DNA from: Actinotalea sp. JY-7876
GTDB lineage: Bacteria > Actinomycetota > Actinomycetes > Actinomycetales > Cellulomonadaceae
DNA length: 64,000 bases
Direction of reading: 5' to 3'
Assembly (NCBI RefSeq): GCF_014042015.1
Contig: NZ_CP059493.1
Location: 124,001-188,000, forward strand
A program made the position numbers and the translations under genes. Shown in pieces: positions 1-64,000 of the stretch; positions within the stretch are counted from its first letter, which is position 1, and every line of letters starts with the position of its first letter. The notes beneath the pieces are model-generated. The model ran no database searches. It was not told where the DNA came from and was given only the letters and a program-made list of their open reading frames with translations.

Positions 1-1021
1 ACCCGAGGCGCAGGTACAGCCGCCCGGCCTGCGACGCGGCGATCGGCCACCCCAGCGTGAGCGCGGCCAGCGTCAGCCCGGACACCAGGGGGGAGACGCC
101 GAGCAGCGCCTCCAGCCACGTCGGCACGTACGACGTGAGCCCGATGAGGATGACGCCCACGCCGACGCCGACCAGCGCGGTGGTCGCGAGCAGGCGGCGC
201 GAGAGCACCCACAGCGGGAGCACCGGCTCGGCCGCGCGCCGTTCGACCAGCACGAAGCCGACGAGCATCACCACGGCGGCCGTGATCGAGGCGATGCTCT
301 GCGGGGACGACCACTCCCACGCGTTGCCGCCCTCGAGCAGCGCCAGGATCAGCAGCGTGGAGCCGATCGACAGCAGCGCGCCCCCCGCCCAGTCGATGCG
401 GTGGCGCTGCCTCTCGACGGTCTCGTGCAGGTGACGGACCAGCAGCCACGCGGCGAGCAGGCACAGCGGGATGTTGACCCAGAAGATCCAGGTCCAGTCG
501 AGGAACTCCGAGAAGACGCCACCGAGGGTCGGTCCCACGACGCTCGACAGGGCCCACACGCTCGCGATGTAGCCCTGAGCCTTGGCGCGCTCGGCCACCG
601 TGTAGATGTCGCCCGCGATGGTGATCGCCATGGGCTGGACGGCGCCGGCGCCGAGGCCCTGGATCGCACGGAACGCGATGAGCGCCGGCATCGACCAGGC
701 GAACCCGCAGAGCACCGACCCGAGCAGGAAGAGCCCGATGCCGATGAGGATCACCGGCTTGCGGCCGATCGTGTCCGCGAGCTTGGAGTAGATCGGGACC
801 GAGACGGCCTGGGTGAGCAGGTAGACCGAGAACAGCCAGGGGAAGGACGAGAACCCGCCGAGGTCCGCGACGATCGTCGGGACGGCGGTCGCGAGGATGG
901 TCGCGTCGATCGCGACGAGCCCGGTCGTGACCATGATCGCCACGAGGATCGGGCCGCGGGTCGACCGGAAGCCGACGCCGTCGGCGGTCGTCCGGGTGGG
1001 CGTCGCGCGCTCGGTGGTCAC
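1..1021 (-). CDS. DHA2-family MFS multidrug exporter, C-terminus cut by window edge
   Basis: Drug:proton antiporter of the EmrB/QacA (DHA2, 14-TM) type in the cytoplasmic membrane. Reading the minus strand from a GTG at 1021, the protein has hydrophobic segments starting at about residue 15, with an IDATIL-type first helix. MFS motif A follows helix 2 as SKLADTIGRKPV, and GLGAGAVQPMAIT lies in helix 4, as in this family. About 340 residues are inside the window and the reading frame is open to base 1, so the C-terminal helices are missing. A TTG a few codons upstream is an alternative start. The drug substrate cannot be told from sequence. It is followed upstream by an unrelated small anchored protein on the same strand. 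Confidence 0.85.
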   Translation of the reverse strand, partial: MTTERATPTRTTADGVGFRSTRGPILVAIMVTTGLVAIDATILATAVPTIVADLGGFSSFPWLFSVYLLTQAVSVPIYSKLADTIGRKPVILIGIGLFLLGSVLCGFAWSMPALIAFRAIQGLGAGAVQPMAITIAGDIYTVAERAKAQGYIASVWALSSVVGPTLGGVFSEFLDWTWIFWVNIPLCLLAAWLLVRHLHETVERQRHRIDWAGGALLSIGSTLLILALLEGGNAWEWSSPQSIASITAAVVMLVGFVLVERRAAEPVLPLWVLSRRLLATTALVGVGVGVILIGLTSYVPTWLEALLGVSPLVSGLTLAALTLGWPIAASQAGRLYLRLG

Positions 1022-1102
1022 GTGGCACGACAACACACCGTCGCACCGCGCGCATTCCGGGCGCGGGCGCCGATCACGTCGCCGGGACGCGACCGGCCGT
1101 CC

Positions 1103-1666
1103 TCACGGCCGCGGGGCGAGCGGGTGCTCGACCCGGTGCATCTCCCGCATCCCCTCGACGGCAGCCCAGATGTCCATCGCCACGTTCCCGCACTCGTCGG
1201 TCGGCTCCGTCGCGAGCACCGCGCGACCGTCCGCGTCGACCAGCCAGAACGCCGGCGTGGGGAAGGCCAGCTCGCAGTCGGGGTTGGCCGGCTGCAGGAC
1301 GCGTGAGGGGCGGCGGAGCTGGGCGAGCACCGGTCCGACGTCGCCCTCGAACCAGACCTCGTTCATCGTCAGCGCCGCGACCTCGCCGTCCGTCACCGTC
1401 GCCTCGAGGTCGCACACGACCACGTGGACCGGGGTGAAGCCGCCCGGGACCGACCCGGGCGTCGACGCGTCCACCGGCCCGTACGCCTCGATCTCCTCGT
1501 AGAAGATGGTCCACGGGTCGAGGGCGCCGGAGGTGAGGCACGACGCGGCGCCCGCCACCGGCGAGGGCGGCGGGGGTCGGGACCAGGTGGAGGCGATCAC
1601 GGCGACGGCCGCCACGGCGACCAGCACGAGGACGCCCGCGAACACCATTGCGGCACGACGGCTCAT
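1103..1666 (-). CDS. Membrane-anchored hypothetical protein
   Basis: I do not recognise this 187-residue protein. An N-terminal hydrophobic helix (about residues 7-26) is followed by a proline-rich stretch and an extracytoplasmic domain with three to four cysteines (for example ASCLTSG, VVVCDLEA, NPDCELAF, TDECGNV), which could form disulfides outside the membrane. The ATG at 1666 was chosen because GGGAGGGGGCC lies just upstream. An in-frame ATG 25 codons earlier would put basic, low-complexity sequence before the signal anchor. It lies between the exporter and recD on the same strand, about 80 and 115 bases from each, so co-transcription is possible but not shown. Confidence 0.65.
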   Translation of the reverse strand: MSRRAAMVFAGVLVLVAVAAVAVIASTWSRPPPPSPVAGAASCLTSGALDPWTIFYEEIEAYGPVDASTPGSVPGGFTPVHVVVCDLEATVTDGEVAALTMNEVWFEGDVGPVLAQLRRPSRVLQPANPDCELAFPTPAFWLVDADGRAVLATEPTDECGNVAMDIWAAVEGMREMHRVEHPLAPRP

Positions 1667-1781
1667 CGTCGGCCCCCTCCCGGCGGCCGCGCGCCGGCCG
1701 TCGCTCCGTGCATCGGCGCGGCCGGTGGCCGACATGATCACCGGGCCCGGGCATCACCCGGTTGCCCGCTCAGCCGCGCGC

Positions 1782-3743
1782 TCAGGCGACCGCTCCGGGG
1801 CCTTCCCCGAGGCCGCTCGCTCGCCGGACCTCGCGCCCGACCGCGGTGCGCACCGCCTCCTCGCTGCCGATCACCCTGACGGTCTCGCGGGCGCGGGTGG
1901 CCGCCGTGTAGAGCAGCTGGCGTGTGAGCAGGGGCGACGTCGCGGGAGGCAGGAGCAGCGAGACGCGCGCGAACTGGCTGCCCTGCGCCCGGTGCACCGT
2001 CATCGCGTGCACCGGCACCACGGCGGGCAGGCGGTGAGGGCTGATCCGCTGCGGCCGTTCGGGGTCGCCGAACACCGCCATGCGCCCGCCCTTGCCGTCG
2101 TCGACGACCACGCACGTGTCGCCGTTGAAGAGGCCGGTGTCGCGGTCGTTCGTCGTCACGAGCAGGGGCAGCCCGAGCGGCCACGGTCCCTGCTGGTCCG
2201 GCGCTCCGGGGTCCGCCGTCCACGCGGCGGCGACGTCGGCCCAGTGCGCGACACCCGCGGGACCGCGGCGGTGCGCGAGCAGCAGGCGGTGGCTCTCGAG
2301 CGCCCGCAGCGCCGCGCCGCCGTCCCCGGCGCGCGCGGCCGCGAGCAGCGCCGTCCCGGTCGCCCGGACGTCGTCGCGCAGGCCGGCGAGCTGGTCCGGC
2401 GTGGGGTGGGCCCCGGTCTCGACCCACACGAGCGCCGGGTCGTCCGAGCGCAGGAGGTGGACGACGGCGTCCGCGTCGCCGTCGCGGATCGCGGCGGCCA
2501 GGCGCCCGAGCGCGCCGTCGAACCGGTGGTTGACCGTGAGCCGCACGACGCCCGCGCGCAGCGCGGTCAGGTCCGACGGGGTGAGTGCGGCCGCGGAGAC
2601 CAGGTCGGCCAGGGGCCCGTCGAGCGCGCGCAGCGGCCCGTCACCCGCGGGCGGGCGCCGCACCAGGTCCCCGAGCACCGCGCCGGCCTCGACCGAGGCG
2701 AGCTGGTCGGGGTCGCCCACCAGGAGCAGGCGCGCCCCGGGCCGCAGCGCCTCGAGCAGCCGGGCCATGAGCGGCAGGGACACCATCGACGTCTCGTCGA
2801 TGACGACGACGTCGTGCGGCAGGCGGCGCGAGCGGTCGTGCCGGAAGCGGGTCGAGGAGTCGTGCCGCCAGCCCAGCAGCCGGTGGATGGTCATGGCCTC
2901 GAGGTCGCCGACGGCGGCGCGGTCGGCGGGATCGAGGCCGGCGACCTGCTCGTGCACGGCCTCCTTGAGGCGCGCCGCGGCCTTGCCGGTCGGTGCCGCG
3001 AGCGCGACACGGAGCCCCCGTCTGTGCGCCCCGGCCCCCGGCGCGGAGGTCGTGGCGCCCACCTGCTGCAGGATCGCCAGCACGCGCGCCACGGTCGTCG
3101 TCTTGCCCGTGCCGGGCCCGCCCGTCAGCACGGTCAGGGGTGAGACGGCGGCGGTCGCGGCCGCCAGCCGCTGGCGCGCGTCGTCCGCGCCGGGGAAGAG
3201 CCGGACGACGGCGTCGCGCAGGGCCCGGGCGTCGACGGCCGGCGGGGGAGCGGCGAGCCGCGCGTCGACCTCCCGGCGCACGACCTGCTCGTCGCGCCAG
3301 TAGCGGTCGAGGTACAGGCGCCCGTCGACCCAGCGCACGGGCCTGTCCTCGCCGCCCACGGGTCCGGCGGCGACCGCCGGGCTCCGCTCGATCGCGGCGC
3401 GCCAGGCGGCGGGCTCCGGCCACGGCAGGTCGACCGGCCCGGCCTCGACCTCCACCTCGGCGGCGAGCTCGGCGACGTCGTCGAGCGCGAGGCACACGGA
3501 GCCGGAGCGGACCCCGCGCACGGCGAGCGCGACGGCGAGCCGCACCGTCTCCTCGGGCTCGCCGGCGAGCGACCCGAGGCGCTGGGCGACGTGCACGTCC
3601 GCGGCCGTGAGCAGGCCCGCGACGTTGAAGGTGCGGAGCAGCGGCGACGCCCGCAGGGCGAGGCGCACGTCGTGGGGGTCGGGCGGCGTCGGCGGCGAGA
3701 GGGGCGGCGCGGGCGCGGCGGATGCGGCCGGGTTCGTGGTCAT
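1782..3743 (-). CDS. recD: RecBCD exonuclease V alpha subunit (RecD)
   Basis: 5'-3' SF1B helicase motor of the RecBCD double-strand-break repair nuclease, about 653 residues. Seen: a Walker A motif TGGPGTGKTTT near residues 207-217, APTGKAAARLKEA (motif Ia), VVVIDETSMV (Walker B), LLLVGDPDQLASVE (motif III) and, near the C-terminus, MTVHRAQGSQF with TAATRARE (motifs V/VI). The order and length are those of RecD. The ATG at 3743 overlaps the recB stop by four bases (ATGA), which indicates translational coupling. It is the last gene of a recC-recB-recD operon. The N-terminal 30 residues are Pro/Ala-rich and probably disordered. Confidence 0.95.
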   Translation of the reverse strand: MTTNPAASAAPAPPLSPPTPPDPHDVRLALRASPLLRTFNVAGLLTAADVHVAQRLGSLAGEPEETVRLAVALAVRGVRSGSVCLALDDVAELAAEVEVEAGPVDLPWPEPAAWRAAIERSPAVAAGPVGGEDRPVRWVDGRLYLDRYWRDEQVVRREVDARLAAPPPAVDARALRDAVVRLFPGADDARQRLAAATAAVSPLTVLTGGPGTGKTTTVARVLAILQQVGATTSAPGAGAHRRGLRVALAAPTGKAAARLKEAVHEQVAGLDPADRAAVGDLEAMTIHRLLGWRHDSSTRFRHDRSRRLPHDVVVIDETSMVSLPLMARLLEALRPGARLLLVGDPDQLASVEAGAVLGDLVRRPPAGDGPLRALDGPLADLVSAAALTPSDLTALRAGVVRLTVNHRFDGALGRLAAAIRDGDADAVVHLLRSDDPALVWVETGAHPTPDQLAGLRDDVRATGTALLAAARAGDGGAALRALESHRLLLAHRRGPAGVAHWADVAAAWTADPGAPDQQGPWPLGLPLLVTTNDRDTGLFNGDTCVVVDDGKGGRMAVFGDPERPQRISPHRLPAVVPVHAMTVHRAQGSQFARVSLLLPPATSPLLTRQLLYTAATRARETVRVIGSEEAVRTAVGREVRRASGLGEGPGAVA

Positions 3744-6700
3744 GCCCGCCTCCCGTCGGCCACGCGCCCGTCGAGCAGCGCGGACAGCCCCAGCACGACG
3801 TCCGTCGGGGGCCGCCACGCCATGACGCCGCAGGGCGTCCCGTCGACCACGGGCGTGTCGGGGCCGGACATGCCGCGCACGAACAGGTAGAGCCCGCCGC
3901 CGAGGTGGCGCTCGGGGTCGTACCCGGGCTGGCGCCAGCGCAGGTAGCGGTGCAGCGCCGCGGTATAGAGGAGCAGCTGCAGCGGGTAGTGGGCGTCGAG
4001 CATCGCCTCGACCATCGCGGCGGGCCGGTAGTGCCACGCCGTGAGGTCCTCCGCCGCGGGGGCGAGGCGGTTGGTCTTGTAGTCGACGACGAGGTAGCGC
4101 GGCTCGGCGGCGGCGTCGCGCACGCGCAGGACGGCATCGATGCTGCCGGTGAGGTAGCCGCGCAGCCGCTCGGTGCCCGTGTGCGGGCCGTCGAGGCGGT
4201 CGGCGTAGGGGGCGAACGGGTCGTCGGCCGGCAGGTGCCGGCGCAGCAGGTCGGCGACGTCGTGCAGGGTCGCACCCGCGTGGCGCCCGGAGCCCGCACC
4301 GTCCGCGAGCGGCAGCTCGAAGGCGAGCTCGGGCAGGCGGTCGCGCGGCTCGACGTCGGCCAGCGTGGCGGCGCCCGCGAGCGGGCCGAGCGGCGTGCGC
4401 AGCACCGGGAGCAGCGAGGTCGCGAGCGCGTCGGGGTCGACGCCGAGCCCGCGCGCCAGGCCGGTCTCGCGGCAGCGGCGGAGCAGCTCCGCCGCGAGGT
4501 CGGGCGCGCGGGTGTCGACGTGCTCGAGGACCTCGTGGGTCAGCGTGCCGAACGCCGTCCCGCCGGGCAGGTCCGCCATGGGGGAGCGGACGGCACGCAG
4601 CGCCGCGTCGACGGTCGCGCCGTCGGTGACGCCGGCGGTCGTCGCGTCCAGCGTCACGTCCGCGTCGGACTCGTCCTGGATGCCGGTCGTCTCCGGCTCG
4701 TCGGCGACCCCGCCGTGGGCCACCTCGTGCGCGGCGGCGGTGAGCCCGGAGTAGGAGGTCCGCCGCCAGGCGGTGTCGAGCGGGCGCGTGAAGCGTGCGA
4801 CCTGGAGCTCGGACTGCGGCGCCGCGGGCGGCGTCCAGCGCACGCGCGCGGGCGCGGCGGTCACCTGCTCGTGCACCACGGTCCCGCCGGAGCGCGCGGC
4901 CAGCGCCGCGAAGGCCGCGGCGGCGTCGACGTCCTTGGGCACGGTGACCCCGGGTGGCGGCTGCTCGCCGTCGCCGTGCGTGCCGAGCAGGAGGCGGGTC
5001 ATCGCGCCCGCTGTCGTGTTCTTGGACGGCGCCCACCACACGACGAGCTGGGAGCTCGCGCGGGTCAGCGCGACGTACGCGAGCCGCAGGTCCTCGCCGA
5101 GCTCCTCGGCCTGGTGGCGCGTGCGCGCGTCGGCGTAGGACGGGTCCTTCGGTCCGCCCACGTGCAGCAGCCGGGCGTCGGCGTCGTCGTGGTAGCGGAC
5201 CACCGGCGGGGTCTGCGCGCTGAAGCGGTTCCACGCGAACGGCACGTGCACCACCGGGAACTCGAGGCCCTTGCTCGCGTGGATGGTGACGACCTGGACG
5301 GCGGCGGCGTCGGTCTCGAGCCGCCGGCTGCGCTCCTCGGCGTAGTCCTGCTCCGTCTCAGCCATGCGCGCGCGCAGCCACTCGGCGAGCGCGGCGGTGC
5401 CCAGGCGCTGGGTGTGCGCGACGCCGTGCAGCGTCTGGCCGATGTGCCGCAGGTCGGTGAGCATGCGCTCGCCGTCGGCCGTGCGCAGCAGGCGCTGCGT
5501 GAGCCCGTCCGCGGTCGCGGCCTCGAGCAGGGTCGCGACGCCCCGCTCGGCAAGCAGGTGCGACCAGGTGCGCAGGCGGTCGGCGAGCTCGTCGCGGTCC
5601 GCCTCGGGGGCGGTCGCCAGGCGCTGCGCGTCCCACCCGACGAACGGCGTCAGCGCCGCCGCGGCGACGCGCCCCGTGACGCCGGGCTGGGCGAGCGCGG
5701 TCAGGAGGGTGCGCCAGTGCCGCGCCGCGGGCGTGCCGAACACGCTCTGCAGCCCCGAGACGACCGCCGGCACGCCGGCGTCCGCCAGCGCGTCCCGCAC
5801 GGCGGTGGCGTCCGCGTTGCGGTGGGCCAGGACGGCGATGTCCCCGGGCCGCAGCGCGCGCCACCGCGCGGCGTCGCCCTCGCTCTCGCGCAGGCGGACC
5901 GTCTCCAGCGACCGGACGACCTCGTTGGCGACGTCGGCGTAGATCACCCCGCGCACCGCGCCCACGGCGGGGACCGCGCCCGAGGAGCCGACGGCGGCGC
6001 GCGTCACCTGCCGCAGCGTCACGGGTGGCGCGCCCTCGAGGCGCCGGCCGGTGTGCTCGGCCTCGACCGGCTGCACCACGATGTCCCGGTCGCCCAGCGC
6101 GGTGCGGCGCAGGAGGGCGCTCATGCCCTGCAGGAGCGGCTCGTCGCTGCGCCAGTTGCGGCCGAGCGTCGCCGTCGCGTGCGCCTCGCGCCGGGCGGTG
6201 AGGTAGGTGACGACGTCGGCGCCGCGGAACGCGTAGATCGCCTGCTTGGGGTCGCCGATGAGGACGAGCGTGCGGTGCCCGTGGAACGCGGTCCGCAGGA
6301 TGTCCCACTGGACCTGGTCGGTGTCCTGGAACTCGTCGACCATGACGACCCGGTACCGCGACCGGACGCGCTCGACGGCGGCCGGTCCGGTCTGCGGGTC
6401 CACGAGCGCGTCGCGCAGCAGCACGAGCAGGTCGTCGTAGTCGAGCACGCGCCGCGTGCGCTTGCGGCGCAGCAGCTCGGTCCGGGCGGCGCGGGCGAAC
6501 CGGTAGCGCTGGTCCGCAGGGGAGTCGGGCTCGGCGTCGTCGGGCCGCAGCGCGGCGTCGTGGTCGCTGATCGCCGCGCGGGCGACCGTCCGGGCGTCCG
6601 CGTACGCGAGCCCCGGCTCCGCCTCGTTGGCGTAGCGCCGCAGGTAGAGGTCGTCCACGACCTCCTCGACCAGGTCCGCCTGGTCCGGCACCAGGACCGC

Positions 6701-7225
6701 GTCGCGGTCGACGTCGGCCGCCATGCCGAGCGCGGTGAGCATCTGCTGGCAGAACCCGTGGGTGGTCGCGATGGTGGCGGCGTCGAAGTCGGCGAGGGCG
6801 CGCGTGAGCCGCCGGCGTCGGGTGTCGAGCTCGGCGTCGTCGACGTCGGCGAGGTGTCGCAGCAGCGCGTCCTTCGAGGACCGCACGCCCGGGTCGCGCA
6901 GCGCGCGCTCCGTGGCGACCAGGCGCTCGCGGACGCGGTCGCGCAGCTCCGAGGTCGCGGCTCGGCCGAACGTGATGAGCATGAGCTCGGAGAGGTCGGC
7001 GACGCCCTCGGCGACGTACCGGGTCGCCAGCGCCGCGATCGTGAACGTCTTGCCGGTGCCCGCGCTGGCTTCGAGCACCGTGGTGCCCTGGGGCAGCGGC
7101 CCGCACACGTCGAACACCGGGGCGGCGGGGGTCACGGGTGGGGCCGTGCCCGGGGTCGTGGCCGTCGCGGTCGCCCCTTCCGTCGCCTCCATCCCCGCTG
7201 TCGCGTGGGTCGGCTGCGCGCTCAT
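3740..7225 (-). CDS. recB: RecBCD exonuclease V beta subunit, helicase-nuclease (RecB)
   Basis: 3'-5' SF1A helicase and nuclease subunit of RecBCD, about 1,161 residues (E. coli RecB is 1,180). Seen: Walker A EASAGTGKTFT near residue 55; VMVDEFQDTD; LIGDPKQAIYAFRGAD; NWRSDEPL; TIHASKGLEFPVV; YVALTRAS. The C-terminal RecB nuclease has GSIDAVLRV and VVDYKTNRL (around residue 1,045), which carry the metal-binding D and D-x-K. Both activities are therefore expected to be intact, as in a full RecBCD rather than AddAB. It overlaps recC upstream and recD downstream by four bases each (ATGA). The first 45 residues are Thr/Ala/Pro-rich. Confidence 0.95.
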   Translation of the reverse strand: MSAQPTHATAGMEATEGATATATTPGTAPPVTPAAPVFDVCGPLPQGTTVLEASAGTGKTFTIAALATRYVAEGVADLSELMLITFGRAATSELRDRVRERLVATERALRDPGVRSSKDALLRHLADVDDAELDTRRRRLTRALADFDAATIATTHGFCQQMLTALGMAADVDRDAVLVPDQADLVEEVVDDLYLRRYANEAEPGLAYADARTVARAAISDHDAALRPDDAEPDSPADQRYRFARAARTELLRRKRTRRVLDYDDLLVLLRDALVDPQTGPAAVERVRSRYRVVMVDEFQDTDQVQWDILRTAFHGHRTLVLIGDPKQAIYAFRGADVVTYLTARREAHATATLGRNWRSDEPLLQGMSALLRRTALGDRDIVVQPVEAEHTGRRLEGAPPVTLRQVTRAAVGSSGAVPAVGAVRGVIYADVANEVVRSLETVRLRESEGDAARWRALRPGDIAVLAHRNADATAVRDALADAGVPAVVSGLQSVFGTPAARHWRTLLTALAQPGVTGRVAAAALTPFVGWDAQRLATAPEADRDELADRLRTWSHLLAERGVATLLEAATADGLTQRLLRTADGERMLTDLRHIGQTLHGVAHTQRLGTAALAEWLRARMAETEQDYAEERSRRLETDAAAVQVVTIHASKGLEFPVVHVPFAWNRFSAQTPPVVRYHDDADARLLHVGGPKDPSYADARTRHQAEELGEDLRLAYVALTRASSQLVVWWAPSKNTTAGAMTRLLLGTHGDGEQPPPGVTVPKDVDAAAAFAALAARSGGTVVHEQVTAAPARVRWTPPAAPQSELQVARFTRPLDTAWRRTSYSGLTAAAHEVAHGGVADEPETTGIQDESDADVTLDATTAGVTDGATVDAALRAVRSPMADLPGGTAFGTLTHEVLEHVDTRAPDLAAELLRRCRETGLARGLGVDPDALATSLLPVLRTPLGPLAGAATLADVEPRDRLPELAFELPLADGAGSGRHAGATLHDVADLLRRHLPADDPFAPYADRLDGPHTGTERLRGYLTGSIDAVLRVRDAAAEPRYLVVDYKTNRLAPAAEDLTAWHYRPAAMVEAMLDAHYPLQLLLYTAALHRYLRWRQPGYDPERHLGGGLYLFVRGMSGPDTPVVDGTPCGVMAWRPPTDVVLGLSALLDGRVADGRRA

Positions 7226-10200
7226 GCGAGCTCCGTCCGCTCCTGCTCGAGGAGCGGCTCCCACAGCCGCCGAGCGAGCACGCCGAGGCGCGTGCGGTCC
7301 TCCGGCCACCACCGCTGCTCCTCGGTGGTCGGCGTGCCGAGCACGTCGCGCAGCCCGGCGTCGTCGCCCCACACGAGCACGTGCAGCTCGTCGGCCTTCT
7401 CGAACCCGTCGCGCCACTCGCGTCCGGCGCTGTCGAGGGCGTCGGCCTCCTCGCCGCCGCCGTGGCGGACACGCGCGTAGGCGCACGACGTCGCCACCGG
7501 CATCGGCAGCGGTTCGCGCAGCGCGCGGTCCCGCAGGTCGGAAAGCTGGTCGAGCAGCCGCGCGGCCTCCGTGGCCTCGGGTGCCGTCAGCAGCGACGCG
7601 GCCGCCCCGGCCCCGCGGCCCCTGCCGCGCCCGATCGTCACGGCGCCGAGCCGTCGGTCGGGGAACGCGGCGGCGAGCGCGAGCAGCTGCACCCACGCGC
7701 GCAGCCGGTGCTTGGCCGCGAGCCGCGAGAACACGGGCCGGACGACGACGTCCCCGCGCAGGCCGCCCACCGTCCCGGTCAGGGTCCGCCCGCTCGGCAG
7801 CGTCACGGCGACGTCCACCGTCTGCGCGGGGTGGTCGAGCCAGCGGCGCGCGGTCTCGACGATGGGCACGACCTGGTCGTGCACCTCGCGCATCACCGCA
7901 CCGCCGAGGCGTGCGGGCGGCAGCTGGCCGCGCCGCCGCTCGGCGTCGGCCGCCTGCTGCATGTCCGCCCCGTCGAGCGCCGCGGTGAGCAGCCGGTCGC
8001 CGACCTGCCAGGTCGCCAGCCCGTCGAGCGCGATGGGCAGCCGGTCGTCGACCTCGTCGGTCTCTCCGGGGACCAGCACCCCGAGCCGCCTGCGCAGGAA
8101 CGCCTTGACCGGGTGCTCCAGCGCGGTGACGAGGTCGTCGAGGTCGAGCGTCCCGGACCCGTCGCCGTCGTCCTGCGCCGCGGGGGTGAGCGGGTGGTCG
8201 AGGAACGGTCGCCGCCCTTCGCGCTCGCCGCGGCCGACGACGGCGGCCCGGTGGTTGAGCGCGTCGAAGCTGAACGGCCCGGGCCGCCCGAGCGCGCCGG
8301 CGGTGAAGTTCCGCTCGTCGACGGGCTGCAGAGGGTGCCGCACGACGACGTGTGCGCGCACCGGCCGCCCGTCGGCGGCGGTGGCGGTGCGGTCGAGGGC
8401 GTCGAGCAGCTCCCCGACGGGCACCGCGGGTGGCCGCGACGCACCGGTGCGCTCGTCGGCGCCGCTGTACAGGACGACGAGGTGCTCCTGCGCGGAGGTG
8501 ATCGCGTCGAGGAAGAGCTGGCGGTCCTCGCCGCGGCGGTCGCGCTCGCCGATCAGCGGCTCGCGCAGCAGCACGTCGTCCCCGTCGCTGCCGGACCCGC
8601 GCGGGAAGGCGCCGTCGTCCATGCCGAGCAGCGCGACGACGCGGTGCGGCACCGCGCGCATCGGCTCGAGCGAGCACACGGTGAGGGCACCGGTCCGGAA
8701 GCCGGCGCGCGTGGGGCGCCCGCGCAGGCGGTGCGACAGGAGCGCGCGCACGTCGGGGAGCCGCAGCTCGGTCGCGCCGTGCCGGGCCGCGGCGTCGCGC
8801 GCCTCGTCGAGCACCATGCCGGCCTCGACCTCCTGCCAGGTGTCGGCGGGCGCGACGTCGGCGAGGAGGTGCAGCGCGCGGTCGAGCGCGTCGAACCAGT
8901 GCGCCGCGGGGTGGGCGCCGTCGAGGTCCGCGAGCACGACGGTGAGGCGGTCGACCAGCTCCGCGAGGCGTCCGGCGAGGTCGACGTCGGTGGAGTCGAC
9001 GTCGTCCAGCGGCAGGGCGGAGGCGACGAAGCGGTGGTCCTCCTCGGCCATCGCGGCGCCGAGCAGGATGCGGTCCAGCGCCGTCTGCCACGTGCCCTGC
9101 GCGACGTGGAGGCCGAAGCGTGCGCGCCGCTCGGCGTTCTCGCCCCACCGCACGCCGGACTCGACGGCCCACTCGCGGATCCGGTCCAGGTCGTCGTCGT
9201 CCAGCCGGAAGCGCCGCCGCACGGGCTCCGTGCCCGCGAGGTCGACGACGTCCGGCGCGGTGACCCGCCCGTCCGCGAGCTCGAGCAGGCGGCTGACCAG
9301 GGCGAGCAGGGGGTTCGTCTGCCGCAGCGACCGGTCCGCGAGCCGCACGCGCAGTGTCCGCCCGGGGTGGCCGCGCACGTCGTCGTCGGCGGTGCCGAAG
9401 GTCGCGGCGATCAGCGGCGCGAACGCCTCGATGTCCGGACACATGACGACGACGTCGCGCGGCTCGAGCGTCGGGTCGTCGGCGAACAGGCCGAGCAGCG
9501 CCTCGCGCAGCACCTCGACCTGGCGTGCGCGCCCGTGGCACGAGTGGACCTGGACGGAGCGGTCGCCCGGGGTGAGGGTCGCGGGCGGCGTATCGGGGGC
9601 GTCGTCATGCAGGCGGCGCTGGAGCGCGCCGAGCAGGGCCGCGTCGTCGGGCGCCTGGCTCCGGTGGTGGGTGACGGCCGCGTCGCCGGACGCGGTGAGC
9701 CGCACCTGCAGCTCGGTCGCGTCGCGCGCCATGGAGGCGAGCAGCGGGTGGGCGGCGACGGCGACGACGTCACGCCGGCGCGGGCTGGGTGGTGGCGCCT
9801 GGGCGACGCGGTCCCACAGCGCGGGTGAGGGGTGCGGCAGCCACAGGTGCACGTCGCGGTGCGCGGCGAGCGCGTGGAGGACGAGGTGCTGGTCCTCGGG
9901 CAGACGCGTGGGTCCGAAGACGGACAGGCGTGCTGGCAGGTCGACGGCGTCCGGGTCGGCGGTGAGGAGGCGGGCGGCGTCGTCGAGGCGCTCGGCAGGG
10001 CTCGGCGCGTCGAGGCGCGCGCGCAGGCGCCGCCACAGCTCGGGCTGCCAGGCGAGGTCGTCCGGCACGCGACCGCCGGCGCCGTCCGCGTCGTCGCCGA
10101 CCGCCCACGCGCGGACCATCGCCGGCCGCTGCGCGGCGTAGGAGTCGAACAGTCCGGCGAGGTGCTGGGCGGACTGCAGGCGCCGCCCGCGGCGCGGCCC

Positions 10201-10584
10201 GTCCTTCTCGCCGGCGCCGAGGTGGCGCCCGAGGGCCGCGAAGCGCGGCTCGCCGGCGCTCTCGTCGACGACGTCGAGGAGCGCCCACGTGAGGCGGTCG
10301 CGTCGCCAGGGGTCGTCGTCGCGCTCGAGGCCGAGCACCGCGGCGAGGGCGTCCGCGACGAGGCGTGCGGGGGAGGGGAAGGCGACGTTGGCGCAGATCC
10401 CGGCCTCGCCGTCCGGTCCGGTCCCGAGGTGGTGCGCGAGCCGCTGCGCGACCCAGCGCTCGACGCCGCGCGTGGGGACGGCGACGACGTCGGTCGCGAA
10501 GGGGTCCTCCGCGGGCGCCGCGAGCACCTCCGCGAGCGGTGCGATGAGGGCGTCGGCGCGCTCGGAGCGGTGCAGGTGGAGCAC
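7222..10584 (-). CDS. recC: RecBCD exonuclease V gamma subunit (RecC)
   Basis: RecC is the scaffold and Chi-recognition subunit: an SF1-like fold without ATPase motifs that holds RecB and RecD and splits the duplex. The protein has 1,120 residues. Its N-terminus has the family pattern (MLHLHRSERADAL, then VPTRGVERWVAQRLA). Later segments also fit RecC: VVVMCPDIEAFAPLI, VRLADRSLRQTNPLL, LLGMDDGAFPR and ALEHPVKAFLRRRLGV. The GTG at 10584 is preceded by GAGGAGG at good spacing. It is the first gene of the recCBD operon, with a promoter presumably in the 100 bases between it and the PKD-like gene. The Chi sequence recognised cannot be inferred. Confidence 0.93.
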   Translation of the reverse strand: MLHLHRSERADALIAPLAEVLAAPAEDPFATDVVAVPTRGVERWVAQRLAHHLGTGPDGEAGICANVAFPSPARLVADALAAVLGLERDDDPWRRDRLTWALLDVVDESAGEPRFAALGRHLGAGEKDGPRRGRRLQSAQHLAGLFDSYAAQRPAMVRAWAVGDDADGAGGRVPDDLAWQPELWRRLRARLDAPSPAERLDDAARLLTADPDAVDLPARLSVFGPTRLPEDQHLVLHALAAHRDVHLWLPHPSPALWDRVAQAPPPSPRRRDVVAVAAHPLLASMARDATELQVRLTASGDAAVTHHRSQAPDDAALLGALQRRLHDDAPDTPPATLTPGDRSVQVHSCHGRARQVEVLREALLGLFADDPTLEPRDVVVMCPDIEAFAPLIAATFGTADDDVRGHPGRTLRVRLADRSLRQTNPLLALVSRLLELADGRVTAPDVVDLAGTEPVRRRFRLDDDDLDRIREWAVESGVRWGENAERRARFGLHVAQGTWQTALDRILLGAAMAEEDHRFVASALPLDDVDSTDVDLAGRLAELVDRLTVVLADLDGAHPAAHWFDALDRALHLLADVAPADTWQEVEAGMVLDEARDAAARHGATELRLPDVRALLSHRLRGRPTRAGFRTGALTVCSLEPMRAVPHRVVALLGMDDGAFPRGSGSDGDDVLLREPLIGERDRRGEDRQLFLDAITSAQEHLVVLYSGADERTGASRPPAVPVGELLDALDRTATAADGRPVRAHVVVRHPLQPVDERNFTAGALGRPGPFSFDALNHRAAVVGRGEREGRRPFLDHPLTPAAQDDGDGSGTLDLDDLVTALEHPVKAFLRRRLGVLVPGETDEVDDRLPIALDGLATWQVGDRLLTAALDGADMQQAADAERRRGQLPPARLGGAVMREVHDQVVPIVETARRWLDHPAQTVDVAVTLPSGRTLTGTVGGLRGDVVVRPVFSRLAAKHRLRAWVQLLALAAAFPDRRLGAVTIGRGRGRGAGAAASLLTAPEATEAARLLDQLSDLRDRALREPLPMPVATSCAYARVRHGGGEEADALDSAGREWRDGFEKADELHVLVWGDDAGLRDVLGTPTTEEQRWWPEDRTRLGVLARRLWEPLLEQERTELA

Positions 10585-10687
10585 GGGGCCTCCTCACGCG
10601 GGTGTCGGTGCGGTCACCGTAACGGGCGGGTGCGACACGACGTGGTGGGCCGCCGGCGCGACGGCGGGTGGTGGCGTACGACCGGTG

Positions 10688-11574
10688 TCAGCAGTCCGCG
10701 GATGTGCACGCTTCCGCGACGAGGGTGCTGCGGCGCTCGACCGCGGTGATCGGCGGCGTCGTCGTCGCGGTGGTGGCGGTGCCGTCGATGTCCTGCCATG
10801 TGGTGGTCCCGGCGAGCCGGTACTGGCCGGACCACGTCGTCGTCAGCGTGATGGCGTAGGTGCCGGCGTCGCCGTAGCTGTGGTGGACGTCGTGGTCGGG
10901 GTAGGGGCGGCCCGGGCTCGTCGTGACGAGGGGGCGGAGCCGTCGCCGTAGTCCCAGCTGTAGGACGTGGCGGTGGCCTGGACCTCGACGGCGTAGCCGA
11001 GCAGGTCGGCAGCGAGGTTCTGCTGGGCCGCGGTCGCCATGGTGATGGTGGGGATGTTGATGAGGACCGTGGCGGCGGCGGGTTGGATGGTGACCTGCGC
11101 CGGGGTGAGGGGCAGGCGACGGAAGTCCTCGGCGGTGAACGCGGGGAGGACGTCCTGGGGGCAGGACCAGGGGCTGACGAGGGTCCAAGCGCTCCAGGGA
11201 GCAGTCGGAGTGCTGCGCGACCGGCCCCAGAGTGGCTCGAGAGGAGCGACGCCCTCGCAGTCAGGGACAGAGACTGTGCCGGCATTCGTCGCGCAACTTC
11301 CGTTGCCGGGCGTCGAGATCTCGCCGGAAGTGACCGGACAAAGCGGCGCCCGGAGATACTCGACCAGTGCCAGGGCCCGACTTGCGCCTGCGGAGCGCCA
11401 CGCCTGCTCAGCGGCGAAGCCCTCGCGCGCGTTGAGTTCGAAGACGTCACCGCGGGCTGCGGCCGATACCGCCTCGTCCTCGTCGCCGAGACCGGGACGC
11501 GCGAGCGCTGCCGATCCGACAAGCACCAGCATGGCGGTGAACACTGCGATCTTGGTGGTTCGGCGAGCGCTCAC
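10688..11574 (-). pseudogene. PKD-domain secreted protein, copy A, broken by a one-base frameshift
   Basis: Near-copy of the intact PKD-like gene at 12614-13501. Read from the GTG at 11574 it has a signal peptide (AMLVLVGSAALA), a Cys-containing stalk and the start of a PKD-like beta domain (TATSYSWDYGDGSAP). The frame then changes at about 10930 and would end in low-complexity residues near 10843. The correct continuation (VTTSPGRPYPDHDVHHSYG to the final cysteine) is in the next frame and stops at 10688. The total length is exactly one base shorter than copy B. The difference is a run of five G here versus six in copy B on the plus strand. It could be a real loss or a homopolymer error. The start overlaps the stop of the lipoprotein gene (GTGA). 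Confidence 0.8.
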
Positions 11575-12170
11575 GACTCAACCGTCTCGACATCTAGCTC
11601 CAGCACGCGCCAGTTTGAGCCGTCATGGCGGAGCGCGTACGTGAGCACGTGCTTCTCTGATTCGGTGCGCTCGGAGACGACTTCCCCGGCTTCGTCGTAC
11701 TCCTTCGAAGGTCCCTCGTTCGCCGTAACGGTCGCTCCGTAGCGGCCGACGTTGATCTCCCATGCAGACACTTCAAGAATGGCGATGGCCGACCCGGAAC
11801 TTGAGTGACTTGCCGCCACCTGCTCTTGGACATTGCGTATGACGGACTGGCAAAACGCGCACTCCGGATCGCTCAGTTCGTTCCACTTGCTCAGGTCGCC
11901 TGTCGCGTACGCGTACGGGTAGAGCTGCAGGAAGTACGTGGCCGCCGCCTCCGCGCCGGCGACGCTGACCTCGTCGATGGCGGCAGGTCGTTCCGGAGCA
12001 ATCGCCTCGGGCGGCGTCGTGGGCGTAGGCGTGGGGCTGGGCGTCGCCGTCGGACTGCTCGACACGGTCGGCTCCGGAGTCGGCTCGACCGAGTCACGAG
12101 TGCACCCGGCCAACCCGCCGACCGCGCACACGCCGATGAGCAGTGCCGCGGTGCCCCTGCTCGGACGCAT
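11571..12170 (-). CDS. DUF6318-like lipoprotein, copy A
   Basis: Predicted secreted lipoprotein of 199 residues and unknown function. The signal peptide ends in a lipobox LAGC with the acylated cysteine at residue 23. A Pro/Thr/Ser-rich linker of about 35 residues follows, then an alpha/beta domain of about 130 residues. That domain has a DPECAFC motif (Cys104 and Cys107) typical of DUF6318 proteins of Micrococcales, and it resembles NTF2-like accessory domains. The ATG at 12170 was chosen because it places the signal peptide at the N-terminus; upstream in-frame ATGs would add a basic leader. TAGGTT lies about nine bases before the ATG, so a leaderless transcript is possible. It is coupled to the broken PKD gene downstream and duplicated at 13498-14097. 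Confidence 0.75.
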   Translation of the reverse strand: MRPSRGTAALLIGVCAVGGLAGCTRDSVEPTPEPTVSSSPTATPSPTPTPTTPPEAIAPERPAAIDEVSVAGAEAAATYFLQLYPYAYATGDLSKWNELSDPECAFCQSVIRNVQEQVAASHSSSGSAIAILEVSAWEINVGRYGATVTANEGPSKEYDEAGEVVSERTESEKHVLTYALRHDGSNWRVLELDVETVES

Positions 12171-12270
12171 GGCCCGCAACCTACCGGCGAGCCGGACATT
12201 CCCGACAGGTCGCGAAGCGATCTGTGGACAGCGCATCACCCGTACGCGTGGCGCTCAGAGAACGCCAGGG

Positions 12271-12613
12271 ATCCGTGCCGGCGGACACGCCCCTGTCGCC
12301 CTGGTCGCCTCCTTCTACGAGTGGCGTCCATAAGTCGGCCTGACGGGCGGGACGCCGCTCCAGCAGCGCTACCGGCTCCTTGGAGTCCCGCGACATGCAC
12401 GTCACCACGGCGACCTCGCCTGCGGACCGCGCCAGCGAGCGCATCGCGACCATCGGCGCGGCCGTCGAACTTTGGGACGCCAGCAAACTCATCGAGCGCT
12501 CCGGCGACAACGAAAGGGACTTGCCGGTGCCTGGTTACCCGGGGCGCGCGCCGAAATGGGAGCGAGAGATCTCACCGGTGTGCGGTCAGCACGTCCGAGC
12601 CGCGGGCTTTTCG
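12271..12613. other. Spacer between the two duplicated modules; no gene supported
   Basis: These 343 bases separate the copies. Short open frames exist on both strands (plus 12380-12628, 82 codons; minus 12181-12510, 109 codons). Neither has a convincing ribosome binding site, and both run into the duplicated genes. Neither shows a recognisable domain. The G+C looks a little lower than in flanking genes. It may hold the terminator of the upstream module and the end of a lost gene, but I see no clear hairpin. Confidence 0.4.
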
Positions 12614-13501
12614 TCAGCAGCCCGGTGAGCTGCACGCGCCTGCGACGAGGGTGCTGCGGCGTTCGACGGCGGTGATCGGTGGCGTGGTTGTCACGGTGGT
12701 GGCGGTGCCGTCGATGTCCTGCCACGTGGTGGTCCCGGCGAGGCGGTACTGGCCGGCCCAGGTGGTGGTCAGCGTGATGGCGTAGGCGCCGGGACCGCCG
12801 TAGCTGTGGTGGACGTCGTGATCCGGGTAGGGGCGGCCGGGGCTCGTCGTCACGAGGGGGGCGGAGCCGTCGCCGTAGTCCCAGCTGTAGGAGGTGGCGG
12901 TCGCTTGGACCTCGACGGCGTAGCCGAGCAGGTCGGTGGTGAGGTTCTGTTGGGCGGCGGTGGCCATGGTGATGGTGGGGATGTTGATGAGGACCGTGGC
13001 GGCGGCGGGCTGGATGGTGACCTGGGCCGGTGTGAGCGGGAGACGGCGGAAGTCCTCGGCCGAGAAGGCGGGGAGGACGTCCTGCGGGCAGGACCAGGGA
13101 GTGACGAGCGCCCAAGCGCTCCAGGGAGCAGTCGGAGTGCCGCGGGACCGGCTCCATAGTGGCTCGAGCGGAGCGAGGCCCTCGCACTCAGGGAGCGAGA
13201 CGGTCCCCGCATTCGTCGCGCAACTCCCGTTGCCGGGCGTCGAGATTTCGCCGGAAGTCACCGGACACAGCGGCGCCCGGAGGTACTCGATAAGAGCCTG
13301 GGCCTGATTCGCGCCTGCGGAGCGCCACGCCCGTTCGGCGGCGAAGCGCTCGCGGGCGTTGAGTTGGAAGGCATTACCGCGGGCCGCAGTAGATACCGCT
13401 TCGTCCTCGTCGTCGAGGTCAGGACTCGCGAGCGCTGACGACCCGACAAGTGCGAGCATGGCGGTTAACAGTGCGATCGTATTGGCGCGGCGAGCCTTCA
13501 C
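12614..13501 (-). CDS. PKD-domain secreted protein, copy B (intact)
   Basis: Secreted protein of 295 residues. The N-terminal signal peptide (AMLALVGSSALA, cleavage near residue 25) is followed by a region with paired cysteines (RAPLCPVTSG, GSCATNAG, LPECEGL, WSCPQDV). A C-terminal PKD-like beta-sandwich is recognised by YSWDYGDGSAP and HHSYGGPGAYAITLTTTW. PKD domains usually act as extracellular spacers or protein-binding modules, so no enzyme activity is implied. The GTG at 13501 was chosen because it overlaps the lipoprotein stop (GTGA) exactly as in copy A. The two proteins are probably co-exported, and their partner is unknown. Confidence 0.72.
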   Translation of the reverse strand: MKARRANTIALLTAMLALVGSSALASPDLDDEDEAVSTAARGNAFQLNARERFAAERAWRSAGANQAQALIEYLRAPLCPVTSGEISTPGNGSCATNAGTVSLPECEGLAPLEPLWSRSRGTPTAPWSAWALVTPWSCPQDVLPAFSAEDFRRLPLTPAQVTIQPAAATVLINIPTITMATAAQQNLTTDLLGYAVEVQATATSYSWDYGDGSAPLVTTSPGRPYPDHDVHHSYGGPGAYAITLTTTWAGQYRLAGTTTWQDIDGTATTVTTTPPITAVERRSTLVAGACSSPGC

Positions 13502-14097
13502 GACGTCACCGTCTCGACATCTAGTTCCAGAACGCGCCAACCAGCGCCGTCATGGCGAAGCGCATAGGTGATCAGGTGCTTCTGTGACTCGGTGCGTTCC
13601 GAGACGACTTCGCCGCCTTCGTCGAACTCCTTCGAGGGTCCCTCGTTCGCTGTAATGGTCGCTCCGTACCGGCCGACGTTGATCTCCCACGCCAACACCT
13701 CGAGAACGTCGATGGCTGAACCCGAACTCGTGTGGTTGGCGGCCACTTGCTCTTGGACATTGCGAACAACGGATTGGCAGAAGACGCACTCCGGATCGCT
13801 TAGGTCGTTCCATTTGCTCAGGTCCCCGGTCGCATACACGTACGGGTACAACTGCAAGAAGTACTCCGCGGCTGCCTCTGCGCCAGCGACGCTGACCTCG
13901 TCCATGGCGGCCGGCCGTTCGGGAGCAATCGCCTCGGGCGGCGTCGTCGGCGTCGGCGTGGGGGTGGCCGTCGCCGTCGGATTACTCGACACGGTCGGCA
14001 CCGGAGTCGGCTCGACCGAGTCACGAGTGCACCCGGCCAACCCGCCGACCGCGCACACGCCGATGAGCAGTGCCGCGGTGCCCCTGCTCGGACGCAT
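13498..14097 (-). CDS. DUF6318-like lipoprotein, copy B
   Basis: Paralogue of the copy A lipoprotein with the same length (199 residues). It has the same lipobox (LAGC, Cys23), a Pro/Thr-rich linker and a DPECVFC motif (Cys104/Cys107). The first 32 codons plus the 5' flank are identical at DNA level to copy A, whereas the domain has many substitutions (for example YEFDEGG-type versus YDEAGE-type loops). The ATG at 14097 matches the signal peptide. It is coupled by a GTGA overlap to the intact PKD gene. I infer attachment to the outer face of the membrane; the function is unknown. Confidence 0.75.
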   Translation of the reverse strand: MRPSRGTAALLIGVCAVGGLAGCTRDSVEPTPVPTVSSNPTATATPTPTPTTPPEAIAPERPAAMDEVSVAGAEAAAEYFLQLYPYVYATGDLSKWNDLSDPECVFCQSVVRNVQEQVAANHTSSGSAIDVLEVLAWEINVGRYGATITANEGPSKEFDEGGEVVSERTESQKHLITYALRHDGAGWRVLELDVETVTS

Positions 14098-14255
14098 GGC
14101 CCGCAACCTACCGGCGAGCCGGACATTCCCGACAGGTCGCGAAGCGATCTGTGGACAGCGCATCACCCGTACGCGTGACGCTCAGAACGCCAGGAATGTC
14201 GCCAAGGGATGACGGTCCGCTCCCCGCGCGGCACCCTGGGTGCGGAGGTCCAGCC

Positions 14256-14675
14256 ATGACGCACACGTACCCGCACATCGCCCAGGTCGTGCTCGACTCT
14301 CCCGACGCACGCCGCGCCGCGGAGTTCTACCGGCAGGTCTTCGGCCTGCAGTACCGCGAGGGCGACGCGCCGCCGCCAGCGGACGAGCCTGACCCCAACG
14401 GCGAGGACTGGCTCGTGCTGTGCAACCCGGGCGGGATCCAGCTCGCGTTCCAGCAGGTCGACGAGCAGACGCCGACCACATGGCCCGAGCAGGCGGTCCC
14501 GCAGCAGCTGCACCTCGACACACAGGTGTCGAGCAAGGAGGAGCTGGACCGACAGCACGAGCGCATCGTGGCGCTCGGCGGGACGCTGCGATTCGACCGC
14601 AGCGACGACCCGCAGGAACCGCTACGCGTCTACGCCGACCCGGACGGCCACACGTTCTGCGTCTTCGTGGGCTGA
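14256..14675 (+). CDS. VOC-family (glyoxalase/bleomycin resistance-like) protein
   Basis: Cytosolic single-domain protein of 139 residues with the two beta-alpha-beta-beta-beta modules of the vicinal oxygen chelate fold. The first module starts IAQVVLDSPDARRAAEFYRQ and contains GLQYREG. The end, LRVYADPDGHTFCVFVG, carries the usual DPDGH turn of the second module. A first-module histidine sits in TYPHIAQV. VOC proteins include dioxygenases, isomerases and drug-binding proteins, and the substrate is not predictable here. GGAGG precedes the ATG at good spacing. A short, decayed stretch matching its GGIQLAFQQVDEQT region lies at 16943-17010, beyond the adjacent toxin locus. Confidence 0.85.
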   Translation: MTHTYPHIAQVVLDSPDARRAAEFYRQVFGLQYREGDAPPPADEPDPNGEDWLVLCNPGGIQLAFQQVDEQTPTTWPEQAVPQQLHLDTQVSSKEELDRQHERIVALGGTLRFDRSDDPQEPLRVYADPDGHTFCVFVG

Positions 14676-14780
14676 GCCTTCGGCCGCTTATCCACAGATT
14701 CGTCGTCTCTCCGCCATACGTGCTCTCGCGCAGATAGACATACCGGACCCGCCGGCCCTGACGAGAGCGAGACGTGCGCG

Positions 14781-15917
14781 ATGAGCGCGACTGCCACCTC
14801 CTTCGGCGACGCCAGGGCGTTGCGTGACGACGCCGTGCGCCTGCGCCGTCGCGCGGAGGCGGCGGAGGACCTGGCCGCGGTTGCGGCGCGGGCCGACGTC
14901 GGCCGCTGGTCGGGCGAGGCGTCCGACGCCTACCTCGAAACCCTCGCCGGCGTGGTGCGTGACCTGCGCCGGGCGGCCGACGACAGCGTGGACGCCGCCA
15001 CAGTCCTGGACGGCCACGCCGACGTGATCGCGTGGGCGGACGCCCGGCTGGCCTCCGCGGTACCGGCTACGGCGTGGCAGGCGGACGCGCTGCTCGAGGA
15101 GGTGCACGACGCCGTCGACCGCTCGGCGGAGCGCGCCGCCTCGGCACTCCAGGCGATCACCGACCGCATCGACCGGCTGCCGCCGTTCTGGAGCGCCGTC
15201 ATCGGCGCGCACCACCAGTACTACCTCGGGATGGCCGAGGGCACGGTGGCCATGATCGAGGGCTGGTGGCAGTTCAGTGCCGTTCGGTTCATCTCCGACC
15301 CTGATGCGGTGATCTCCGACGGCGTCGCCGTGGCGACCGGGCTCTACACCGGACTGCGCGAGGATCCGGAGGCGCTGGTCAAGGCGATGGTCGACTACGA
15401 CACCTGGCGGACCGAGCCCTTCAGGGCAGCAGGGCGGCTGGTACCCGACCTCATCATCGTTGGGGCGACAGCGGGAGGCGGAGCTGCCGCCTCTGCCGGA
15501 CTTCGGGGCAGCCGCTTCTTGAGGACCGTCGCTGGTGAGCGTGATTCGCCGACGGCGCAGGGGCCCTCGGCATCCCGAGAACCTGGCCACGGCGACCATC
15601 CCGAAGAAGAGGCACTCGACGTGGAACCACGATCGATGCCAACCTTCGACGAGTTCCTGCGCGATCCCGAGGCCTTGCGCGGAGCGGCGTGGGAGGACGT
15701 GAGGCAGCTCGTTCCGGAGACGTGGAACGAGCTGCCACTGAAGAAGGGGGAGGGCGTCCGATTCCTCAATCCGGAGAGGCTCGGCGAGGCGGTCATGCTT
15801 GAGCGAGGTGTGCCCGACGCTAGCGACCTCCTGCACTTCGGTCCCTACCTGCGGGTCAGTCGAGACGGAGAGACGATTCGCGTTCCCCTTGCTGGCAACC
15901 CGGATCTTGAGCAATGA
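14781..15917 (+). CDS. Polymorphic toxin 1 with WXG-like N-terminus
   Basis: Protein of 378 residues with the layout of actinobacterial polymorphic toxins proposed to use type VII secretion. A helical N-terminal domain carries a WSGEAS bend (W43-x-G45). A long helical middle ends in the linker DYDTWRTEPFRAAGR (around 205-220), then a variable acidic hinge and a toxin tail of about 93 residues (286-378). The tail (VPETW, GEGVRF, LERGVPDASD, VSRDGE) resembles the C-terminus of the toxin at 61646-62818, so both may share one catalytic fold, perhaps a nuclease. No active site is certain. Its stop overlaps the next gene (ATGA). No small WXG partner gene precedes it here, unlike the other two loci. 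Confidence 0.7.
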   Translation: MSATATSFGDARALRDDAVRLRRRAEAAEDLAAVAARADVGRWSGEASDAYLETLAGVVRDLRRAADDSVDAATVLDGHADVIAWADARLASAVPATAWQADALLEEVHDAVDRSAERAASALQAITDRIDRLPPFWSAVIGAHHQYYLGMAEGTVAMIEGWWQFSAVRFISDPDAVISDGVAVATGLYTGLREDPEALVKAMVDYDTWRTEPFRAAGRLVPDLIIVGATAGGGAAASAGLRGSRFLRTVAGERDSPTAQGPSASREPGHGDHPEEEALDVEPRSMPTFDEFLRDPEALRGAAWEDVRQLVPETWNELPLKKGEGVRFLNPERLGEAVMLERGVPDASDLLHFGPYLRVSRDGETIRVPLAGNPDLEQ

Positions 15918-16285
15918 CGCTCGACGAGGTGTGCCGCATCGTCCTCTTCCAGGCGATTGAAGAGGACGCGAGCCTCTGGCAGATCCTGTGGGAGCTCAAT
16001 CACAAGTTCCCCGACGCCGTGCCGCAGCGGCGACGCCTGATGGCGGCACGGGTGGTCAGCGCGCTTGCACACGAGGGCCTCATCACGATCGCCTGGAGCA
16101 CGTGGGACGCGCAAGATCGGCGCCTGGTCCCCGACGAGGAGATTGACGCTGTGGTCGCGGACGACCGGTTCTGGCGGCCGGCTGGTCCAGGTGACGTGGG
16201 GCTCGCTATCAACATCACGGAAGTTGGCGAGGCTCACTACTTCGGCCCGAGCCGCGGAGCGTGGGTCTTCGAGGCGGGCACGTGA
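15914..16285 (+). CDS. Presumed immunity protein of toxin 1
   Basis: Protein of 123 residues, mostly helical at the N-terminus and soluble, without a signal peptide. It directly follows toxin 1 with an ATGA overlap, the usual place for the cognate immunity gene. It is clearly related to the C-terminal half of the protein at 40053-40871. Shared features are D-x-LW-x-I, GL-T, VPDEEI-x-x-VV-x-DDR-x-W and LAIN-x-TE-x-G-x-AH-x-x-GP-x-RG. I do not know a family name for it. The immunity role is inferred from position and coupling only. Confidence 0.65.
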   Translation: MTLDEVCRIVLFQAIEEDASLWQILWELNHKFPDAVPQRRRLMAARVVSALAHEGLITIAWSTWDAQDRRLVPDEEIDAVVADDRFWRPAGPGDVGLAINITEVGEAHYFGPSRGAWVFEAGT

Positions 16286-16488
16286 CCCTCCGACGCGGCT
16301 GGGCGGCTGGCGGTGATGCTTCCCTCCCCAGGCGCGCGCGTGCGGTCGGTGTCGAGTCCGCAGTGAACGGACGCGACGCTGCTGTTTCGGCCCGCGCCAA
16401 ACCCGGGCGCCCAGATGCCGGCCCGCGGGATCGCGCCGTCGCAGAGCGCTTAGCCCAGCAGCTCCGAGACGCCATGGAGGGCCGATGA
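16282..16488 (+). pseudogene. Possible C-terminal remnant of a lost toxin or small gene
   Basis: An open frame begins with a GTG that overlaps the previous stop (GTGA). It ends in a TGA that overlaps the next ATG (ATGA at 16485), so it sits as a coupled gene between two presumed immunity genes. The product (68 residues from the GTG) is Arg/Ala-rich and low in hydrophobic core residues. Only its end, RAVAERLAQQLRDAMEGR, looks like a folded amphipathic helix. It may be the tail of an orphan toxin module left behind by recombination, or a chance frame. Confidence 0.3.
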
Positions 16489-16853
16489 GGAATCACCCGA
16501 GCACTGTCGCCATGATCGGAGCGCTGGTGTACGAGCACGGCAGCCTCGAGCCGATACTCGCGGAAAACCTCGAGGAGATGGACGGTGTCATCCTTCCCCA
16601 TCTGATCCTCTCGGATGTCGTCCGGTGGACGGTGGCGCACGTACGCGACGAGCCCACGACGTGCCGCGGGATCTGGGAATGGCTGGGCCGCGCCTACCTG
16701 TCGGGCACCGAACCCGTCAGGAACCTCATCTGGGTCAGCGGTGTGGAGATGCTCCCCGACCCGCAGGACCCCGGGGGCGCGGAGCTGCGCGGCTATCTGA
16801 GCCCGGAGCTCCGCGAGATCGACTACGAGTACCACCCGAGCCTCCGGCCATGA
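16485..16853 (+). CDS. Small hypothetical protein in toxin 1 locus, presumed immunity protein
   Basis: Protein of 122 residues that I do not recognise. It starts RNHPSTVAMIGALVYE and continues with ILPHLILSDVVRWTVAHV, helical segments that suggest a compact all-alpha N-terminal half. It ends with EYHPSLRP. It is soluble, with no signal or membrane segment. Its ATG overlaps the preceding stop (ATGA), and a further short frame overlaps its own stop. It most likely belongs to the row of immunity-like genes collected behind toxin 1, but nothing in the sequence shows which toxin it would counter. Confidence 0.55.
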   Translation: MRNHPSTVAMIGALVYEHGSLEPILAENLEEMDGVILPHLILSDVVRWTVAHVRDEPTTCRGIWEWLGRAYLSGTEPVRNLIWVSGVEMLPDPQDPGGAELRGYLSPELREIDYEYHPSLRP

Positions 16854-17010
16854 GTGGTGTGGACGTGTGGTTCGACAGCTCGCGCCCGCTCGGCCGGGCC
16901 CTGACGGGTGCCAGCGCCGCCCGCCGGATGCCTCACGCCGCGCACCGCGGGCGGCATACGACTCGCGTTGGAGCAGGTCGACGAGCCGACATCGGCGCGC
17001 TGGCGTCGCC
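16850..17010 (+). pseudogene. Chimeric relic containing a decayed VOC-gene fragment
   Basis: An ATG overlapping the previous stop (ATGA) opens a short frame (MSGVDVWFDSSRPLGR) that quickly becomes low-complexity. In another frame, bases 16943-17010 encode GGIRLALEQVDEPTSARW. This aligns with GGIQLAFQQVDEQTPTTW of the intact VOC gene at 14256-14675. At DNA level I count roughly three quarters identity over about 57 bases. The fragment has neither end of a VOC domain, so it is a remnant. The next gene starts at its right edge. It suggests that the toxin/immunity cassette was once flanked by two VOC copies. Confidence 0.55.
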
Positions 17011-17340
17011 GTGACGCTCCCGAGTCCGGAGAACCCCCAGAACGCGCCGATCTGGGACAACTACGTCGTCGCCCAGGTGGCGCAGGCCTCGCTGGGGGCG
17101 ATCCCGCGGCACGCGCTCGCGGTCGGTGTCGAGATCGCAGGGAAGGACGTGACGCTGCGGTTCCAGCTCGCTCGCGAGACCCCGGACGACGACGAAGACA
17201 TCGAAGACATCAAGGATGCGTTCTGGGTGCTGGTGGGGAACGACGTCAACATCGGCGTGCGCACGGACGTCATGTCGGCTCCCGAACTCGAGGTGCGTAG
17301 GGGCGTGCGCTGGATCTACCGCGCCCGGCTCGACGACTGA
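17011..17340 (+). CDS. Immunity-like protein, paralogue of the gene at 63194-63607
   Basis: Acidic soluble protein of 109 residues. After TLPSPENPQNAP it has WDNYVVAQVAQASLG and IPRHALAVGVEI. This matches WENYVVAQASQAALG and IPVHALAVGVVV of the protein at 63194-63607 in the third toxin locus. A beta-rich middle with an acidic patch (PDDDEDIEDIKD) follows, then SAPELEVRRGVRWIYRAR. The GTG at 17011 was chosen by alignment to the paralogue, because upstream codons come from the VOC relic. There is no strong ribosome binding site. Presence of the same family behind two different toxins supports an immunity role, but the family is unnamed to me. Confidence 0.62.
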   Translation: MTLPSPENPQNAPIWDNYVVAQVAQASLGAIPRHALAVGVEIAGKDVTLRFQLARETPDDDEDIEDIKDAFWVLVGNDVNIGVRTDVMSAPELEVRRGVRWIYRARLDD

Positions 17341-17348
17341 GCGCTGTG

Positions 17349-17759
17349 ATGACTCACGAGGTGAACGACCTGTCGCTCGAGGAGCTTGAAGGCGACCGGT
17401 GGGGCGAGCCACCGCCGGGATCGACGTTCCTCATCACCCGCGTGACGCAGCTGCGGCGGGTCCCTGTCGGCTCCCTCGACACCGAGGGCCTCAGGATCAT
17501 GATCGGTCAGGGTGTCGGTCTACCCGTTCTGATCCCGCGCGCTCTCGCGGTACTACGCCGGGATCCGCTCGCCCACGGCGACTTCTATCCGGGGGACCTC
17601 CTGGCCGCCGTCGTGCGCAAGTACGACGACTGGAAGTCGACCGTTGACGACCCCGAAGGCGAGCTGCGTCGCATCGTCCACGCGATCGACGGCGAGGACG
17701 CCGACGTCATGCCGGACCTCCTCGCGGAGCTGGCACCCTTCATCGCCGACCCGGACTGA
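17349..17759 (+). CDS. CdiI-type contact-dependent inhibition immunity protein (CdiI_2-like)
   Basis: Protein of 136 residues. It matches the pattern of the contact-dependent growth inhibition immunity family often annotated in actinobacteria: LSLEELEGDRWGEPP, TQLRRVPVGSLDTEGLRIMIGQ, VGLPVLIPRALAVL and DPLAHGDFYPGDLLAAVVR. Proteins of this family neutralise a toxin tail by direct binding in the cytosol. It is the last gene of the toxin 1 locus, eight bases after its neighbour. Its own toxin is not present in the window, so it may be an orphan immunity gene. A GTG one codon earlier is an equally possible start. Confidence 0.78.
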   Translation: MTHEVNDLSLEELEGDRWGEPPPGSTFLITRVTQLRRVPVGSLDTEGLRIMIGQGVGLPVLIPRALAVLRRDPLAHGDFYPGDLLAAVVRKYDDWKSTVDDPEGELRRIVHAIDGEDADVMPDLLAELAPFIADPD

Positions 17760-17761
17760 CC

Positions 17762-18136
17762 TCAGCTCCGTTCCGGCGCCCGCCCGAGGTGCTCCTCGGC
17801 GGGAAACCGACGTCGTGCCTGCGTGTGCTTCTCCCGTGCCGCCGCCATGAGGTCGATGCCGAGCACGTCGGCGAGCCGCACGAGGTAGAGCAGCACGTCG
17901 GAGATCTCCTCGCCGGCCCGCGCCCGTCGCCGCGGGTCGTCGCGCACGGCGAGTGCCTCGTCCGTCGGGAGCCACTGGAACAGCTCCGCGAGCTCGCCGA
18001 CCTCGCCGACGATCGCGAGGACGAGCGACTTCGGGTCGTGGAACTGCGTCCAGTCGCGCTGCTCGGAGAACTCGCGCATCAGGCGGCTCAGCTCGGTCAG
18101 CTGCGGTTCGCGTCCGTCGTCGTCCGTCGTGTGCAC
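17762..18136 (-). CDS. MazG-like nucleotide pyrophosphohydrolase
   Basis: Small all-alpha NTP pyrophosphatase of the MazG/DCTPP1 (RS21-C6) type. Such enzymes hydrolyse non-canonical or excess (d)NTPs to the monophosphate and pyrophosphate as house-cleaning enzymes. Seen: the metal-binding helix VGEVGELAELFQW (E-x-x-E) and the second metal-binding segment EEISDVLLYLVRLAD (E-x-x-D), in the right order and spacing, in a protein of about 124 residues. The start is uncertain. A GTG at 18136 is used here, with a TTG six codons upstream and an internal ATG as alternatives. It converges with the CdiI-like gene, with only two bases between the stops. Confidence 0.85.
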   Translation of the reverse strand: MHTTDDDGREPQLTELSRLMREFSEQRDWTQFHDPKSLVLAIVGEVGELAELFQWLPTDEALAVRDDPRRRARAGEEISDVLLYLVRLADVLGIDLMAAAREKHTQARRRFPAEEHLGRAPERS

Positions 18137-18300
18137 GCAGTGACGGTGCCACAACCCCCCGCGGCGCGCCCCGGTCAGGGCGCAAGGATCCGCGTCAGGT
18201 CCTCGGCCCGACGCGCGTGTGACGCCACGCGTCCGGGTGACCTGACAAGACCTGCGGGGTGGGTCCGTCTAGTCTGCGTGCAATCGAGAGGGGGGCACAC

Positions 18301-19374
18301 GTGCCGGAGGAGTTCGCGGTCGAGACGCCAGCGCTGCGCCAGCTCGCTGGGAAGCTGTCGGCGGAGGGGTGGGACGCACAGGCGTGCGGCCCGGCCTGGA
18401 CCTACGCCTGGAACCACCTGACGCTGGACACGATGCCTGGCGCTCTGCTGTACAACCAGGCCGTCGGGTCGATGAACGAGACGCGCGACGGCGTCGTGCA
18501 GATGCTCGAGGCGCTCGGGCTCTCGCTCAACGGGTCCGCGACGGAGCTGATGGCGACGGCTGCGGCCTACGACGCGACCGACGACGCGACCGACGCGCGC
18601 CTCGACTCCCTGTACAGCGGCGGCCAACCCCAGGCGTCGCGGGAGTCGATGTCGATGCCCGTGTGCGTCGCGACCTCGACGTCCGCGCTGCGCGAGCCGG
18701 TGAGCGACCCAGGGACGACCCTGATGGAGCGGATCTTCACGGCCGACTGGCTGAGCCCGACGTCGCTCGTCATGGAGGTCCTCGACGCGATCTTCGGGTA
18801 CGACCCGTTCAAGGAGGCGCAGAAGTCCTTCGCCGGCGACTGGAACGCGATGTACGCGGCCGGGTCGGCGTCTCAGAATCTCGGCCAGTACATGACGCTC
18901 GTCGGCCTCACGGTGGATGCCGAGACTGCCGTGTGCATGCAGCGGTGGTACGGCGACGCCGCGCTGGCGGCGGCGGCGCACTTCGGTGAGGTCGCGGCGC
19001 AGTGCGAGCAGATCGCCCAGGCGCTGCGCGACTTCAAGGGTCAGGCCGACGGGCTCGCCATGGCCATGGAGACGCAGGCCGAGCTGCTCGCCGGGATCCT
19101 CGCGTCGATCATGGACATCGCGCTCGCGGGTGCCATCGCGTACGGGTTCGCCGCGCTGACCTCGTGGACGGGCATCGGCGGCATCGTCGGCTTCCTCGCC
19201 GGCAGCGCGGCGATCGCCCGGGCGGTGTGGCTGGCCGGCGAGGCCCTCGCGGTCATCAACGAGGCACGGACGTACCTGGACGTGTTCGTGGCCGGGGCCG
19301 GCGTGCTCCAGGCGCTGACCATGACGTCGCCGACCTTCAAGCTGCCGGCGGCGTACGACAACGGGAGGGTCTGA
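18301..19374 (+). CDS. WXG100/PPE-like helical protein with C-terminal membrane-like segments
   Basis: Protein of 357 residues. The N-terminal half is helical and ends with YDATDDATDARLDSLY, a pattern seen in ESX/WXG-related T7SS substrates of actinobacteria. The second half (FGEVAAQCEQIAQALRDFKGQ) looks like a second WXG-type hairpin. It is followed by two hydrophobic Ala/Gly-rich segments (about residues 270-320), as in proteins where the membrane-active part lies at the end. The GTG at 18301 follows GAGAGGGGGG. It opens a three-gene operon with a 114-residue protein and a lipoprotein. I do not know its function. No toxin tail or immunity gene is apparent. Confidence 0.6.
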   Translation: MPEEFAVETPALRQLAGKLSAEGWDAQACGPAWTYAWNHLTLDTMPGALLYNQAVGSMNETRDGVVQMLEALGLSLNGSATELMATAAAYDATDDATDARLDSLYSGGQPQASRESMSMPVCVATSTSALREPVSDPGTTLMERIFTADWLSPTSLVMEVLDAIFGYDPFKEAQKSFAGDWNAMYAAGSASQNLGQYMTLVGLTVDAETAVCMQRWYGDAALAAAAHFGEVAAQCEQIAQALRDFKGQADGLAMAMETQAELLAGILASIMDIALAGAIAYGFAALTSWTGIGGIVGFLAGSAAIARAVWLAGEALAVINEARTYLDVFVAGAGVLQALTMTSPTFKLPAAYDNGRV

Positions 19375-19376
19375 GC

Positions 19377-19721
19377 GTGTCCGAGACCGAGCTGGGCCCG
19401 CAGGGCGGCGACCAGGAGCGGGAGCCGCGCCTCTTCGCGACGATCCCGACGAACGACCCCCTGCACCGGGCGGCGCGCGACGGGCTCGAGGAGCTGCGGC
19501 GCTCGGGGCCGCCGCAGTTGCGGGACCTGGCCGCAGCCGTGCTCGACGGGCGCATGGACATCCGCTCGTTCGCGTCGTCGTCGGCGTTCGCGCCCGTGCT
19601 CGCTGCGGCCGCGGAGCGCTCGCGGGCGGAGGCGGCGGCGATGACTCCGGAGCAGCGCGAGCAGCAGCTGGACGCGCTGCGGCGCGAGGCGCTCGCGCGG
19701 TTCCGACAGGAGCAGCAGTGA
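19377..19721 (+). CDS. Small soluble hypothetical protein of the T7SS-like operon
   Basis: Protein of 114 residues, rich in Arg, Glu and Ala, with long amphipathic helices (DPLHRAARDGLEELRRS, AAAAERSRAEAAAMTPEQRE). It has no signal peptide or membrane segment. The GTG at 19377 follows GGGAGGG. It starts two bases after the upstream stop, and its own stop overlaps the lipoprotein start (GTGA), so the three genes are clearly one translation unit. The helical, charged nature resembles accessory or chaperone-like proteins encoded beside WXG substrates, but I recognise no family. Confidence 0.6.
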   Translation: MSETELGPQGGDQEREPRLFATIPTNDPLHRAARDGLEELRRSGPPQLRDLAAAVLDGRMDIRSFASSSAFAPVLAAAAERSRAEAAAMTPEQREQQLDALRREALARFRQEQQ

Positions 19722-20251
19722 GCCGACGGCCTCCGCCGGTCCGGTTGCTTTGCCTGCTCGTGGTGACGACGACGATGCTCGTGGGCTGCACGAGCGGTGA
19801 CGGCTCGCAGGGGCGGTTCGAGGACGGCTCCGCGGCGTTCACCGTCACCTACACCCCCGAGCCCGACGGCGAGCCGGTCTCGGTCGAGGTCACGATGGAC
19901 GGCACGGACTGCTACGTCGATATCGCCGGCACGCACTTCGGCGAGGACGTCGACAACGCTGCTCGGGCCGCGCACCTCGAGGAGGTCGCCAAGGACGTCT
20001 CCGCGCCGCTCGGCTACTACGCAGGGGCCGTCTCGGGGCTCGCCGGGGACGAGCCGCGGCTGTCGGTGGTGCTGCCCGACGGCGGCGTCTTCGTCGCCCG
20101 TGAGCCGCTCGAGATGTCCGACGGCGGTTTCGAGGTCGCCGACCTGCCGGGCCGCGTGTCCGAGAACGCGCGCAGGACGGCGACGACCGACGTCGAAGCG
20201 ACGGTCACCGGTGAGTTCGTGTGCGGGTCGACGGAGACGTTCGGGCGCTGA
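19718..20251 (+). CDS. Lipoprotein of unknown function
   Basis: Protein of 177 residues with a lipoprotein signal peptide (LLCLLVVTTTMLVGC, Cys24). The mature part is short and acidic, probably beta-rich: FTVTYTPEPDGEPVSVEVTMDGTDCYVDI early, and VTGEFVCGSTE near the end. The two mature cysteines (about residues 68 and 171) could form a disulfide. It starts with a GTG overlapping the previous stop (GTGA). As the third gene of the operon it may be the surface partner of the WXG/PPE-like protein at 18301-19374. No family was recognised. Confidence 0.65.
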   Translation: MSRRPPPVRLLCLLVVTTTMLVGCTSGDGSQGRFEDGSAAFTVTYTPEPDGEPVSVEVTMDGTDCYVDIAGTHFGEDVDNAARAAHLEEVAKDVSAPLGYYAGAVSGLAGDEPRLSVVLPDGGVFVAREPLEMSDGGFEVADLPGRVSENARRTATTDVEATVTGEFVCGSTETFGR

Positions 20252-20284
20252 TCCCCGGAGCTCGAGCCGGCGCCAGGCGTCCGG

Positions 20285-21754
20285 CTACGGCATTCCGCCG
20301 TCGTCGTTCGGCGTCGATCCCTTGATGACGCCCGGCTCGCCGCTCGCGGCGACGCCAGCGCGGATCGACGGCTGGCCCGGCGCGGCACCGGGGCTCTCGC
20401 TCGCGGCCGACGTCGGCGCCGCCTCGCGGTAGGTCCTGGACATCACCCGGTAGATGGGCGACCGGAACGCGAGCAGGCCTGCCACCACCATGAGCAGCCC
20501 GCCGAGGAGGAACACGAGCGCGATGCCGCGCGCGTCGCCGTCGCCGAGCAGGGGCCGGAGTGCCGCGCTGCCGGCGTCCGAGCGGGCGTACGGGATGATC
20601 CAGAACTCGGCGAGCGGCGCGATGAGGAACGCGGTGATCGGGGTCGCCGCCGACTCGAACGTCATCGCGACGCCGAAGACGCGGCCCTGCCGTTCGAGCG
20701 GGACCACCCGCTGGATGACCGTCTGCTCGGCGGCCTCCACGACCGGGATCAGGCACATGTAGAGCCACATGCCTACGGCGTAGAGCACCCACCACTCGCG
20801 GATCGTGAACGTCGCGCCCAGCGCTCCCATGCCGACGACGACGAGCAGCATCGTCCGCATGGGGTTCGGGCCCAGCCCGAACTTGGCGACCGCCCCGCCA
20901 CCGACGATGAATCCCGTCGCGCTGACGGCCAGCACGATCCCCCACACCTCGACGGAGAACAGCTCGAGTCCGTAGGGGTCCATCAGTGCGATGTAGAGAC
21001 CCCCGATGAGGTTGTTGAACGTCGCGAAGGTGATGAGCGAGAAGAGCCCGGGCGCCGAGCGGATGACGGCGATCGAGCCGGAGAGGTCGACGGCGGCGCG
21101 CGCACCGGACGTCGGCGCCGCGGCGACCCGGTCCTCGGGGAAGCGGATGGTGACGAGGTGCACGAGCGTCGCGGCCATGAGGCCGAGCGCGATCGCGAGC
21201 GTCCACCCCATCCCGAGCAGCCCGACCGACAGGCCGCTGAACACGCTCGTGACCATGAACCCGACGCCCTGGACGGTGCCCACGAGCCCGTTGGCGTTCG
21301 CGCGGCGCTTGTCCGGCACGAGGATCGTCACGGTCGTCGAGAGCGCGATGTTGCGCATCTGCTCCACGACGGCGCCCGCGAGGATGATCACGGTGAAGGC
21401 CCAGAACCACGGCCCGCCGAGGTCGAGCAGCGCCGCCTCCGGCAGCAGCCAGAACATCGCGCCGGCGACCCCGAACGCGAGCAGCGTCATCGCGCTCGAG
21501 GCCTGCATGACGCGCAGCTTGCGGTGGTGGTCGACGATCGTCCCGAAGACGATGCTGCTCAGCGCGACGAAGAGCATGTACGCGCCGCCGACGACGCCCG
21601 TGGCCAGCACGGAGCGCGTGCCCAGGTAGACCCAGAACGTCAGCGCGAACCAGAGGAAGCTCGTGGTGACGTTCGCGACGGCGGTGTTGACGAGGATGTG
21701 GCCGAACGTGCGCATGGCGGTGCTGGCGGCGGGATGGTCGCTGTCGGCAGTCAC
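20285..21754 (-). CDS. MFS transporter (MFS_3-like exporter)
   Basis: Integral membrane transporter of 489 residues with twelve hydrophobic segments. After helix 2 it has GTIVDHHRKLRVM, a variant of MFS motif A, and after helix 8 a weaker copy (VAKFGLGPNPMRTM). AEQTVIQRVVPLERQGRVFG is typical of the TetA/NreB/MFS_3 group of proton-driven exporters; the substrate is unknown. The GTG at 21754 was chosen because GAGAGGA lies nine bases upstream. In-frame starts at 21790 and 21823 would add hydrophilic residues and lack a ribosome binding site. It is divergent from the DUF2075 helicase gene. The C-terminal 40 residues are disordered. Confidence 0.85.
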   Translation of the reverse strand: MTADSDHPAASTAMRTFGHILVNTAVANVTTSFLWFALTFWVYLGTRSVLATGVVGGAYMLFVALSSIVFGTIVDHHRKLRVMQASSAMTLLAFGVAGAMFWLLPEAALLDLGGPWFWAFTVIILAGAVVEQMRNIALSTTVTILVPDKRRANANGLVGTVQGVGFMVTSVFSGLSVGLLGMGWTLAIALGLMAATLVHLVTIRFPEDRVAAAPTSGARAAVDLSGSIAVIRSAPGLFSLITFATFNNLIGGLYIALMDPYGLELFSVEVWGIVLAVSATGFIVGGGAVAKFGLGPNPMRTMLLVVVGMGALGATFTIREWWVLYAVGMWLYMCLIPVVEAAEQTVIQRVVPLERQGRVFGVAMTFESAATPITAFLIAPLAEFWIIPYARSDAGSAALRPLLGDGDARGIALVFLLGGLLMVVAGLLAFRSPIYRVMSRTYREAAPTSAASESPGAAPGQPSIRAGVAASGEPGVIKGSTPNDDGGMP

Positions 21755-21931
21755 GGGGGCGGTCCTCTCAGCGGGCGGGTGAGCGCTCATCGACGACAGA
21801 CCGCTGGTGCGCCGCGGATTCATCGGGCGCGGAGCACTGCCTGCGCGTCGTCCACCGGTGTACCGCCGCCTGCCCGTTAGTGTCCGAGGCGATCAGCGGT
21901 ACCGACGGACTTCCGCGCCTCATGGCCGGAC

Positions 21932-23854
21932 ATGCCCCCTCCGCACGAACTTCGTGCTGCGCAGGGGTCGTCGGTGCAACCCATCAGGTGGAGCGGTCGT
22001 GCGCTCGCGGTCATGTGCGACGGCGACGCGACCGAGGTCGAGCGCCAGCTCGCCGAGCATTTCGTCATGAGCGGTCTCGGCCTCCCCGGCCCGGGAGAGC
22101 GGCGCTCCTGGCGCAACAGCCTGCCAGCGCTGGCACGTGACCTCGCCGACGCCGGCCTCGGCGGGGTCGAGGTGCTTCCCGAGCGGCGCCTCCCGCTCAG
22201 TTCCAAACGGGCCGACGTCGTCTTGGCCGGCGTGCACCCCCGCACCGGACGCGACTCGTACGTCGTCGTCGAGCTCAAGCAGTGGGGCCGCGCCTCGCGC
22301 TGGGAGGCGAGCGACACCCTGGTCGACGTCGACGGTGCCCCCTACCGCCCGTCCCTGCACCCGTCCGCCCAGGTCGCCGGATACGCGCAGTATCTGCGCG
22401 ACTTCGTCGTGGTGCTCGCCGAGCGGCCCGAGGCGATGGACGGCGTGGCGTACCTGCACAACGCGACCGACGCCGCCGTCGCGGACCTTCGCGGCATGCC
22501 GGCGGCCAGCGAGGCGCGCCTGTTCACGGGCCAGCGTCGGGCGGACTTCATCGACTACCTGCGCAGTCGCCTCGCACCCGAGCCGGGCGCGGCCGCTGCG
22601 GACCGGTTCCTCGGCTCGGCGATCCGGCCGTCGAAACAGCTCCTGGCGGTCGCCGCGAAGGAGATCCGCGAGCGCGAGCAGTTCGTGCTGCTCGACGAGC
22701 AGCGTGTCGCGTACGAGCTCGTTCTCGCCGCCGTCGAGGAGGCGCGCTCGTCGAACCATAAGACGGCCATCGTCATCGCCGGAGGACCGGGGAGCGGCAA
22801 GAGCGTCATCGCGCTGTCGCTGCTCGGCGAGCTCGCGCGGCAGGGCAGGTCGGTGCTGCACGCGACCGGCTCGCAGTCGTTCACGACGACCCTGCGGCAG
22901 GTTGCGGGCAAGGGGTCCACGCAGGTCAAGAGCCTGTTCAAGTACTTCAACAGCTTCATGGACGCCGAGACCAACGGGCTCGACGTGCTCATCCTCGACG
23001 AGGCGCACCGGCTCCGGGAGAAGTCCGTGAACCGCTGGACGGCGAAGTCGCTACGCGAGAACGCACGCCCGCAGGTGGAGGAGCTGCTCGACGCCGCCCG
23101 GGTGCCCGTGTTCCTCCTCGACCAGCACCAGGTGGTGCGGCCGGGCGAGATGGGCAGCGTCGCGGAGATCGAGCACCACGCGCGTACCAAGGGTCTGACG
23201 GTCCGGCACGTCGACCTCAACGCGCAGTACCGGGCCGGGGGCAGCGACGCATACCTCGACTGGGTCCTGCGGCTTCTGGGCCTCCGCGAGGGTGGGCCCA
23301 TCCCGTGGAGCGACGAGGCGAGCTTCTCCGTCGACGTCGTCGACTCGCCGGTGGAGCTTGAAGGGCGGCTCGCCGCGAAGCGCGACGAGGGCTATGGCGC
23401 TCGTATGACCGCCGGTTACTGCTGGCCGTGGAGCAATCCGCGCAACGACGGCTCGCTCGTCCCGGACGTGCGCATCGGTGACTGGTCTCGGCCGTGGAAC
23501 CTCAAGAGTGACCGCTCCGTGGGTGGGGCGCCGCCGTCGCCGCTCTGGGCGACGGATCCGGCGGGCTTCTGGCAGGTGGGCTGCGTCTACACCGCGCAGG
23601 GGTTCGAGTACGACTGGAACGGCGTCATCCTCGGCAACGACCTCGTGTGGCGCGAGGACCGCTGGGTGGCACAGCGGGAGTTCAACAAGGACCCCGACTT
23701 CCGGAACCGCAAGGTGGTCGACGACGCGACGTTCGACCGGCTGGTGCGGCACGTCTACAAAGTGCTGCTGACGCGGGGGATGGTGGGGGCGCTGCTGTAC
23801 TCGACGGACGAGGAGACGCGGGCGATGCTGCGCCGCGTGGTGAATGCTGGCTAG
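21932..23854 (+). CDS. PD-(D/E)XK nuclease fused to DUF2075 (Schlafen group 3-like) helicase
   Basis: Protein of 640 residues. The N-terminal third has a nuclease-like core, RADVVLAG followed by YVVVELKQW (D95, E114, K116), which fits the PD-(D/E)XK metal site. The remainder is the DUF2075 / Schlafen group 3-like P-loop helicase domain. Seen there: Walker A IAGGPGSGKS (284-291), DVLILDEAHRL (Walker B), FLLDQHQVVRPGE, LNAQYRAGG, CVYTAQGFEYDWNGVI and RHVYKVLLTRGM near the end. Such proteins are common in defence islands but most lack a proven role. The ATG at 21932 is used; a GTG 14 codons later is also possible. It is divergent from the MFS gene and upstream of an exonuclease gene. Confidence 0.85.
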   Translation: MPPPHELRAAQGSSVQPIRWSGRALAVMCDGDATEVERQLAEHFVMSGLGLPGPGERRSWRNSLPALARDLADAGLGGVEVLPERRLPLSSKRADVVLAGVHPRTGRDSYVVVELKQWGRASRWEASDTLVDVDGAPYRPSLHPSAQVAGYAQYLRDFVVVLAERPEAMDGVAYLHNATDAAVADLRGMPAASEARLFTGQRRADFIDYLRSRLAPEPGAAAADRFLGSAIRPSKQLLAVAAKEIREREQFVLLDEQRVAYELVLAAVEEARSSNHKTAIVIAGGPGSGKSVIALSLLGELARQGRSVLHATGSQSFTTTLRQVAGKGSTQVKSLFKYFNSFMDAETNGLDVLILDEAHRLREKSVNRWTAKSLRENARPQVEELLDAARVPVFLLDQHQVVRPGEMGSVAEIEHHARTKGLTVRHVDLNAQYRAGGSDAYLDWVLRLLGLREGGPIPWSDEASFSVDVVDSPVELEGRLAAKRDEGYGARMTAGYCWPWSNPRNDGSLVPDVRIGDWSRPWNLKSDRSVGGAPPSPLWATDPAGFWQVGCVYTAQGFEYDWNGVILGNDLVWREDRWVAQREFNKDPDFRNRKVVDDATFDRLVRHVYKVLLTRGMVGALLYSTDEETRAMLRRVVNAG

Positions 23855-24001
23855 TTCTCGCTACGCCGTTCGGTCACGTCGACGTAAAGGCTGCCCGACA
23901 CGCGTCCGGTAGTCGTTCCCCATGTCGCGGCTCGGCGGCGGCTCACGTCGCTCCCATCACCTGCCGAAGTATGCAAGTAGGCCGAGAATGCGGAGGGCGC
24001 C

Positions 24002-25240
24002 ATGGCCGGTTATGCCGTCGTCGACGTGGAGACGACCGGGCTCTTTCCGGGAGCGCATGATCGCATCGTCGAGATCGCGGTCGTGCACGTGGACCCCGGC
24101 GGGGCCATCGAGGAGTCGTGGACGACGTTGCTCAACCCCGGGCGCGACCTCGGACCGCAGCACGTCCACGGCATCAGCGCCGCAGACGTGCTGAGCGCCC
24201 CGACGTTCGCCCAGGTCGCCGGTGACCTCGCCGATCGCCTCGCGGGCCGTACCTTCGTCGCGCACAACGCGCACTTCGATCGGCGCTTCGTCCACACGGA
24301 GTTCGCGAGCGCCGGGTGGGATGTCCCCATCACTGCGGACCGGTGCCTCTGCACCATGCAGTGGGCCGGACGTCTGCTCCCCGGTGCACCGCGCGCGCTC
24401 GCCGGGTGCTGCTCGCATCTCGGCATCCCTCTCACCGAAGCGCACACCGCGCTCGCCGACGCCACCGCTACTGCGCACCTGCTGGGCGCCTATCTCGGGA
24501 TACGTGACCCTGCGCCGTGGCACGACGTCGTCGTCGACGCGAGCTCCACCCCCTGGCCGCCCATCGCGCGCCAGCCCTTCACCGCTGCCCAGCGCGGGGC
24601 GGCGCGGTCGAGGCAGGTCCCCTTCCTCAAGCGACTGGCCGACCGGCTGCCGAGTGCGGGCGACACGCTGGAGCAGGAGCAGTACCTGGCACTGCTCGAC
24701 CGCGCGCTGCTGGACCGGTTCCTGTCCGTCCGTGAGCAGGATGGGCTCGTCTCTCTCGCCGTCGAGCTCGGGATCGACCGGGCCACCGCGCGCGACCTGC
24801 ATGTCGGCTACTACGAGGCGTTGGCGCGAGTCGCGTGGGCGGACGGTCTGCTCTCGGACGACGAGAAGGGAGATCTGAACGCGGTTGGAGCCTTGCTTGG
24901 CCTTGACCAGGCGGAGATGGCAGAGGCGCTCATCATCGCTACGGCGGAGGTGACGTCCGGCGCCACGGGGCCGCCCACGCATCGGGTCACTACTTTCCGG
25001 CTGCGCCCGGGCGACCTCGTGGTGTTCACGGGCGACATGGCGGTGCCGCGCGAGACTTGGATGGAGCGCGCCCAGGCAGTTGGCCTCGTTCCCTGGTCCG
25101 GCGTAACCAAGAAGGTGGCGCTCGTGGTGGCCGCCGACCCGGATTCGCTCTCGGGAAAGGCGCGTAAGGCCGCCGACTACGGCATCCCGATTGTGACCGA
25201 GCAGGCATTCGAACAGATGCTGGCGACACTCACGACGTGA
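24002..25240 (+). CDS. DEDDh exonuclease with TerB-like and BRCT domains
   Basis: Protein of 412 residues joining three modules. Residues 1-165 are a DnaQ/epsilon-type 3'-5' exonuclease with all DEDDh residues: DVETTG (D8, E10), NAHFDRRF (D93) and EAHTALADA (H148, D153). Residues about 265-315 (YYEALARVAWADGLLSDDE) resemble a TerB-like helical domain. Residues about 335-412 form a BRCT domain like that of NAD-dependent ligases (LVVFTGDM, VTKKVALVVAADPDSLSGKARKA cut short here, YGIPIVTEQAFEQML). The BRCT part suggests action at DNA ends or strand breaks. GGAGGGCGCC precedes the ATG. It stands alone on the plus strand between two nuclease genes. Confidence 0.88.
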   Translation: MAGYAVVDVETTGLFPGAHDRIVEIAVVHVDPGGAIEESWTTLLNPGRDLGPQHVHGISAADVLSAPTFAQVAGDLADRLAGRTFVAHNAHFDRRFVHTEFASAGWDVPITADRCLCTMQWAGRLLPGAPRALAGCCSHLGIPLTEAHTALADATATAHLLGAYLGIRDPAPWHDVVVDASSTPWPPIARQPFTAAQRGAARSRQVPFLKRLADRLPSAGDTLEQEQYLALLDRALLDRFLSVREQDGLVSLAVELGIDRATARDLHVGYYEALARVAWADGLLSDDEKGDLNAVGALLGLDQAEMAEALIIATAEVTSGATGPPTHRVTTFRLRPGDLVVFTGDMAVPRETWMERAQAVGLVPWSGVTKKVALVVAADPDSLSGKARKAADYGIPIVTEQAFEQMLATLTT

Positions 25241-25244
25241 ACCC

Positions 25245-25267
25245 GGCACCTGCTTCCCGCGGGTGCC
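25245..25267. terminator. Hairpin between convergent genes
   Basis: GGCACCTGC (25245-25253) pairs with GCGGGTGCC (25259-25267) around a five-base loop: nine pairs with one G-T wobble. It lies five bases after the exonuclease stop and about 27 bases after the stop of the convergent HNH gene. It could therefore end transcription from both sides. There is no clear T run. Confidence 0.5.
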
Positions 25268-25293
25268 ACGCCCCTATCGGCAGCGCGCCGTAG

Positions 25294-26178
25294 CTACGCC
25301 GAGAACCGCTCCCACCGCCACGCCAGCAGCTCCCGATCCGGCGCGTCCGCCCGCCGCGTCGGCAGCGTCAGCTCCCGCCCGTGCATCTCCTGGATCCCGT
25401 GCTTGAGCATCGGCCCGTCGACCTCCTCGAGCACGTCCGTCCGCACCTGCACCTGGTAGTCCGGCGTCACCCCGAGGATGTTCTGGTCGTACGCGGCGTG
25501 GTGGATCTTGCAGAGCGCGAGCCCGTTCGGTGTCGTCGGGACGCCGTGCGCCTCCGAGTCCGGCACGATGTGCGCCGCGTCCAGCAACGACCCGTGCTGC
25601 AGCCGGCAGATCGAGCACTGCGTGTTGTACGCGAGCAGCACCCGCGTCCGGAACGCCGGCTGGTGCAGCCGCTGCTTGGCGAGGCGGCGCGCGTACTCGC
25701 GCTGCGGCTCCGCGAGGCTCCGCACGTCACCCATGAACCGGAACGCCTCGTCGAGCGCGATGATGAACGCGCGACTCTCGGGCTCGTCGTCGACCACGTA
25801 CACCGGCATCACGGGCGTGTAGTAGTTCGCCACTTCCTTGCGGAACAGGATGAGCGGCTGCCCCGTCTCCATCGCGGTCCGCAGCTTGCGGTTGTCGCCG
25901 CTCCACGGGTCACCCTTGCGGTAGCTGTAGTGCAGGAGACCGTCGTCGGACTCGACGTCGTCGTAGGGCCCGTTCGACGTCGCGACGATCGACAGCGTCG
26001 AGCTGAACGACGCCGGGTTGCGGATGCCCCGCGAGAAGTCGATGAGCGGAAGGTCGCGGCCGTCGATCCGGAAACCCAGGAGCTCCTGCCGGTGGAGGAA
26101 CCCGCCGTTCATCGCGGCACGTTCGCGTACCCAGCTCATGATCTCGACGCGAAGCGCCGACTCGACAGCGGTGTCCAC
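25294..26178 (-). CDS. HNH restriction endonuclease-like protein
   Basis: Protein of 294 residues. The C-terminal third has a zinc-bound HNH site: CSIC, then LDAAHIVPD, then PNGLALCKIHHAAYD. This is the layout of the McrA-like/HNH_2 endonucleases that act on modified or foreign DNA. The N-terminal 160 residues (IDFSRGIRNPASFSSTLS, YDDVESDDGLLHYSYRKG) resemble the sequence-recognition domains of putative HNH restriction enzymes, some of which are SRA/YDG-like. There is no methyltransferase next door, so a modification-dependent (type IV-like) action is the simplest inference. It starts with GTG and is divergent from the NERD helicase gene. Confidence 0.8.
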   Translation of the reverse strand: MDTAVESALRVEIMSWVRERAAMNGGFLHRQELLGFRIDGRDLPLIDFSRGIRNPASFSSTLSIVATSNGPYDDVESDDGLLHYSYRKGDPWSGDNRKLRTAMETGQPLILFRKEVANYYTPVMPVYVVDDEPESRAFIIALDEAFRFMGDVRSLAEPQREYARRLAKQRLHQPAFRTRVLLAYNTQCSICRLQHGSLLDAAHIVPDSEAHGVPTTPNGLALCKIHHAAYDQNILGVTPDYQVQVRTDVLEEVDGPMLKHGIQEMHGRELTLPTRRADAPDRELLAWRWERFSA

Positions 26179-26280
26179 CGCGCGAGCTCACCATGAAATG
26201 GGCCGTGGAAACAGGGCCGGAAGGCTTATCGGCTCACGAAGTGCCATGTCGGTGCCGACGAGTCCCTGGGAGGTACTCAC

Positions 26281-28359
26281 ATGCCCGCAGGGGACTCAGC
26301 CGGCGCAGAGGCGCGCCGCCAGCTCGCACTCGCCGATGCCCACGCCGCCGCGGCAGCGGAAGCCCGCGCCACGGCCGCCCGGTACGGCATCGCCGACGTG
26401 ACGGAGAAGCGCACCGCGCAAGCCCTCGCCCCGCTCGCCGCCGTCGGCCATCACCTCCTCGCCGACCGCCGCTGGCCCGGCAGCCGCCGCGCCCAGGTCG
26501 ACCTGGTCGTGGTCGGCCCCGGTGGGGTCTTCATCGTCGACACGAAGGCGTGGAAGGACGTCCGCATCCAGGCCGACCGGATCCACCGCGGCCAGGATGA
26601 CGTCACCGACGACGTCCTGGCCCTCGCCGACCTCGCGTACGCCGCCGAGGGCGACCTCGCCGACGTGGGCCTCGCTCCGGGCGAGGTGCACGCCGTCGTC
26701 GTCCTGGCGGGCCGCCAGGGCATCAACGAGCGCGTCGGTCCGGTGTGCGTCGTCGGCGAGAAGGACGTGCTGCGGTTCATCGCCGCGAAGGGCAGCCGCC
26801 TGACACCGACGCAGGTCGACACGGTGCTGACGCGCGCACTGGCCCTGTTCCCTGAGGTGAACGCGCCCGCGCCCGTGAGCGTGGCGCTTCCCGAGCCGGT
26901 CATCCCGACCCAGGCGACGGCGTCGATGGAGCCGCTCCTCAGCGAGGAGGACGTCCAGTCGGCGCTGCTCGAGGGGATGCTCGCGAGCCCGATCGAGGAG
27001 TGGATGACGTTCCTCCACCCGTCTCAGGCCAAGCTCGTCCGCCGCTCCTTCAACGGCCCTTCGCGCATCCGTGGCGCCGCCGGCACGGGCAAGACCGTCG
27101 TCGGCCTCCACCGCGCCGCGTACCTGGCGCGGACGCGACCCGGGAGGGTGCTGGTCACCACCTTCGTCCGGACGCTGCCCGACGTCCTCAAGCAGTCCCT
27201 GCATCGCATGGCGCCGGACGTCGCGGATCGCGTCGAGTTCGTCGGCATCCACCAGTTCGCCCTGCGGGTGCTCGACGAGCGCGGCGTGCGCCTCAACCTC
27301 AACGGCCAGAAGGCCGACGCCGCGTTCAAGGTCGCCTGGGAGCGTGTCGGCGCGGCCGGACGCCTTGGCACCTCGGCGATGCAGGTGCGCTACTGGAAGG
27401 AGGAGGTCCAGAGCGTCATCAAGGGCCGCGGCATCACGCAGTTCGACCAGTACGCCGACCTCCTGCGGACCGGTCGCGGCTACCGCCTGAACCTGGACCA
27501 GCGCCGGGAGGTCTGGCGCCTGTACGAGGCCTACGACGCCGAGCTGCGCGGCCAGGGCGTGTGCGACTTCGCCGACGCCATCCTCCTGGCGGAGGCAGAG
27601 CTGCGGCGCGAGCCGCTCACCGAGCCGTACGGAGCCGTCATCGTCGACGAGGCGCAGGACCTCAGCTGCGCCATGGTGCGCATGCTCCACGGCCTTGTCG
27701 GTGACGCGCCCGACGCCTTCACCCTCATCGGCGACGGCCAGCAGTCCATCTACCCCGGTGGCTACACGCTCGGCGAGCTGGGCATCTCCCTCGCCGGCCG
27801 CGGCGTCGTCATGGACGTCAACTACCGCAACACCCGCGAGATCCTCGAGTTCGCGCAGCGCATGGTCGCCGGCGACGAGTTCTCGGACATCGAGGGAGCG
27901 GTCGCGCGCGGCGACGTGCCGGGCAGCGTCCCGCGCACCGGCGCCCGGCCGGTGATTGAGCAGTGTGCCGGCGCGCGGGAGCGGGGGCCTCGCATGGTGC
28001 AGCGCGTCCGCCACGTCCTCGGCGAGGTCGGCACGGGCCCGGGCGACATCGGCGTCCTGTGCCTGAGCAAGTTCGCCGTGCGCGACGCGCTCCAGGCGCT
28101 CCAGCGCGCGGGGATCCCGGCGATCGATCTCGAGAAGTACGCCGGCACACCCGTCGAGGCCGTCAAGGTCGGCACGATCAAGCGGGCCAAGGGGCTGGAG
28201 TTCAAGCAGGTGCTCCTGCCCGACGTCGTCTCGGCCGACGTCGGCAACGCCGCACCGCCCGAGGACGGGACCGAGCGCGAGCGGTGGGACCTTCGCCGTC
28301 GCGAGCTGTACGTGGGGATGACGCGTGCGCGCGACGGTCTCTGGGTCGGGGTGGTCTGA
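26281..28359 (+). CDS. NERD-domain UvrD/Rep-type SF1 helicase
   Basis: Protein of 692 residues. After a helical leader, residues about 38-150 form a NERD nuclease-related domain (QVDLVVVGPGGVFIVDTKAW; D74, D87, K89 suit a PD-(D/E)XK-like metal site). The rest is an SF1A helicase: Walker A GAAGTGKT (265-272), AVIVDEAQDLS, LIGDGQQSIYPGGYT, VNYRNTREI, GTIKRAKGLEFKQVL and LYVGMTRARDGLWV. NERD-UvrD proteins are frequent in defence islands and are thought to process foreign or damaged DNA. GGGAGG precedes the ATG by seven bases. The DUF429 gene follows after two bases and is probably co-transcribed. Confidence 0.88.
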   Translation: MPAGDSAGAEARRQLALADAHAAAAAEARATAARYGIADVTEKRTAQALAPLAAVGHHLLADRRWPGSRRAQVDLVVVGPGGVFIVDTKAWKDVRIQADRIHRGQDDVTDDVLALADLAYAAEGDLADVGLAPGEVHAVVVLAGRQGINERVGPVCVVGEKDVLRFIAAKGSRLTPTQVDTVLTRALALFPEVNAPAPVSVALPEPVIPTQATASMEPLLSEEDVQSALLEGMLASPIEEWMTFLHPSQAKLVRRSFNGPSRIRGAAGTGKTVVGLHRAAYLARTRPGRVLVTTFVRTLPDVLKQSLHRMAPDVADRVEFVGIHQFALRVLDERGVRLNLNGQKADAAFKVAWERVGAAGRLGTSAMQVRYWKEEVQSVIKGRGITQFDQYADLLRTGRGYRLNLDQRREVWRLYEAYDAELRGQGVCDFADAILLAEAELRREPLTEPYGAVIVDEAQDLSCAMVRMLHGLVGDAPDAFTLIGDGQQSIYPGGYTLGELGISLAGRGVVMDVNYRNTREILEFAQRMVAGDEFSDIEGAVARGDVPGSVPRTGARPVIEQCAGARERGPRMVQRVRHVLGEVGTGPGDIGVLCLSKFAVRDALQALQRAGIPAIDLEKYAGTPVEAVKVGTIKRAKGLEFKQVLLPDVVSADVGNAAPPEDGTERERWDLRRRELYVGMTRARDGLWVGVV

Positions 28360-28361
28360 GG

Positions 28362-29243
28362 ATGGTGACCTACCTCGGCGTCGACCTCGCCTGGGGTGAG
28401 CGCAACCGCACGGGCCTCGCGGCGCTGGACGAGTCCGGACGCCTCGTGGCGTCGTCAACTGTGCGCACGGACGACGAGATCAAGGAGTTCGTCGACCAGC
28501 ACGGCCGAGGCGACGTCGTCGTCGCGATCGACGCGCCGCTCGTCGTACCGAACGAGACGGGTCGACGAGAGTGCGAGGCCCTGCTGCAGGCCGAGTTCGG
28601 CCGCTATGACGCGGGCGCGCACTCGAGCAACCGCTCACGACCGTGGCTGAACCCACCTCGCGGCGAGGTCCTCGCGAACCGGTTGGGCTGGGACGTCGAT
28701 CCCACCGTCTCGCCCGGTCCGGGACGCTCCGTCGCGATCGAGGTCTACCCGCACCCGGCGATGGTGACGCTTTTCGATCTCGACCGCGTGCTGCCGTACA
28801 AGAACAAGCCAGGCCGGACAACGGCGTCGAGGCGCTCGGCGTTCCTCGTGCTGCTCGACGCGATGGAGGAGCTCTGCGAGGAGCCGATGCGACTGCGCAC
28901 TCAGGCGCGGTGGGCCGAAGTCCGCACCGTGATCACCGCTGCCGAGCGACCGATGCACCTGGCAGCGGTCGAGGACGAGGTCGACGCCATCTTCTGCGCC
29001 TACTTGGCGTGGCTCTGGGCCCGCCAGGACTCGGCGCTCCGCGTCCTCGGGGACGCCCGCGCGGGCTACATCGTGGTCCCAGGGCCTCCGCGTCGGGCGC
29101 CGGGGCGGCGGTCTGCCGTGCCTGGCGGTGCCGTCACTGTGCAACTTGGGCATGAGATATGGGAAAGGGTGCACAAGGCGGCGGAGCAGCGCGGGCTGAC
29201 GGACGCGGAGCTGATCGCGAAGGCGCTCGACGCGCTCGGCTGA
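28362..29243 (+). CDS. DUF429 (RNase H-like fold) family protein
   Basis: Protein of 293 residues with the typical opening of DUF429 proteins: YLGVDLAWGERNRTGLAAL, then VVAIDAPLVVPNETGRRECE and SVAIEVYPHPAM. These acidic positions (D in VDLAWG, D in IDAPL, E in EVYPHP) match a predicted RNase H-like nuclease core. LAAVEDEVDAIFCAYLA later supplies a further acidic pair. A C-terminal extension of about 40 residues (WERVHKAAEQRGLTDAEL) looks like a small helical add-on. The biochemical role is unproven. It begins two bases after the helicase stop, so the pair probably forms an operon. Confidence 0.8.
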   Translation: MVTYLGVDLAWGERNRTGLAALDESGRLVASSTVRTDDEIKEFVDQHGRGDVVVAIDAPLVVPNETGRRECEALLQAEFGRYDAGAHSSNRSRPWLNPPRGEVLANRLGWDVDPTVSPGPGRSVAIEVYPHPAMVTLFDLDRVLPYKNKPGRTTASRRSAFLVLLDAMEELCEEPMRLRTQARWAEVRTVITAAERPMHLAAVEDEVDAIFCAYLAWLWARQDSALRVLGDARAGYIVVPGPPRRAPGRRSAVPGGAVTVQLGHEIWERVHKAAEQRGLTDAELIAKALDALG

Positions 29244-29310
29244 CCTCCTGTCCCCCGCCGCAAGCACCGCTACCTGCACTTCAAGGCAGAAGTGATAGTA
29301 ACGTGGCGTT

Positions 29311-30540
29311 GTGTCCACAGATCCGCCCTCGGACCCGCTGCCCATCGACCCCGTCGAGTACGAGACGCACGAGTGGCTCGCGGAGGGCGATGGCTTGTCG
29401 AGCCGCGCCCAGGTCGCCGCCGGCTCGGGCGTCTATCAGTCCACGGTCCCAGCGAGCATCGCCGCGTACGCGCCGGCCCTACCGTCCGACCTGACCGCCG
29501 ACGTCGAGGAGGCGTCTGCGGCCCTCGCGCGGTTCGACGCGCACACCCGAGGCAGGCTCGGCACCGAGAGTCCCGCGCTGGGACCGATGAGCTCGATCCT
29601 CCTGCGCACCGAGTCGGCGTCGTCGTCGCAGATCGAGAACCTCACCGTGGGTGCGCGCCAGCTCGCCCTGGCCGAGATCGACCAGGCGTCGAGCGACAAC
29701 GCGCTGACCGTCGCCGCGAACGTCCGTGCCATGGAAGCGGCGCTCGCCCTCGCCGACTCGCTGGACGAGGCGGCGATCCTGCGGATGCATGCCGAGCTCA
29801 TGGCCGGTGAGCGCGGGTGGGAGGCCCACGCGGGCCGGTACCGCGATGGGCTCGTCTGGGTGGGCACCAGTGCGATCAGCCCTCGTGGCGCCTCGCACGT
29901 CGCGCCGCAGGCGCCGTTGGTGCCAGCCCTGATGAAGGACCTGATGGGGTTCGTGCAGCGCGAAGACCTGAGCGTCATCGTCCAGGCGGCGGTCGCGCAC
30001 GCGCAGTTCGAGACGATCCACCCCTTCTCCGACGGCAACGGCCGCACGGGGCGGGCACTCGTCCATGCGGTCCTGCGCGCCAAGAAGCTCATGCTGCACA
30101 CCACGGCGCCGGTCTCGGCCGGTCTGCTCACGGACACCCGGGCGTACTTCGACAGCCTGACCGCATACCGCGCGGGGGACGCACGTCCGATCGTCGAGCA
30201 GTTCGCGCGCGCGGCACGGTACGCGGCGACGTCGGGCGCGGCGCTGGTCGACGACCTCGCCGCGGAGCTCGACGCCGCGAGAGACGCGCTCGCCGGACTA
30301 CGCCCCCAGGCTGTCGCGTGGCGTGTGCTGCCTCACCTGATCTCGCACCCCGTGCTCAACTCCCGCTACCTCGTCCGGGACATGGGGATGACCGACACCA
30401 CGGCGCAGCGCGCGTTGCAGCAGCTCGCCGACAGGGGCGTCCTGGAGGAGCGCTCGGGGAAGCAGCGCAACCGCGTGTGGCAGCACAGCGGCATCCTGCG
30501 ACTCCTCGACGCGTACGCACAGCAGGTCCGACGCGGCTGA
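29311..30540 (+). CDS. Fic family protein (class II, AMP transferase type) with winged-helix C-terminus
   Basis: Predicted Fic enzyme of 409 residues that transfers AMP from ATP to a target protein hydroxyl. The active loop is complete: HPFSDGNGRTGR (237-248). An N-terminal inhibitory helix motif S-x-x-x-E-N (S105-E109-N110 in SSSQIEN) precedes the Fic core, as in class II self-inhibited Fic proteins. Residues about 340-409 (NSRYLVRDMGMTDTTAQRALQQLADRGV cut short here) form a winged helix, as in many chromosomal Fic/DUF4172-type proteins. The GTG at 29311 is preceded by TAGTAAC rather than a ribosome binding site, so the message may be leaderless. The target is unknown. Confidence 0.88.
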   Translation: MSTDPPSDPLPIDPVEYETHEWLAEGDGLSSRAQVAAGSGVYQSTVPASIAAYAPALPSDLTADVEEASAALARFDAHTRGRLGTESPALGPMSSILLRTESASSSQIENLTVGARQLALAEIDQASSDNALTVAANVRAMEAALALADSLDEAAILRMHAELMAGERGWEAHAGRYRDGLVWVGTSAISPRGASHVAPQAPLVPALMKDLMGFVQREDLSVIVQAAVAHAQFETIHPFSDGNGRTGRALVHAVLRAKKLMLHTTAPVSAGLLTDTRAYFDSLTAYRAGDARPIVEQFARAARYAATSGAALVDDLAAELDAARDALAGLRPQAVAWRVLPHLISHPVLNSRYLVRDMGMTDTTAQRALQQLADRGVLEERSGKQRNRVWQHSGILRLLDAYAQQVRRG

Positions 30541-30652
30541 CAGCTCAGGTCGTTCGCCATCGTCGTCGTGCCAATCGCGTGGTCAGGCCACGCTTGTGGA
30601 CAACCGTGGCCATCGGCCCGCTCCCGCCATGCTCCCGTTGGGGAGGTGGCGT

Positions 30653-30970
30653 ATGACCGGCGCGGGCGGGTTCGAGGTCGAGTACGACGAGGCGTGGGCG
30701 GCGGGTTCCGCCCTGCTGCAGGCGGGCGACGACGTCACCACCGTGGGACGCGCCGGCCTGCTCCTGGCCTCGGCCTCGTACGGCGACCGGACGCTGACCG
30801 CGGCGGCGCACCGCTTCGCGGACCGGTACACGCACCTGCTCGTGCAGGGCATGGGCGAGGAGGCGGTCGACGCGGGGGAGAACCTCCACGCGACCGTGCG
30901 GGACTACCGCGACAGTGACGTCCTCGCCCCGAGTTCCGAGCCCACGTCGAGCGGCGAGAACCTGCTGTGA
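30653..30970 (+). CDS. Small WXG-like helical partner of toxin 2
   Basis: Protein of 106 residues, mainly helical, with EYDEAWAAGSALLQAGDDV and AAAHRFADRYTHLLVQGMGEEAVDAGEN cut short here. It has no signal peptide. This is the size and helix pattern of the small ESX-like proteins encoded upstream of T7SS polymorphic toxins. The equivalent in the third locus is at 61356-61649, which it resembles in layout and in its GTGA overlap with the toxin gene. GGGGAGG precedes the ATG at 30653. I infer a role as co-secreted partner or chaperone of the adjacent toxin. Confidence 0.65.
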   Translation: MTGAGGFEVEYDEAWAAGSALLQAGDDVTTVGRAGLLLASASYGDRTLTAAAHRFADRYTHLLVQGMGEEAVDAGENLHATVRDYRDSDVLAPSSEPTSSGENLL

Positions 30971-32166
30971 ACACTGAGGTCCGGATCTCCGAGCTGTGGA
31001 CGACCAACGACCCTGAGCTGCTGGTGCCGGGCTCCCTCGAGGCGCTCCACGGCGATGCCGACGACCTCGAGGTACGCGCTGACACGCTGCTCGAGGCCGC
31101 TACCGACATCGGACGGCACGTGGTCGCGAGCTGGGTGGGCGACGCGGCGGACGGCTGGGCCGGGTGACGAGCCGTCCTCGAGGAGTCGCTGCGCGCGGTC
31201 GCCGGCGTCTTCCGTGCCGCCGCGATCGTGCTGCGAGCGCACGCGGACGTGCTGTCCTGGGCTCGGGGCCAGGCCGGCGAGGCAGCAGACCTGTGGGCCG
31301 CGGCGCGGCTGATGTGTACGGAGCCCGTGCCGTCGACGCGTGGGGCCCGCTCACGCCTGCCGGAGCGGGTCGCCCTGACCGTGCCGACCCTGGAGTACGA
31401 CTCTGGTGCGCTGAACGCAGCCCAGGCCATGCTCGACGACGCGCGGGCCGCGACGCGCGCGTCGGCGCAGGAGACGGCACGCCTGCTCGACGAGCTCAGC
31501 GCGGACCTGCCCGACGGCGCCTGGCACACGGGCCAGTTCTTCCTCAACCTCGGCCGTTGGGTCGGCACCGTGTTCGTCCACCTTCCGCTGGTCACGACGG
31601 TCCGGGTCTTCGTGGACCGTGACGGCTTCATGGAGGAGAGTCGGGCCCCGAACGAGGCCCTCGGCGAGGCGGTCGACGTTCTGCTCACGGATCCCGACCA
31701 GGTCGTCCCGGTGCTGCTCGACACCCAGACGCTCGAGGACAACCCGGCGGCGTGGTGGGGCGGGATGGTGCCGGACGCGGCGCTGTCTCTCGCAGGTGCG
31801 GGGGCCGCATCCCGGGTCCTACGCGCAGGGCGTCCGAGCACCACGGGCGCGCCGGCCCGCGGCTTCATCGTCGAAGCAGGCGCAGTGCCGAGACCGGCGC
31901 GTCCGGCTGGGAGTGCGCCGAAGGCGCCGGCAATCTTCCTGACGCCCACCAACCCGCCGCAGCTTCCGCCGAGCAGCGTTCGTGACGGATTTGCGCTACG
32001 AGTGATGCGCCCTACAGACCAGTACCCTCACGGGTACTGGCGACTCGACAATCCGTCTGGCCAACCGGTCGATCCGACCACGGGCCTGCCGCCCGGCAAC
32101 CTGACGCGGGCGCAGTTCCGCGCTCGCACGCACGTTCCGTTGCCCGAGGGATACTGGGAGAGTTGA
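30967..32166 (+). pseudogene. Polymorphic toxin 2, split by an in-frame TGA
   Basis: Starts with a GTG overlapping the partner stop (GTGA). After 66 codons, in WVGDAADGWAG, a TGA (31165-31167) interrupts the frame. The same frame then continues without a shift for 332 codons (RAVLEESLRAVAGV onward) to 32166. The two parts together give a 399-position protein with the layout of toxins 1 and 3: a WXG-like N-terminal hairpin (bend WVGDA at the break), a helical middle with RAHADVLSWA (compare DGHADVIAWA and ERHADTIAWA), and a toxin tail. The tail has YPHGYWRLDNPSGQPVDP and ARTHVPLPEGYW. CGA or GGA would restore the codon. It may be a true nonsense mutation or a base error. Restart at GTG 31228 would lack the N-terminal signal. 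Confidence 0.75.
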
Positions 32167-32522
32167 TGTACGGACTTCCTGCGGCAACCGACCTCAGTGC
32201 CTTGAACGGCTTAATTCTCCTCCAGGTCTGCGTCGGCCAGAATGAGGTTATCCTCCGCTTCGACGACACCTCGTGGATCAGGGTCGAGTCGGCTATGCGC
32301 CTGGTGCCCAACGGTGCAACCCCAATTCAGGAGCAGGACGGCGTGCTGAGAGAGCTCTTTGCCGCCCTCGGGGCGCCCATCGAGGCCGTCCAGTGGACCG
32401 TCGAGGGAACGGTCCGGATCAGATTCCAGGGACGTGACGCTCACGTTGAAATCGTGGACGACGATCCGCACTATGAGAGCTTCATGATTCAACTCAAAGA
32501 TCAGCCGGCGATCGTCGTCTGA
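32166..32522 (+). CDS. DUF6188-like immunity protein, first copy
   Basis: Beta-rich protein of 118 residues. It starts MYGLPAATDLSALNG, then LLQVCVGQNEVILRFDD, a hallmark of DUF6188 proteins, which occur behind toxin genes in actinobacteria. The end, HVEIVDDDPHYESFMIQL, matches the second copy at 32963. The ATG overlaps the toxin stop by one base (TGATG), so it is the immediate and presumably cognate immunity gene of toxin 2. A TTG one codon earlier is less likely. Soluble, with no signal peptide. Confidence 0.75.
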   Translation: MYGLPAATDLSALNGLILLQVCVGQNEVILRFDDTSWIRVESAMRLVPNGATPIQEQDGVLRELFAALGAPIEAVQWTVEGTVRIRFQGRDAHVEIVDDDPHYESFMIQLKDQPAIVV

Positions 32523-32574
32523 CTAGGAACGTGCGAAATGGCTTTCGCAATTGAACCGTCTTCGGAGGCGGCTG

Positions 32575-32946
32575 ATGGGCGCTGTGAAGAGCGGTAGCGA
32601 CCACAGGGAGATGGTGCTCGAGCTGATCGACGGGATGACGGCGCCGGACCGGCGGCGACGGGAGCGCGCAGCCGACGAGATCACGGACGTCCTCGACGGG
32701 TACTCCGAGGAGGAGGCATTCGTCGTCTCATGCGTCCTCGCGACCCTAGCGCGCCGCGAGGACGACGAGGCCTGTCTAGAAGCGGAGCTGCATACGCTCA
32801 CCATCATGGCGGAGAGGGGGGGGGTGCTTCATCGCTCGGTACTGGAGCATGTGCTCGCCATCGACCGGAGCGCTCTGCGTGGCTCGTGCATCGACTACTA
32901 CGACTACTTCCTAGGGCTGCGCGGTTCGGACTGGGGGCAGGTGTAA
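32575..32946 (+). CDS. Small helical protein between two DUF6188-like genes
   Basis: Protein of 123 residues. Helical and acidic segments (HREMVLELIDGMTAPDRRRRE cut short here, YSEEEAFVVSCVLATLARRED, EAELHTLTIMAE) suggest a HEAT-repeat-like fold, common in immunity proteins. The ATG at 32575 follows GGAGG by six bases. A TTG eight codons upstream gives a longer frame without support. It sits between two related immunity genes, so it is most likely an immunity protein for another toxin tail. I recognise no named family. Confidence 0.6.
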   Translation: MGAVKSGSDHREMVLELIDGMTAPDRRRRERAADEITDVLDGYSEEEAFVVSCVLATLARREDDEACLEAELHTLTIMAERGGVLHRSVLEHVLAIDRSALRGSCIDYYDYFLGLRGSDWGQV

Positions 32947-32962
32947 GAATGGTGCAAACCTG

Positions 32963-33316
32963 ATGTACGGCCTTCCCCCATCGACCGATCTCAGCGCCTT
33001 GCGGGGCCTGCTTCTCACTCAGGTCTGCGTCGGGCAGCACGAGGTGAATCTCAACTTCGAAGGCGAATGCCGGATCATGGTCACGTCGACGTTCGTGATG
33101 CACTCTGGCGGCCGTGAGACAAGCGATCGGAGCGAAATCCTGACCGAGTTCATCGCGAGCCTCGGGAAGGCCATCCAGAGCGTCGAGTGGAACGTCGCGG
33201 GGACGGTCCGCCTGCGTTTCGCGGGCCGTGCCGCGACTATCGACATCCTTGACGACGAACCAAATTACGAGAGCTACGAGATCCAGTTCAAGGACCGACC
33301 TCTGATCGTCGTCTAG
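32963..33316 (+). CDS. DUF6188-like immunity protein, second copy
   Basis: Protein of 117 residues, paralogous to 32166-32522 over its full length: MYGLPPSTDLSALRG, LTQVCVGQHEVNLNFEG, FIASLGKAIQSVEWNVAGTV and ILDDEPNYESYEIQFKD. The copies differ throughout, so the duplication is not recent or has diverged under selection for specificity. It lies 16 bases after the helical gene. It may neutralise a relative of toxin 2 carried by competing strains. Confidence 0.72.
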   Translation: MYGLPPSTDLSALRGLLLTQVCVGQHEVNLNFEGECRIMVTSTFVMHSGGRETSDRSEILTEFIASLGKAIQSVEWNVAGTVRLRFAGRAATIDILDDEPNYESYEIQFKDRPLIVV

Positions 33317-33354
33317 ATCCCGTCGCGAGACGCCGGCCCCCCGGAGACAGCCCC

Positions 33355-33602
33355 GTGCGCATCGACCCGATGTCGGCACCCGCCGACCAGGAGTTCCTCG
33401 AGGAGTTCGGCGTCACCCCGGAGCCGATCGACGAGTACGGCGGCCGCCTCCTTCGCTTCAACAACGAGGCTGACGAGCGCCTCGACCTCTCGTTCGACCT
33501 CACGGACCAGTCCGTCGCCTACCGATGGTGGTCCTGCTGTCCATCGAGATCCATCCCCGCGTCGTGGTCCGCGACCGTGTGCTGCGCGGCGGCGCCACGT
33601 AG
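33355..33602 (+). pseudogene. Frameshifted small protein, probable immunity relic
   Basis: From the GTG at 33355 the frame gives a plausible soluble N-terminus (DQEFLEEFGVTPEPIDEYGG, then LRFNNEADERLDLSFDLTDQ). After SVAYRW it becomes Cys/Ser/Arg-rich nonsense. In the next frame, from 33525, VVLLSIEIHPRVVVRDRVLR continues as a normal beta strand pattern and stops at 33602. The simplest reading is a frameshift near 33525 in a gene of about 83 codons. Alternatively the sequence has an indel error. It ends the immunity row of the second toxin locus. Confidence 0.55.
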
Positions 33603-33690
33603 ACCTGTGTGCCGCCCGGGCCGCCCGCGCCGCGTGTCAGCCGCTCCCCGTACCCTGCGCTGAACCCCAACCCAGGGAGCGCACCCCCGC

Positions 33691-36600
33691 ATGTCGACGC
33701 TCGACACCCCGCTGACGGACTCCGAGCGCCTCGGCCGCGGCCTCGCGCTGCTCGGCACCGCGCTCCAGCCGTGGGTCGACGCGGAGATGTCAGCGGCCGC
33801 GCCTGCCGACCAGGACTGGGCAGCCGTCTACGGGGCCTCCGAGTCCGCCCGCCGCGGCCACGCCGTCACGGTCGACCCCCGAGAACCGCGCACCCTCCTG
33901 CGGATCGTCCGCCACACGCGCGACGTCTTCCCGCTCGAGCCCGCGCAGCACGCCTGGCTCGACCAGCTCATCGCGGCGACCAACCGCTGGGCGCACGTGC
34001 CGGACCTCGACCGCGCGGAGGTCGACGACGTCCTCGACACCATGGCCCTGCTGTTCGAGTCCCTCGCGATGGACGACGCCGCTGCGGAGGTCCGCGCCCT
34101 GCGCCCCGCCGCCCAGCCGCCCGCGCCCACCACCCCGCAGGACGACGACGTCGTCTCCCTCGCCCCCGCCCGCACTCAGACCCCACCCGCCCCCGGCTTC
34201 CGCCACCTCACCACCGCCGTCGGCCCGCTCGACGTCACCGTCACCTACCGCGAGGCGCTCAACTACGCCCTCGTCACCAACCGCGTCTCCCCGGTCCTCG
34301 GCATCCGCCTCACCAACCACGGCACGGCCCCCGCCGACCCCGGCCCCCTCAGCCTGACGATCGAGCCCTGGACCGACACCCACGTCGCCGAGCCGCTGGT
34401 CGTCGGGCCCGGCCTGGTCGCCCCCGGCGAGACGATCGACGTCCCCACGCACCTCACGGCCTGGCAGCTGAGCCCGTCGGCCTTCGTCCACCTCGACGAG
34501 TCGATCACCACCCGCCTGACGCTCACCCTCGGCGACGCGCAGCAGACCGACCTCATCCGCCTCCTGCCGCCGGACGAGTGGTGGGCCGCGTCCATCCCCG
34601 AGGCCCTGGCCGCGCACGTCCGCCCCAACGACGCCGCCGTCGCCGCGCTCCTCGCCGAGGCCGCCCAACGACTCCAGGCCGCCACCGGACGCGGCGCGCT
34701 CGACGGCTACCAGGGCGGCGAGGAGCGCGCGGTCGCCATCGCCCGCGCCGTCTACGAGGCGATGACGGCGCGCGAGATCCGCTACATCCAGGCCCCGGCG
34801 TCGTTCGAGGGCACCGGCCAGCGCATCCGCTCGCACGGCGAGGTGCTCGACGGACGCTGGGGCAACTGCCTCGACCTCGCGTGCGCCTACGCGGCCGCAC
34901 TCGAGTCCGCCGGCCTGCATCCCGTGATCGTCACCACCCGCAACCACGCCGTCGCGGGCTACCTCGTCACCGACAGCCAGCTCCCGCTCGTCGCGGTCAG
35001 CGACCCCGGCACCATCGGCCTGCTCATGGACGCCGGCGTCGTCGAGACCGTCGAGCTCACCGGTGCCACCGCGGCGATGCCGTTCGACGACGCCCTTGCG
35101 GCCACCGACCCGTGGTGGACCCGACGCCTCGACGAGGTGAGCCACGTGCTCGACGTCGTCGCCGCGCACCGGCGCGTGCGGCCGCTGCCGACCGTGCGGC
35201 GCGACGGCGAGACGGTCGTCGTCGAGGTGGAGGTCGAGCGTGCCGAGGCCCGCCGGCGGATCCGCGGCGAGACGACGCCCGCGATGCCCGTCGAGGACCG
35301 GCCCGTGCGCATCGAGGCGTGGCGGCGCTCGCTGCTCGACCTCACCCTGCGCAACCCGCTGCTCAACCTCGCGGCCGCGCGCAGCGGCGCGCCGGTCCAC
35401 GTGCCGCACGGCGCGCTCGCGACGCTCGAGGACCTGGTCGCTGGCGGCCAGACCCTCACGCTGGTCCCGCACGACCAGATCGAGCAGATCCATGTCCAGC
35501 AGGGCGCGCGCTCGGCGCAGGACATCGACCCCGACGTCGTCCGCCGCATCCTGGTCGAGGAGTCGTGCGCCTACGTCGGCCTGGCGACCGCCGCGTACGC
35601 CGCGCGCATGCGGAGCCTGTCCCGGCGCGCGCGCACCGCGATCGAGGAGACCGGCGCCAACAACCTCTACCTCGCCCTCGGCGCGCTGACCTGGACCGAG
35701 CGCAGCAAGACCGTCCGCGCACCACTGTTCCTCGTCCCCGTCACGCTCGTCGGCGGCCGCGGCGCGCTGTGGCGCCTGCGCATGGACGAGACCGGCACGA
35801 TCGTCCCCAACCACTGCCTCATCGAGAAGCTCCGCGTCAGCCGCGGCATCGTCGTGCCCGAGCTGCTCGACCCCGGCCAGGACGGCGAGGGCATCGACCT
35901 GCCGCGCGCGCTCCAGGCCGTCCGCGCCGCGATCCTCTCCAGCGGGCACGGCGACTTCGCGCTCGAGGAGACCGCGACCGTCGCGATGTTCGCGTTCTCC
36001 ACGCTCGAGATGTGGAAGGACCTCACGGAGAGCTGGCGGTCGTTCGTCGAGCGCCCCGTCGTCCGGCACCTCGTCGAGACACCCGGCGTCCCGTTCCTCG
36101 ACGCGGCGCCTGAGCCCGCGCCCGACCCCACCGCCGAGGCCACGACCTTCCTGCCCGTCCCCGCCGACGGCTCGCAGATCGAGGCCGTCCGCTGGGCGCG
36201 CGCCGGACGCTCCTTCGTGCTCGAGGGCCCGCCCGGCACCGGCAAGTCGCAGACCATCACCAACCTCATCGCCGACTGCCTCGCGCACGGGCGCAGCGTC
36301 CTGTTCGTCGCCGAGAAGCAGGCGGCGCTCGACGTCGTCAGGCGCCGCCTGGACGACGTCGGCCTCGGTGTGTTCAGCCTCGACCTGCACGGCCGCAACC
36401 AGACGATCAGCGCCGTGCGCGCCCAGCTCCAGGCCGCGATCGGGCACGACGCCGAGCGCTCCGCCTCGTGGGAGACCCTGCGCGACAGCTACCGCTCGCT
36501 CACCGACAACCTCAGCCGCTACCCCCGCCAGCTCCACGACGAGGGCCCGGTCGGGCTGTCCGCGTGGGACGCGCGCCAGGTCGCCCTGAGCCTGCGCGAG

Positions 36601-39600
36601 CGCGCCGACGTGCCCGACGACGCCCTCCCGCAGCTCCCCACGACGCTCGTCCTGGGCGCGGTCCCGGCGGCGGACGTGTACGACGCCGCCCGCGACCTCG
36701 CCCACGCGCTGCACGACCTGGGCGGCGCGCCCGCCGCGCACCCGTGGCGCCTCGCCGGGCTCACCGGCCCCGAGGCCGTCGTCCCGCAGCGCGTCGCCGC
36801 GGCCGTCGACGAGGTGATCGCGGCCGACGCCGCCCTCGCGGCCTCGCCCCTGCGGCCGCTGCTCGACCTCGCGACGACGCCCGAGCAGGTCGACCACGTC
36901 GCGGAGTGGCTCGACGCGAGCGCGGGGGAGCGGCTCGCGCCCACCGCCGAGGCGCGGCGGCTCGTGGGCCCGGGCTGGGCCGAGCATGCCGAACAGGTCC
37001 GGCAGGCGTTCGACCAGCACCGCGCCACCTACGCCGGCGCGCTCGGCCCGTTCGCGCCCGCCGTCATGGCGCTCGACCTCGACGCCGCGCTCGCGGCCTC
37101 GACCGCGGCCGACGCCTCCTTCTTCCTCGGCCGCGGCAAGCGTCGGCGCGCCGCGCTCGCCCTGGTCGCGGGCGCCGTTCGGCCGGACGCCGAGGTGCCG
37201 CTCAAGCAGCTCACCCCGCTGCTCACCGGACTGGTCGCTGCCCGCGCCGCGGGGGAGCGGCTCGCCCAGCACATCGGGGCCCTGCCCGGCCTGCTGCTGC
37301 CCTTCGGCTGGAACCCCCTCGACGTCGAGGCGCACGTCCCGGTCGAGCACGCGATCCGCCGGTGGGGCGCGACCGCCGACCTCGCCCGCCTGGGCGGCCG
37401 GGCCGTGGACGACGCGACCGAGGCCGTCGTCGACCGCGCGCACGACCTGCCATGGGGCACGGTCGAGGCGATCCGCCGCCTGGCGGCCGCGTGGCACGAC
37501 GCGGCCTCCGCGCTGCGCGCGACCCCGGAGGACCTCGCCTCCTGGCTCGCGGGGCGAGGCCTGTCGGCCGGGCTCGCCGCCGACGGCCCGCGGTGGCAGG
37601 CCGACGCGCGCTCCGGCGCCCTCGTGCAGCTCCAGCGCTGGGCGCGCGTGCGCGGCGCGATCGCGGCGTTCGACGCGTGGGGAGCCCCCGACGTCGGGCG
37701 CCTGGTCCGCGCCGGCGTCCTCGACGGGGACCGCGCCGAGGACGCCGTCCGCCTCGCCTACGCGCAGACGGTCGTCGCCGAGCGGCTCGACGCCACCGGT
37801 CTGCGCACCTTCGACGAGCGCCACCGCTCGCGGCTGACGGGCCGGTTCCTGGACACGGGAGAGGACGTGCGCGAGCGCATGCGCGTCGAGCTGCCCGCGC
37901 GCATCGTCGCCGCCCGCACCTTCGACCCGCGGGCCCGCGCCGGCCGCAGCGCCGAGCTCATGGCGCAGCTCGGCCGCCGCCGCGGCGGCCTGACGATCCG
38001 CCAGCTGCTCGCGCGCTACGGCTCGATCATCACCGAGGTCACGCCGTGCCTGCTGATGAGCCCGAGCTCGGTCGCCCGCTTCCTGCCGACGGACGGCACC
38101 GGGTTCGACGTCGTCGTGTTCGACGAGGCGTCGCAGATCCGCGTCGCCGAGTCCGTGGGCGCGATGGGCCGCGGCGCGTCGGTGATCGTCGTCGGCGACT
38201 CCAAGCAGATGCCGCCCACGTCGATGTTCGACTCCGCGCCGCCGAGCGAGGGCGACCCCGTCGAGGACGTCACCGTGCCCGCGGACATGGAGAGCATCCT
38301 CGGGGAGGCCAAGGAGTCCCGGCTGCCGAGCCTGTCGCTGACCTGGCACTACCGCAGCCGCGAGGAGTCGCTCATCGCCTTCTCCAACCGCGCCTACTAC
38401 GACAACCGCCTCGCGAGCTTCCCGACGCCGCCAGGCCGCCGCGAGGGTCTCGGCGTCTCCTGGCGCAAGGTCGACGGCGTCTGGGAGGGCGGCGCCCGCG
38501 GCGCCCGGGTCAACCGCGCGGAGGCCGCCGCGGTGCTCGACGAGGTCGCGGCGCTCCTGCGGCAGGACGCGCAGCGGTCGATCGGCGTCGTCACGTTCAA
38601 CACGCAGCAGCGCGAGCTCGTCCTCGACCTGCTCGAGGGCTCGGGGGACGCGCTGATCGAGGCGGCGCTCGCGCGCGAGGAGGAGCCGCTGTTCGTCAAG
38701 AACCTGGAGAACGTCCAGGGCGACGAGCGCGACGTCGTCATCTTCACGCTCGCGTTCGCCAAGGACACCCGCGGCCGGGTGCCGCTCAACTGGGGCCCGC
38801 TGACGCGCAGCGGCGGGGAACGCCGGCTCAACGTCGCAGTGACGCGTGCCAAGGAGCGCGTCATCGTGCTCTCGTCGTTCGAGCCGGAGGAACTCGATCT
38901 GTCCGGCTCGTCCTCGCGGGGCCTCGCGGACCTGCGCGACTACCTCGTCCTGGCCAAGCACGGTGCCCGGCGCGCCGGCCTGGTGCGCGAGCGAGGGCGG
39001 GACCTGCACCTCGACGAGGTCGCGGCCGCCCTGCGCGACGCCGGGCTGGAGGTCCTCACGCATGTCGGCCTCTCGGACTTCACGGTCGAGCTCGCGGTGC
39101 GCGCGGCGCCCGACCTGCCGTGGGTCGCCGTGCTCCTCGACGGTCCCGCCTGGGCGCGCCGTACCACTGTCACCGACCGCGAAGGCCTCCCGCGCACCGT
39201 GCTCGAAGGCGCGATGGGCTGGGCGCGCGTGGTGCGGGTGTGGCTGCCGACCTGGCTGCGCGAGCCCGACGCCGTCGTGCACGCGGTCGTGGAGGCGGCC
39301 CGCCGCCCGGAGGCGCGCGAGCCGGCGCTCGCGGTGCGCCGCGCGGAGCCCGAGCACGTCGCGGTCGGCATCCAGGACACCGGGGCCTTCGGGGAGACGG
39401 CGCCGATCCAGGACACCGTCGTCGGTGTCCCGGACAGCGCGACGGTGCAGGACGTCCAGGACCTCGCGCCGCCCCCGGACGCCACGGCCCCGGCACCCTC
39501 GGGCACCGCCTACGTGCCCGCGTCCGAGGAACCACGCGGCACGGTCACCGTCCTCGACAACCTCCACCGCGCGCACGACCGCAAGCGCGTCGTGATCGAG

Positions 39601-40056
39601 ATCGACGACGTCCTGGCAACCGAGGGCCCGATGCTCATGGACCGCCTCGTCGGCGTCGTCGCCCGGCGCTTCGGACTCACCGCGGTCCGCGAGGCGCGCC
39701 GCCGGAGCCTGGCCGCCGTCGTCCCGCCCGACCGCGTCGAGCACGCGCCCAACGGCGACGTCGTCGTCTGGCCGCACGGCGCCGACCGCCGCACCTGGGC
39801 CCTGGTCCGCGTCCCGCACGTCGGGGGGCGCGACCTCGCCGAGGTGGCCTACCCCGAGCTCCGCGCCGCGATGGTGCACATCGCACGCGGCGCCCACGGC
39901 ATCGGGCGCGAGGACCTGCTCCGCGCGACCGCGCAGGTCTTCGGCGTCGCCCGCCTCGCGTCGAGGACCCGCCCCCGCCTCGAGGCGGTCCTGGCGGCCG
40001 CCCTCGACGAAGCCGCTCTGATCGAGCGCGACGGCCTCGTGGTGGCCGCCCCGTGA
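33691..40056 (+). CDS. Giant HEPN / transglutaminase-like / DUF4011-type SF1 helicase with DUF3320 end
   Basis: Protein of 2,121 residues. Residues 1-135 fit a Swt1-type HEPN domain (TNRWAH at 97-102, the R-x-x-H position of HEPN ribonucleases). About 370-445 holds a transglutaminase-like core (GNCLDLA Cys393, RNHAVAGY His419, SDP Asp438). About 540-830 matches the DUF4011 module (WRRSLLDLTLRNPLLNL). A COG1112-type SF1 helicase follows: Walker A GPPGTGKS 846-853, FDEASQI with DEAS 1478-1481, VGDSKQMPPTS, LTWHYRSREESLI, NVQGDERDVVIF and NVAVTRAKERVIV. The C-terminal 450 residues contain DUF3320-like sequence. The expected MTES_1575/Vsr-like nuclease between helicase and DUF3320 looks weak or degenerate. 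The gene is coupled (GTGA) to 40053-40871. Related helicases occur in defence islands. Confidence 0.82.
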   Translation: MSTLDTPLTDSERLGRGLALLGTALQPWVDAEMSAAAPADQDWAAVYGASESARRGHAVTVDPREPRTLLRIVRHTRDVFPLEPAQHAWLDQLIAATNRWAHVPDLDRAEVDDVLDTMALLFESLAMDDAAAEVRALRPAAQPPAPTTPQDDDVVSLAPARTQTPPAPGFRHLTTAVGPLDVTVTYREALNYALVTNRVSPVLGIRLTNHGTAPADPGPLSLTIEPWTDTHVAEPLVVGPGLVAPGETIDVPTHLTAWQLSPSAFVHLDESITTRLTLTLGDAQQTDLIRLLPPDEWWAASIPEALAAHVRPNDAAVAALLAEAAQRLQAATGRGALDGYQGGEERAVAIARAVYEAMTAREIRYIQAPASFEGTGQRIRSHGEVLDGRWGNCLDLACAYAAALESAGLHPVIVTTRNHAVAGYLVTDSQLPLVAVSDPGTIGLLMDAGVVETVELTGATAAMPFDDALAATDPWWTRRLDEVSHVLDVVAAHRRVRPLPTVRRDGETVVVEVEVERAEARRRIRGETTPAMPVEDRPVRIEAWRRSLLDLTLRNPLLNLAAARSGAPVHVPHGALATLEDLVAGGQTLTLVPHDQIEQIHVQQGARSAQDIDPDVVRRILVEESCAYVGLATAAYAARMRSLSRRARTAIEETGANNLYLALGALTWTERSKTVRAPLFLVPVTLVGGRGALWRLRMDETGTIVPNHCLIEKLRVSRGIVVPELLDPGQDGEGIDLPRALQAVRAAILSSGHGDFALEETATVAMFAFSTLEMWKDLTESWRSFVERPVVRHLVETPGVPFLDAAPEPAPDPTAEATTFLPVPADGSQIEAVRWARAGRSFVLEGPPGTGKSQTITNLIADCLAHGRSVLFVAEKQAALDVVRRRLDDVGLGVFSLDLHGRNQTISAVRAQLQAAIGHDAERSASWETLRDSYRSLTDNLSRYPRQLHDEGPVGLSAWDARQVALSLRERADVPDDALPQLPTTLVLGAVPAADVYDAARDLAHALHDLGGAPAAHPWRLAGLTGPEAVVPQRVAAAVDEVIAADAALAASPLRPLLDLATTPEQVDHVAEWLDASAGERLAPTAEARRLVGPGWAEHAEQVRQAFDQHRATYAGALGPFAPAVMALDLDAALAASTAADASFFLGRGKRRRAALALVAGAVRPDAEVPLKQLTPLLTGLVAARAAGERLAQHIGALPGLLLPFGWNPLDVEAHVPVEHAIRRWGATADLARLGGRAVDDATEAVVDRAHDLPWGTVEAIRRLAAAWHDAASALRATPEDLASWLAGRGLSAGLAADGPRWQADARSGALVQLQRWARVRGAIAAFDAWGAPDVGRLVRAGVLDGDRAEDAVRLAYAQTVVAERLDATGLRTFDERHRSRLTGRFLDTGEDVRERMRVELPARIVAARTFDPRARAGRSAELMAQLGRRRGGLTIRQLLARYGSIITEVTPCLLMSPSSVARFLPTDGTGFDVVVFDEASQIRVAESVGAMGRGASVIVVGDSKQMPPTSMFDSAPPSEGDPVEDVTVPADMESILGEAKESRLPSLSLTWHYRSREESLIAFSNRAYYDNRLASFPTPPGRREGLGVSWRKVDGVWEGGARGARVNRAEAAAVLDEVAALLRQDAQRSIGVVTFNTQQRELVLDLLEGSGDALIEAALAREEEPLFVKNLENVQGDERDVVIFTLAFAKDTRGRVPLNWGPLTRSGGERRLNVAVTRAKERVIVLSSFEPEELDLSGSSSRGLADLRDYLVLAKHGARRAGLVRERGRDLHLDEVAAALRDAGLEVLTHVGLSDFTVELAVRAAPDLPWVAVLLDGPAWARRTTVTDREGLPRTVLEGAMGWARVVRVWLPTWLREPDAVVHAVVEAARRPEAREPALAVRRAEPEHVAVGIQDTGAFGETAPIQDTVVGVPDSATVQDVQDLAPPPDATAPAPSGTAYVPASEEPRGTVTVLDNLHRAHDRKRVVIEIDDVLATEGPMLMDRLVGVVARRFGLTAVREARRRSLAAVVPPDRVEHAPNGDVVVWPHGADRRTWALVRVPHVGGRDLAEVAYPELRAAMVHIARGAHGIGREDLLRATAQVFGVARLASRTRPRLEAVLAAALDEAALIERDGLVVAAP

Positions 40057-40871
40057 GCAGCGCCGTGGCCGACGCCCCGGCGGAGGTCGCCCAGCCGCAC
40101 CTCAGGCTCGAGGTCACCCTGGGGGTGACCGCCCTCGCGATCGAGCACCCGCCCGCCATCCAGCACGCCCTCGCGTGGCTGACCCGCCACACCACGGTCG
40201 CAGCGAGTCCCGAGGCTGCCGTCGGCGCGGTCCTCTACCGGGACGAGGTGCTCGTCATGCGTGCCCTCGGTGCACGCCTCCTCGCCATGCTCGCCGAGCT
40301 GCCACGGGCCTCGACGACGGCCTGCAGGGTGCACCCCCGGTGGGCGGAGGTCGTGTGCGCCGCCCGGCGGGCGCGCTCGGTGATCGACCGCAACGGCGGC
40401 ATCCGGCTTCCGCAGGCCGGCCTCCTGGCGTGGCTCGCGGACCCTCCGCTGCGCCGTTCCCCCGACGCCGACGGGAGGCACGGCGCGACGGCCGACGACG
40501 TCAGCCGCCTCGTCCTGGGCATGGCGGACGACGCGGGCCTCTGGGAGATCGAGTCCGACCTCAGCGTCTACTTCTTCGGCATGGGCGAGGCGGTGCTTCG
40601 GCGGGCGATCGTCGAGGTGGTCGCAGGGTTGGTCCGTGCCGGCCTGCTCACCGTCGAGCGGCATGTCTGGGCCGACGTCGACCTGCACCCGGTCCCGGAC
40701 GCCGAGCTGGCGACCGTGCTCGACGACGACCGCTACTGGACGGCGCCGGACCACGGCGACCCGGCGCTCGCGATCAACGCGACCGAGGCGGGCCACGCGC
40801 ACCGCAGGGGCCCGGCGCGCGGCACCTTCCCGCGCCCGGGCAGCCCTCCGGCGACGACGGCTCACCGCTGA
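40053..40871 (+). CDS. Fusion of two immunity-like domains, coupled to the giant helicase
   Basis: Protein of 272 residues starting with a GTG that overlaps the helicase stop (GTGA). Residues about 25-125 resemble the SCO4402-like protein at 62815-63204 (PEAAVGAVLYRDEVLVMRAL against PEAMVGVTVFADEVAVLGHL; RNGG at the end of both). Residues about 155-255 resemble the toxin 1 partner at 15914-16285 (DDAGLWEI, GLLTV, VPDAELATVLDDDRYW, LAINATEAGHAH, GPARG). The two relatives sit directly behind two related toxins. The fusion could be a double immunity protein, or both families may instead share a binding role used with the helicase. The C-terminus is Pro/Thr-rich. Confidence 0.7.
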   Translation: MSSAVADAPAEVAQPHLRLEVTLGVTALAIEHPPAIQHALAWLTRHTTVAASPEAAVGAVLYRDEVLVMRALGARLLAMLAELPRASTTACRVHPRWAEVVCAARRARSVIDRNGGIRLPQAGLLAWLADPPLRRSPDADGRHGATADDVSRLVLGMADDAGLWEIESDLSVYFFGMGEAVLRRAIVEVVAGLVRAGLLTVERHVWADVDLHPVPDAELATVLDDDRYWTAPDHGDPALAINATEAGHAHRRGPARGTFPRPGSPPATTAHR

Positions 40872-40961
40872 GGTGACGCGGCAGCGTCGCTATCCGACGC
40901 TCACGCGCCCCCTGCCCCTACCTGCTTCCGCTGATCGCCCCGCAGCGCGCTCCGGCCCCTG

Positions 40962-41861
40962 TCATCCCAGCCAGGTGGTCGATCGTCGCGCGGCCTCGAA
41001 GACGCGGTCGATCGCCTCGAGATCGAGGACCTCCGGTCGTCGCTCGAGCCACTTGCCGATGGCCCTTCGGTAGACCACGTGCGCACCCTCCGGCGCCTTC
41101 TTGATGGTGATGTCGGCTGCGCCCACCGGGACGACCACGCCGACCGCCTCGACAGGGACGCCGGCGGCCGCGGTCAGGAGCCTCGACGCGCGAGCCGCCT
41201 CGTGGCGGCTGTTGCGCAGGTACGGCTGCTTCTGACCGTTGACCATGAACGTCGTGCCCGCGACCCAGATCTTCGCGCCGGGATGGTGCTTGGCGTTCAG
41301 CGTGAAGACTCCGCCCGGGCCGATCACAACGTGATCGATGTCAGATCCGTTCACGCCGACCGGCACTGCGTGGAGCGCACGCCAGCGCGCGTCCTTCTTG
41401 ACCAGCCTCGCGAGACGGGCCGCGACCATCTCCTCACCGTCCGCGCCGATCCGCCACGCCCGCTCGTCGGTGTGCACCCGCAGGACGCGCGCGACGAACG
41501 TCCGCACCGGCGCGGCGTGCTTGAGAGCGATCGCCTGTTCGCGGGCCGCTTGGCCGGCTCGTCGCTCGGCGAGGTCGTTCCAGACCGGCTCCTGCGCCGC
41601 CACCGACGACTCGGTGATGACCGTGACCCCGGCGTTCGTGGACGGCGCGGGGGAGGCCTGCTGAGCTGGTTCCGGGACCGCGGCGCGCCAGCCCGCGACG
41701 GCTGCCTCCACCGCTGCACGGTCGGCGTCGTCGTCGACGGTGACGACCCCGGTGGCCAGGTCGCACCATCCCATCCGTCGCTCGTCAGGAGCGGTGACGT
41801 AGAGGCGGTCCTTCCCGTACTTGCGCCACCGCACGACGCTCAGCTCCCTCAGATCGCTCAT
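40962..41861 (-). CDS. Stand-alone NERD-domain protein
   Basis: Protein of 299 residues. Residues about 135-250 form a NERD nuclease-related domain: IGADGEEMVAARL, SDIDHVVIGPGGVFTLNAKHH and KQPYLRNSRHEAARASRLL. The N-terminal part (VVRWRKYGKDRLYV, then GWCDLATGVVTVDDD) looks like a small beta domain. A usual NERD acidic residue before the lysine is Asn here (LNAKHH), as in several stand-alone actinobacterial NERD proteins. GGGGGAG precedes the ATG at 41861, which is preferred over an upstream frame start. It converges with the helicase partner gene. Action on DNA ends or modified DNA is an inference. Confidence 0.8.
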   Translation of the reverse strand: MSDLRELSVVRWRKYGKDRLYVTAPDERRMGWCDLATGVVTVDDDADRAAVEAAVAGWRAAVPEPAQQASPAPSTNAGVTVITESSVAAQEPVWNDLAERRAGQAAREQAIALKHAAPVRTFVARVLRVHTDERAWRIGADGEEMVAARLARLVKKDARWRALHAVPVGVNGSDIDHVVIGPGGVFTLNAKHHPGAKIWVAGTTFMVNGQKQPYLRNSRHEAARASRLLTAAAGVPVEAVGVVVPVGAADITIKKAPEGAHVVYRRAIGKWLERRPEVLDLEAIDRVFEAARRSTTWLG

Positions 41862-42034
41862 GGTCTCCCCCTGGTGTTCGCGCCGAGCGCCGACGCGATA
41901 GCGCTCGCGCCGTTGACGCGGCATCGACATCCCCGGGGTTCGACGTGACGGCGTGCACGTCAGGTCACCCGTTCGGCGCATCACCGGCCCCGCCGGCCGT
42001 GCCGCTCATGCCACGGCAGCGGGTGCCGCTCTGC

Positions 42035-43105
42035 TCACCCCTGCGATGCGGTCACGTGGGCGACGCGCCACCGGGCGCCGTCGTGCGTCACGGTGATCGC
42101 GTAGTACCAGTGGCGTCGCGTCGGTGAGGAAGGGCCCTCGTCATAGACGGCGAGGCGGCTCAGGTCGGTCCCCTCGACCAGGTGGAAGTTCACCATGACC
42201 CAGGTGTCGGAGGCGCCGCCAGGCATCGCCGACGCGACGACGACGCGGTCGTCGGCTGGCGTCGGCGACGTCCGCCATTGCGCGAGCGCGTCCTCGATCA
42301 ACGAGCCACACGTCTCGCAGGACGGGTCGGTGAGGTCACGCATCGCGACGTCGTCGCCCGTCGCCCGCACGTATCGGTCGAGGTGGGCGTAGTGGGCGGC
42401 GGTGCTGATGCCGTCGCTCCAGCTGTCGCTGTCGAGCTCCGTCGGCGGTCCGCTGTAGGCGGCAGCCAGGGGTGGCCCACCGTCGGGCCCCGGCCTCTGG
42501 ACGGTCGCGGAGTCGAGTCCGCGCAACATCCAACGGCCCTCCTCGAGCACGACGGCGGCCGCCACCGCGTAGGTCCCACCCGGGCCCGTGTCGACGACGG
42601 TGCCGTGGGCGTCGAGCTCCTGGCTCGGCGTCGTGACGACGCGACCCAAGACGGAGAAGAAGTCGTCACTGACACGGATCGCGTGCGCCACGTGCAGTCG
42701 CGAGGTCGCCCCGCTGGGCACCCGACCTTCCGCGTGGGCGGCGCGAGCCTGCTCCGCGACGTGCGCGCAGTACCCGCACTCGGGGTGGCTGAGCTGCTCC
42801 CAGGCCTGCAGGTCACCGGTGTCGTGGGTGTAGTCGGCAACCGCCAGCGCGTACTCCAGGAAGATGCCGCCCGACTCGTCGGCGGTGACGTCCAGCTGGG
42901 CGGGTGGCTCCGGCCGCACCGTGTGGTGCACCAGCTCGGGCGCCTTGTCCCGCGCCTCGTCGACGGTGAAGACGGGTACGGCCGGCTCGCTAGGGCGCGG
43001 CACTGGCGATGGTGCGGCATTGCCGCATGCGACGAGCGCCACCGCGAGCACGGCGGCGCCGACCGCCGCGAGCCGATGGCGTTCGGTCCTGGGCGAAAGG
43101 CGCAT
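42035..43105 (-). CDS. Lipoprotein with two DUF6318-like domains
   Basis: Protein of 356 residues with a lipoprotein signal (VLAVALVAC, Cys27) and a short Pro-rich linker. Two similar domains follow. The first has LEYALAVADYTHDTGDLQAW and HPECGYC. The second has HYAHLDRYVRATGDD and DPSCETC. Each domain therefore carries the CxxC seen once in the duplicated lipoproteins at 11571-12170 and 13498-14097. A second, internal duplication of the same module can explain this. The domains end with NTF2-like strands (GRWMLRGLDSA and ARWRVAHVT). The function is unknown; it should sit on the outer membrane face. The ATG at 43105 fits the signal peptide. Confidence 0.75.
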   Translation of the reverse strand: MRLSPRTERHRLAAVGAAVLAVALVACGNAAPSPVPRPSEPAVPVFTVDEARDKAPELVHHTVRPEPPAQLDVTADESGGIFLEYALAVADYTHDTGDLQAWEQLSHPECGYCAHVAEQARAAHAEGRVPSGATSRLHVAHAIRVSDDFFSVLGRVVTTPSQELDAHGTVVDTGPGGTYAVAAAVVLEEGRWMLRGLDSATVQRPGPDGGPPLAAAYSGPPTELDSDSWSDGISTAAHYAHLDRYVRATGDDVAMRDLTDPSCETCGSLIEDALAQWRTSPTPADDRVVVASAMPGGASDTWVMVNFHLVEGTDLSRLAVYDEGPSSPTRRHWYYAITVTHDGARWRVAHVTASQG

Positions 43106-43268
43106 GTCGGGCACCGTAGGCCAGGGCAGTGGTCCTCGGAGTGCCCTGTGGACAACTGTCCGACCCGTCCCGTGGGGCTCCCGGCGGTAGCCGTGCAGGG
43201 CGCCGCCCGCGCACCTCTCCTCCTTCCGGCCGATCAGCCCTACCCACCGCTGCCCTTCCATCGGTGAC

Positions 43269-43374
43269 GTGCCGAACCATCTGGCGCGCGACCTGCACGA
43301 CACGGTCGCGCACCACGTCTCCGCGATCGCCGTGCGCGCGCAGGCCGGACTCGCCGTCGCGCCCTCGGTACCGC
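43269..43374 (+). pseudogene. Sensor histidine kinase fragment (HisKA_3 dimerisation helix)
   Basis: The frame encodes LARDLHDTVAHHVSAIAV followed by RAQAGLAVAPS. This is the phospho-acceptor helix of NarL/LiaS-type kinases (R-x-L-H-D-T-V-A-H-H). It has no sensor part before it and no ATPase domain after it; similarity ends at about 43365. It starts near a GTG in an intergenic region and so is a relic, not a gene. Confidence 0.7.
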
Positions 43375-43455
43375 GGCTGGATGATCCGCGCCTACGCGCT
43401 CGGCCAGGGCGCCGGGACGCACGTGTTCGTGCTCGGCGGCGGGGAGCCGCCCGCC
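43369..43455 (+). pseudogene. DUF2306-like membrane protein fragment
   Basis: Immediately after the kinase relic, in the next frame, YRGWMIRAYALGQGAGTHV is encoded, then FVLGGGEPP. This resembles the conserved W-M-x-R-x-Y-A-x-x-x-G-A-x-T segment of DUF2306 membrane proteins. Those genes often neighbour two-component systems in actinobacteria. Only about 29 codons remain before the end of the convergent SUKH gene. I regard it as a second relic from the same lost locus, less certain than the kinase part. Confidence 0.45.
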
Positions 43456-43958
43456 TACCAGTACTTCTCGCCCCCGCTCGCGAGGAACCGCCACAGGACG
43501 CCCGCCAGTGACCCCTGGAGCACGGGCCAGTCCTCCCGAGGGAGGAGCGGCTCGGCCACCCGCAGCTGCCAGCCGCCGGACCCGTCGACGCTCGCGATCA
43601 GGAGATCGGAGTCCCCGAGGAACTCGGCGATGACGACGTCGTGCGGTCGGAGCTCGTCGGGGCGCGCGATGCGCTCGTGCGCGGTGCGCCTGGCGCTGGC
43701 GGCCGGCGAGAGGATCACCATCCCCCACTGTCCGTAGTCCACGTCCTCGAAGAGCCTGGCACCTCGGGTCAGCGACCAGAGCTCGCGCAGTTCGTCTGGC
43801 GCGTGCTCGGGCACGGTGGCGGCGATCTCGTGGGCTGTGGCGGGCGGCTCGAGAGTGCTCGCGAGCCGGAAGCCGGAGTCGTCGTAGCGCCGTGGCTGGC
43901 CGAGCGCGGCGAACCTCGCGAGCAGGCGTCGCAGGTCCGGCGCGAGTGCCTCCGTCAT
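43455..43958 (-). CDS. SMI1/KNR4 (SUKH)-family protein, partner of the macro-SIR2 protein
   Basis: Protein of 167 residues with the SUKH pattern. An N-terminal helix precedes DDSGFRLASTL and ELRELWSLTRGARLFEDVDY, then MVILSPAASA, then an acidic strand region (HDVVIAEFLGDSDLLIAS) and EPLLPREDWPVL near the end. SUKH proteins are the largest immunity superfamily in bacterial toxin systems. The ATG at 43958 overlaps the stop of the SIR2 gene (ATGA), which indicates fixed co-translation. It probably inhibits or regulates the SIR2 effector, though a plain SMI1-like role cannot be excluded. Confidence 0.72.
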   Translation of the reverse strand: MTEALAPDLRRLLARFAALGQPRRYDDSGFRLASTLEPPATAHEIAATVPEHAPDELRELWSLTRGARLFEDVDYGQWGMVILSPAASARRTAHERIARPDELRPHDVVIAEFLGDSDLLIASVDGSGGWQLRVAEPLLPREDWPVLQGSLAGVLWRFLASGGEKYW

Positions 43959-45535
43959 CCGGCCCCCACCTCGCCGAGCGCGTCTGCCAGCCGCCGCCAC
44001 GCCGCCCGCTCCGCCTCGGGCAGCGTCTCGATGCGTCGTCGCAGGTCACGAGCCTTCTCCGCCACCTCGCGCTCGCGGTCGCTGAGGAGCGCCGCGTACC
44101 GCTCGTCGGCGAGGTACTGCGCCGGCGTCGCGTGCATCGCGACCGCGTCAAGGAAGATCGCCAGGCGCCTGGCCCGCACGCCGGGGCCGGCGCCGTTGTC
44201 GTGCGCGACGGCGACGTAGTCGAAGCGGCCTTCCCACAACCGCCGCGTCGCCTCGTCGGCGGAGAACGTGACGACCGTGCCGAGAGCTGTCCCCCGCCGC
44301 CGGTCGGACGCGAGCGGCGTGCTGCCGGCCCGGAACAGCAGCACCTCGTGCGCGATGCGCAGGAAGTTGTCGTCCGTCATCGAGGCCCCGACCGCCATGA
44401 GGTGCTTGGTCATGAGCAGCGACTGCACGACGGCGCCCATAGGCCCGGACTGCGCGTCGTAGCCCACGAAGTCCGACCGTGACAGCACGATCGTCTCGGG
44501 GAACCGCGCGTCGCCGTGCATCTTGAGCAGCCACGGGGCGCCCGGCATCGTCAGGTTAAAGGGGAGCACCGCGAGGTGCTCCTGGCCGGTGTCGTGCACG
44601 GCACGCTCGTAGAGGTCGTCGTAGTTGGTGGTCACTGCCTCCGCGCACCCCAGCGACGCGAGCAGCGCGTGCGACAGGCCGTACCGGCCGTCCCCGCGGG
44701 TCAGCTCGGCGACACGCTCGCCGAGCCGCTGCTCGCCGAGCACGCGCCGCAGCAGCTCGGACTGGTCGAGCGGCGACCGGACGGTGCCGAGGTCGACGCC
44801 GGCGTCCTGCGCGAGCCGCCCGATGAGCTCGCCCCACGACGGCAGTCCCGCCGACATGCTCACCCCCGCGCCGATGAAGAGCGCCAGCGACCCCTCGGTC
44901 ACGCGGGCGGCGAGCGCCTCGGCGTCGCGCAGCAGGCCGGGAGGCAGGTGGTCGGCGTGACCTCCACCGAGAAGGCGGCGTCGCGCCTGGAACGCCGCGT
45001 GGTCCGCCGCGTCCGCCGCGGCGACGACGACGTCGATCCCCCCCGAGTGCGCCGCAGCCAGGCAGGTCGCGAGCAGCGCGTCGACGACGTCGCCCCGCAC
45101 TGCCCCGAATCCGCCGCGCCCGACGCCGAGCGTGGGCACGGCCACCACGGGCCGCGGCCGGTTCCCGCCGGGTCGCAGCTGGGCGTGGTCGATGTCCGCG
45201 AGGACGGCGGCCAGCCGGTCGACCATGGGCCCGACGGCGTCCGCTGCGCCCGCCAGCCCGCGGCCGTTCGCCGCGTCGACGAACCAGACCGGCGACCGCG
45301 GGCGCAGCACGGACGACTCCCGTGCCCGGCCCCAGCCGGCGTCGGCCCAGCCGTGCGGCCGGAGCGCCCCGACGTCCCGACGCCACGCGGCCGCGCCGGT
45401 GTCGTCACGCCGACCGAGCGCCGCCGCCCACCGCTCGCCGACCGAGAACGCCCGGTCCGTCGGCACGACGACGGCGTCGTGGTCCAGGTTCTCCACGCGC
45501 CCGTGGACCACGAAGACGTGTCCGTCCCCGGTCAT
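43955..45535 (-). CDS. Macro-like domain fused to SIR2 family NADase-type domain
   Basis: Protein of 526 residues. Residues 1-180 fold like a macro domain (DHDAVVVPTD; VVAVPTLGVGRGGFG; GIDVVVAAAD), which could bind ADP-ribose or NAD products. Residues 210-460 are a SIR2-like domain of the SIR2_2 kind: LALFIGAGVSMSAGLPSW (220s), VTTNYDDL (301-308) and KMHGD with the presumed catalytic His340, plus GASMTDDNFL. It lacks the zinc cysteines of deacetylases, as in antiviral SIR2 NADases. A helical C-terminus follows. SIR2 domains deplete NAD in several phage-defence systems. It is translationally coupled to the SUKH gene. No ribosome binding site is visible, so it may be leaderless. Confidence 0.8.
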   Translation of the reverse strand: MTGDGHVFVVHGRVENLDHDAVVVPTDRAFSVGERWAAALGRRDDTGAAAWRRDVGALRPHGWADAGWGRARESSVLRPRSPVWFVDAANGRGLAGAADAVGPMVDRLAAVLADIDHAQLRPGGNRPRPVVAVPTLGVGRGGFGAVRGDVVDALLATCLAAAHSGGIDVVVAAADAADHAAFQARRRLLGGGHADHLPPGLLRDAEALAARVTEGSLALFIGAGVSMSAGLPSWGELIGRLAQDAGVDLGTVRSPLDQSELLRRVLGEQRLGERVAELTRGDGRYGLSHALLASLGCAEAVTTNYDDLYERAVHDTGQEHLAVLPFNLTMPGAPWLLKMHGDARFPETIVLSRSDFVGYDAQSGPMGAVVQSLLMTKHLMAVGASMTDDNFLRIAHEVLLFRAGSTPLASDRRRGTALGTVVTFSADEATRRLWEGRFDYVAVAHDNGAGPGVRARRLAIFLDAVAMHATPAQYLADERYAALLSDREREVAEKARDLRRRIETLPEAERAAWRRLADALGEVGAG

Positions 45536-45627
45536 GGGGCGACGCTAGCCCGGTGGGGCGGGGTGTGCTCCCGTCGTCACCCTGTGGGCGGCTGCCCGGT
45601 GTCGGCCCCGTGCGCGACACTCGCCCG

Positions 45628-47712
45628 GTGACCACCGCCTCGCTCGTGCACCGGATCGAGCAGGCGCTCGCCGCGCGGGAAGCGACGGACGATGAGGTCG
45701 CCCTGGCGGACCGGGTGGTCGAGCTCGCCCCCGCGGACCTCGGCCGCCTCCACGTCCATCTCGAGACGGACCAGGTCCGGGCCGCGGCTCACCCGCGGCT
45801 CACCGGCACGCTGCGGAGGCACCTCGACGACGCTGTCTACCCGCCGGCCGCGGCGAGCGCCGTGCTGCGTGCCCTCGCGGACGGCGACGGGCCGCGGCAG
45901 ACGCCGGCGGGCCGGCTGACCGCGGCGGCGCACGTCCTGCGGCGCGCGACCGACCCGGTGGCGCCGGACGTCGTCGCCGCCGCGACAGCGCTCCTCGCCG
46001 TGCTCCGTGCTGCGGCGGACGCACCCGCCCCGGGACCCGAGCGCAGGCACAGGTTCCCGTGGGGCCACGGTCCCGCGCTTGCCCTGCTCGCCGGTATTCC
46101 CGGCGCCGAGGACGTCTGGCCCGACCTCGACGACCGCCTTCGTGGCACCGCGGAAAGCAGCTGGCACGCCGGCCGTCTCGAGATGGTGTCCACCCTGTCC
46201 GCCGAGGAGCGGTTCCTCCTCGACCGGGCCCCGCAGCTGTGGGTGGGGGCGCGCCCGACGCCGGTCGGTGACGGCGGCCCACGGCCGGACGACATCCCCG
46301 CCTACCGGGCCTGGGTCCGCAACGCCCTCGAGGATGCGCTGGAGCGGGCCCGCGACGTCGCCGCGGGGCGTGTGCCGTACGCACCCGACGCCGCGTTCAC
46401 CGGGACGGAGGCGCCCGTCGTCGCCGAGGCCGCGCTCCAGGCGCTGGCATGGGACGAGCCCTGGGTCGCCGATCTCGTGCCCCCACTGCTCGAGGCGGTC
46501 TCGACGGCGCCGGACCCTGCCGCCCGCACGGTTCCCTCGCAGTCACTGGCGATGAACCTCGGCCGTGCCATCGCGTGCGCGCCGACGCCGGAGACGGTCC
46601 AGGCCCTGACCCGTGTCATACCGACGGTCCGGCACGCGGGCGTGAAGAAGAAGCTGACGCGTCACCTGGCGGACGCCCGGCGCCACCTCGCGCTGCGGCC
46701 GGCGATCGCCTTCCGCGGCGACCCTGACCTCCACGACCCGCGGCGCACGACACAGCTGCGCCTGCTCGAGAAGGGCTATCTCACGGGTCTGCACTGGCCG
46801 GCGGCGCAGTGGCAGGACGCTGTCGCCCCCTCGCTCGGGGACGTGGCGGGTCGCCTCGTGTGGAGGGTGACCAGCGCCGACGGTCGCGTCCGGTCGGCGA
46901 TGCCGCGCCCGGGCGCGGGCACCTTGCTGTGGACGGACGCCGACGACCTGGAGGTCTCGGTGACGCCCGACGCCTCTGTCGCGCTGTGGCACCCGGCCTC
47001 CGCCGACGACCAGGAGCGGGGCGCGTGGCGCGACCGCATCTGGCGCGAGCGCATCGACCAGCCGTTCCGACAGGTCTTCCGCGAGCACTATGGCGCCATC
47101 CCGGCGGCTGACGGCGTCGTCACGGACTTCGAGGGCTACGTCGTCGACCTGCGGCTGTTCACGGCGGTCGCTCGCGGGGCGGGGTGGACGAGCGACGCGC
47201 ACGACGGGATGACGCGCACCGAGGGCGCCGTCGTGGCGCGGGTCGACCTCCCCGGCGCCTACCCCGGCGCGCGTGGTGAGTCCGTGCTCGGGGCACTGCG
47301 GCTCCGTACCGGCCGCGGTGCCGGCACGGCGTGGTCTCCCGACGCCGCCGAGGGGCATGTGCTCCTCTCCGAGATCCTTCGCTCCCTGGACCTTGCGGTC
47401 TCGGTGGCGGCCCTCGGCCTCGTCCCCGACCGGCCGGCGAGGCTGCCGCACTGGAGCGACGGCCTGGCCCTGCGGCGTGATGTGGTCGCCCGCGCGACGG
47501 AGGGCCTGCCGGACACACACCTGAGCCGCACGCATCTCCACGTCGGCCGCTTCGCCATCCACCTGCGGACGGGGCGCATCACGCTCGACGGGGACGAGGT
47601 GCCCCTCGTCGTCACGCCGCGCCCGACGCCGACGGTCCCCTGGCTCCCGTACGACGAGAAGCTGCTCGCGCGCATCCTGGCGGCCGTGGCCCAGTGCGCC
47701 CGTGGCGGGTGA
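45628..47712 (+). CDS. DUF4132-like large protein
   Basis: Protein of 694 residues. The N-terminal 350 residues are Ala/Leu-rich and helical with HEAT-like character (VAEAALQALAWDEPWVADL). The C-terminal half matches the DUF4132 pattern seen next to MoxR/VWA or WGR-type genes: LRLLEKGYLTGLHWPAAQW, RLVWRVTS, FREHYGAIPAADGVVTDF, DLPGAYPGARGESVL, LSEILRSLDLAVSVAAL and LHVGRFAIHLRTGRITLDG. The function is unknown. The GTG at 45628 is used; another GTG six codons upstream is possible. It is divergent from the macro-SIR2 gene with 92 bases between, so a shared control region is plausible. It converges with a small membrane protein. Confidence 0.7.
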   Translation: MTTASLVHRIEQALAAREATDDEVALADRVVELAPADLGRLHVHLETDQVRAAAHPRLTGTLRRHLDDAVYPPAAASAVLRALADGDGPRQTPAGRLTAAAHVLRRATDPVAPDVVAAATALLAVLRAAADAPAPGPERRHRFPWGHGPALALLAGIPGAEDVWPDLDDRLRGTAESSWHAGRLEMVSTLSAEERFLLDRAPQLWVGARPTPVGDGGPRPDDIPAYRAWVRNALEDALERARDVAAGRVPYAPDAAFTGTEAPVVAEAALQALAWDEPWVADLVPPLLEAVSTAPDPAARTVPSQSLAMNLGRAIACAPTPETVQALTRVIPTVRHAGVKKKLTRHLADARRHLALRPAIAFRGDPDLHDPRRTTQLRLLEKGYLTGLHWPAAQWQDAVAPSLGDVAGRLVWRVTSADGRVRSAMPRPGAGTLLWTDADDLEVSVTPDASVALWHPASADDQERGAWRDRIWRERIDQPFRQVFREHYGAIPAADGVVTDFEGYVVDLRLFTAVARGAGWTSDAHDGMTRTEGAVVARVDLPGAYPGARGESVLGALRLRTGRGAGTAWSPDAAEGHVLLSEILRSLDLAVSVAALGLVPDRPARLPHWSDGLALRRDVVARATEGLPDTHLSRTHLHVGRFAIHLRTGRITLDGDEVPLVVTPRPTPTVPWLPYDEKLLARILAAVAQCARGG

Positions 47713-47736
47713 GGCCGCCACCGGGCCGCACACCCG

Positions 47737-48312
47737 TCAGCGGAGAGCCGCGAGGCCCGTGCGCGCACGTGGCCGCCGCTCTTCCTCGTCCCGCAGGACC
47801 GACACCTGGGCGTAGGCCGCACCCGCCACGACGGCGGCGCTGACGGCGGCCAGGAGCCATCCGGACCCGACGACCTGCCCGTACCGCGTCGTGAGCAGAC
47901 CGAGCAGGTACAGCCCGCCGACCACCCCTGCGGTCACCGCGGCGACTGCGACGGCGAGGCGGGACGGACCAGGGCTGTCGCTGCGCAGGGCGGTCAGGGC
48001 CGCGGCAGCAGTCAGGAGCGGGAGCATCAGCACGGCGACGGTGAGGAAGGCCTCGCCGCCCTCGGTCGTCCCGGTGAATCTGATGAGCAGGTTCCAGCCG
48101 CTCAGACCGGGCCAGGTGACCGCCTCGGTCACGTGGTCCGCGTCGAGGTCCACCCCGTCGCCGAGCCACGTGAGGGACATCGACACGACCGACAGCGCGG
48201 CGCCGAGGGTGAGCATCGACGCGGTCCTGCGCAGCGTCCCCTCGCGCCGCTCGATGCGCGAGAGCCGGCCCTCGAGCCGACGCAGCCGTCCGATGAGCTC
48301 GTCGTGCTCCAT
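47737..48312 (-). CDS. Four-TM membrane protein with coiled-coil N-terminus
   Basis: Protein of 191 residues. The first 30 residues form a charged heptad pattern (HDELIGRLRRLEGRLSRIERRE), a likely cytosolic coiled coil. Four hydrophobic segments follow at about 35-52, 88-107, 117-137 and 145-165. The charged tail ends RDEEERRPRARTGLAALR. No enzymatic motif is seen. GGAGGAGG precedes the ATG at 48312. It could be a scaffold or channel-like small membrane protein, and no family is recognised. It converges with the DUF4132-like gene. Confidence 0.65.
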   Translation of the reverse strand: MEHDELIGRLRRLEGRLSRIERREGTLRRTASMLTLGAALSVVSMSLTWLGDGVDLDADHVTEAVTWPGLSGWNLLIRFTGTTEGGEAFLTVAVLMLPLLTAAAALTALRSDSPGPSRLAVAVAAVTAGVVGGLYLLGLLTTRYGQVVGSGWLLAAVSAAVVAGAAYAQVSVLRDEEERRPRARTGLAALR

Positions 48313-48412
48313 CCGGGCCTCCTCCGCAGCGGGGTGACAGCACCTGCCGGCCGATCTTGGCACCAGATCGGGTGCGGTGCGTGCTCATGGCAGCGGAGAG
48401 TGCGGCCCTGCG

Positions 48413-48511
48413 TCAGCCCAGCCCGCCGAGCGCTCCGACCAGCCCGGCGAGCAGCATCGCCAGCACGACGCCGCCGGCGACCCAGGGCGCGGCCTTGCGT
48501 GCCGCCCTCAT
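48413..48511 (-). CDS. Possible 32-residue single-pass membrane peptide
   Basis: A short frame encodes MRAARKAAPWVAGG followed by VVLAMLLAGLVGALGGLG and a stop. A basic start and one hydrophobic helix make a typical small membrane protein. The ribosome binding site is weak. It lies in an otherwise empty region upstream of the four-TM protein on the same strand. It could be real or a chance frame in GC-rich DNA. Confidence 0.35.
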   Translation of the reverse strand: MRAARKAAPWVAGGVVLAMLLAGLVGALGGLG

Positions 48512-48593
48512 CGGGCGGGATCCAGGGTCGTGCCGCGCGCGCTGCCGTCAGTCCTCATGCGACGAGGGTAGGTGAGCAGCTCGCAGCACACGG

Positions 48594-48628
48594 ACGATGG
48601 CCCCCGGAACCAGTCCGGGGGCCATCGT
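48594..48628. terminator. Perfect 15-bp hairpin after padR-like gene
   Basis: ACGATGGCCCCCGGA (48594-48608) pairs perfectly with TCCGGGGGCCATCGT (48614-48628) around a five-base loop. It lies about 27 bases beyond the stop of the PadR-family gene (minus strand), the usual place for an intrinsic terminator of high-GC bacteria. No T tract follows. Confidence 0.75.
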
Positions 48629-48654
48629 CGTCGGCGTCGTCGCCCGCGTCGAGG

Positions 48655-49335
48655 TCACGACTGCGTCGGGGAGTCGCCCGCGAGCAGCCGGTACAGCTCC
48701 TTGCGTGCGCGGACCAGGACCTCGCTCGCGGCGGTGTGCTGCTCGGAGGTGCCGACCTTCGCCACCTGCGCGACGGCGTCCTTGAGCGCCATGACCTCCT
48801 GCCGGAGCGCGAGGGCGGACGCAGGGTCGAAGCCCGCCGTGGTCCACGGGGTGCCGAGGGTCGCGCGGTGCTCCTCGACGTAGGCGGTGCCCTGCGGCGT
48901 CAGCGACGCCGTACGGCGTCCTTCCACGCGCTCGATGGTCACGAGCCCTTCGTCCTCGAGCGCTTGGAGCGTGGGGTAGACGGAGCCGGGGCTCGGCGTC
49001 CACGTCCCGGAGCTCCGGTCCCCGATCTCCTGGATCAGCTCGTATCCGTGTCGTGGCTGCTCGTCGAGCAGCAGGAGGATGGCGGCCCGGACGTCGCCGC
49101 GAGCCCGGGGCCCGCGCCCGCGACGCCCAGGGCCGAAGCCGGGAGGGCCGCCGAAGCCGCCAGCGCCGAAGCCGCCGGGCCCGCCGAAGCCGCCCGGGCC
49201 CCGGCCGCCGTGGTGGCCGCGGCGCTCGCCGCCACCGCTCCGGTGGTCGCCGGCGCCGTCCTCGAACGCCGGCGGCTGGAAGCGGAAGCGGACCTCTGCC
49301 CCGCCACGCGGGCCGATGTGGTTGTGGTTCCTCAT
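48655..49335 (-). CDS. PadR-family transcriptional regulator with Gly-rich N-terminal extension
   Basis: DNA-binding repressor-type protein of 226 residues. A PadR winged helix begins near residue 80: ARGDVRAAILLLLDEQPRHG, EIGDRSSGTWTPSPGSVYPT (recognition helix), LEDEGLVTIERVEGRRT and LTPQGTAYVEEHR. A C-terminal dimerisation helix pair follows. The first 75 residues are very rich in Gly, Arg, Phe and Pro (repeated GGFGG and GPGG units), as in some actinobacterial PadR proteins, and are probably disordered. AAAGGA precedes the ATG. A palindrome CGATATATCG sits 28 bases upstream and is a likely autoregulatory site. The usual partner, an ABC or MMPL transporter, is absent. Confidence 0.85.
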   Translation of the reverse strand: MRNHNHIGPRGGAEVRFRFQPPAFEDGAGDHRSGGGERRGHHGGRGPGGFGGPGGFGAGGFGGPPGFGPGRRGRGPRARGDVRAAILLLLDEQPRHGYELIQEIGDRSSGTWTPSPGSVYPTLQALEDEGLVTIERVEGRRTASLTPQGTAYVEEHRATLGTPWTTAGFDPASALALRQEVMALKDAVAQVAKVGTSEQHTAASEVLVRARKELYRLLAGDSPTQS

Positions 49336-49362
49336 GATGATGTCCTTTCGTTGACACGCTCA

Positions 49363-49372
49363 CGATATATCG
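49363..49372. promoter_or_regulatory. Candidate PadR operator
   Basis: Perfect palindrome CGATATATCG in an otherwise GC-rich stretch, directly upstream of the PadR-family start codon. PadR regulators commonly bind AT-rich dyads containing ATAT in their own promoters. Autoregulation is inferred. Confidence 0.55.
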
Positions 49373-49438
49373 GCAACGGCTCGCCAGCAAGCGATCGCTC
49401 CCTGGGGGTGCGCAAGGCGCTAGGAGCAGGCGAAGATG

Positions 49439-49452
49439 TCTCGACATCGAGA
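49439..49452. promoter_or_regulatory. Candidate MarR-type operator palindrome
   Basis: TCTCGACATCGAGA is an inverted repeat of TCTCGA around two central bases. It resembles the TCTTGAxxTCAAGA-type sites bound by MarR-family regulators in actinobacteria. It lies about 30 bases before a 28-codon frame with a ribosome binding site. No MarR gene is present in the window. Confidence 0.45.
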
Positions 49453-49480
49453 GATCGAGTCACCGAGGAAGAGGTGTGCC

Positions 49481-49567
49481 ATGCACGAGACAGAGACCAC
49501 GGACGTCGTCGTCGCGGAACAGGACGTGTGGACGAGCGTCAGCAACCCGCGCCGCACTCGCGTCTGA
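49481..49567 (+). CDS. Possible 28-residue small protein between padR-like gene and rRNA operon
   Basis: ATG at 49481 preceded by GAGGAAGAGG. The product starts MHETETTDVVVAEQDVW and ends NPRRTRV: an acidic half followed by a basic tail, with no hydrophobic helix. The palindrome TCTCGACATCGAGA lies just upstream, so the frame has both an operator-like site and a ribosome binding site. It may be a real small protein, a leader peptide, or the stump of a gene lost next to the rRNA operon. Confidence 0.35.
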   Translation: MHETETTDVVVAEQDVWTSVSNPRRTRV

Positions 49568-49676
49568 CGCCCAGCTGGCGCGGGCGCCCCTAGCCCCGCG
49601 CGAGGGCCGCAGCGCCCGGCGGCGCCGGGCGATCGGCGCGCGTCGAGCTGCGTGTCCCAGGCCACAGCGGCGCGAG

Positions 49677-49705
49677 TTGGAGTGCCGGCCCAACCCGTGT
49701 AACGT
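49677..49705 (+). promoter_or_regulatory. rRNA operon promoter P1 (candidate)
   Basis: TTGGAG (49677-49682) and TAACGT (49700-49705) are separated by 17 bases, a fair sigma-A type promoter, about 440 bases before the 16S gene. The 580 bases between the small frame at 49481 and the 16S gene hold promoters and leader sequence; I see no other gene there. Confidence 0.5.
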
Positions 49706-49842
49706 TGCCATGCACCCGAACGGGAGGCACGGACAGCGGAGAGATCTGCAGGCCGGTCCCAGGGTGCCAACCCCCTTCAGATTGAGGCGCTTCACCGCGC
49801 CTCGGACGGGGTTGCCTGTGCATTGGAGTCGGTCCAGCGGAT

Positions 49843-49870
49843 TTGACACCAGCGCCCAGGAGCATAAGAT
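49843..49870 (+). promoter_or_regulatory. rRNA operon promoter P2
   Basis: TTGACA (49843-49848), a 16-base spacer and TAAGAT (49865-49870) make a near-consensus promoter about 280 bases before the 16S gene. This is the strongest promoter-like sequence in the window and very probably drives the rRNA operon. Confidence 0.75.
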
Positions 49871-49920
49871 TGAGAAGTTGCCTCCGGATGGGTCGGAAAC
49901 GGCCTTGAGGGATGTGCGTC

Positions 49921-49940
49921 TGTTCCTTGAGAACTCAACA
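49921..49940 (+). promoter_or_regulatory. boxA-like antitermination region in 16S leader
   Basis: TGTTCCTTGAGAACTCAACA lies 50 bases after P2 and resembles the TGTTCTTTGAGAACT leader found before actinobacterial 16S genes, where NusB/NusE-type antitermination is expected. A related TTGAGAACTGCACA occurs in the 16S-23S spacer near 51989. Confidence 0.6.
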
Positions 49941-50148
49941 GCGTGCCAAAAGTCGATGCCATTTGTCGGCGTTCTTGGTGGGTGTCCTGCTTTCGGTGGG
50001 GTGCTTGTCGGGGGCGGACGACGTGGTTGAGACGAATGTTTAACGTCAGTTGACATTTGATCGATGCCAGATTCAACTGGCCCCTTTCGGGGGGTCGCTT
50101 CGTGTGTTGGTTTCTCTGCCCTTTCGGGGGTGGGTGACTATAGACATC

Positions 50149-55137
<4,989 letters not shown>

Positions 55138-55155
55138 ACACTCTTACTTGTGCTA

Positions 55156-55169
55156 CGCGTCCACTGTGC
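55156..55169 (+). repeat. Right arm of pre-23S processing stem
   Basis: CGCGTCCACTGTGC, exactly complementary to 51997-52010. It lies about 20 bases after the 23S end, in the short 23S-5S spacer, which also has no tRNA. Confidence 0.75.
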
Positions 55170-55213
55170 GGTTCCCGAGATACGGTCGGGAACCCGATTG
55201 ACATCTCCATAGA

Positions 55214-55332
55214 GTTTCGGCGGTCATAGCGAAGGGGAAACGCCCGGCTCCATTCCGAACCCGGAAGCTAAGCCCTTCTGCGCCGATGGTACTGCACGGG
55301 AGACTGTGTGGGAGAGTAGGTCGCCGCCGAAC
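55214..55332 (+). rRNA. rrf: 5S ribosomal RNA
   Basis: About 118 bases. Starts near GTTTCGGCGGTCATAGCG, contains CCCGGCTCCATTCCGAACCC (loop B/C region) and GGGAGAGTAGGTCGCCGCCG at the end. The two termini are complementary (GGCGG/CCGCC). Last gene of the rRNA operon. Confidence 0.95.
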
Positions 55333-55342
55333 ATCACTTCAC

Positions 55343-55377
55343 AACGAGGCCGTCCCCTTTTCGGGGACGGCCTCGTT
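55343..55377 (+). terminator. rRNA operon terminator
   Basis: AACGAGGCCGTCCCC (55343-55357) pairs perfectly with GGGGACGGCCTCGTT (55363-55377) around loop TTTTC. This 15-bp hairpin starts ten bases after 5S rRNA. It can also serve the convergent GT4 gene that ends at 55421. Confidence 0.9.
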
Positions 55378-55420
55378 GCGTTACCCAGAATCTGCCGGAC
55401 ATGTGCGCAGCATTCGTGAG

Positions 55421-56719
55421 TCATACCGCGAGCTGGGGCACGGGTGGGGTGTCGACGTGCGCCAGGAGCGCATCGAGCACTGCCTGGCGGTCGAACTGCG
55501 TGGCCCAGGCGCGTGCGCGGGTCTCCCACGCGAGCAACTCGCTCCCGCTGAAGCTGAGCACGTGCTCGAGAGCGGCTGTGATCGACTGGGGCGAGCCGGC
55601 GTCGACGAACACCGCGGCGTCGCCGACAGCCTCGGGAATGCCCCCCGTCCTGGTGGTGATGACGGGTCCGCCGCCCGCGAGCATCTTCTCGACCAGGGCG
55701 ATGCCGAACGTCTCGACGAACTCCGAGCGGGGCTTGCTGGGCAGCGCGTACGCCGCGCATCCGGCCATGAGGTGCGCCTTCTCGGTATCGCCCACGTCGT
55801 CGAAGAACACGATCCGTCCCGCCGCGCTCGATGTCTCGGCAAGGCCGTGGAGCCGTGCGGCGTCCGGTCCCGAGCCGGCCACCACAAGACGAGTCGTGCG
55901 GGGGATGTCCGCGGCGGCGAACCCCGCGATCAGGTCGTCGACACCCTTGGCGTGCGCGAGGCGGGACAGGAAGAGCACGAACCCGTCCCGGCGAAGCCCG
56001 CGGCGTGCGAGGACCCGGTCGGTCTCGTGCGGGTCCAGCGAGAGGTAGGCGGAGGTGTCGATCGCCGGGTAGGAGATCCGCACGCGCTCGCGCAGCTGCG
56101 CCGCGAAGGTGGTGCCGTGGCGCGCATCGAGCGCGGTGGCCTCCTCGACGATGAGGTCCCGCGTGTACTGCGAGACCGCCAGGCACACGTCGTGGGCCAG
56201 GTAGCTGCTCAGGACGTGGGCCGCGGGGCCGAGGCGGTCCTCCTCCACGCAGGCGCGCACCACGTTGGTCACGTCCGAGCCGACGGCCTCGGCGACCGTG
56301 GTCACGTCGACGCGCAGTCCGGTTGCCCGCGCGATGCGGACGGCGTCCGCGACGGCGATCGCGTGCGGGGAGAGGTACAGCGACATCGCTACCGTCGGCA
56401 CGCCGTCGGTGAAGAGCTCGACGAGCCGCCCGGTCAGGCCGGCGAGGTAACGCCCGTCGGGGACGCGGTAGTCGCCCACCGGGGCGGGTCGCTCGACCGT
56501 GATCCCGGGGGAGTACGGCAGGACCAGCTCGAGCGGCTTCAACGGCAGCCCGGCGTCGCGCAGGCGGTCGATCGGCCACGTCACGATCCGGACGTCGTCG
56601 AACCCGCGCTCGAGCGCGGCCTCCGCCAGGTTCCTGGCCTCGCCCGAGTGACCGCAGATCACCGGGTCGGCGCGCACGACGATGACCAGCCGTCGCCGCG
56701 GCCTGCGCGCCGCGGTCAC
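55421..56719 (-). CDS. Family 4 glycosyltransferase (GT-B fold)
   Basis: Cytosolic glycosyltransferase of 432 residues that would transfer a sugar from a nucleotide-sugar donor. The GT-B C-terminal domain shows FVLFLSRLAHAKGVDDLI, RLVVAGSGPDAARL and the GT4 motif SEFVETFGIALVEKM (E-x7-E). GGPVITTRTGGIPEAV follows, as in the retaining GT4 group. The N-terminus (RLVIVVRADPVICGHSGEARN) is the acceptor domain. The GTG at 56719 overlaps the GH92 stop (GTGA), so the two are co-translated. The coupling with an alpha-mannosidase-type enzyme suggests a mannoside as product or substrate; that is an inference. Confidence 0.85.
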   Translation of the reverse strand: MTAARRPRRRLVIVVRADPVICGHSGEARNLAEAALERGFDDVRIVTWPIDRLRDAGLPLKPLELVLPYSPGITVERPAPVGDYRVPDGRYLAGLTGRLVELFTDGVPTVAMSLYLSPHAIAVADAVRIARATGLRVDVTTVAEAVGSDVTNVVRACVEEDRLGPAAHVLSSYLAHDVCLAVSQYTRDLIVEEATALDARHGTTFAAQLRERVRISYPAIDTSAYLSLDPHETDRVLARRGLRRDGFVLFLSRLAHAKGVDDLIAGFAAADIPRTTRLVVAGSGPDAARLHGLAETSSAAGRIVFFDDVGDTEKAHLMAGCAAYALPSKPRSEFVETFGIALVEKMLAGGGPVITTRTGGIPEAVGDAAVFVDAGSPQSITAALEHVLSFSGSELLAWETRARAWATQFDRQAVLDALLAHVDTPPVPQLAV

Positions 56720-58941
56720 CGGCGGTGGCCGATCGGTGGCGCCGTCGGGCTCGACGGCGGGCGGGACACGTCCCAGCGGTCGCGCTCCGGTCCGAGCGCG
56801 ATCGTGAGCCGGCCGCCGCGGTGCAGCTCGCCGCCGCTCAACCAGCTGCGGTCGAGCGGCTCGCCGTCGAGGTGGACCGCCTGGACGTACTGCGCGGGCC
56901 CGCCCGGTTCCGGCTCCCGGAAGCCGGTCGTCTCGATCGTGAGCACCGCACCTGGTGTGCCGTCCATGCCACCCACCTCCATCCGGGACTCGCGCCACGC
57001 GGGCGCGTTGAGCAGGAAGACGTTCTGGCCAGCGACGGGAAACAGTCCCATGGACGCCCACACGAACCAGGACGACAGGCCGCCGGAGTCGTCGTTACCG
57101 GGGAGGCCGCCCCGCCCGGGGCCGAACTGCTGCTGGACGATGTCATGGACGACGTCGGCCGTGCGGTCCGGGCGGCCGGCGTACTGGTACGCCCACGGCG
57201 CCTCCATGTCGGGCTCGTTGTTGAGGCCCTCGAAACGGCCGAGGCTGTACCCGGCGAGCATCTCGTCGACGCCGGGCCGGATCCCGGGCTGGATCACGGG
57301 GTCGGCACCCACGCCGAAGAAGCGGTCGAGCAGGGCGACGAAGGCGTCGTCGCCCCCGGCGAGCGCGATGCGCGCGGCCATGTCGTGCAGCAGGCGGAAC
57401 GAGTAGTTCCACCGACCGCCCTCGTAGAAGGTCGAGTCCTGGAGCAGGCCCGTCGAGGGGTCGAAGGCGTTGGGCCACCGAGCGGCCAGGGCGGTGAACT
57501 CCTCGGCCAGCGCGGAGTCCCCCACGTGGTCGGCCACGAGAGCCGAGCACCAGTAGCCGAACGCGAGGTCGAGGGTGTGGCTGATGGGGTGCGCCTTCCC
57601 CCGCAGGAGGAAGTCCTCGCCGTACATGCGCCGCAGGTCGTTGTGCATGTGCACGAGGGCCCAGTCCCAGTCCATGCCGGGCAGGCCCAGGGCGCACAGG
57701 TCCGCCAGGAACGTGTGCGCGAGCGCGCTGCCCTGCCGGGAGAACTGGTCCGCGCCGCGCGCCATGCGGTAGCCGATCGGGAGGTTGCCCTCCTCCTCGC
57801 AGATGTGGAGCAGGGCCTGCGCGAGCTCGACGGCGCGGTCGGGCAGCAGCGCCGTCAGCAGCGGGAGCTGCGTCCGGTAGATGTCCCACATGGTCGAGAC
57901 GTCGAAGGCGAAGGGGCCGGTCGCCGGCCAGAACGGGCTCTCGCCGTAGGCGAGGCACGGCTTGACGAGAGAGTGGTACAGGGCCGTCTCGAACACGGTG
58001 GCCCGCTCGGCCGACGGCGCCTCCACGGTCACCCTGTCCAGGTGGGTGGCCCACGTCGCCCTCGTCCGGGCGCGGCGAGCCGCGAAGCTGGACGGCCCCG
58101 GACCGCAGTCTCGGTGGAGGTTCTCCCGTGCCTGCTCCACGCCGCGCAGCGAGAAGCCGAAGCGCAGCTCCACGACCTGGCCGGCCGTCGTCGGGCCCGC
58201 CCACATCAGGCCGAAGGGGCGCAGCGTCGTGGGGCGGATGTAGTCGAAGTCGAGCCGCGTGCCGCCGGGCATGAGGCGCCGGTCGTACCAGAGCAGCTGG
58301 CGCCACGCCGTCGCGTCGCACTCCACGTGGACGGCGAGCGGGGCGCCCTCGACGACGATCTCGCCCTGGGCGACGCCCGGCGCGACCGACTGCAGGTGTG
58401 CGCGCAGCGGCACGGTCCGGCCGTGGGGGATCGACAGGCCACCCAGAGACAGGTCGATCACCAGGCGCGCGTCCGGGTGCGCGGGGAAGGTGTAGCGGTG
58501 CACGGCGCTCTTGGGGCCGACCGTGAGCTCGCAGCGGATGCCCGAGTCCAACGTCGCCGCGTACCAGCCGGGCTCGGCCTCCTCGTCGTGCAGCTCCCAC
58601 GTCTCGCCGAGGGCGTCGAGGGGCTGGAGCATCGGCGTCGTGCGGAAGTAGTTGTAGTACTTGCGGATCGCGCCGGTCCCGGACTGCTGGAAGTGGGTGA
58701 ACCCCGAGGCGACCTGGCGGTCGTGGATCGTCGTCGGCACGCCCTCGGTGGACAGGTCGAAGCGGCCGTAGCCCGTCGGGTACGCGCCCGAGTAGGCGCA
58801 CGCCGAGACCATCCCGAGCGGATACGTCGCCCCGGGGTGCGTGTTGCCGATCTGGGGCTTGGGCCACCACCACGTCGCGGCCGCCCCGGACTGCGGGGGC
58901 AGGGCCGTGACCTCGGTGCCGATGAACGGGTCGACGTTCAC
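56716..58941 (-). CDS. GH92-type alpha-mannosidase
   Basis: Glycoside hydrolase of 741 residues, family GH92 (calcium-dependent, inverting exo-alpha-mannosidases). Seen: VNVDPFIGTE and GNTHPGATYPLGMV at the start, SGFTHFQQSGTG, SLVKPCLAYGE with FDVSTMWDIYRTQLPLLTAL, EEEGNLPIGYRM, YSLGRFEGLNNEPDMEAPWA and the signature GNDDSGGLSSWFVWASMGLF. No signal peptide is present, so it acts inside the cell, unlike the many secreted GH92 enzymes. The GTG at 58941 follows GGAGG by a few bases. It is coupled by GTGA to the GT4 gene, perhaps for turnover of mannosylated metabolites or oligosaccharides. Confidence 0.9.
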   Translation of the reverse strand: MNVDPFIGTEVTALPPQSGAAATWWWPKPQIGNTHPGATYPLGMVSACAYSGAYPTGYGRFDLSTEGVPTTIHDRQVASGFTHFQQSGTGAIRKYYNYFRTTPMLQPLDALGETWELHDEEAEPGWYAATLDSGIRCELTVGPKSAVHRYTFPAHPDARLVIDLSLGGLSIPHGRTVPLRAHLQSVAPGVAQGEIVVEGAPLAVHVECDATAWRQLLWYDRRLMPGGTRLDFDYIRPTTLRPFGLMWAGPTTAGQVVELRFGFSLRGVEQARENLHRDCGPGPSSFAARRARTRATWATHLDRVTVEAPSAERATVFETALYHSLVKPCLAYGESPFWPATGPFAFDVSTMWDIYRTQLPLLTALLPDRAVELAQALLHICEEEGNLPIGYRMARGADQFSRQGSALAHTFLADLCALGLPGMDWDWALVHMHNDLRRMYGEDFLLRGKAHPISHTLDLAFGYWCSALVADHVGDSALAEEFTALAARWPNAFDPSTGLLQDSTFYEGGRWNYSFRLLHDMAARIALAGGDDAFVALLDRFFGVGADPVIQPGIRPGVDEMLAGYSLGRFEGLNNEPDMEAPWAYQYAGRPDRTADVVHDIVQQQFGPGRGGLPGNDDSGGLSSWFVWASMGLFPVAGQNVFLLNAPAWRESRMEVGGMDGTPGAVLTIETTGFREPEPGGPAQYVQAVHLDGEPLDRSWLSGGELHRGGRLTIALGPERDRWDVSRPPSSPTAPPIGHRR

Positions 58942-59094
58942 GGTGCCTCCGGCGTGGGGCGGTGGCCGACGTCGTCCATGCCCGGACGCTAGGTGCCCTG
59001 TGTGTCGCGCGGGTTGCGACACGCTTTCCGGCATGGAACGAACCGACCGTCGGCCGATTCTCAGGACGGCGCCAGGTCGCCGTACCGTTGGGGC

Positions 59095-59769
59095 ATGATC
59101 CTCAGCGAAGACCTCCTCCTCCTGCTCACCGACGACGGCTCGGGGCGCACCATGGAGAGCGGGGAGCGGCTCGCGTTCGTCCTGGCCGGCGGGGTGCTGA
59201 CCGACCTGCTGCTCGCTGGTCGCGTAGCCGTCGCGGCACCGGGGGAGTCGGTCCGCGCCGGTCGCCTCGTCGTCCGGGACGCCACGCCCGTCGGTGACCC
59301 GGTGCTCGACGAGGGCCTGCGGCGCCTCGCGTCCACGACGCCGAAGAAGCCGCAGAGCGCGCTCGGCCCGCTGCGGTCCGGGCTGCTCGACGAGCTGCGG
59401 GCGCGGCTGGTCGCGCGCGGGATCCTGCGCGTCGAGCAGGGCAAGGTCCTCGGGATCTTCCCCCGGACGTCCTGGCCGGCCGAGGACTCCAGCCACGAGG
59501 CCGGCCTGCGGCAACGACTGCGCGATGTCCTCGTCGACGGGCGCCATCCCGACCCGCGCGAGGCGGCTCTGATCGCCCTGCTCCACTCCGTCAACCAGGT
59601 CCCGGTCGTCATGGGTGACGTCGGGGTCTCCGTGCGGGACCTGCGCGCGCGCAGCAGCGCGATCGCGCACCAGCACATCGGGGCCGAGGCCGTACGCCGG
59701 GCGATCACCGCCTACGAGAACAACTCCGTCGCGGATGGGTTCGGGGTGTTCGTGACCGGAGTCAGCTGA
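59095..59769 (+). CDS. GPP34 (GOLPH3-like) family protein
   Basis: Protein of 224 residues of the GOLPH3/VPS74 family found widely in actinobacteria. Typical segments: LSEDLLLLLTDDGSGR, ERLAFVLAGGVLTDLLLAGRV, DPVLDEGLRRLA, LRARLVARGILRVEQGKVLGIFPR and EAALIALLHSVNQVP. The eukaryotic members bind PI4P; the bacterial role, probably at the membrane or in specialised metabolism, is not established. The ATG at 59095 was chosen because the family starts with MILSEDL-type sequence. Its end overlaps the convergent membrane protein gene by eight bases. Confidence 0.88.
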   Translation: MILSEDLLLLLTDDGSGRTMESGERLAFVLAGGVLTDLLLAGRVAVAAPGESVRAGRLVVRDATPVGDPVLDEGLRRLASTTPKKPQSALGPLRSGLLDELRARLVARGILRVEQGKVLGIFPRTSWPAEDSSHEAGLRQRLRDVLVDGRHPDPREAALIALLHSVNQVPVVMGDVGVSVRDLRARSSAIAHQHIGAEAVRRAITAYENNSVADGFGVFVTGVS

Positions 59770-60082
59770 CGACCGCCCGGTCGCGCCCGGGGCGGTCCAC
59801 GAGGACCCACGTGGCGCCGCCCAGAACCACCGCGGCGAGCGCGACCGCCGGCCACGGTCCCAGGGTGTCCGCGAGCAGGTGCGACACCGCGAAGCATGCG
59901 CCGCCCACCAGGGCTGTCACCAGGAGCCGCCACCACGGCGTGTGCCGCACCTCGCGCGCGACGCACCACGCGACACCGACGAGAAGGACCACCGCCCCGG
60001 CGGCGCGGACGTCCGTGAGCTGAGCGGCGGCGAACCCGGCGACGAGCGCGGCGGCGGCGATGACGGCAGTAGGAAGACGCAC
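59762..60082 (-). CDS. Small membrane protein (three to four TM)
   Basis: Protein of 106 residues with hydrophobic segments at about 5-20, 27-43, 52-70 and 76-94 and a short basic tail (DRPGRDRAVVS). No motif is recognised. It may be a DUF2568-type or similar actinobacterial membrane protein, but I cannot confirm this. It overlaps the convergent GPP34 gene. Confidence 0.6.
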   Translation of the reverse strand: MRLPTAVIAAAALVAGFAAAQLTDVRAAGAVVLLVGVAWCVAREVRHTPWWRLLVTALVGGACFAVSHLLADTLGPWPAVALAAVVLGGATWVLVDRPGRDRAVVS

Positions 60083-60113
60083 GGCGTCAGGCTACGCGCG
60101 CCGTCGGGCAGGT

Positions 60114-60130
60114 CCGGCGCCCAGCGCCGG
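60114..60130 (-). terminator. Short hairpin after DUF1349 gene
   Basis: CCGGCGC (60114-60120) pairs with GCGCCGG (60124-60130) around CCA. It lies nine bases after the stop of the minus-strand DUF1349 gene and before the next minus-strand gene, where a terminator is expected. It is short, with no T tract. Confidence 0.45.
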
Positions 60131-60138
60131 CCGGAACC

Positions 60139-60720
60139 TCAGTGCAGGGCGGCCTCGGCGGCACCCTCGGCCCAGCGCCGGAAGCGCACGACCAGACCGG
60201 CGCGCGTGGGTGCGCAGCAGTACGGCCCGGCGCCGACGTCGGCGTCGGGCGGGAAGTACGCGACCCGCAGCAGGCGGAACGGCTCGTCGTCGACGCGGGC
60301 CCGCAGCGTCACGGCGTCGCCCGCGCGGCTCGCCCGGACCGTCACGGTCCGACCCGACCAGTCGGGCACCGGCGCGACGGACCAGTCGGAGTGCCCGAGC
60401 GTCACGACGGCGCCGACCTGAGGCGTGCCGTCCGAGTGCTCGACGCCCGCCTTGACCCAGGCCTCCGGGTCGGCGCGGAGCATGAGCCCGGCCTGGTCGA
60501 ACTGCTCCGTGAACGCCGCGTCGAAGGTGACCTCGACCGCCCGGCCGCTCGGGAGCGGCGCGAGGAGGGCGTGCGCGTCGTCGTGCACGAAGCCGTAGGA
60601 CGTGTGCCGCCACGCGTCGCTGCCCTCGGCGGCCTCGACGAGGAGGTCCGTGCCGTCCTCCCACGTCCGGACGGGCGGTGTGGTCCACGCCCCGGCGGAC
60701 CAGGGGACGACGGTGCTCAC
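60139..60720 (-). CDS. DUF1349 (concanavalin-like jelly-roll) protein
   Basis: Cytosolic protein of 193 residues with the DUF1349 pattern: AEGSDAWRHTSYGFVHDDAH, VEVTFDAAFTEQFDQAGLML, ADPEAWVKAGVEHSDGTPQVG, VTLGHSDWSV, RASRAGDAVTLRARVDDEPF and VGAGPYCCAPTRAGLVVRF. These are beta-sandwich proteins related to lectin or glycosidase modules, such as yeast YOR1-adjacent regulator-type homologues; no reaction is proven. GAAGGAG precedes the GTG at 60720. It is divergent from a four-TM protein gene. Confidence 0.85.
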   Translation of the reverse strand: MSTVVPWSAGAWTTPPVRTWEDGTDLLVEAAEGSDAWRHTSYGFVHDDAHALLAPLPSGRAVEVTFDAAFTEQFDQAGLMLRADPEAWVKAGVEHSDGTPQVGAVVTLGHSDWSVAPVPDWSGRTVTVRASRAGDAVTLRARVDDEPFRLLRVAYFPPDADVGAGPYCCAPTRAGLVVRFRRWAEGAAEAALH

Positions 60721-60768
60721 GGTGGCTCCTTCGGCGGTGCGGTTCCGGCCGAGGCTAGCGTGTCGGCC

Positions 60769-61266
60769 ATGAGCGCTGACGACGTCGCCCCGGCCGCCCC
60801 CAGCGGCCGGCTGGCCTTCGCGTGGGCCCTGGGGAGCGTGGTCGTCGCGGTGTTCCTGGCGGTCGGCGTCGGGCTGGTGGTCGGGCTCGTCATGAGGGCT
60901 CTCGTCACCGACGCCGAGACGGACGGCTGGGCGGGCCTCGCGGCCGTCGTCGTCGGCGTGGTGGTGGGCGTCGGCGCCGGCGTGCTCGCGTGGGTGGTCG
61001 GGCTGGTCGTGGCGGCGCGGAGGCTGTTCCCGCGGGGGCGGCGGCTCGCCGTCGTGCTGCTGACGATGGCGGTCACGCTCGTCGGGTCCGTGGTGGCGGT
61101 CGCGCTGCTCGGGATGGTCGGTGCGGGTGGTGCGGTGACCGGCGGTGAGAACCAGGTCGGTGCGATCGTCGTCGTCGCGGCGCTGGCGGCCGGGGTCTAC
61201 CCGTGGTGGGCACGCCGCGTCGGGCGGAGCGTGTCCCATGCCCTGGACGTCCGCCCGGCCCCGTAG
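60769..61266 (+). CDS. Four-TM membrane protein
   Basis: Protein of 165 residues with four Val/Gly/Ala-rich hydrophobic segments (about 16-42, 55-80, 93-114, 128-143). It has a basic loop RRLFPRGRRL between helices 2 and 3, and ends RRVGRSVSHALDVRPAP. No family was recognised. It is divergent from the DUF1349 gene and about 90 bases upstream of the third toxin locus. Confidence 0.62.
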   Translation: MSADDVAPAAPSGRLAFAWALGSVVVAVFLAVGVGLVVGLVMRALVTDAETDGWAGLAAVVVGVVVGVGAGVLAWVVGLVVAARRLFPRGRRLAVVLLTMAVTLVGSVVAVALLGMVGAGGAVTGGENQVGAIVVVAALAAGVYPWWARRVGRSVSHALDVRPAP

Positions 61267-61355
61267 GCGGAGTTGTCCACAGGGGTGCCCCCTCACTGTC
61301 GGGCGGTGTCCGATTTCGGTAGAACTGGGCCTCACGCCGGCGGCGAGGGGGAGAC

Positions 61356-61649
61356 ATGGCGCAGCTCGAGGTGGACTGGGAGGCGTTGGAGCACGCCGGC
61401 AAGCGGCTGCTCGGCTGCGCGGACGACGTCGCGCCGGAGCTCGCGCCACGGATCGTGCGGACCTCCGCGTACGGGCACGCCGGGCTCGCCGCCGCCGCGA
61501 CGGCGCTGCGGGACGCGCTGGGTGACCAGACGGTGCGGGCGCAGCTCGCGCTGACCGGCCTCGGGGACGGGCTGCGGAGCTCGGCGCGCGAGTACAGCGA
61601 GGCCGACGTGCGCGCCGCCGTCACGCGGGTCGCGATGTACGTGTCGTGA
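61356..61649 (+). CDS. Small T7SS target-like (WXG-type) partner of toxin 3
   Basis: Helical protein of 97 residues (WEALEHAGKRLLGCADDV, then YGHAGLAAAATALRDALG) without a signal peptide, like small ESX-related proteins annotated as type VII secretion targets. GAGGGGGAG precedes the ATG. Its stop overlaps the toxin start (GTGA). It corresponds to the gene at 30653-30970 in the second locus, so the order small partner, toxin, immunity is shared. I infer co-secretion with, or delivery of, toxin 3. Confidence 0.68.
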   Translation: MAQLEVDWEALEHAGKRLLGCADDVAPELAPRIVRTSAYGHAGLAAAATALRDALGDQTVRAQLALTGLGDGLRSSAREYSEADVRAAVTRVAMYVS

Positions 61650-62818
61650 GCGCGGGTGCGCGGTTCGGCAGCGCAGCGGCGTTGCGCGAGGACGCTGCCC
61701 GGTTGCGCGAGCGGGGCGAGGCGGCTGACCGCATCGCGGGCGTGGTGCGCCGGACGGACGTCGGATGGTGGACGGGGGAAGCGTCCGACGCCTTCGCGGA
61801 GGCCATGGCCGGGGTCTGCCGCCGACTCATGTGCGCGGCTGACGACTCGAGCGCTGCCGCGGAGGCGCTCGAGCGCCATGCCGACACGATCGCCTGGGCC
61901 GAGGCGCGCGCGGGGAGCCAGGCGGCGGTGGGTGCCGCGGCGACCGAGGTTCTGCTGCAGGACCTGCGGGATGCGGTGGCGGAATCGGCTCAGCGGTCGG
62001 CCGGGGCCCTGCGGCGCATCACCGAGGACATCGATCCGATGCCGGACGTCTGGGACGTCATCGCGCTCAACCGGGACCAGTACTGGCGGGGAGTCGGCGA
62101 GGGCGTCGTCGGCATGCTCCAGATGGCGTGGGACACGAACCCCGCGCGCATGGTCCTCGACCCGACCGGGTACTACGGCGACGGCGCTGCGGCGGCGATG
62201 TACGTCTGGAACGGGTTGCGGGAGGATCCCGTCGGGCTGGCGAAGGACGTGACGGACTACGACACCTGGCGCACGGAGCCCGTCCGGGCCGGCGGGCGCT
62301 TGATGCCGGAGGCGCTGATGGCGGCGGCAACCGGGGGCGCGGGAGCGGCTGGTTCGATCGGACGGCGCGGTGTGTCTTCGGCCGCCGTTAAGGCACGGGG
62401 TCGCGGCTATCGCTCGGATATCCGCGCCCTGCTCGCGAGTGCCGCTGAGGCGGGCCATACGGTGGCGCGCCAGAGGACACCTGGTTGGATGACGCCTGAT
62501 GGTTGGCCGGTTCCCGCATGGCTCGCTGACGCTGCGCAGCGGATCCCGGAGAGCTGGGGACCCGCCGCGACCAACTCGCGCGGTGTCGGCTTCCGGTGGT
62601 TCTCCGAGGATCTCGTCTCGCATGGCGTACGGATCGATGAGGGGAATGCTCTTCATGCGTTTGAAACGCAGCACGTTGCTCACGTGGTCGTGCGCCGGGA
62701 CGGCAGATTGATCGGACGCGACGGGGTACCGATTTCGGGTTCGTTGGATGCTCGTTTCGACATGGGCCACATTCCCCTCACCGAGTGGATGACGTGGCGG
62801 GAGTGGGGGCAGCTTTGA
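61646..62818 (+). CDS. Polymorphic toxin 3 with WXG-like N-terminus
   Basis: Protein of 390 residues and a full-length relative of toxin 1. The N-terminal domain (FGSAAALREDAARLRERGE) has the WTGEAS bend (W42-x-G44) and ERHADTIAWAEAR. The linker DYDTWRTEPVRAGGR is nearly the same as in toxin 1. The tail of about 98 residues has IPESW, GVGFRWFSED, HGVRIDEGNAL, QHVAHVVVRRDGRLIGRDG and HIPLTEWMTWREW. This matches tails that databases label as polymorphic toxin type 17 or similar, though I cannot verify that name. The conserved His, Arg and Asp positions suggest a nuclease or other hydrolase. It is followed by a coupled gene at 62815. Confidence 0.75.
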   Translation: MSAGARFGSAAALREDAARLRERGEAADRIAGVVRRTDVGWWTGEASDAFAEAMAGVCRRLMCAADDSSAAAEALERHADTIAWAEARAGSQAAVGAAATEVLLQDLRDAVAESAQRSAGALRRITEDIDPMPDVWDVIALNRDQYWRGVGEGVVGMLQMAWDTNPARMVLDPTGYYGDGAAAAMYVWNGLREDPVGLAKDVTDYDTWRTEPVRAGGRLMPEALMAAATGGAGAAGSIGRRGVSSAAVKARGRGYRSDIRALLASAAEAGHTVARQRTPGWMTPDGWPVPAWLADAAQRIPESWGPAATNSRGVGFRWFSEDLVSHGVRIDEGNALHAFETQHVAHVVVRRDGRLIGRDGVPISGSLDARFDMGHIPLTEWMTWREWGQL

Positions 62819-63204
62819 GCACCTTGAGATACCCGGCCATGCGGCTCGAAGGGCTGGCCGCGCTGCGCGCACTGGCCGACGGTGACACGCAGGACGCGCG
62901 ATGGGTCCAGGGCGAGCCCATGCCGAACGGGTTCCGTGACAGCCTGGCTTTCCGGCTGGACCAGCTCTTCGAGATGTCGATGCTGCTGCCGCATCCGGAA
63001 GCGATGGTGGGTGTGACCGTGTTCGCGGACGAGGTCGCGGTGCTCGGCCACCTCGGCGCGTGCCTGCAGGCCGTGCTGGACGAGACTGATGAAGCGGAGC
63101 CCAGCGAGGTTCTCGGTCACGGCGTCTGGCCCGACGTGGTGAAGGCGGCTGGGGATGCGGTAGACCGCCTGGTGAGGAACGGCGGCTTTCCCGATGAGCC
63201 CTGA
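62815..63204 (+). CDS. SCO4402-like presumed immunity protein of toxin 3
   Basis: Protein of 129 residues. It begins LSTLRYPAMRLEGLAALRAL and contains HPEAMVGVTVFADEVAVLGH, then WPDVVKAAGDAVDRLVRNGG, the pattern of SCO4402-family proteins of actinobacteria. The TTG at 62815 overlaps the toxin stop (TTGA), in line with the coupled starts around it. A GTG ten codons upstream and an ATG eight codons downstream are alternatives. It is related to the N-terminal half of the protein at 40053-40871. The immunity role is inferred from position. Confidence 0.7.
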   Translation: MSTLRYPAMRLEGLAALRALADGDTQDARWVQGEPMPNGFRDSLAFRLDQLFEMSMLLPHPEAMVGVTVFADEVAVLGHLGACLQAVLDETDEAEPSEVLGHGVWPDVVKAAGDAVDRLVRNGGFPDEP

Positions 63205-63607
63205 CGCCGGCCGGCACGCGAGCCCCGGACCTGAGCAGCTGCACTCCACCGACCGCGTGCCGGTCGCCGAGGCGGACGCCGGGATGCTCCCGACGCCGGA
63301 GGACTCGAAGCGTGCGCCGGTCTGGGAGAACTACGTCGTCGCGCAGGCCTCGCAGGCGGCGCTGGGGCTCATTCCGGTCCACGCTCTCGCGGTCGGTGTC
63401 GTGGTGGAGCGGTACGACATCCGCCTCCACGTCCAGCTCCGTGAACGCAACGATGGCGACGTCGCAGACATGGCCGAGATCGTCTTCGAGCTCGAGCTGC
63501 TGCTGGGCCGCGAGGCTCGCGTCGAGCTGGTCGGCGAGGTGCTCGACGCTCCCGAGCTCGGCACCCGACCGGCTGTGGTCTGGTTCTACGCGGCGCGCGG
63601 CTACTGA
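63194..63607 (+). CDS. Immunity-like protein, paralogue of 17011-17340
   Basis: Protein of 137 residues. After a variable leader it shows LPTPEDSKRAPVWENYVVAQ and ALGLIPVHALAVGVVV, then an acidic beta-rich region (DGDVADMAEIVFELELLLG) and DAPELGTRPAVVWFYAARG, matching the protein at 17011-17340 along its length. The ATG at 63194 overlaps the previous gene by 11 bases. The paralogue would support the internal ATG at 63284 instead, so the start is uncertain. The family recurs behind two toxins in this window, which suggests an immunity role. Confidence 0.65.
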   Translation: MSPDAGRHASPGPEQLHSTDRVPVAEADAGMLPTPEDSKRAPVWENYVVAQASQAALGLIPVHALAVGVVVERYDIRLHVQLRERNDGDVADMAEIVFELELLLGREARVELVGEVLDAPELGTRPAVVWFYAARGY

Positions 63608-63632
63608 GTGATCACCGGAAGGGACTCATGGG

Positions 63633-64000
63633 ATGCCCAACCCGACGCCATTGGTTGACCGACTCCTCGCCGAAGGGCTCGATGACTGGCTCGACGCGGG
63701 GTGGATCTCCTCCGAAGCACGTCGCGCCGGTGCCACTCTTCCCGCGGACATCCGCACGATGGCGCTGGGTGCCGTGGCGGAGCTGCTGTTCCGCGGCCTC
63801 GCCGAGGCGGGCGACGTGACACCGGAGGGCTTCGTGCCCTGGGGGACCAGCCCTGCGGTGTCGTTCGAGCGCATCCTGTCCGAGCTGGATCGCATACCGC
63901 CGGGCGAGGAACGACCGGGCGACGTCTTCTGGCTGAATCTCCACGCCTCGGGTGAGGAGCGGGGCCGGACCGCACGTGACGGGATGCCGCGCGCGTCGGA
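63633..64000 (+). CDS. Hypothetical protein of third toxin locus, cut by window end
   Basis: Open frame from ATG 63633 (preceded by GGAAGGGA) to the window edge, 122 codons without a stop. It starts MPNPTPLVDRLLAEGLDDW, then LDAGWISSEARRAGA, MALGAVAELLFRGLAEAGDV and PGDVFWLNLHASGEERGR. It is soluble and acidic, helical at the start. I recognise no family. Its place suggests another member of the immunity row. Confidence 0.55.
   Translation, partial: MPNPTPLVDRLLAEGLDDWLDAGWISSEARRAGATLPADIRTMALGAVAELLFRGLAEAGDVTPEGFVPWGTSPAVSFERILSELDRIPPGEERPGDVFWLNLHASGEERGRTARDGMPRAS

Follow-up and report, generated by a model that had tools for sequence, protein, structure and literature searches.

Near the middle of the window, which is the whole 64,000-nucleotide stretch of Actinotalea sp. 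JY-7876 contig NZ_CP059493.1 analysed here, a giant ORF of 2,121 residues (gene A) is followed by a gene of 272 residues (gene B) whose start overlaps the end of A by the sequence GTGA (Table 1). The question raised by this locus is whether two genes joined in this way form a conflict system of their own. The original prediction treated them as a candidate for such a system, an undescribed, coupled pair composed of a multidomain effector and an immunity-like protein. Both reading frames and the overlap between them are real. Our overall reading, which we hold to be probable, is that A is a single-gene protein of the ProA family with a non-catalytic HEPN domain and that B is an orphan polyimmunity protein.

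Table 1. Features of the A/B locus and of two comparison loci, in window coordinates
Feature	Position	Strand	Evidence
Comparison locus: T7SS_signal toxin 14781-15917, then 15914-16285, a relative of the B C half	14781..16285	+	
Small gene before the toxin-like gene	30596..30970	+	Homologues downstream of A in genome G499 and A. solisilvae
T7SS toxin-like gene just upstream of A	31228..32166	+	Homology to A. solisilvae protein
Four small immunity-like genes (32163, 32551, 32963, 33355)	32163..33663	+	Two match DUF6188
Gene A, ProA-family protein, 2121 aa	33691..40056	+	NCBIfam NF058533, PADLOC PDC-S37
HEPN_Swt1 domain of A, residues 16-124	33736..34062	+	Pfam PF18731 E 1.3e-10, alignment, six-helix model
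Beta-sandwich of A, residues about 167-294	34189..34572	+	AlphaFold2 model, structural alignments
Transglutaminase-like cysteine peptidase domain of A, residues about 298-496, C393/H419	34582..35178	+	
DUF4011 of A, residues 548-714	35332..35832	+	Pfam 2.7e-30
SF1 (UPF1/SMUBP2-like) helicase core of A, with insert	36166..38877	+	Pfam, PDB sequence matches
MTES_1575/Vsr-like restriction-endonuclease domain of A, residues 1775-1869	39013..39297	+	Pfam PF18741 2.5e-12
Gene B, fused immunity-like (polyimmunity) protein, 272 aa	40053..40871	+	
B N half, SCO4402/DUF7945 family, residues 32-111	40146..40385	+	NF047838, alignment
B C half, unnamed family shared with 15914-16285, residues 146-259	40488..40829	+	
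Comparison locus: T7SS_signal toxin 61646-62818, then 62785-63204, a relative of the B N half	61646..63204	+	

Gene A almost certainly encodes a member of the ProA family, or MTES_1575-type giants. The protein scores 1608.6 bits against the NCBIfam model NF058533 (anti-phage protein ProA), just 7% over the curated cut-off of 1500, and its residues 191-2088 align with the full model (positions 1-1903). The HEPN domain of A falls outside the ProA model, since the model begins at residue 191. A also matches the PADLOC candidate model PDC-S37 with 876.6 bits. The defence role attributed to this protein is thus in line with the NCBIfam name and the PADLOC candidate model, and its anti-phage activity is a prediction that follows the NCBI label. 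The claim that the system is undescribed does not hold, as A is a type of protein already published and named: the passages of PMC3710099 (2013) that concern MTES_1575 describe giants of the same architecture, with an Abi2/Swt1-family HEPN, a transglutaminase, an SF-I helicase, a Vsr REase and two wHTH domains. The HEPN, transglutaminase, SF1 helicase and Vsr-like REase domains are found in the same order in A. These giants are described in the same passages as being without modification genes, and DNA cleavage is proposed as their action, backed by two more lines of defence, RNase suicide and protein cleavage. Membership of the Hhe family (NCBIfam NF042953) was rejected: A shares with it the DUF4011 SF1 helicase and a nuclease part (PADLOC 387.7 bits), but scores 561.3 bits with the NCBIfam model, far under the cut-off of 2000.

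When the first 553 residues of A are used as the query, matches are found in 21 of 198 genomes of the order and 28 of 200 genomes of the family, its own genome included in each, though some of these genomes match just the HEPN part, in other proteins. A is carried by three of the 19 genomes of the genus included in the family search, and the nearest homologue among the matches listed is from Actinotalea solisilvae (78%). For comparison of loci, 120 regions were collected, including the best 80 loci of a scan of the genome collection. An A homologue is present in 114 of these regions, and 111 of the homologues are distinct from each other and from A, many of them distant (about 30% identity). 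Residue columns were counted on the 102 of these 112 distinct proteins that exceed 1650 aa, namely A and 101 homologues.

The domain that follows HEPN in A is a beta-sandwich; its structural alignments include many unrelated beta-sandwiches, which identifies the fold class only, and beta-sandwich matches ranked first when residues 1-535 were submitted to Foldseek. The next domain is the transglutaminase-like domain named in the original prediction, which is recognised mainly by fold, through an AlphaFold2 model and structural alignment. Of the catalytic set proposed for it (Cys393/His419/Asp438), the first two members stand, with C393 and H419 both kept in 89 of 102 rows. Column 438 is acidic in 78 of those 89 rows and variable within A's own clade, which leaves the identity of the third triad residue in doubt. 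Pfam matches bear out the HEPN_Swt1, DUF4011 and SF1 helicase assignments. The helicase core extends from AAA_11 (starting at residue 826) to AAA_12 (ending at 1729) and has PDB sequence matches to SMUBP-2, UPF1 and NAM7. The helicase motifs are intact, and the Walker lysine K852 and the DE pair D1478 and E1479 are invariant (102/102 rows). Pfam searches up to E 1 found no DUF3320 in A. Near the C-terminus is the MTES_1575 REase domain, missed in the original prediction, which scores 47.1 bits against PF18741 (cut-off 38.2) and in which the acidic columns are conserved, with D in 100 of 102 rows at D1817 and in 99 at D1829. At residue 1800 within this domain (window 39088-39090), A and A. solisilvae share an E, and most relatives have D.

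The HEPN domain of A matches PF18731 above the cut-off and is modelled by AlphaFold2 as six helices. It had been put forward as an RNase effector, a reading that its motif does not support, as the catalytic R-x4-6-H motif is absent. Residues 95-102 are A A T N R W A H, in which N98 and His102 are kept and Thr97 occupies the Arg position; because residues 95-97 are A, A and T, an R-x4-6-H motif is impossible at H102. The Arg-less form of the motif (T97 N R W A H102, window 33979-33996) is common to the whole clade. A family HMM built from 14 rows identifies HEPN in 19 of the 112 proteins at the chosen threshold. The tree contains 38 rows, comprising 18 of the 19 HEPN-bearing ones (L163 was omitted as too short) and 20 others picked by hand; calculated from residues 540-1880 only, it gives A's clade an SH-aLRT support of 97. 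Read from the printed tree, the Arg state splits with the clade. Within A's clade, none of the 11 rows with a HEPN domain has the motif Arg; A itself carries T at this position and its ten companions carry G, S, T, L or A. All seven HEPN-bearing rows outside the clade have the Arg, and six of these read RNxxAH, the seventh being without the His. The His is kept in nine of the 11 Arg-less rows; three of the 19 rows with HEPN (L031, L063 and L084) have a degenerate motif region with no His.

Judged from sequence, the HEPN domain of A is probably not an RNase, and the distribution of the Arg fits one clade losing RNase activity while keeping the domain for another use. Since the catalytic Arg is lost in this clade, the domain most likely functions there in dimerisation, RNA binding or regulation rather than in RNA cleavage. 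The differing view is that of the 2013 proposal, in which the HEPN domain would be the effector of abortive infection; for A this would mean an RNase that works with another Arg or with a partner subunit. PMC3710099, where it treats these giants, lists the MTES_1575-type HEPN as active and proposes a suicidal RNase action; A retains N98 and H102, and the role of the lost Arg could be taken by another residue. The loss at the motif position extends across A's clade, whereas the authors called the domain active, and with A, A and T at 95-97 in A itself we consider an RNase unlikely.

Gene B has an intact reading frame with normal codon use and, as originally noted, is built from two families that lie behind toxins elsewhere in the window. 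The N half just passes NF047838 (50.7 bits, cut-off 50) and does not reach the cut-off of 27 for Pfam DUF7945 (20.9 bits); a literature search on SCO4402 found nothing. In the alignment, this half lacks a segment of about 16 aa that is found in most relatives, so B may be decaying. The C half has a PadR-like shape by structural alignment, which at this Z is possibly just a common arrangement, and Foldseek with B returned nothing at E ≤ 0.001 (best E 1.6). B is rare, with matches in four of 396 genomes of the order and two of 19 of the genus. DUF7945 is found in ten of 296 genomes of the phylum, of which eight belong to a single genus. Searches of the plasmid and phage collections with B gave no match. 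Fourteen genomes with B-family matches were checked for A, and only the JY-7876 genome and G499 carry it.

The surroundings of these families point to the origin of B. Each of the two occurs singly behind a T7SS_signal protein in the window. Contig C373 of G499 encodes a T7SS_signal toxin followed by a gene for the B N-half domain, a shortened copy of that gene and a gene for the B C half (ATGA overlap), an arrangement that is the unfused form of B. Contig C54 of the same genome has a toxin-like gene followed by one for a 293-aa protein, and the N-half domain makes up the C half of that protein. B-family neighbourhoods were covered in the JY-7876 genome, G499, G292 and G321. In the last two, none of the genes near the relatives is homologous to a toxin of the window, and a toxin link is thus not a constant feature of the family. 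B joins two immunity-type domains in one protein, and fusions of this kind are named polyimmunity proteins in the relevant part of PMC3482391 (Zhang et al. 2012). B resembles the proteins and loci described there in joining two unrelated immunity-like families beside an array of small immunity-like genes, and differs from them in its position after a defence gene and in having no toxin of its own adjacent on the A side.

The array in question lies directly upstream of A. The toxin-like gene (31228) has no Pfam match, and its residues 1-214 are homologous to an A. solisilvae protein that scores 24.5 bits for T7SS_signal, below the cut-off of 27. The small gene before it (30596) likewise has no Pfam match and is presumably WXG100-like, judging by its position. 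Two of the four small immunity-like genes have homologues behind a toxin in G499. Similar clusters are found elsewhere in the window. At 14781-17759, small immunity-like genes come after the T7SS_signal toxin, and the final one matches CdiI_3 strongly. The cluster at 61646-63607, which continues past the end of the window, contains a T7SS_signal toxin, DUF7945 and further immunity-like genes, including one for a 265-aa protein with the B N-half domain as its C half. B is most likely a stray (orphan) immunity gene from a T7SS toxin cluster and not the partner of A. If this candidate immunity protein protects at all, the toxins concerned are probably those made by kin or neighbours.

A conserved A-B operon was rejected, and with it the claim that the two genes are a coupled pair. 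B is not found beside A at any of the 111 other loci, of which 98 extend for 1 kb or more past A and 94 for 3 kb or more, nor in G499; this is an outcome that the original prediction had itself named as refuting it. The phmmer search of ORFs of at least 60 aa in the 120 regions gave no match to B up to E 10, and tblastn with B gave no E below 0.6 at any of the 111 loci or on the pieces of G499. The same tblastn did recover, with E values of 0.007 or lower, the known relatives present in five control loci. Among the 111 are many distant homologues, which are less informative about B than the close ones. The three genomes of the genus with A have different genes downstream in each, and their three-locus alignment is lost right after the stop codon of A, while a short stretch just upstream of its start looks to be shared. 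In A. solisilvae (L049:16434-17303), a DUF429 gene begins 2 bp past the stop codon of A, so tight coupling at the end of A occurs with an unrelated gene too; this gene is followed by a small gene and then by a toxin-like gene homologous to window 31228-32166. In G499, A is split, with the 3' part (residues 1302-2113) on another contig than the 5' part, and downstream of it are homologues of window genes 30596, 31228, 32163/32963 and 33355, that is, of the small, toxin-like and immunity-like genes. These gene types lie upstream of A in the window. Because the gene order around A varies and the alignment is lost after its stop codon, A acts as a unit of its own within a variable T7SS toxin/immunity site.

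It could still be that A and B are a real two-gene system of this lineage, in which B restrains the peptidase or nuclease of A, or releases it on a toxin or phage signal. Immunity proteins bind their effectors tightly, a pairing seen in one genome can be a recent innovation, and the GTGA overlap and, by position, a common transcript would agree with such a system, as would the intact state and normal codon use of B. The same features mean that B may have gained a use in the transcript of A. We nonetheless regard a two-gene system as improbable, given the absence of B beside the other homologues, the change of downstream genes between the three genomes of the genus that carry A and the unfused halves of B behind a T7SS toxin elsewhere. 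Nor does any gene recur downstream of A: clustering of six-frame ORFs within 5 kb gave seven flanking clusters with at least four loci, each with at most three downstream members. A regulatory role, in which the C half would be a PadR-like winged helix that, by binding DNA or a ligand, adjusts how strongly A or the array is expressed, is very unlikely; besides the empty Foldseek result and the low specificity of the structural match, the C-half family is a separate gene behind toxins, where immunity is the usual reading. The most improbable proposal is a polyimmunity protein captured as a brake or sensor, such that A is unleashed once B is bound by a phage product or by the T7SS toxin of a neighbour; if true, B in this role and HEPN as a dimerisation or RNA-sensing part would link contact-dependent warfare to phage defence within one operon.

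Other genes and elements were also identified in the window. A Schlafen-group-3-type helicase, an RNase_T/BRCT exonuclease and a NERD-UvrD helicase are encoded close together at 21932-28359, and the NERD-UvrD helicase is 92% identical to a gene just upstream of A in A. solisilvae. Convergent with B is a NERD-domain protein on the minus strand (40962-41984), a copy of which (64-68% identical) is present in G499 on a contig with neither A nor B in the 16 kb read. A complete rRNA operon is located at 50147-55332 (16S 50147-51664, 23S 52033-55140, 5S 55216-55332) and accounts for the drop in G+C content there. No tRNAs were found in the window, and no Rfam match was obtained over the A/B region (28300-45400).

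With A read as a self-contained ProA-family protein and B as an orphan, a working order of events can be drawn from the domains of A and from the account of the giants in PMC3710099. A would act alone as a single-gene anti-phage protein. As its HEPN domain is probably no RNase, the helicase, the nuclease and perhaps the peptidase are left to act. The SF1 helicase and DUF4011 region would load on foreign or abnormal DNA (or RNA) and move with ATP, and this movement would license the Vsr-like nuclease near the C-terminus to cut. We put this helicase-to-nuclease mechanism forward tentatively. The transglutaminase-like Cys/His domain may be a second, proteolytic effector or a gate, with HEPN contributing dimerisation, RNA binding or regulation. 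B would have arisen when two immunity genes lying side by side in a T7SS toxin cluster fused, would now be read through from the transcription unit of A and most likely plays no part in its action.

These results correct the claim of a new system, placing A in a named defence family, and illustrate that an overlapping start and stop codon alone does not make a partner gene. A small new point is the HEPN domain that lacks its Arg across a clade: a whole clade of giants keeps HEPN without the catalytic residue, and the domain may be a structural or sensing part there. In this genus, defence genes and T7SS toxin/immunity arrays have a variable site in common, and fused immunity genes can end up behind a defence gene.
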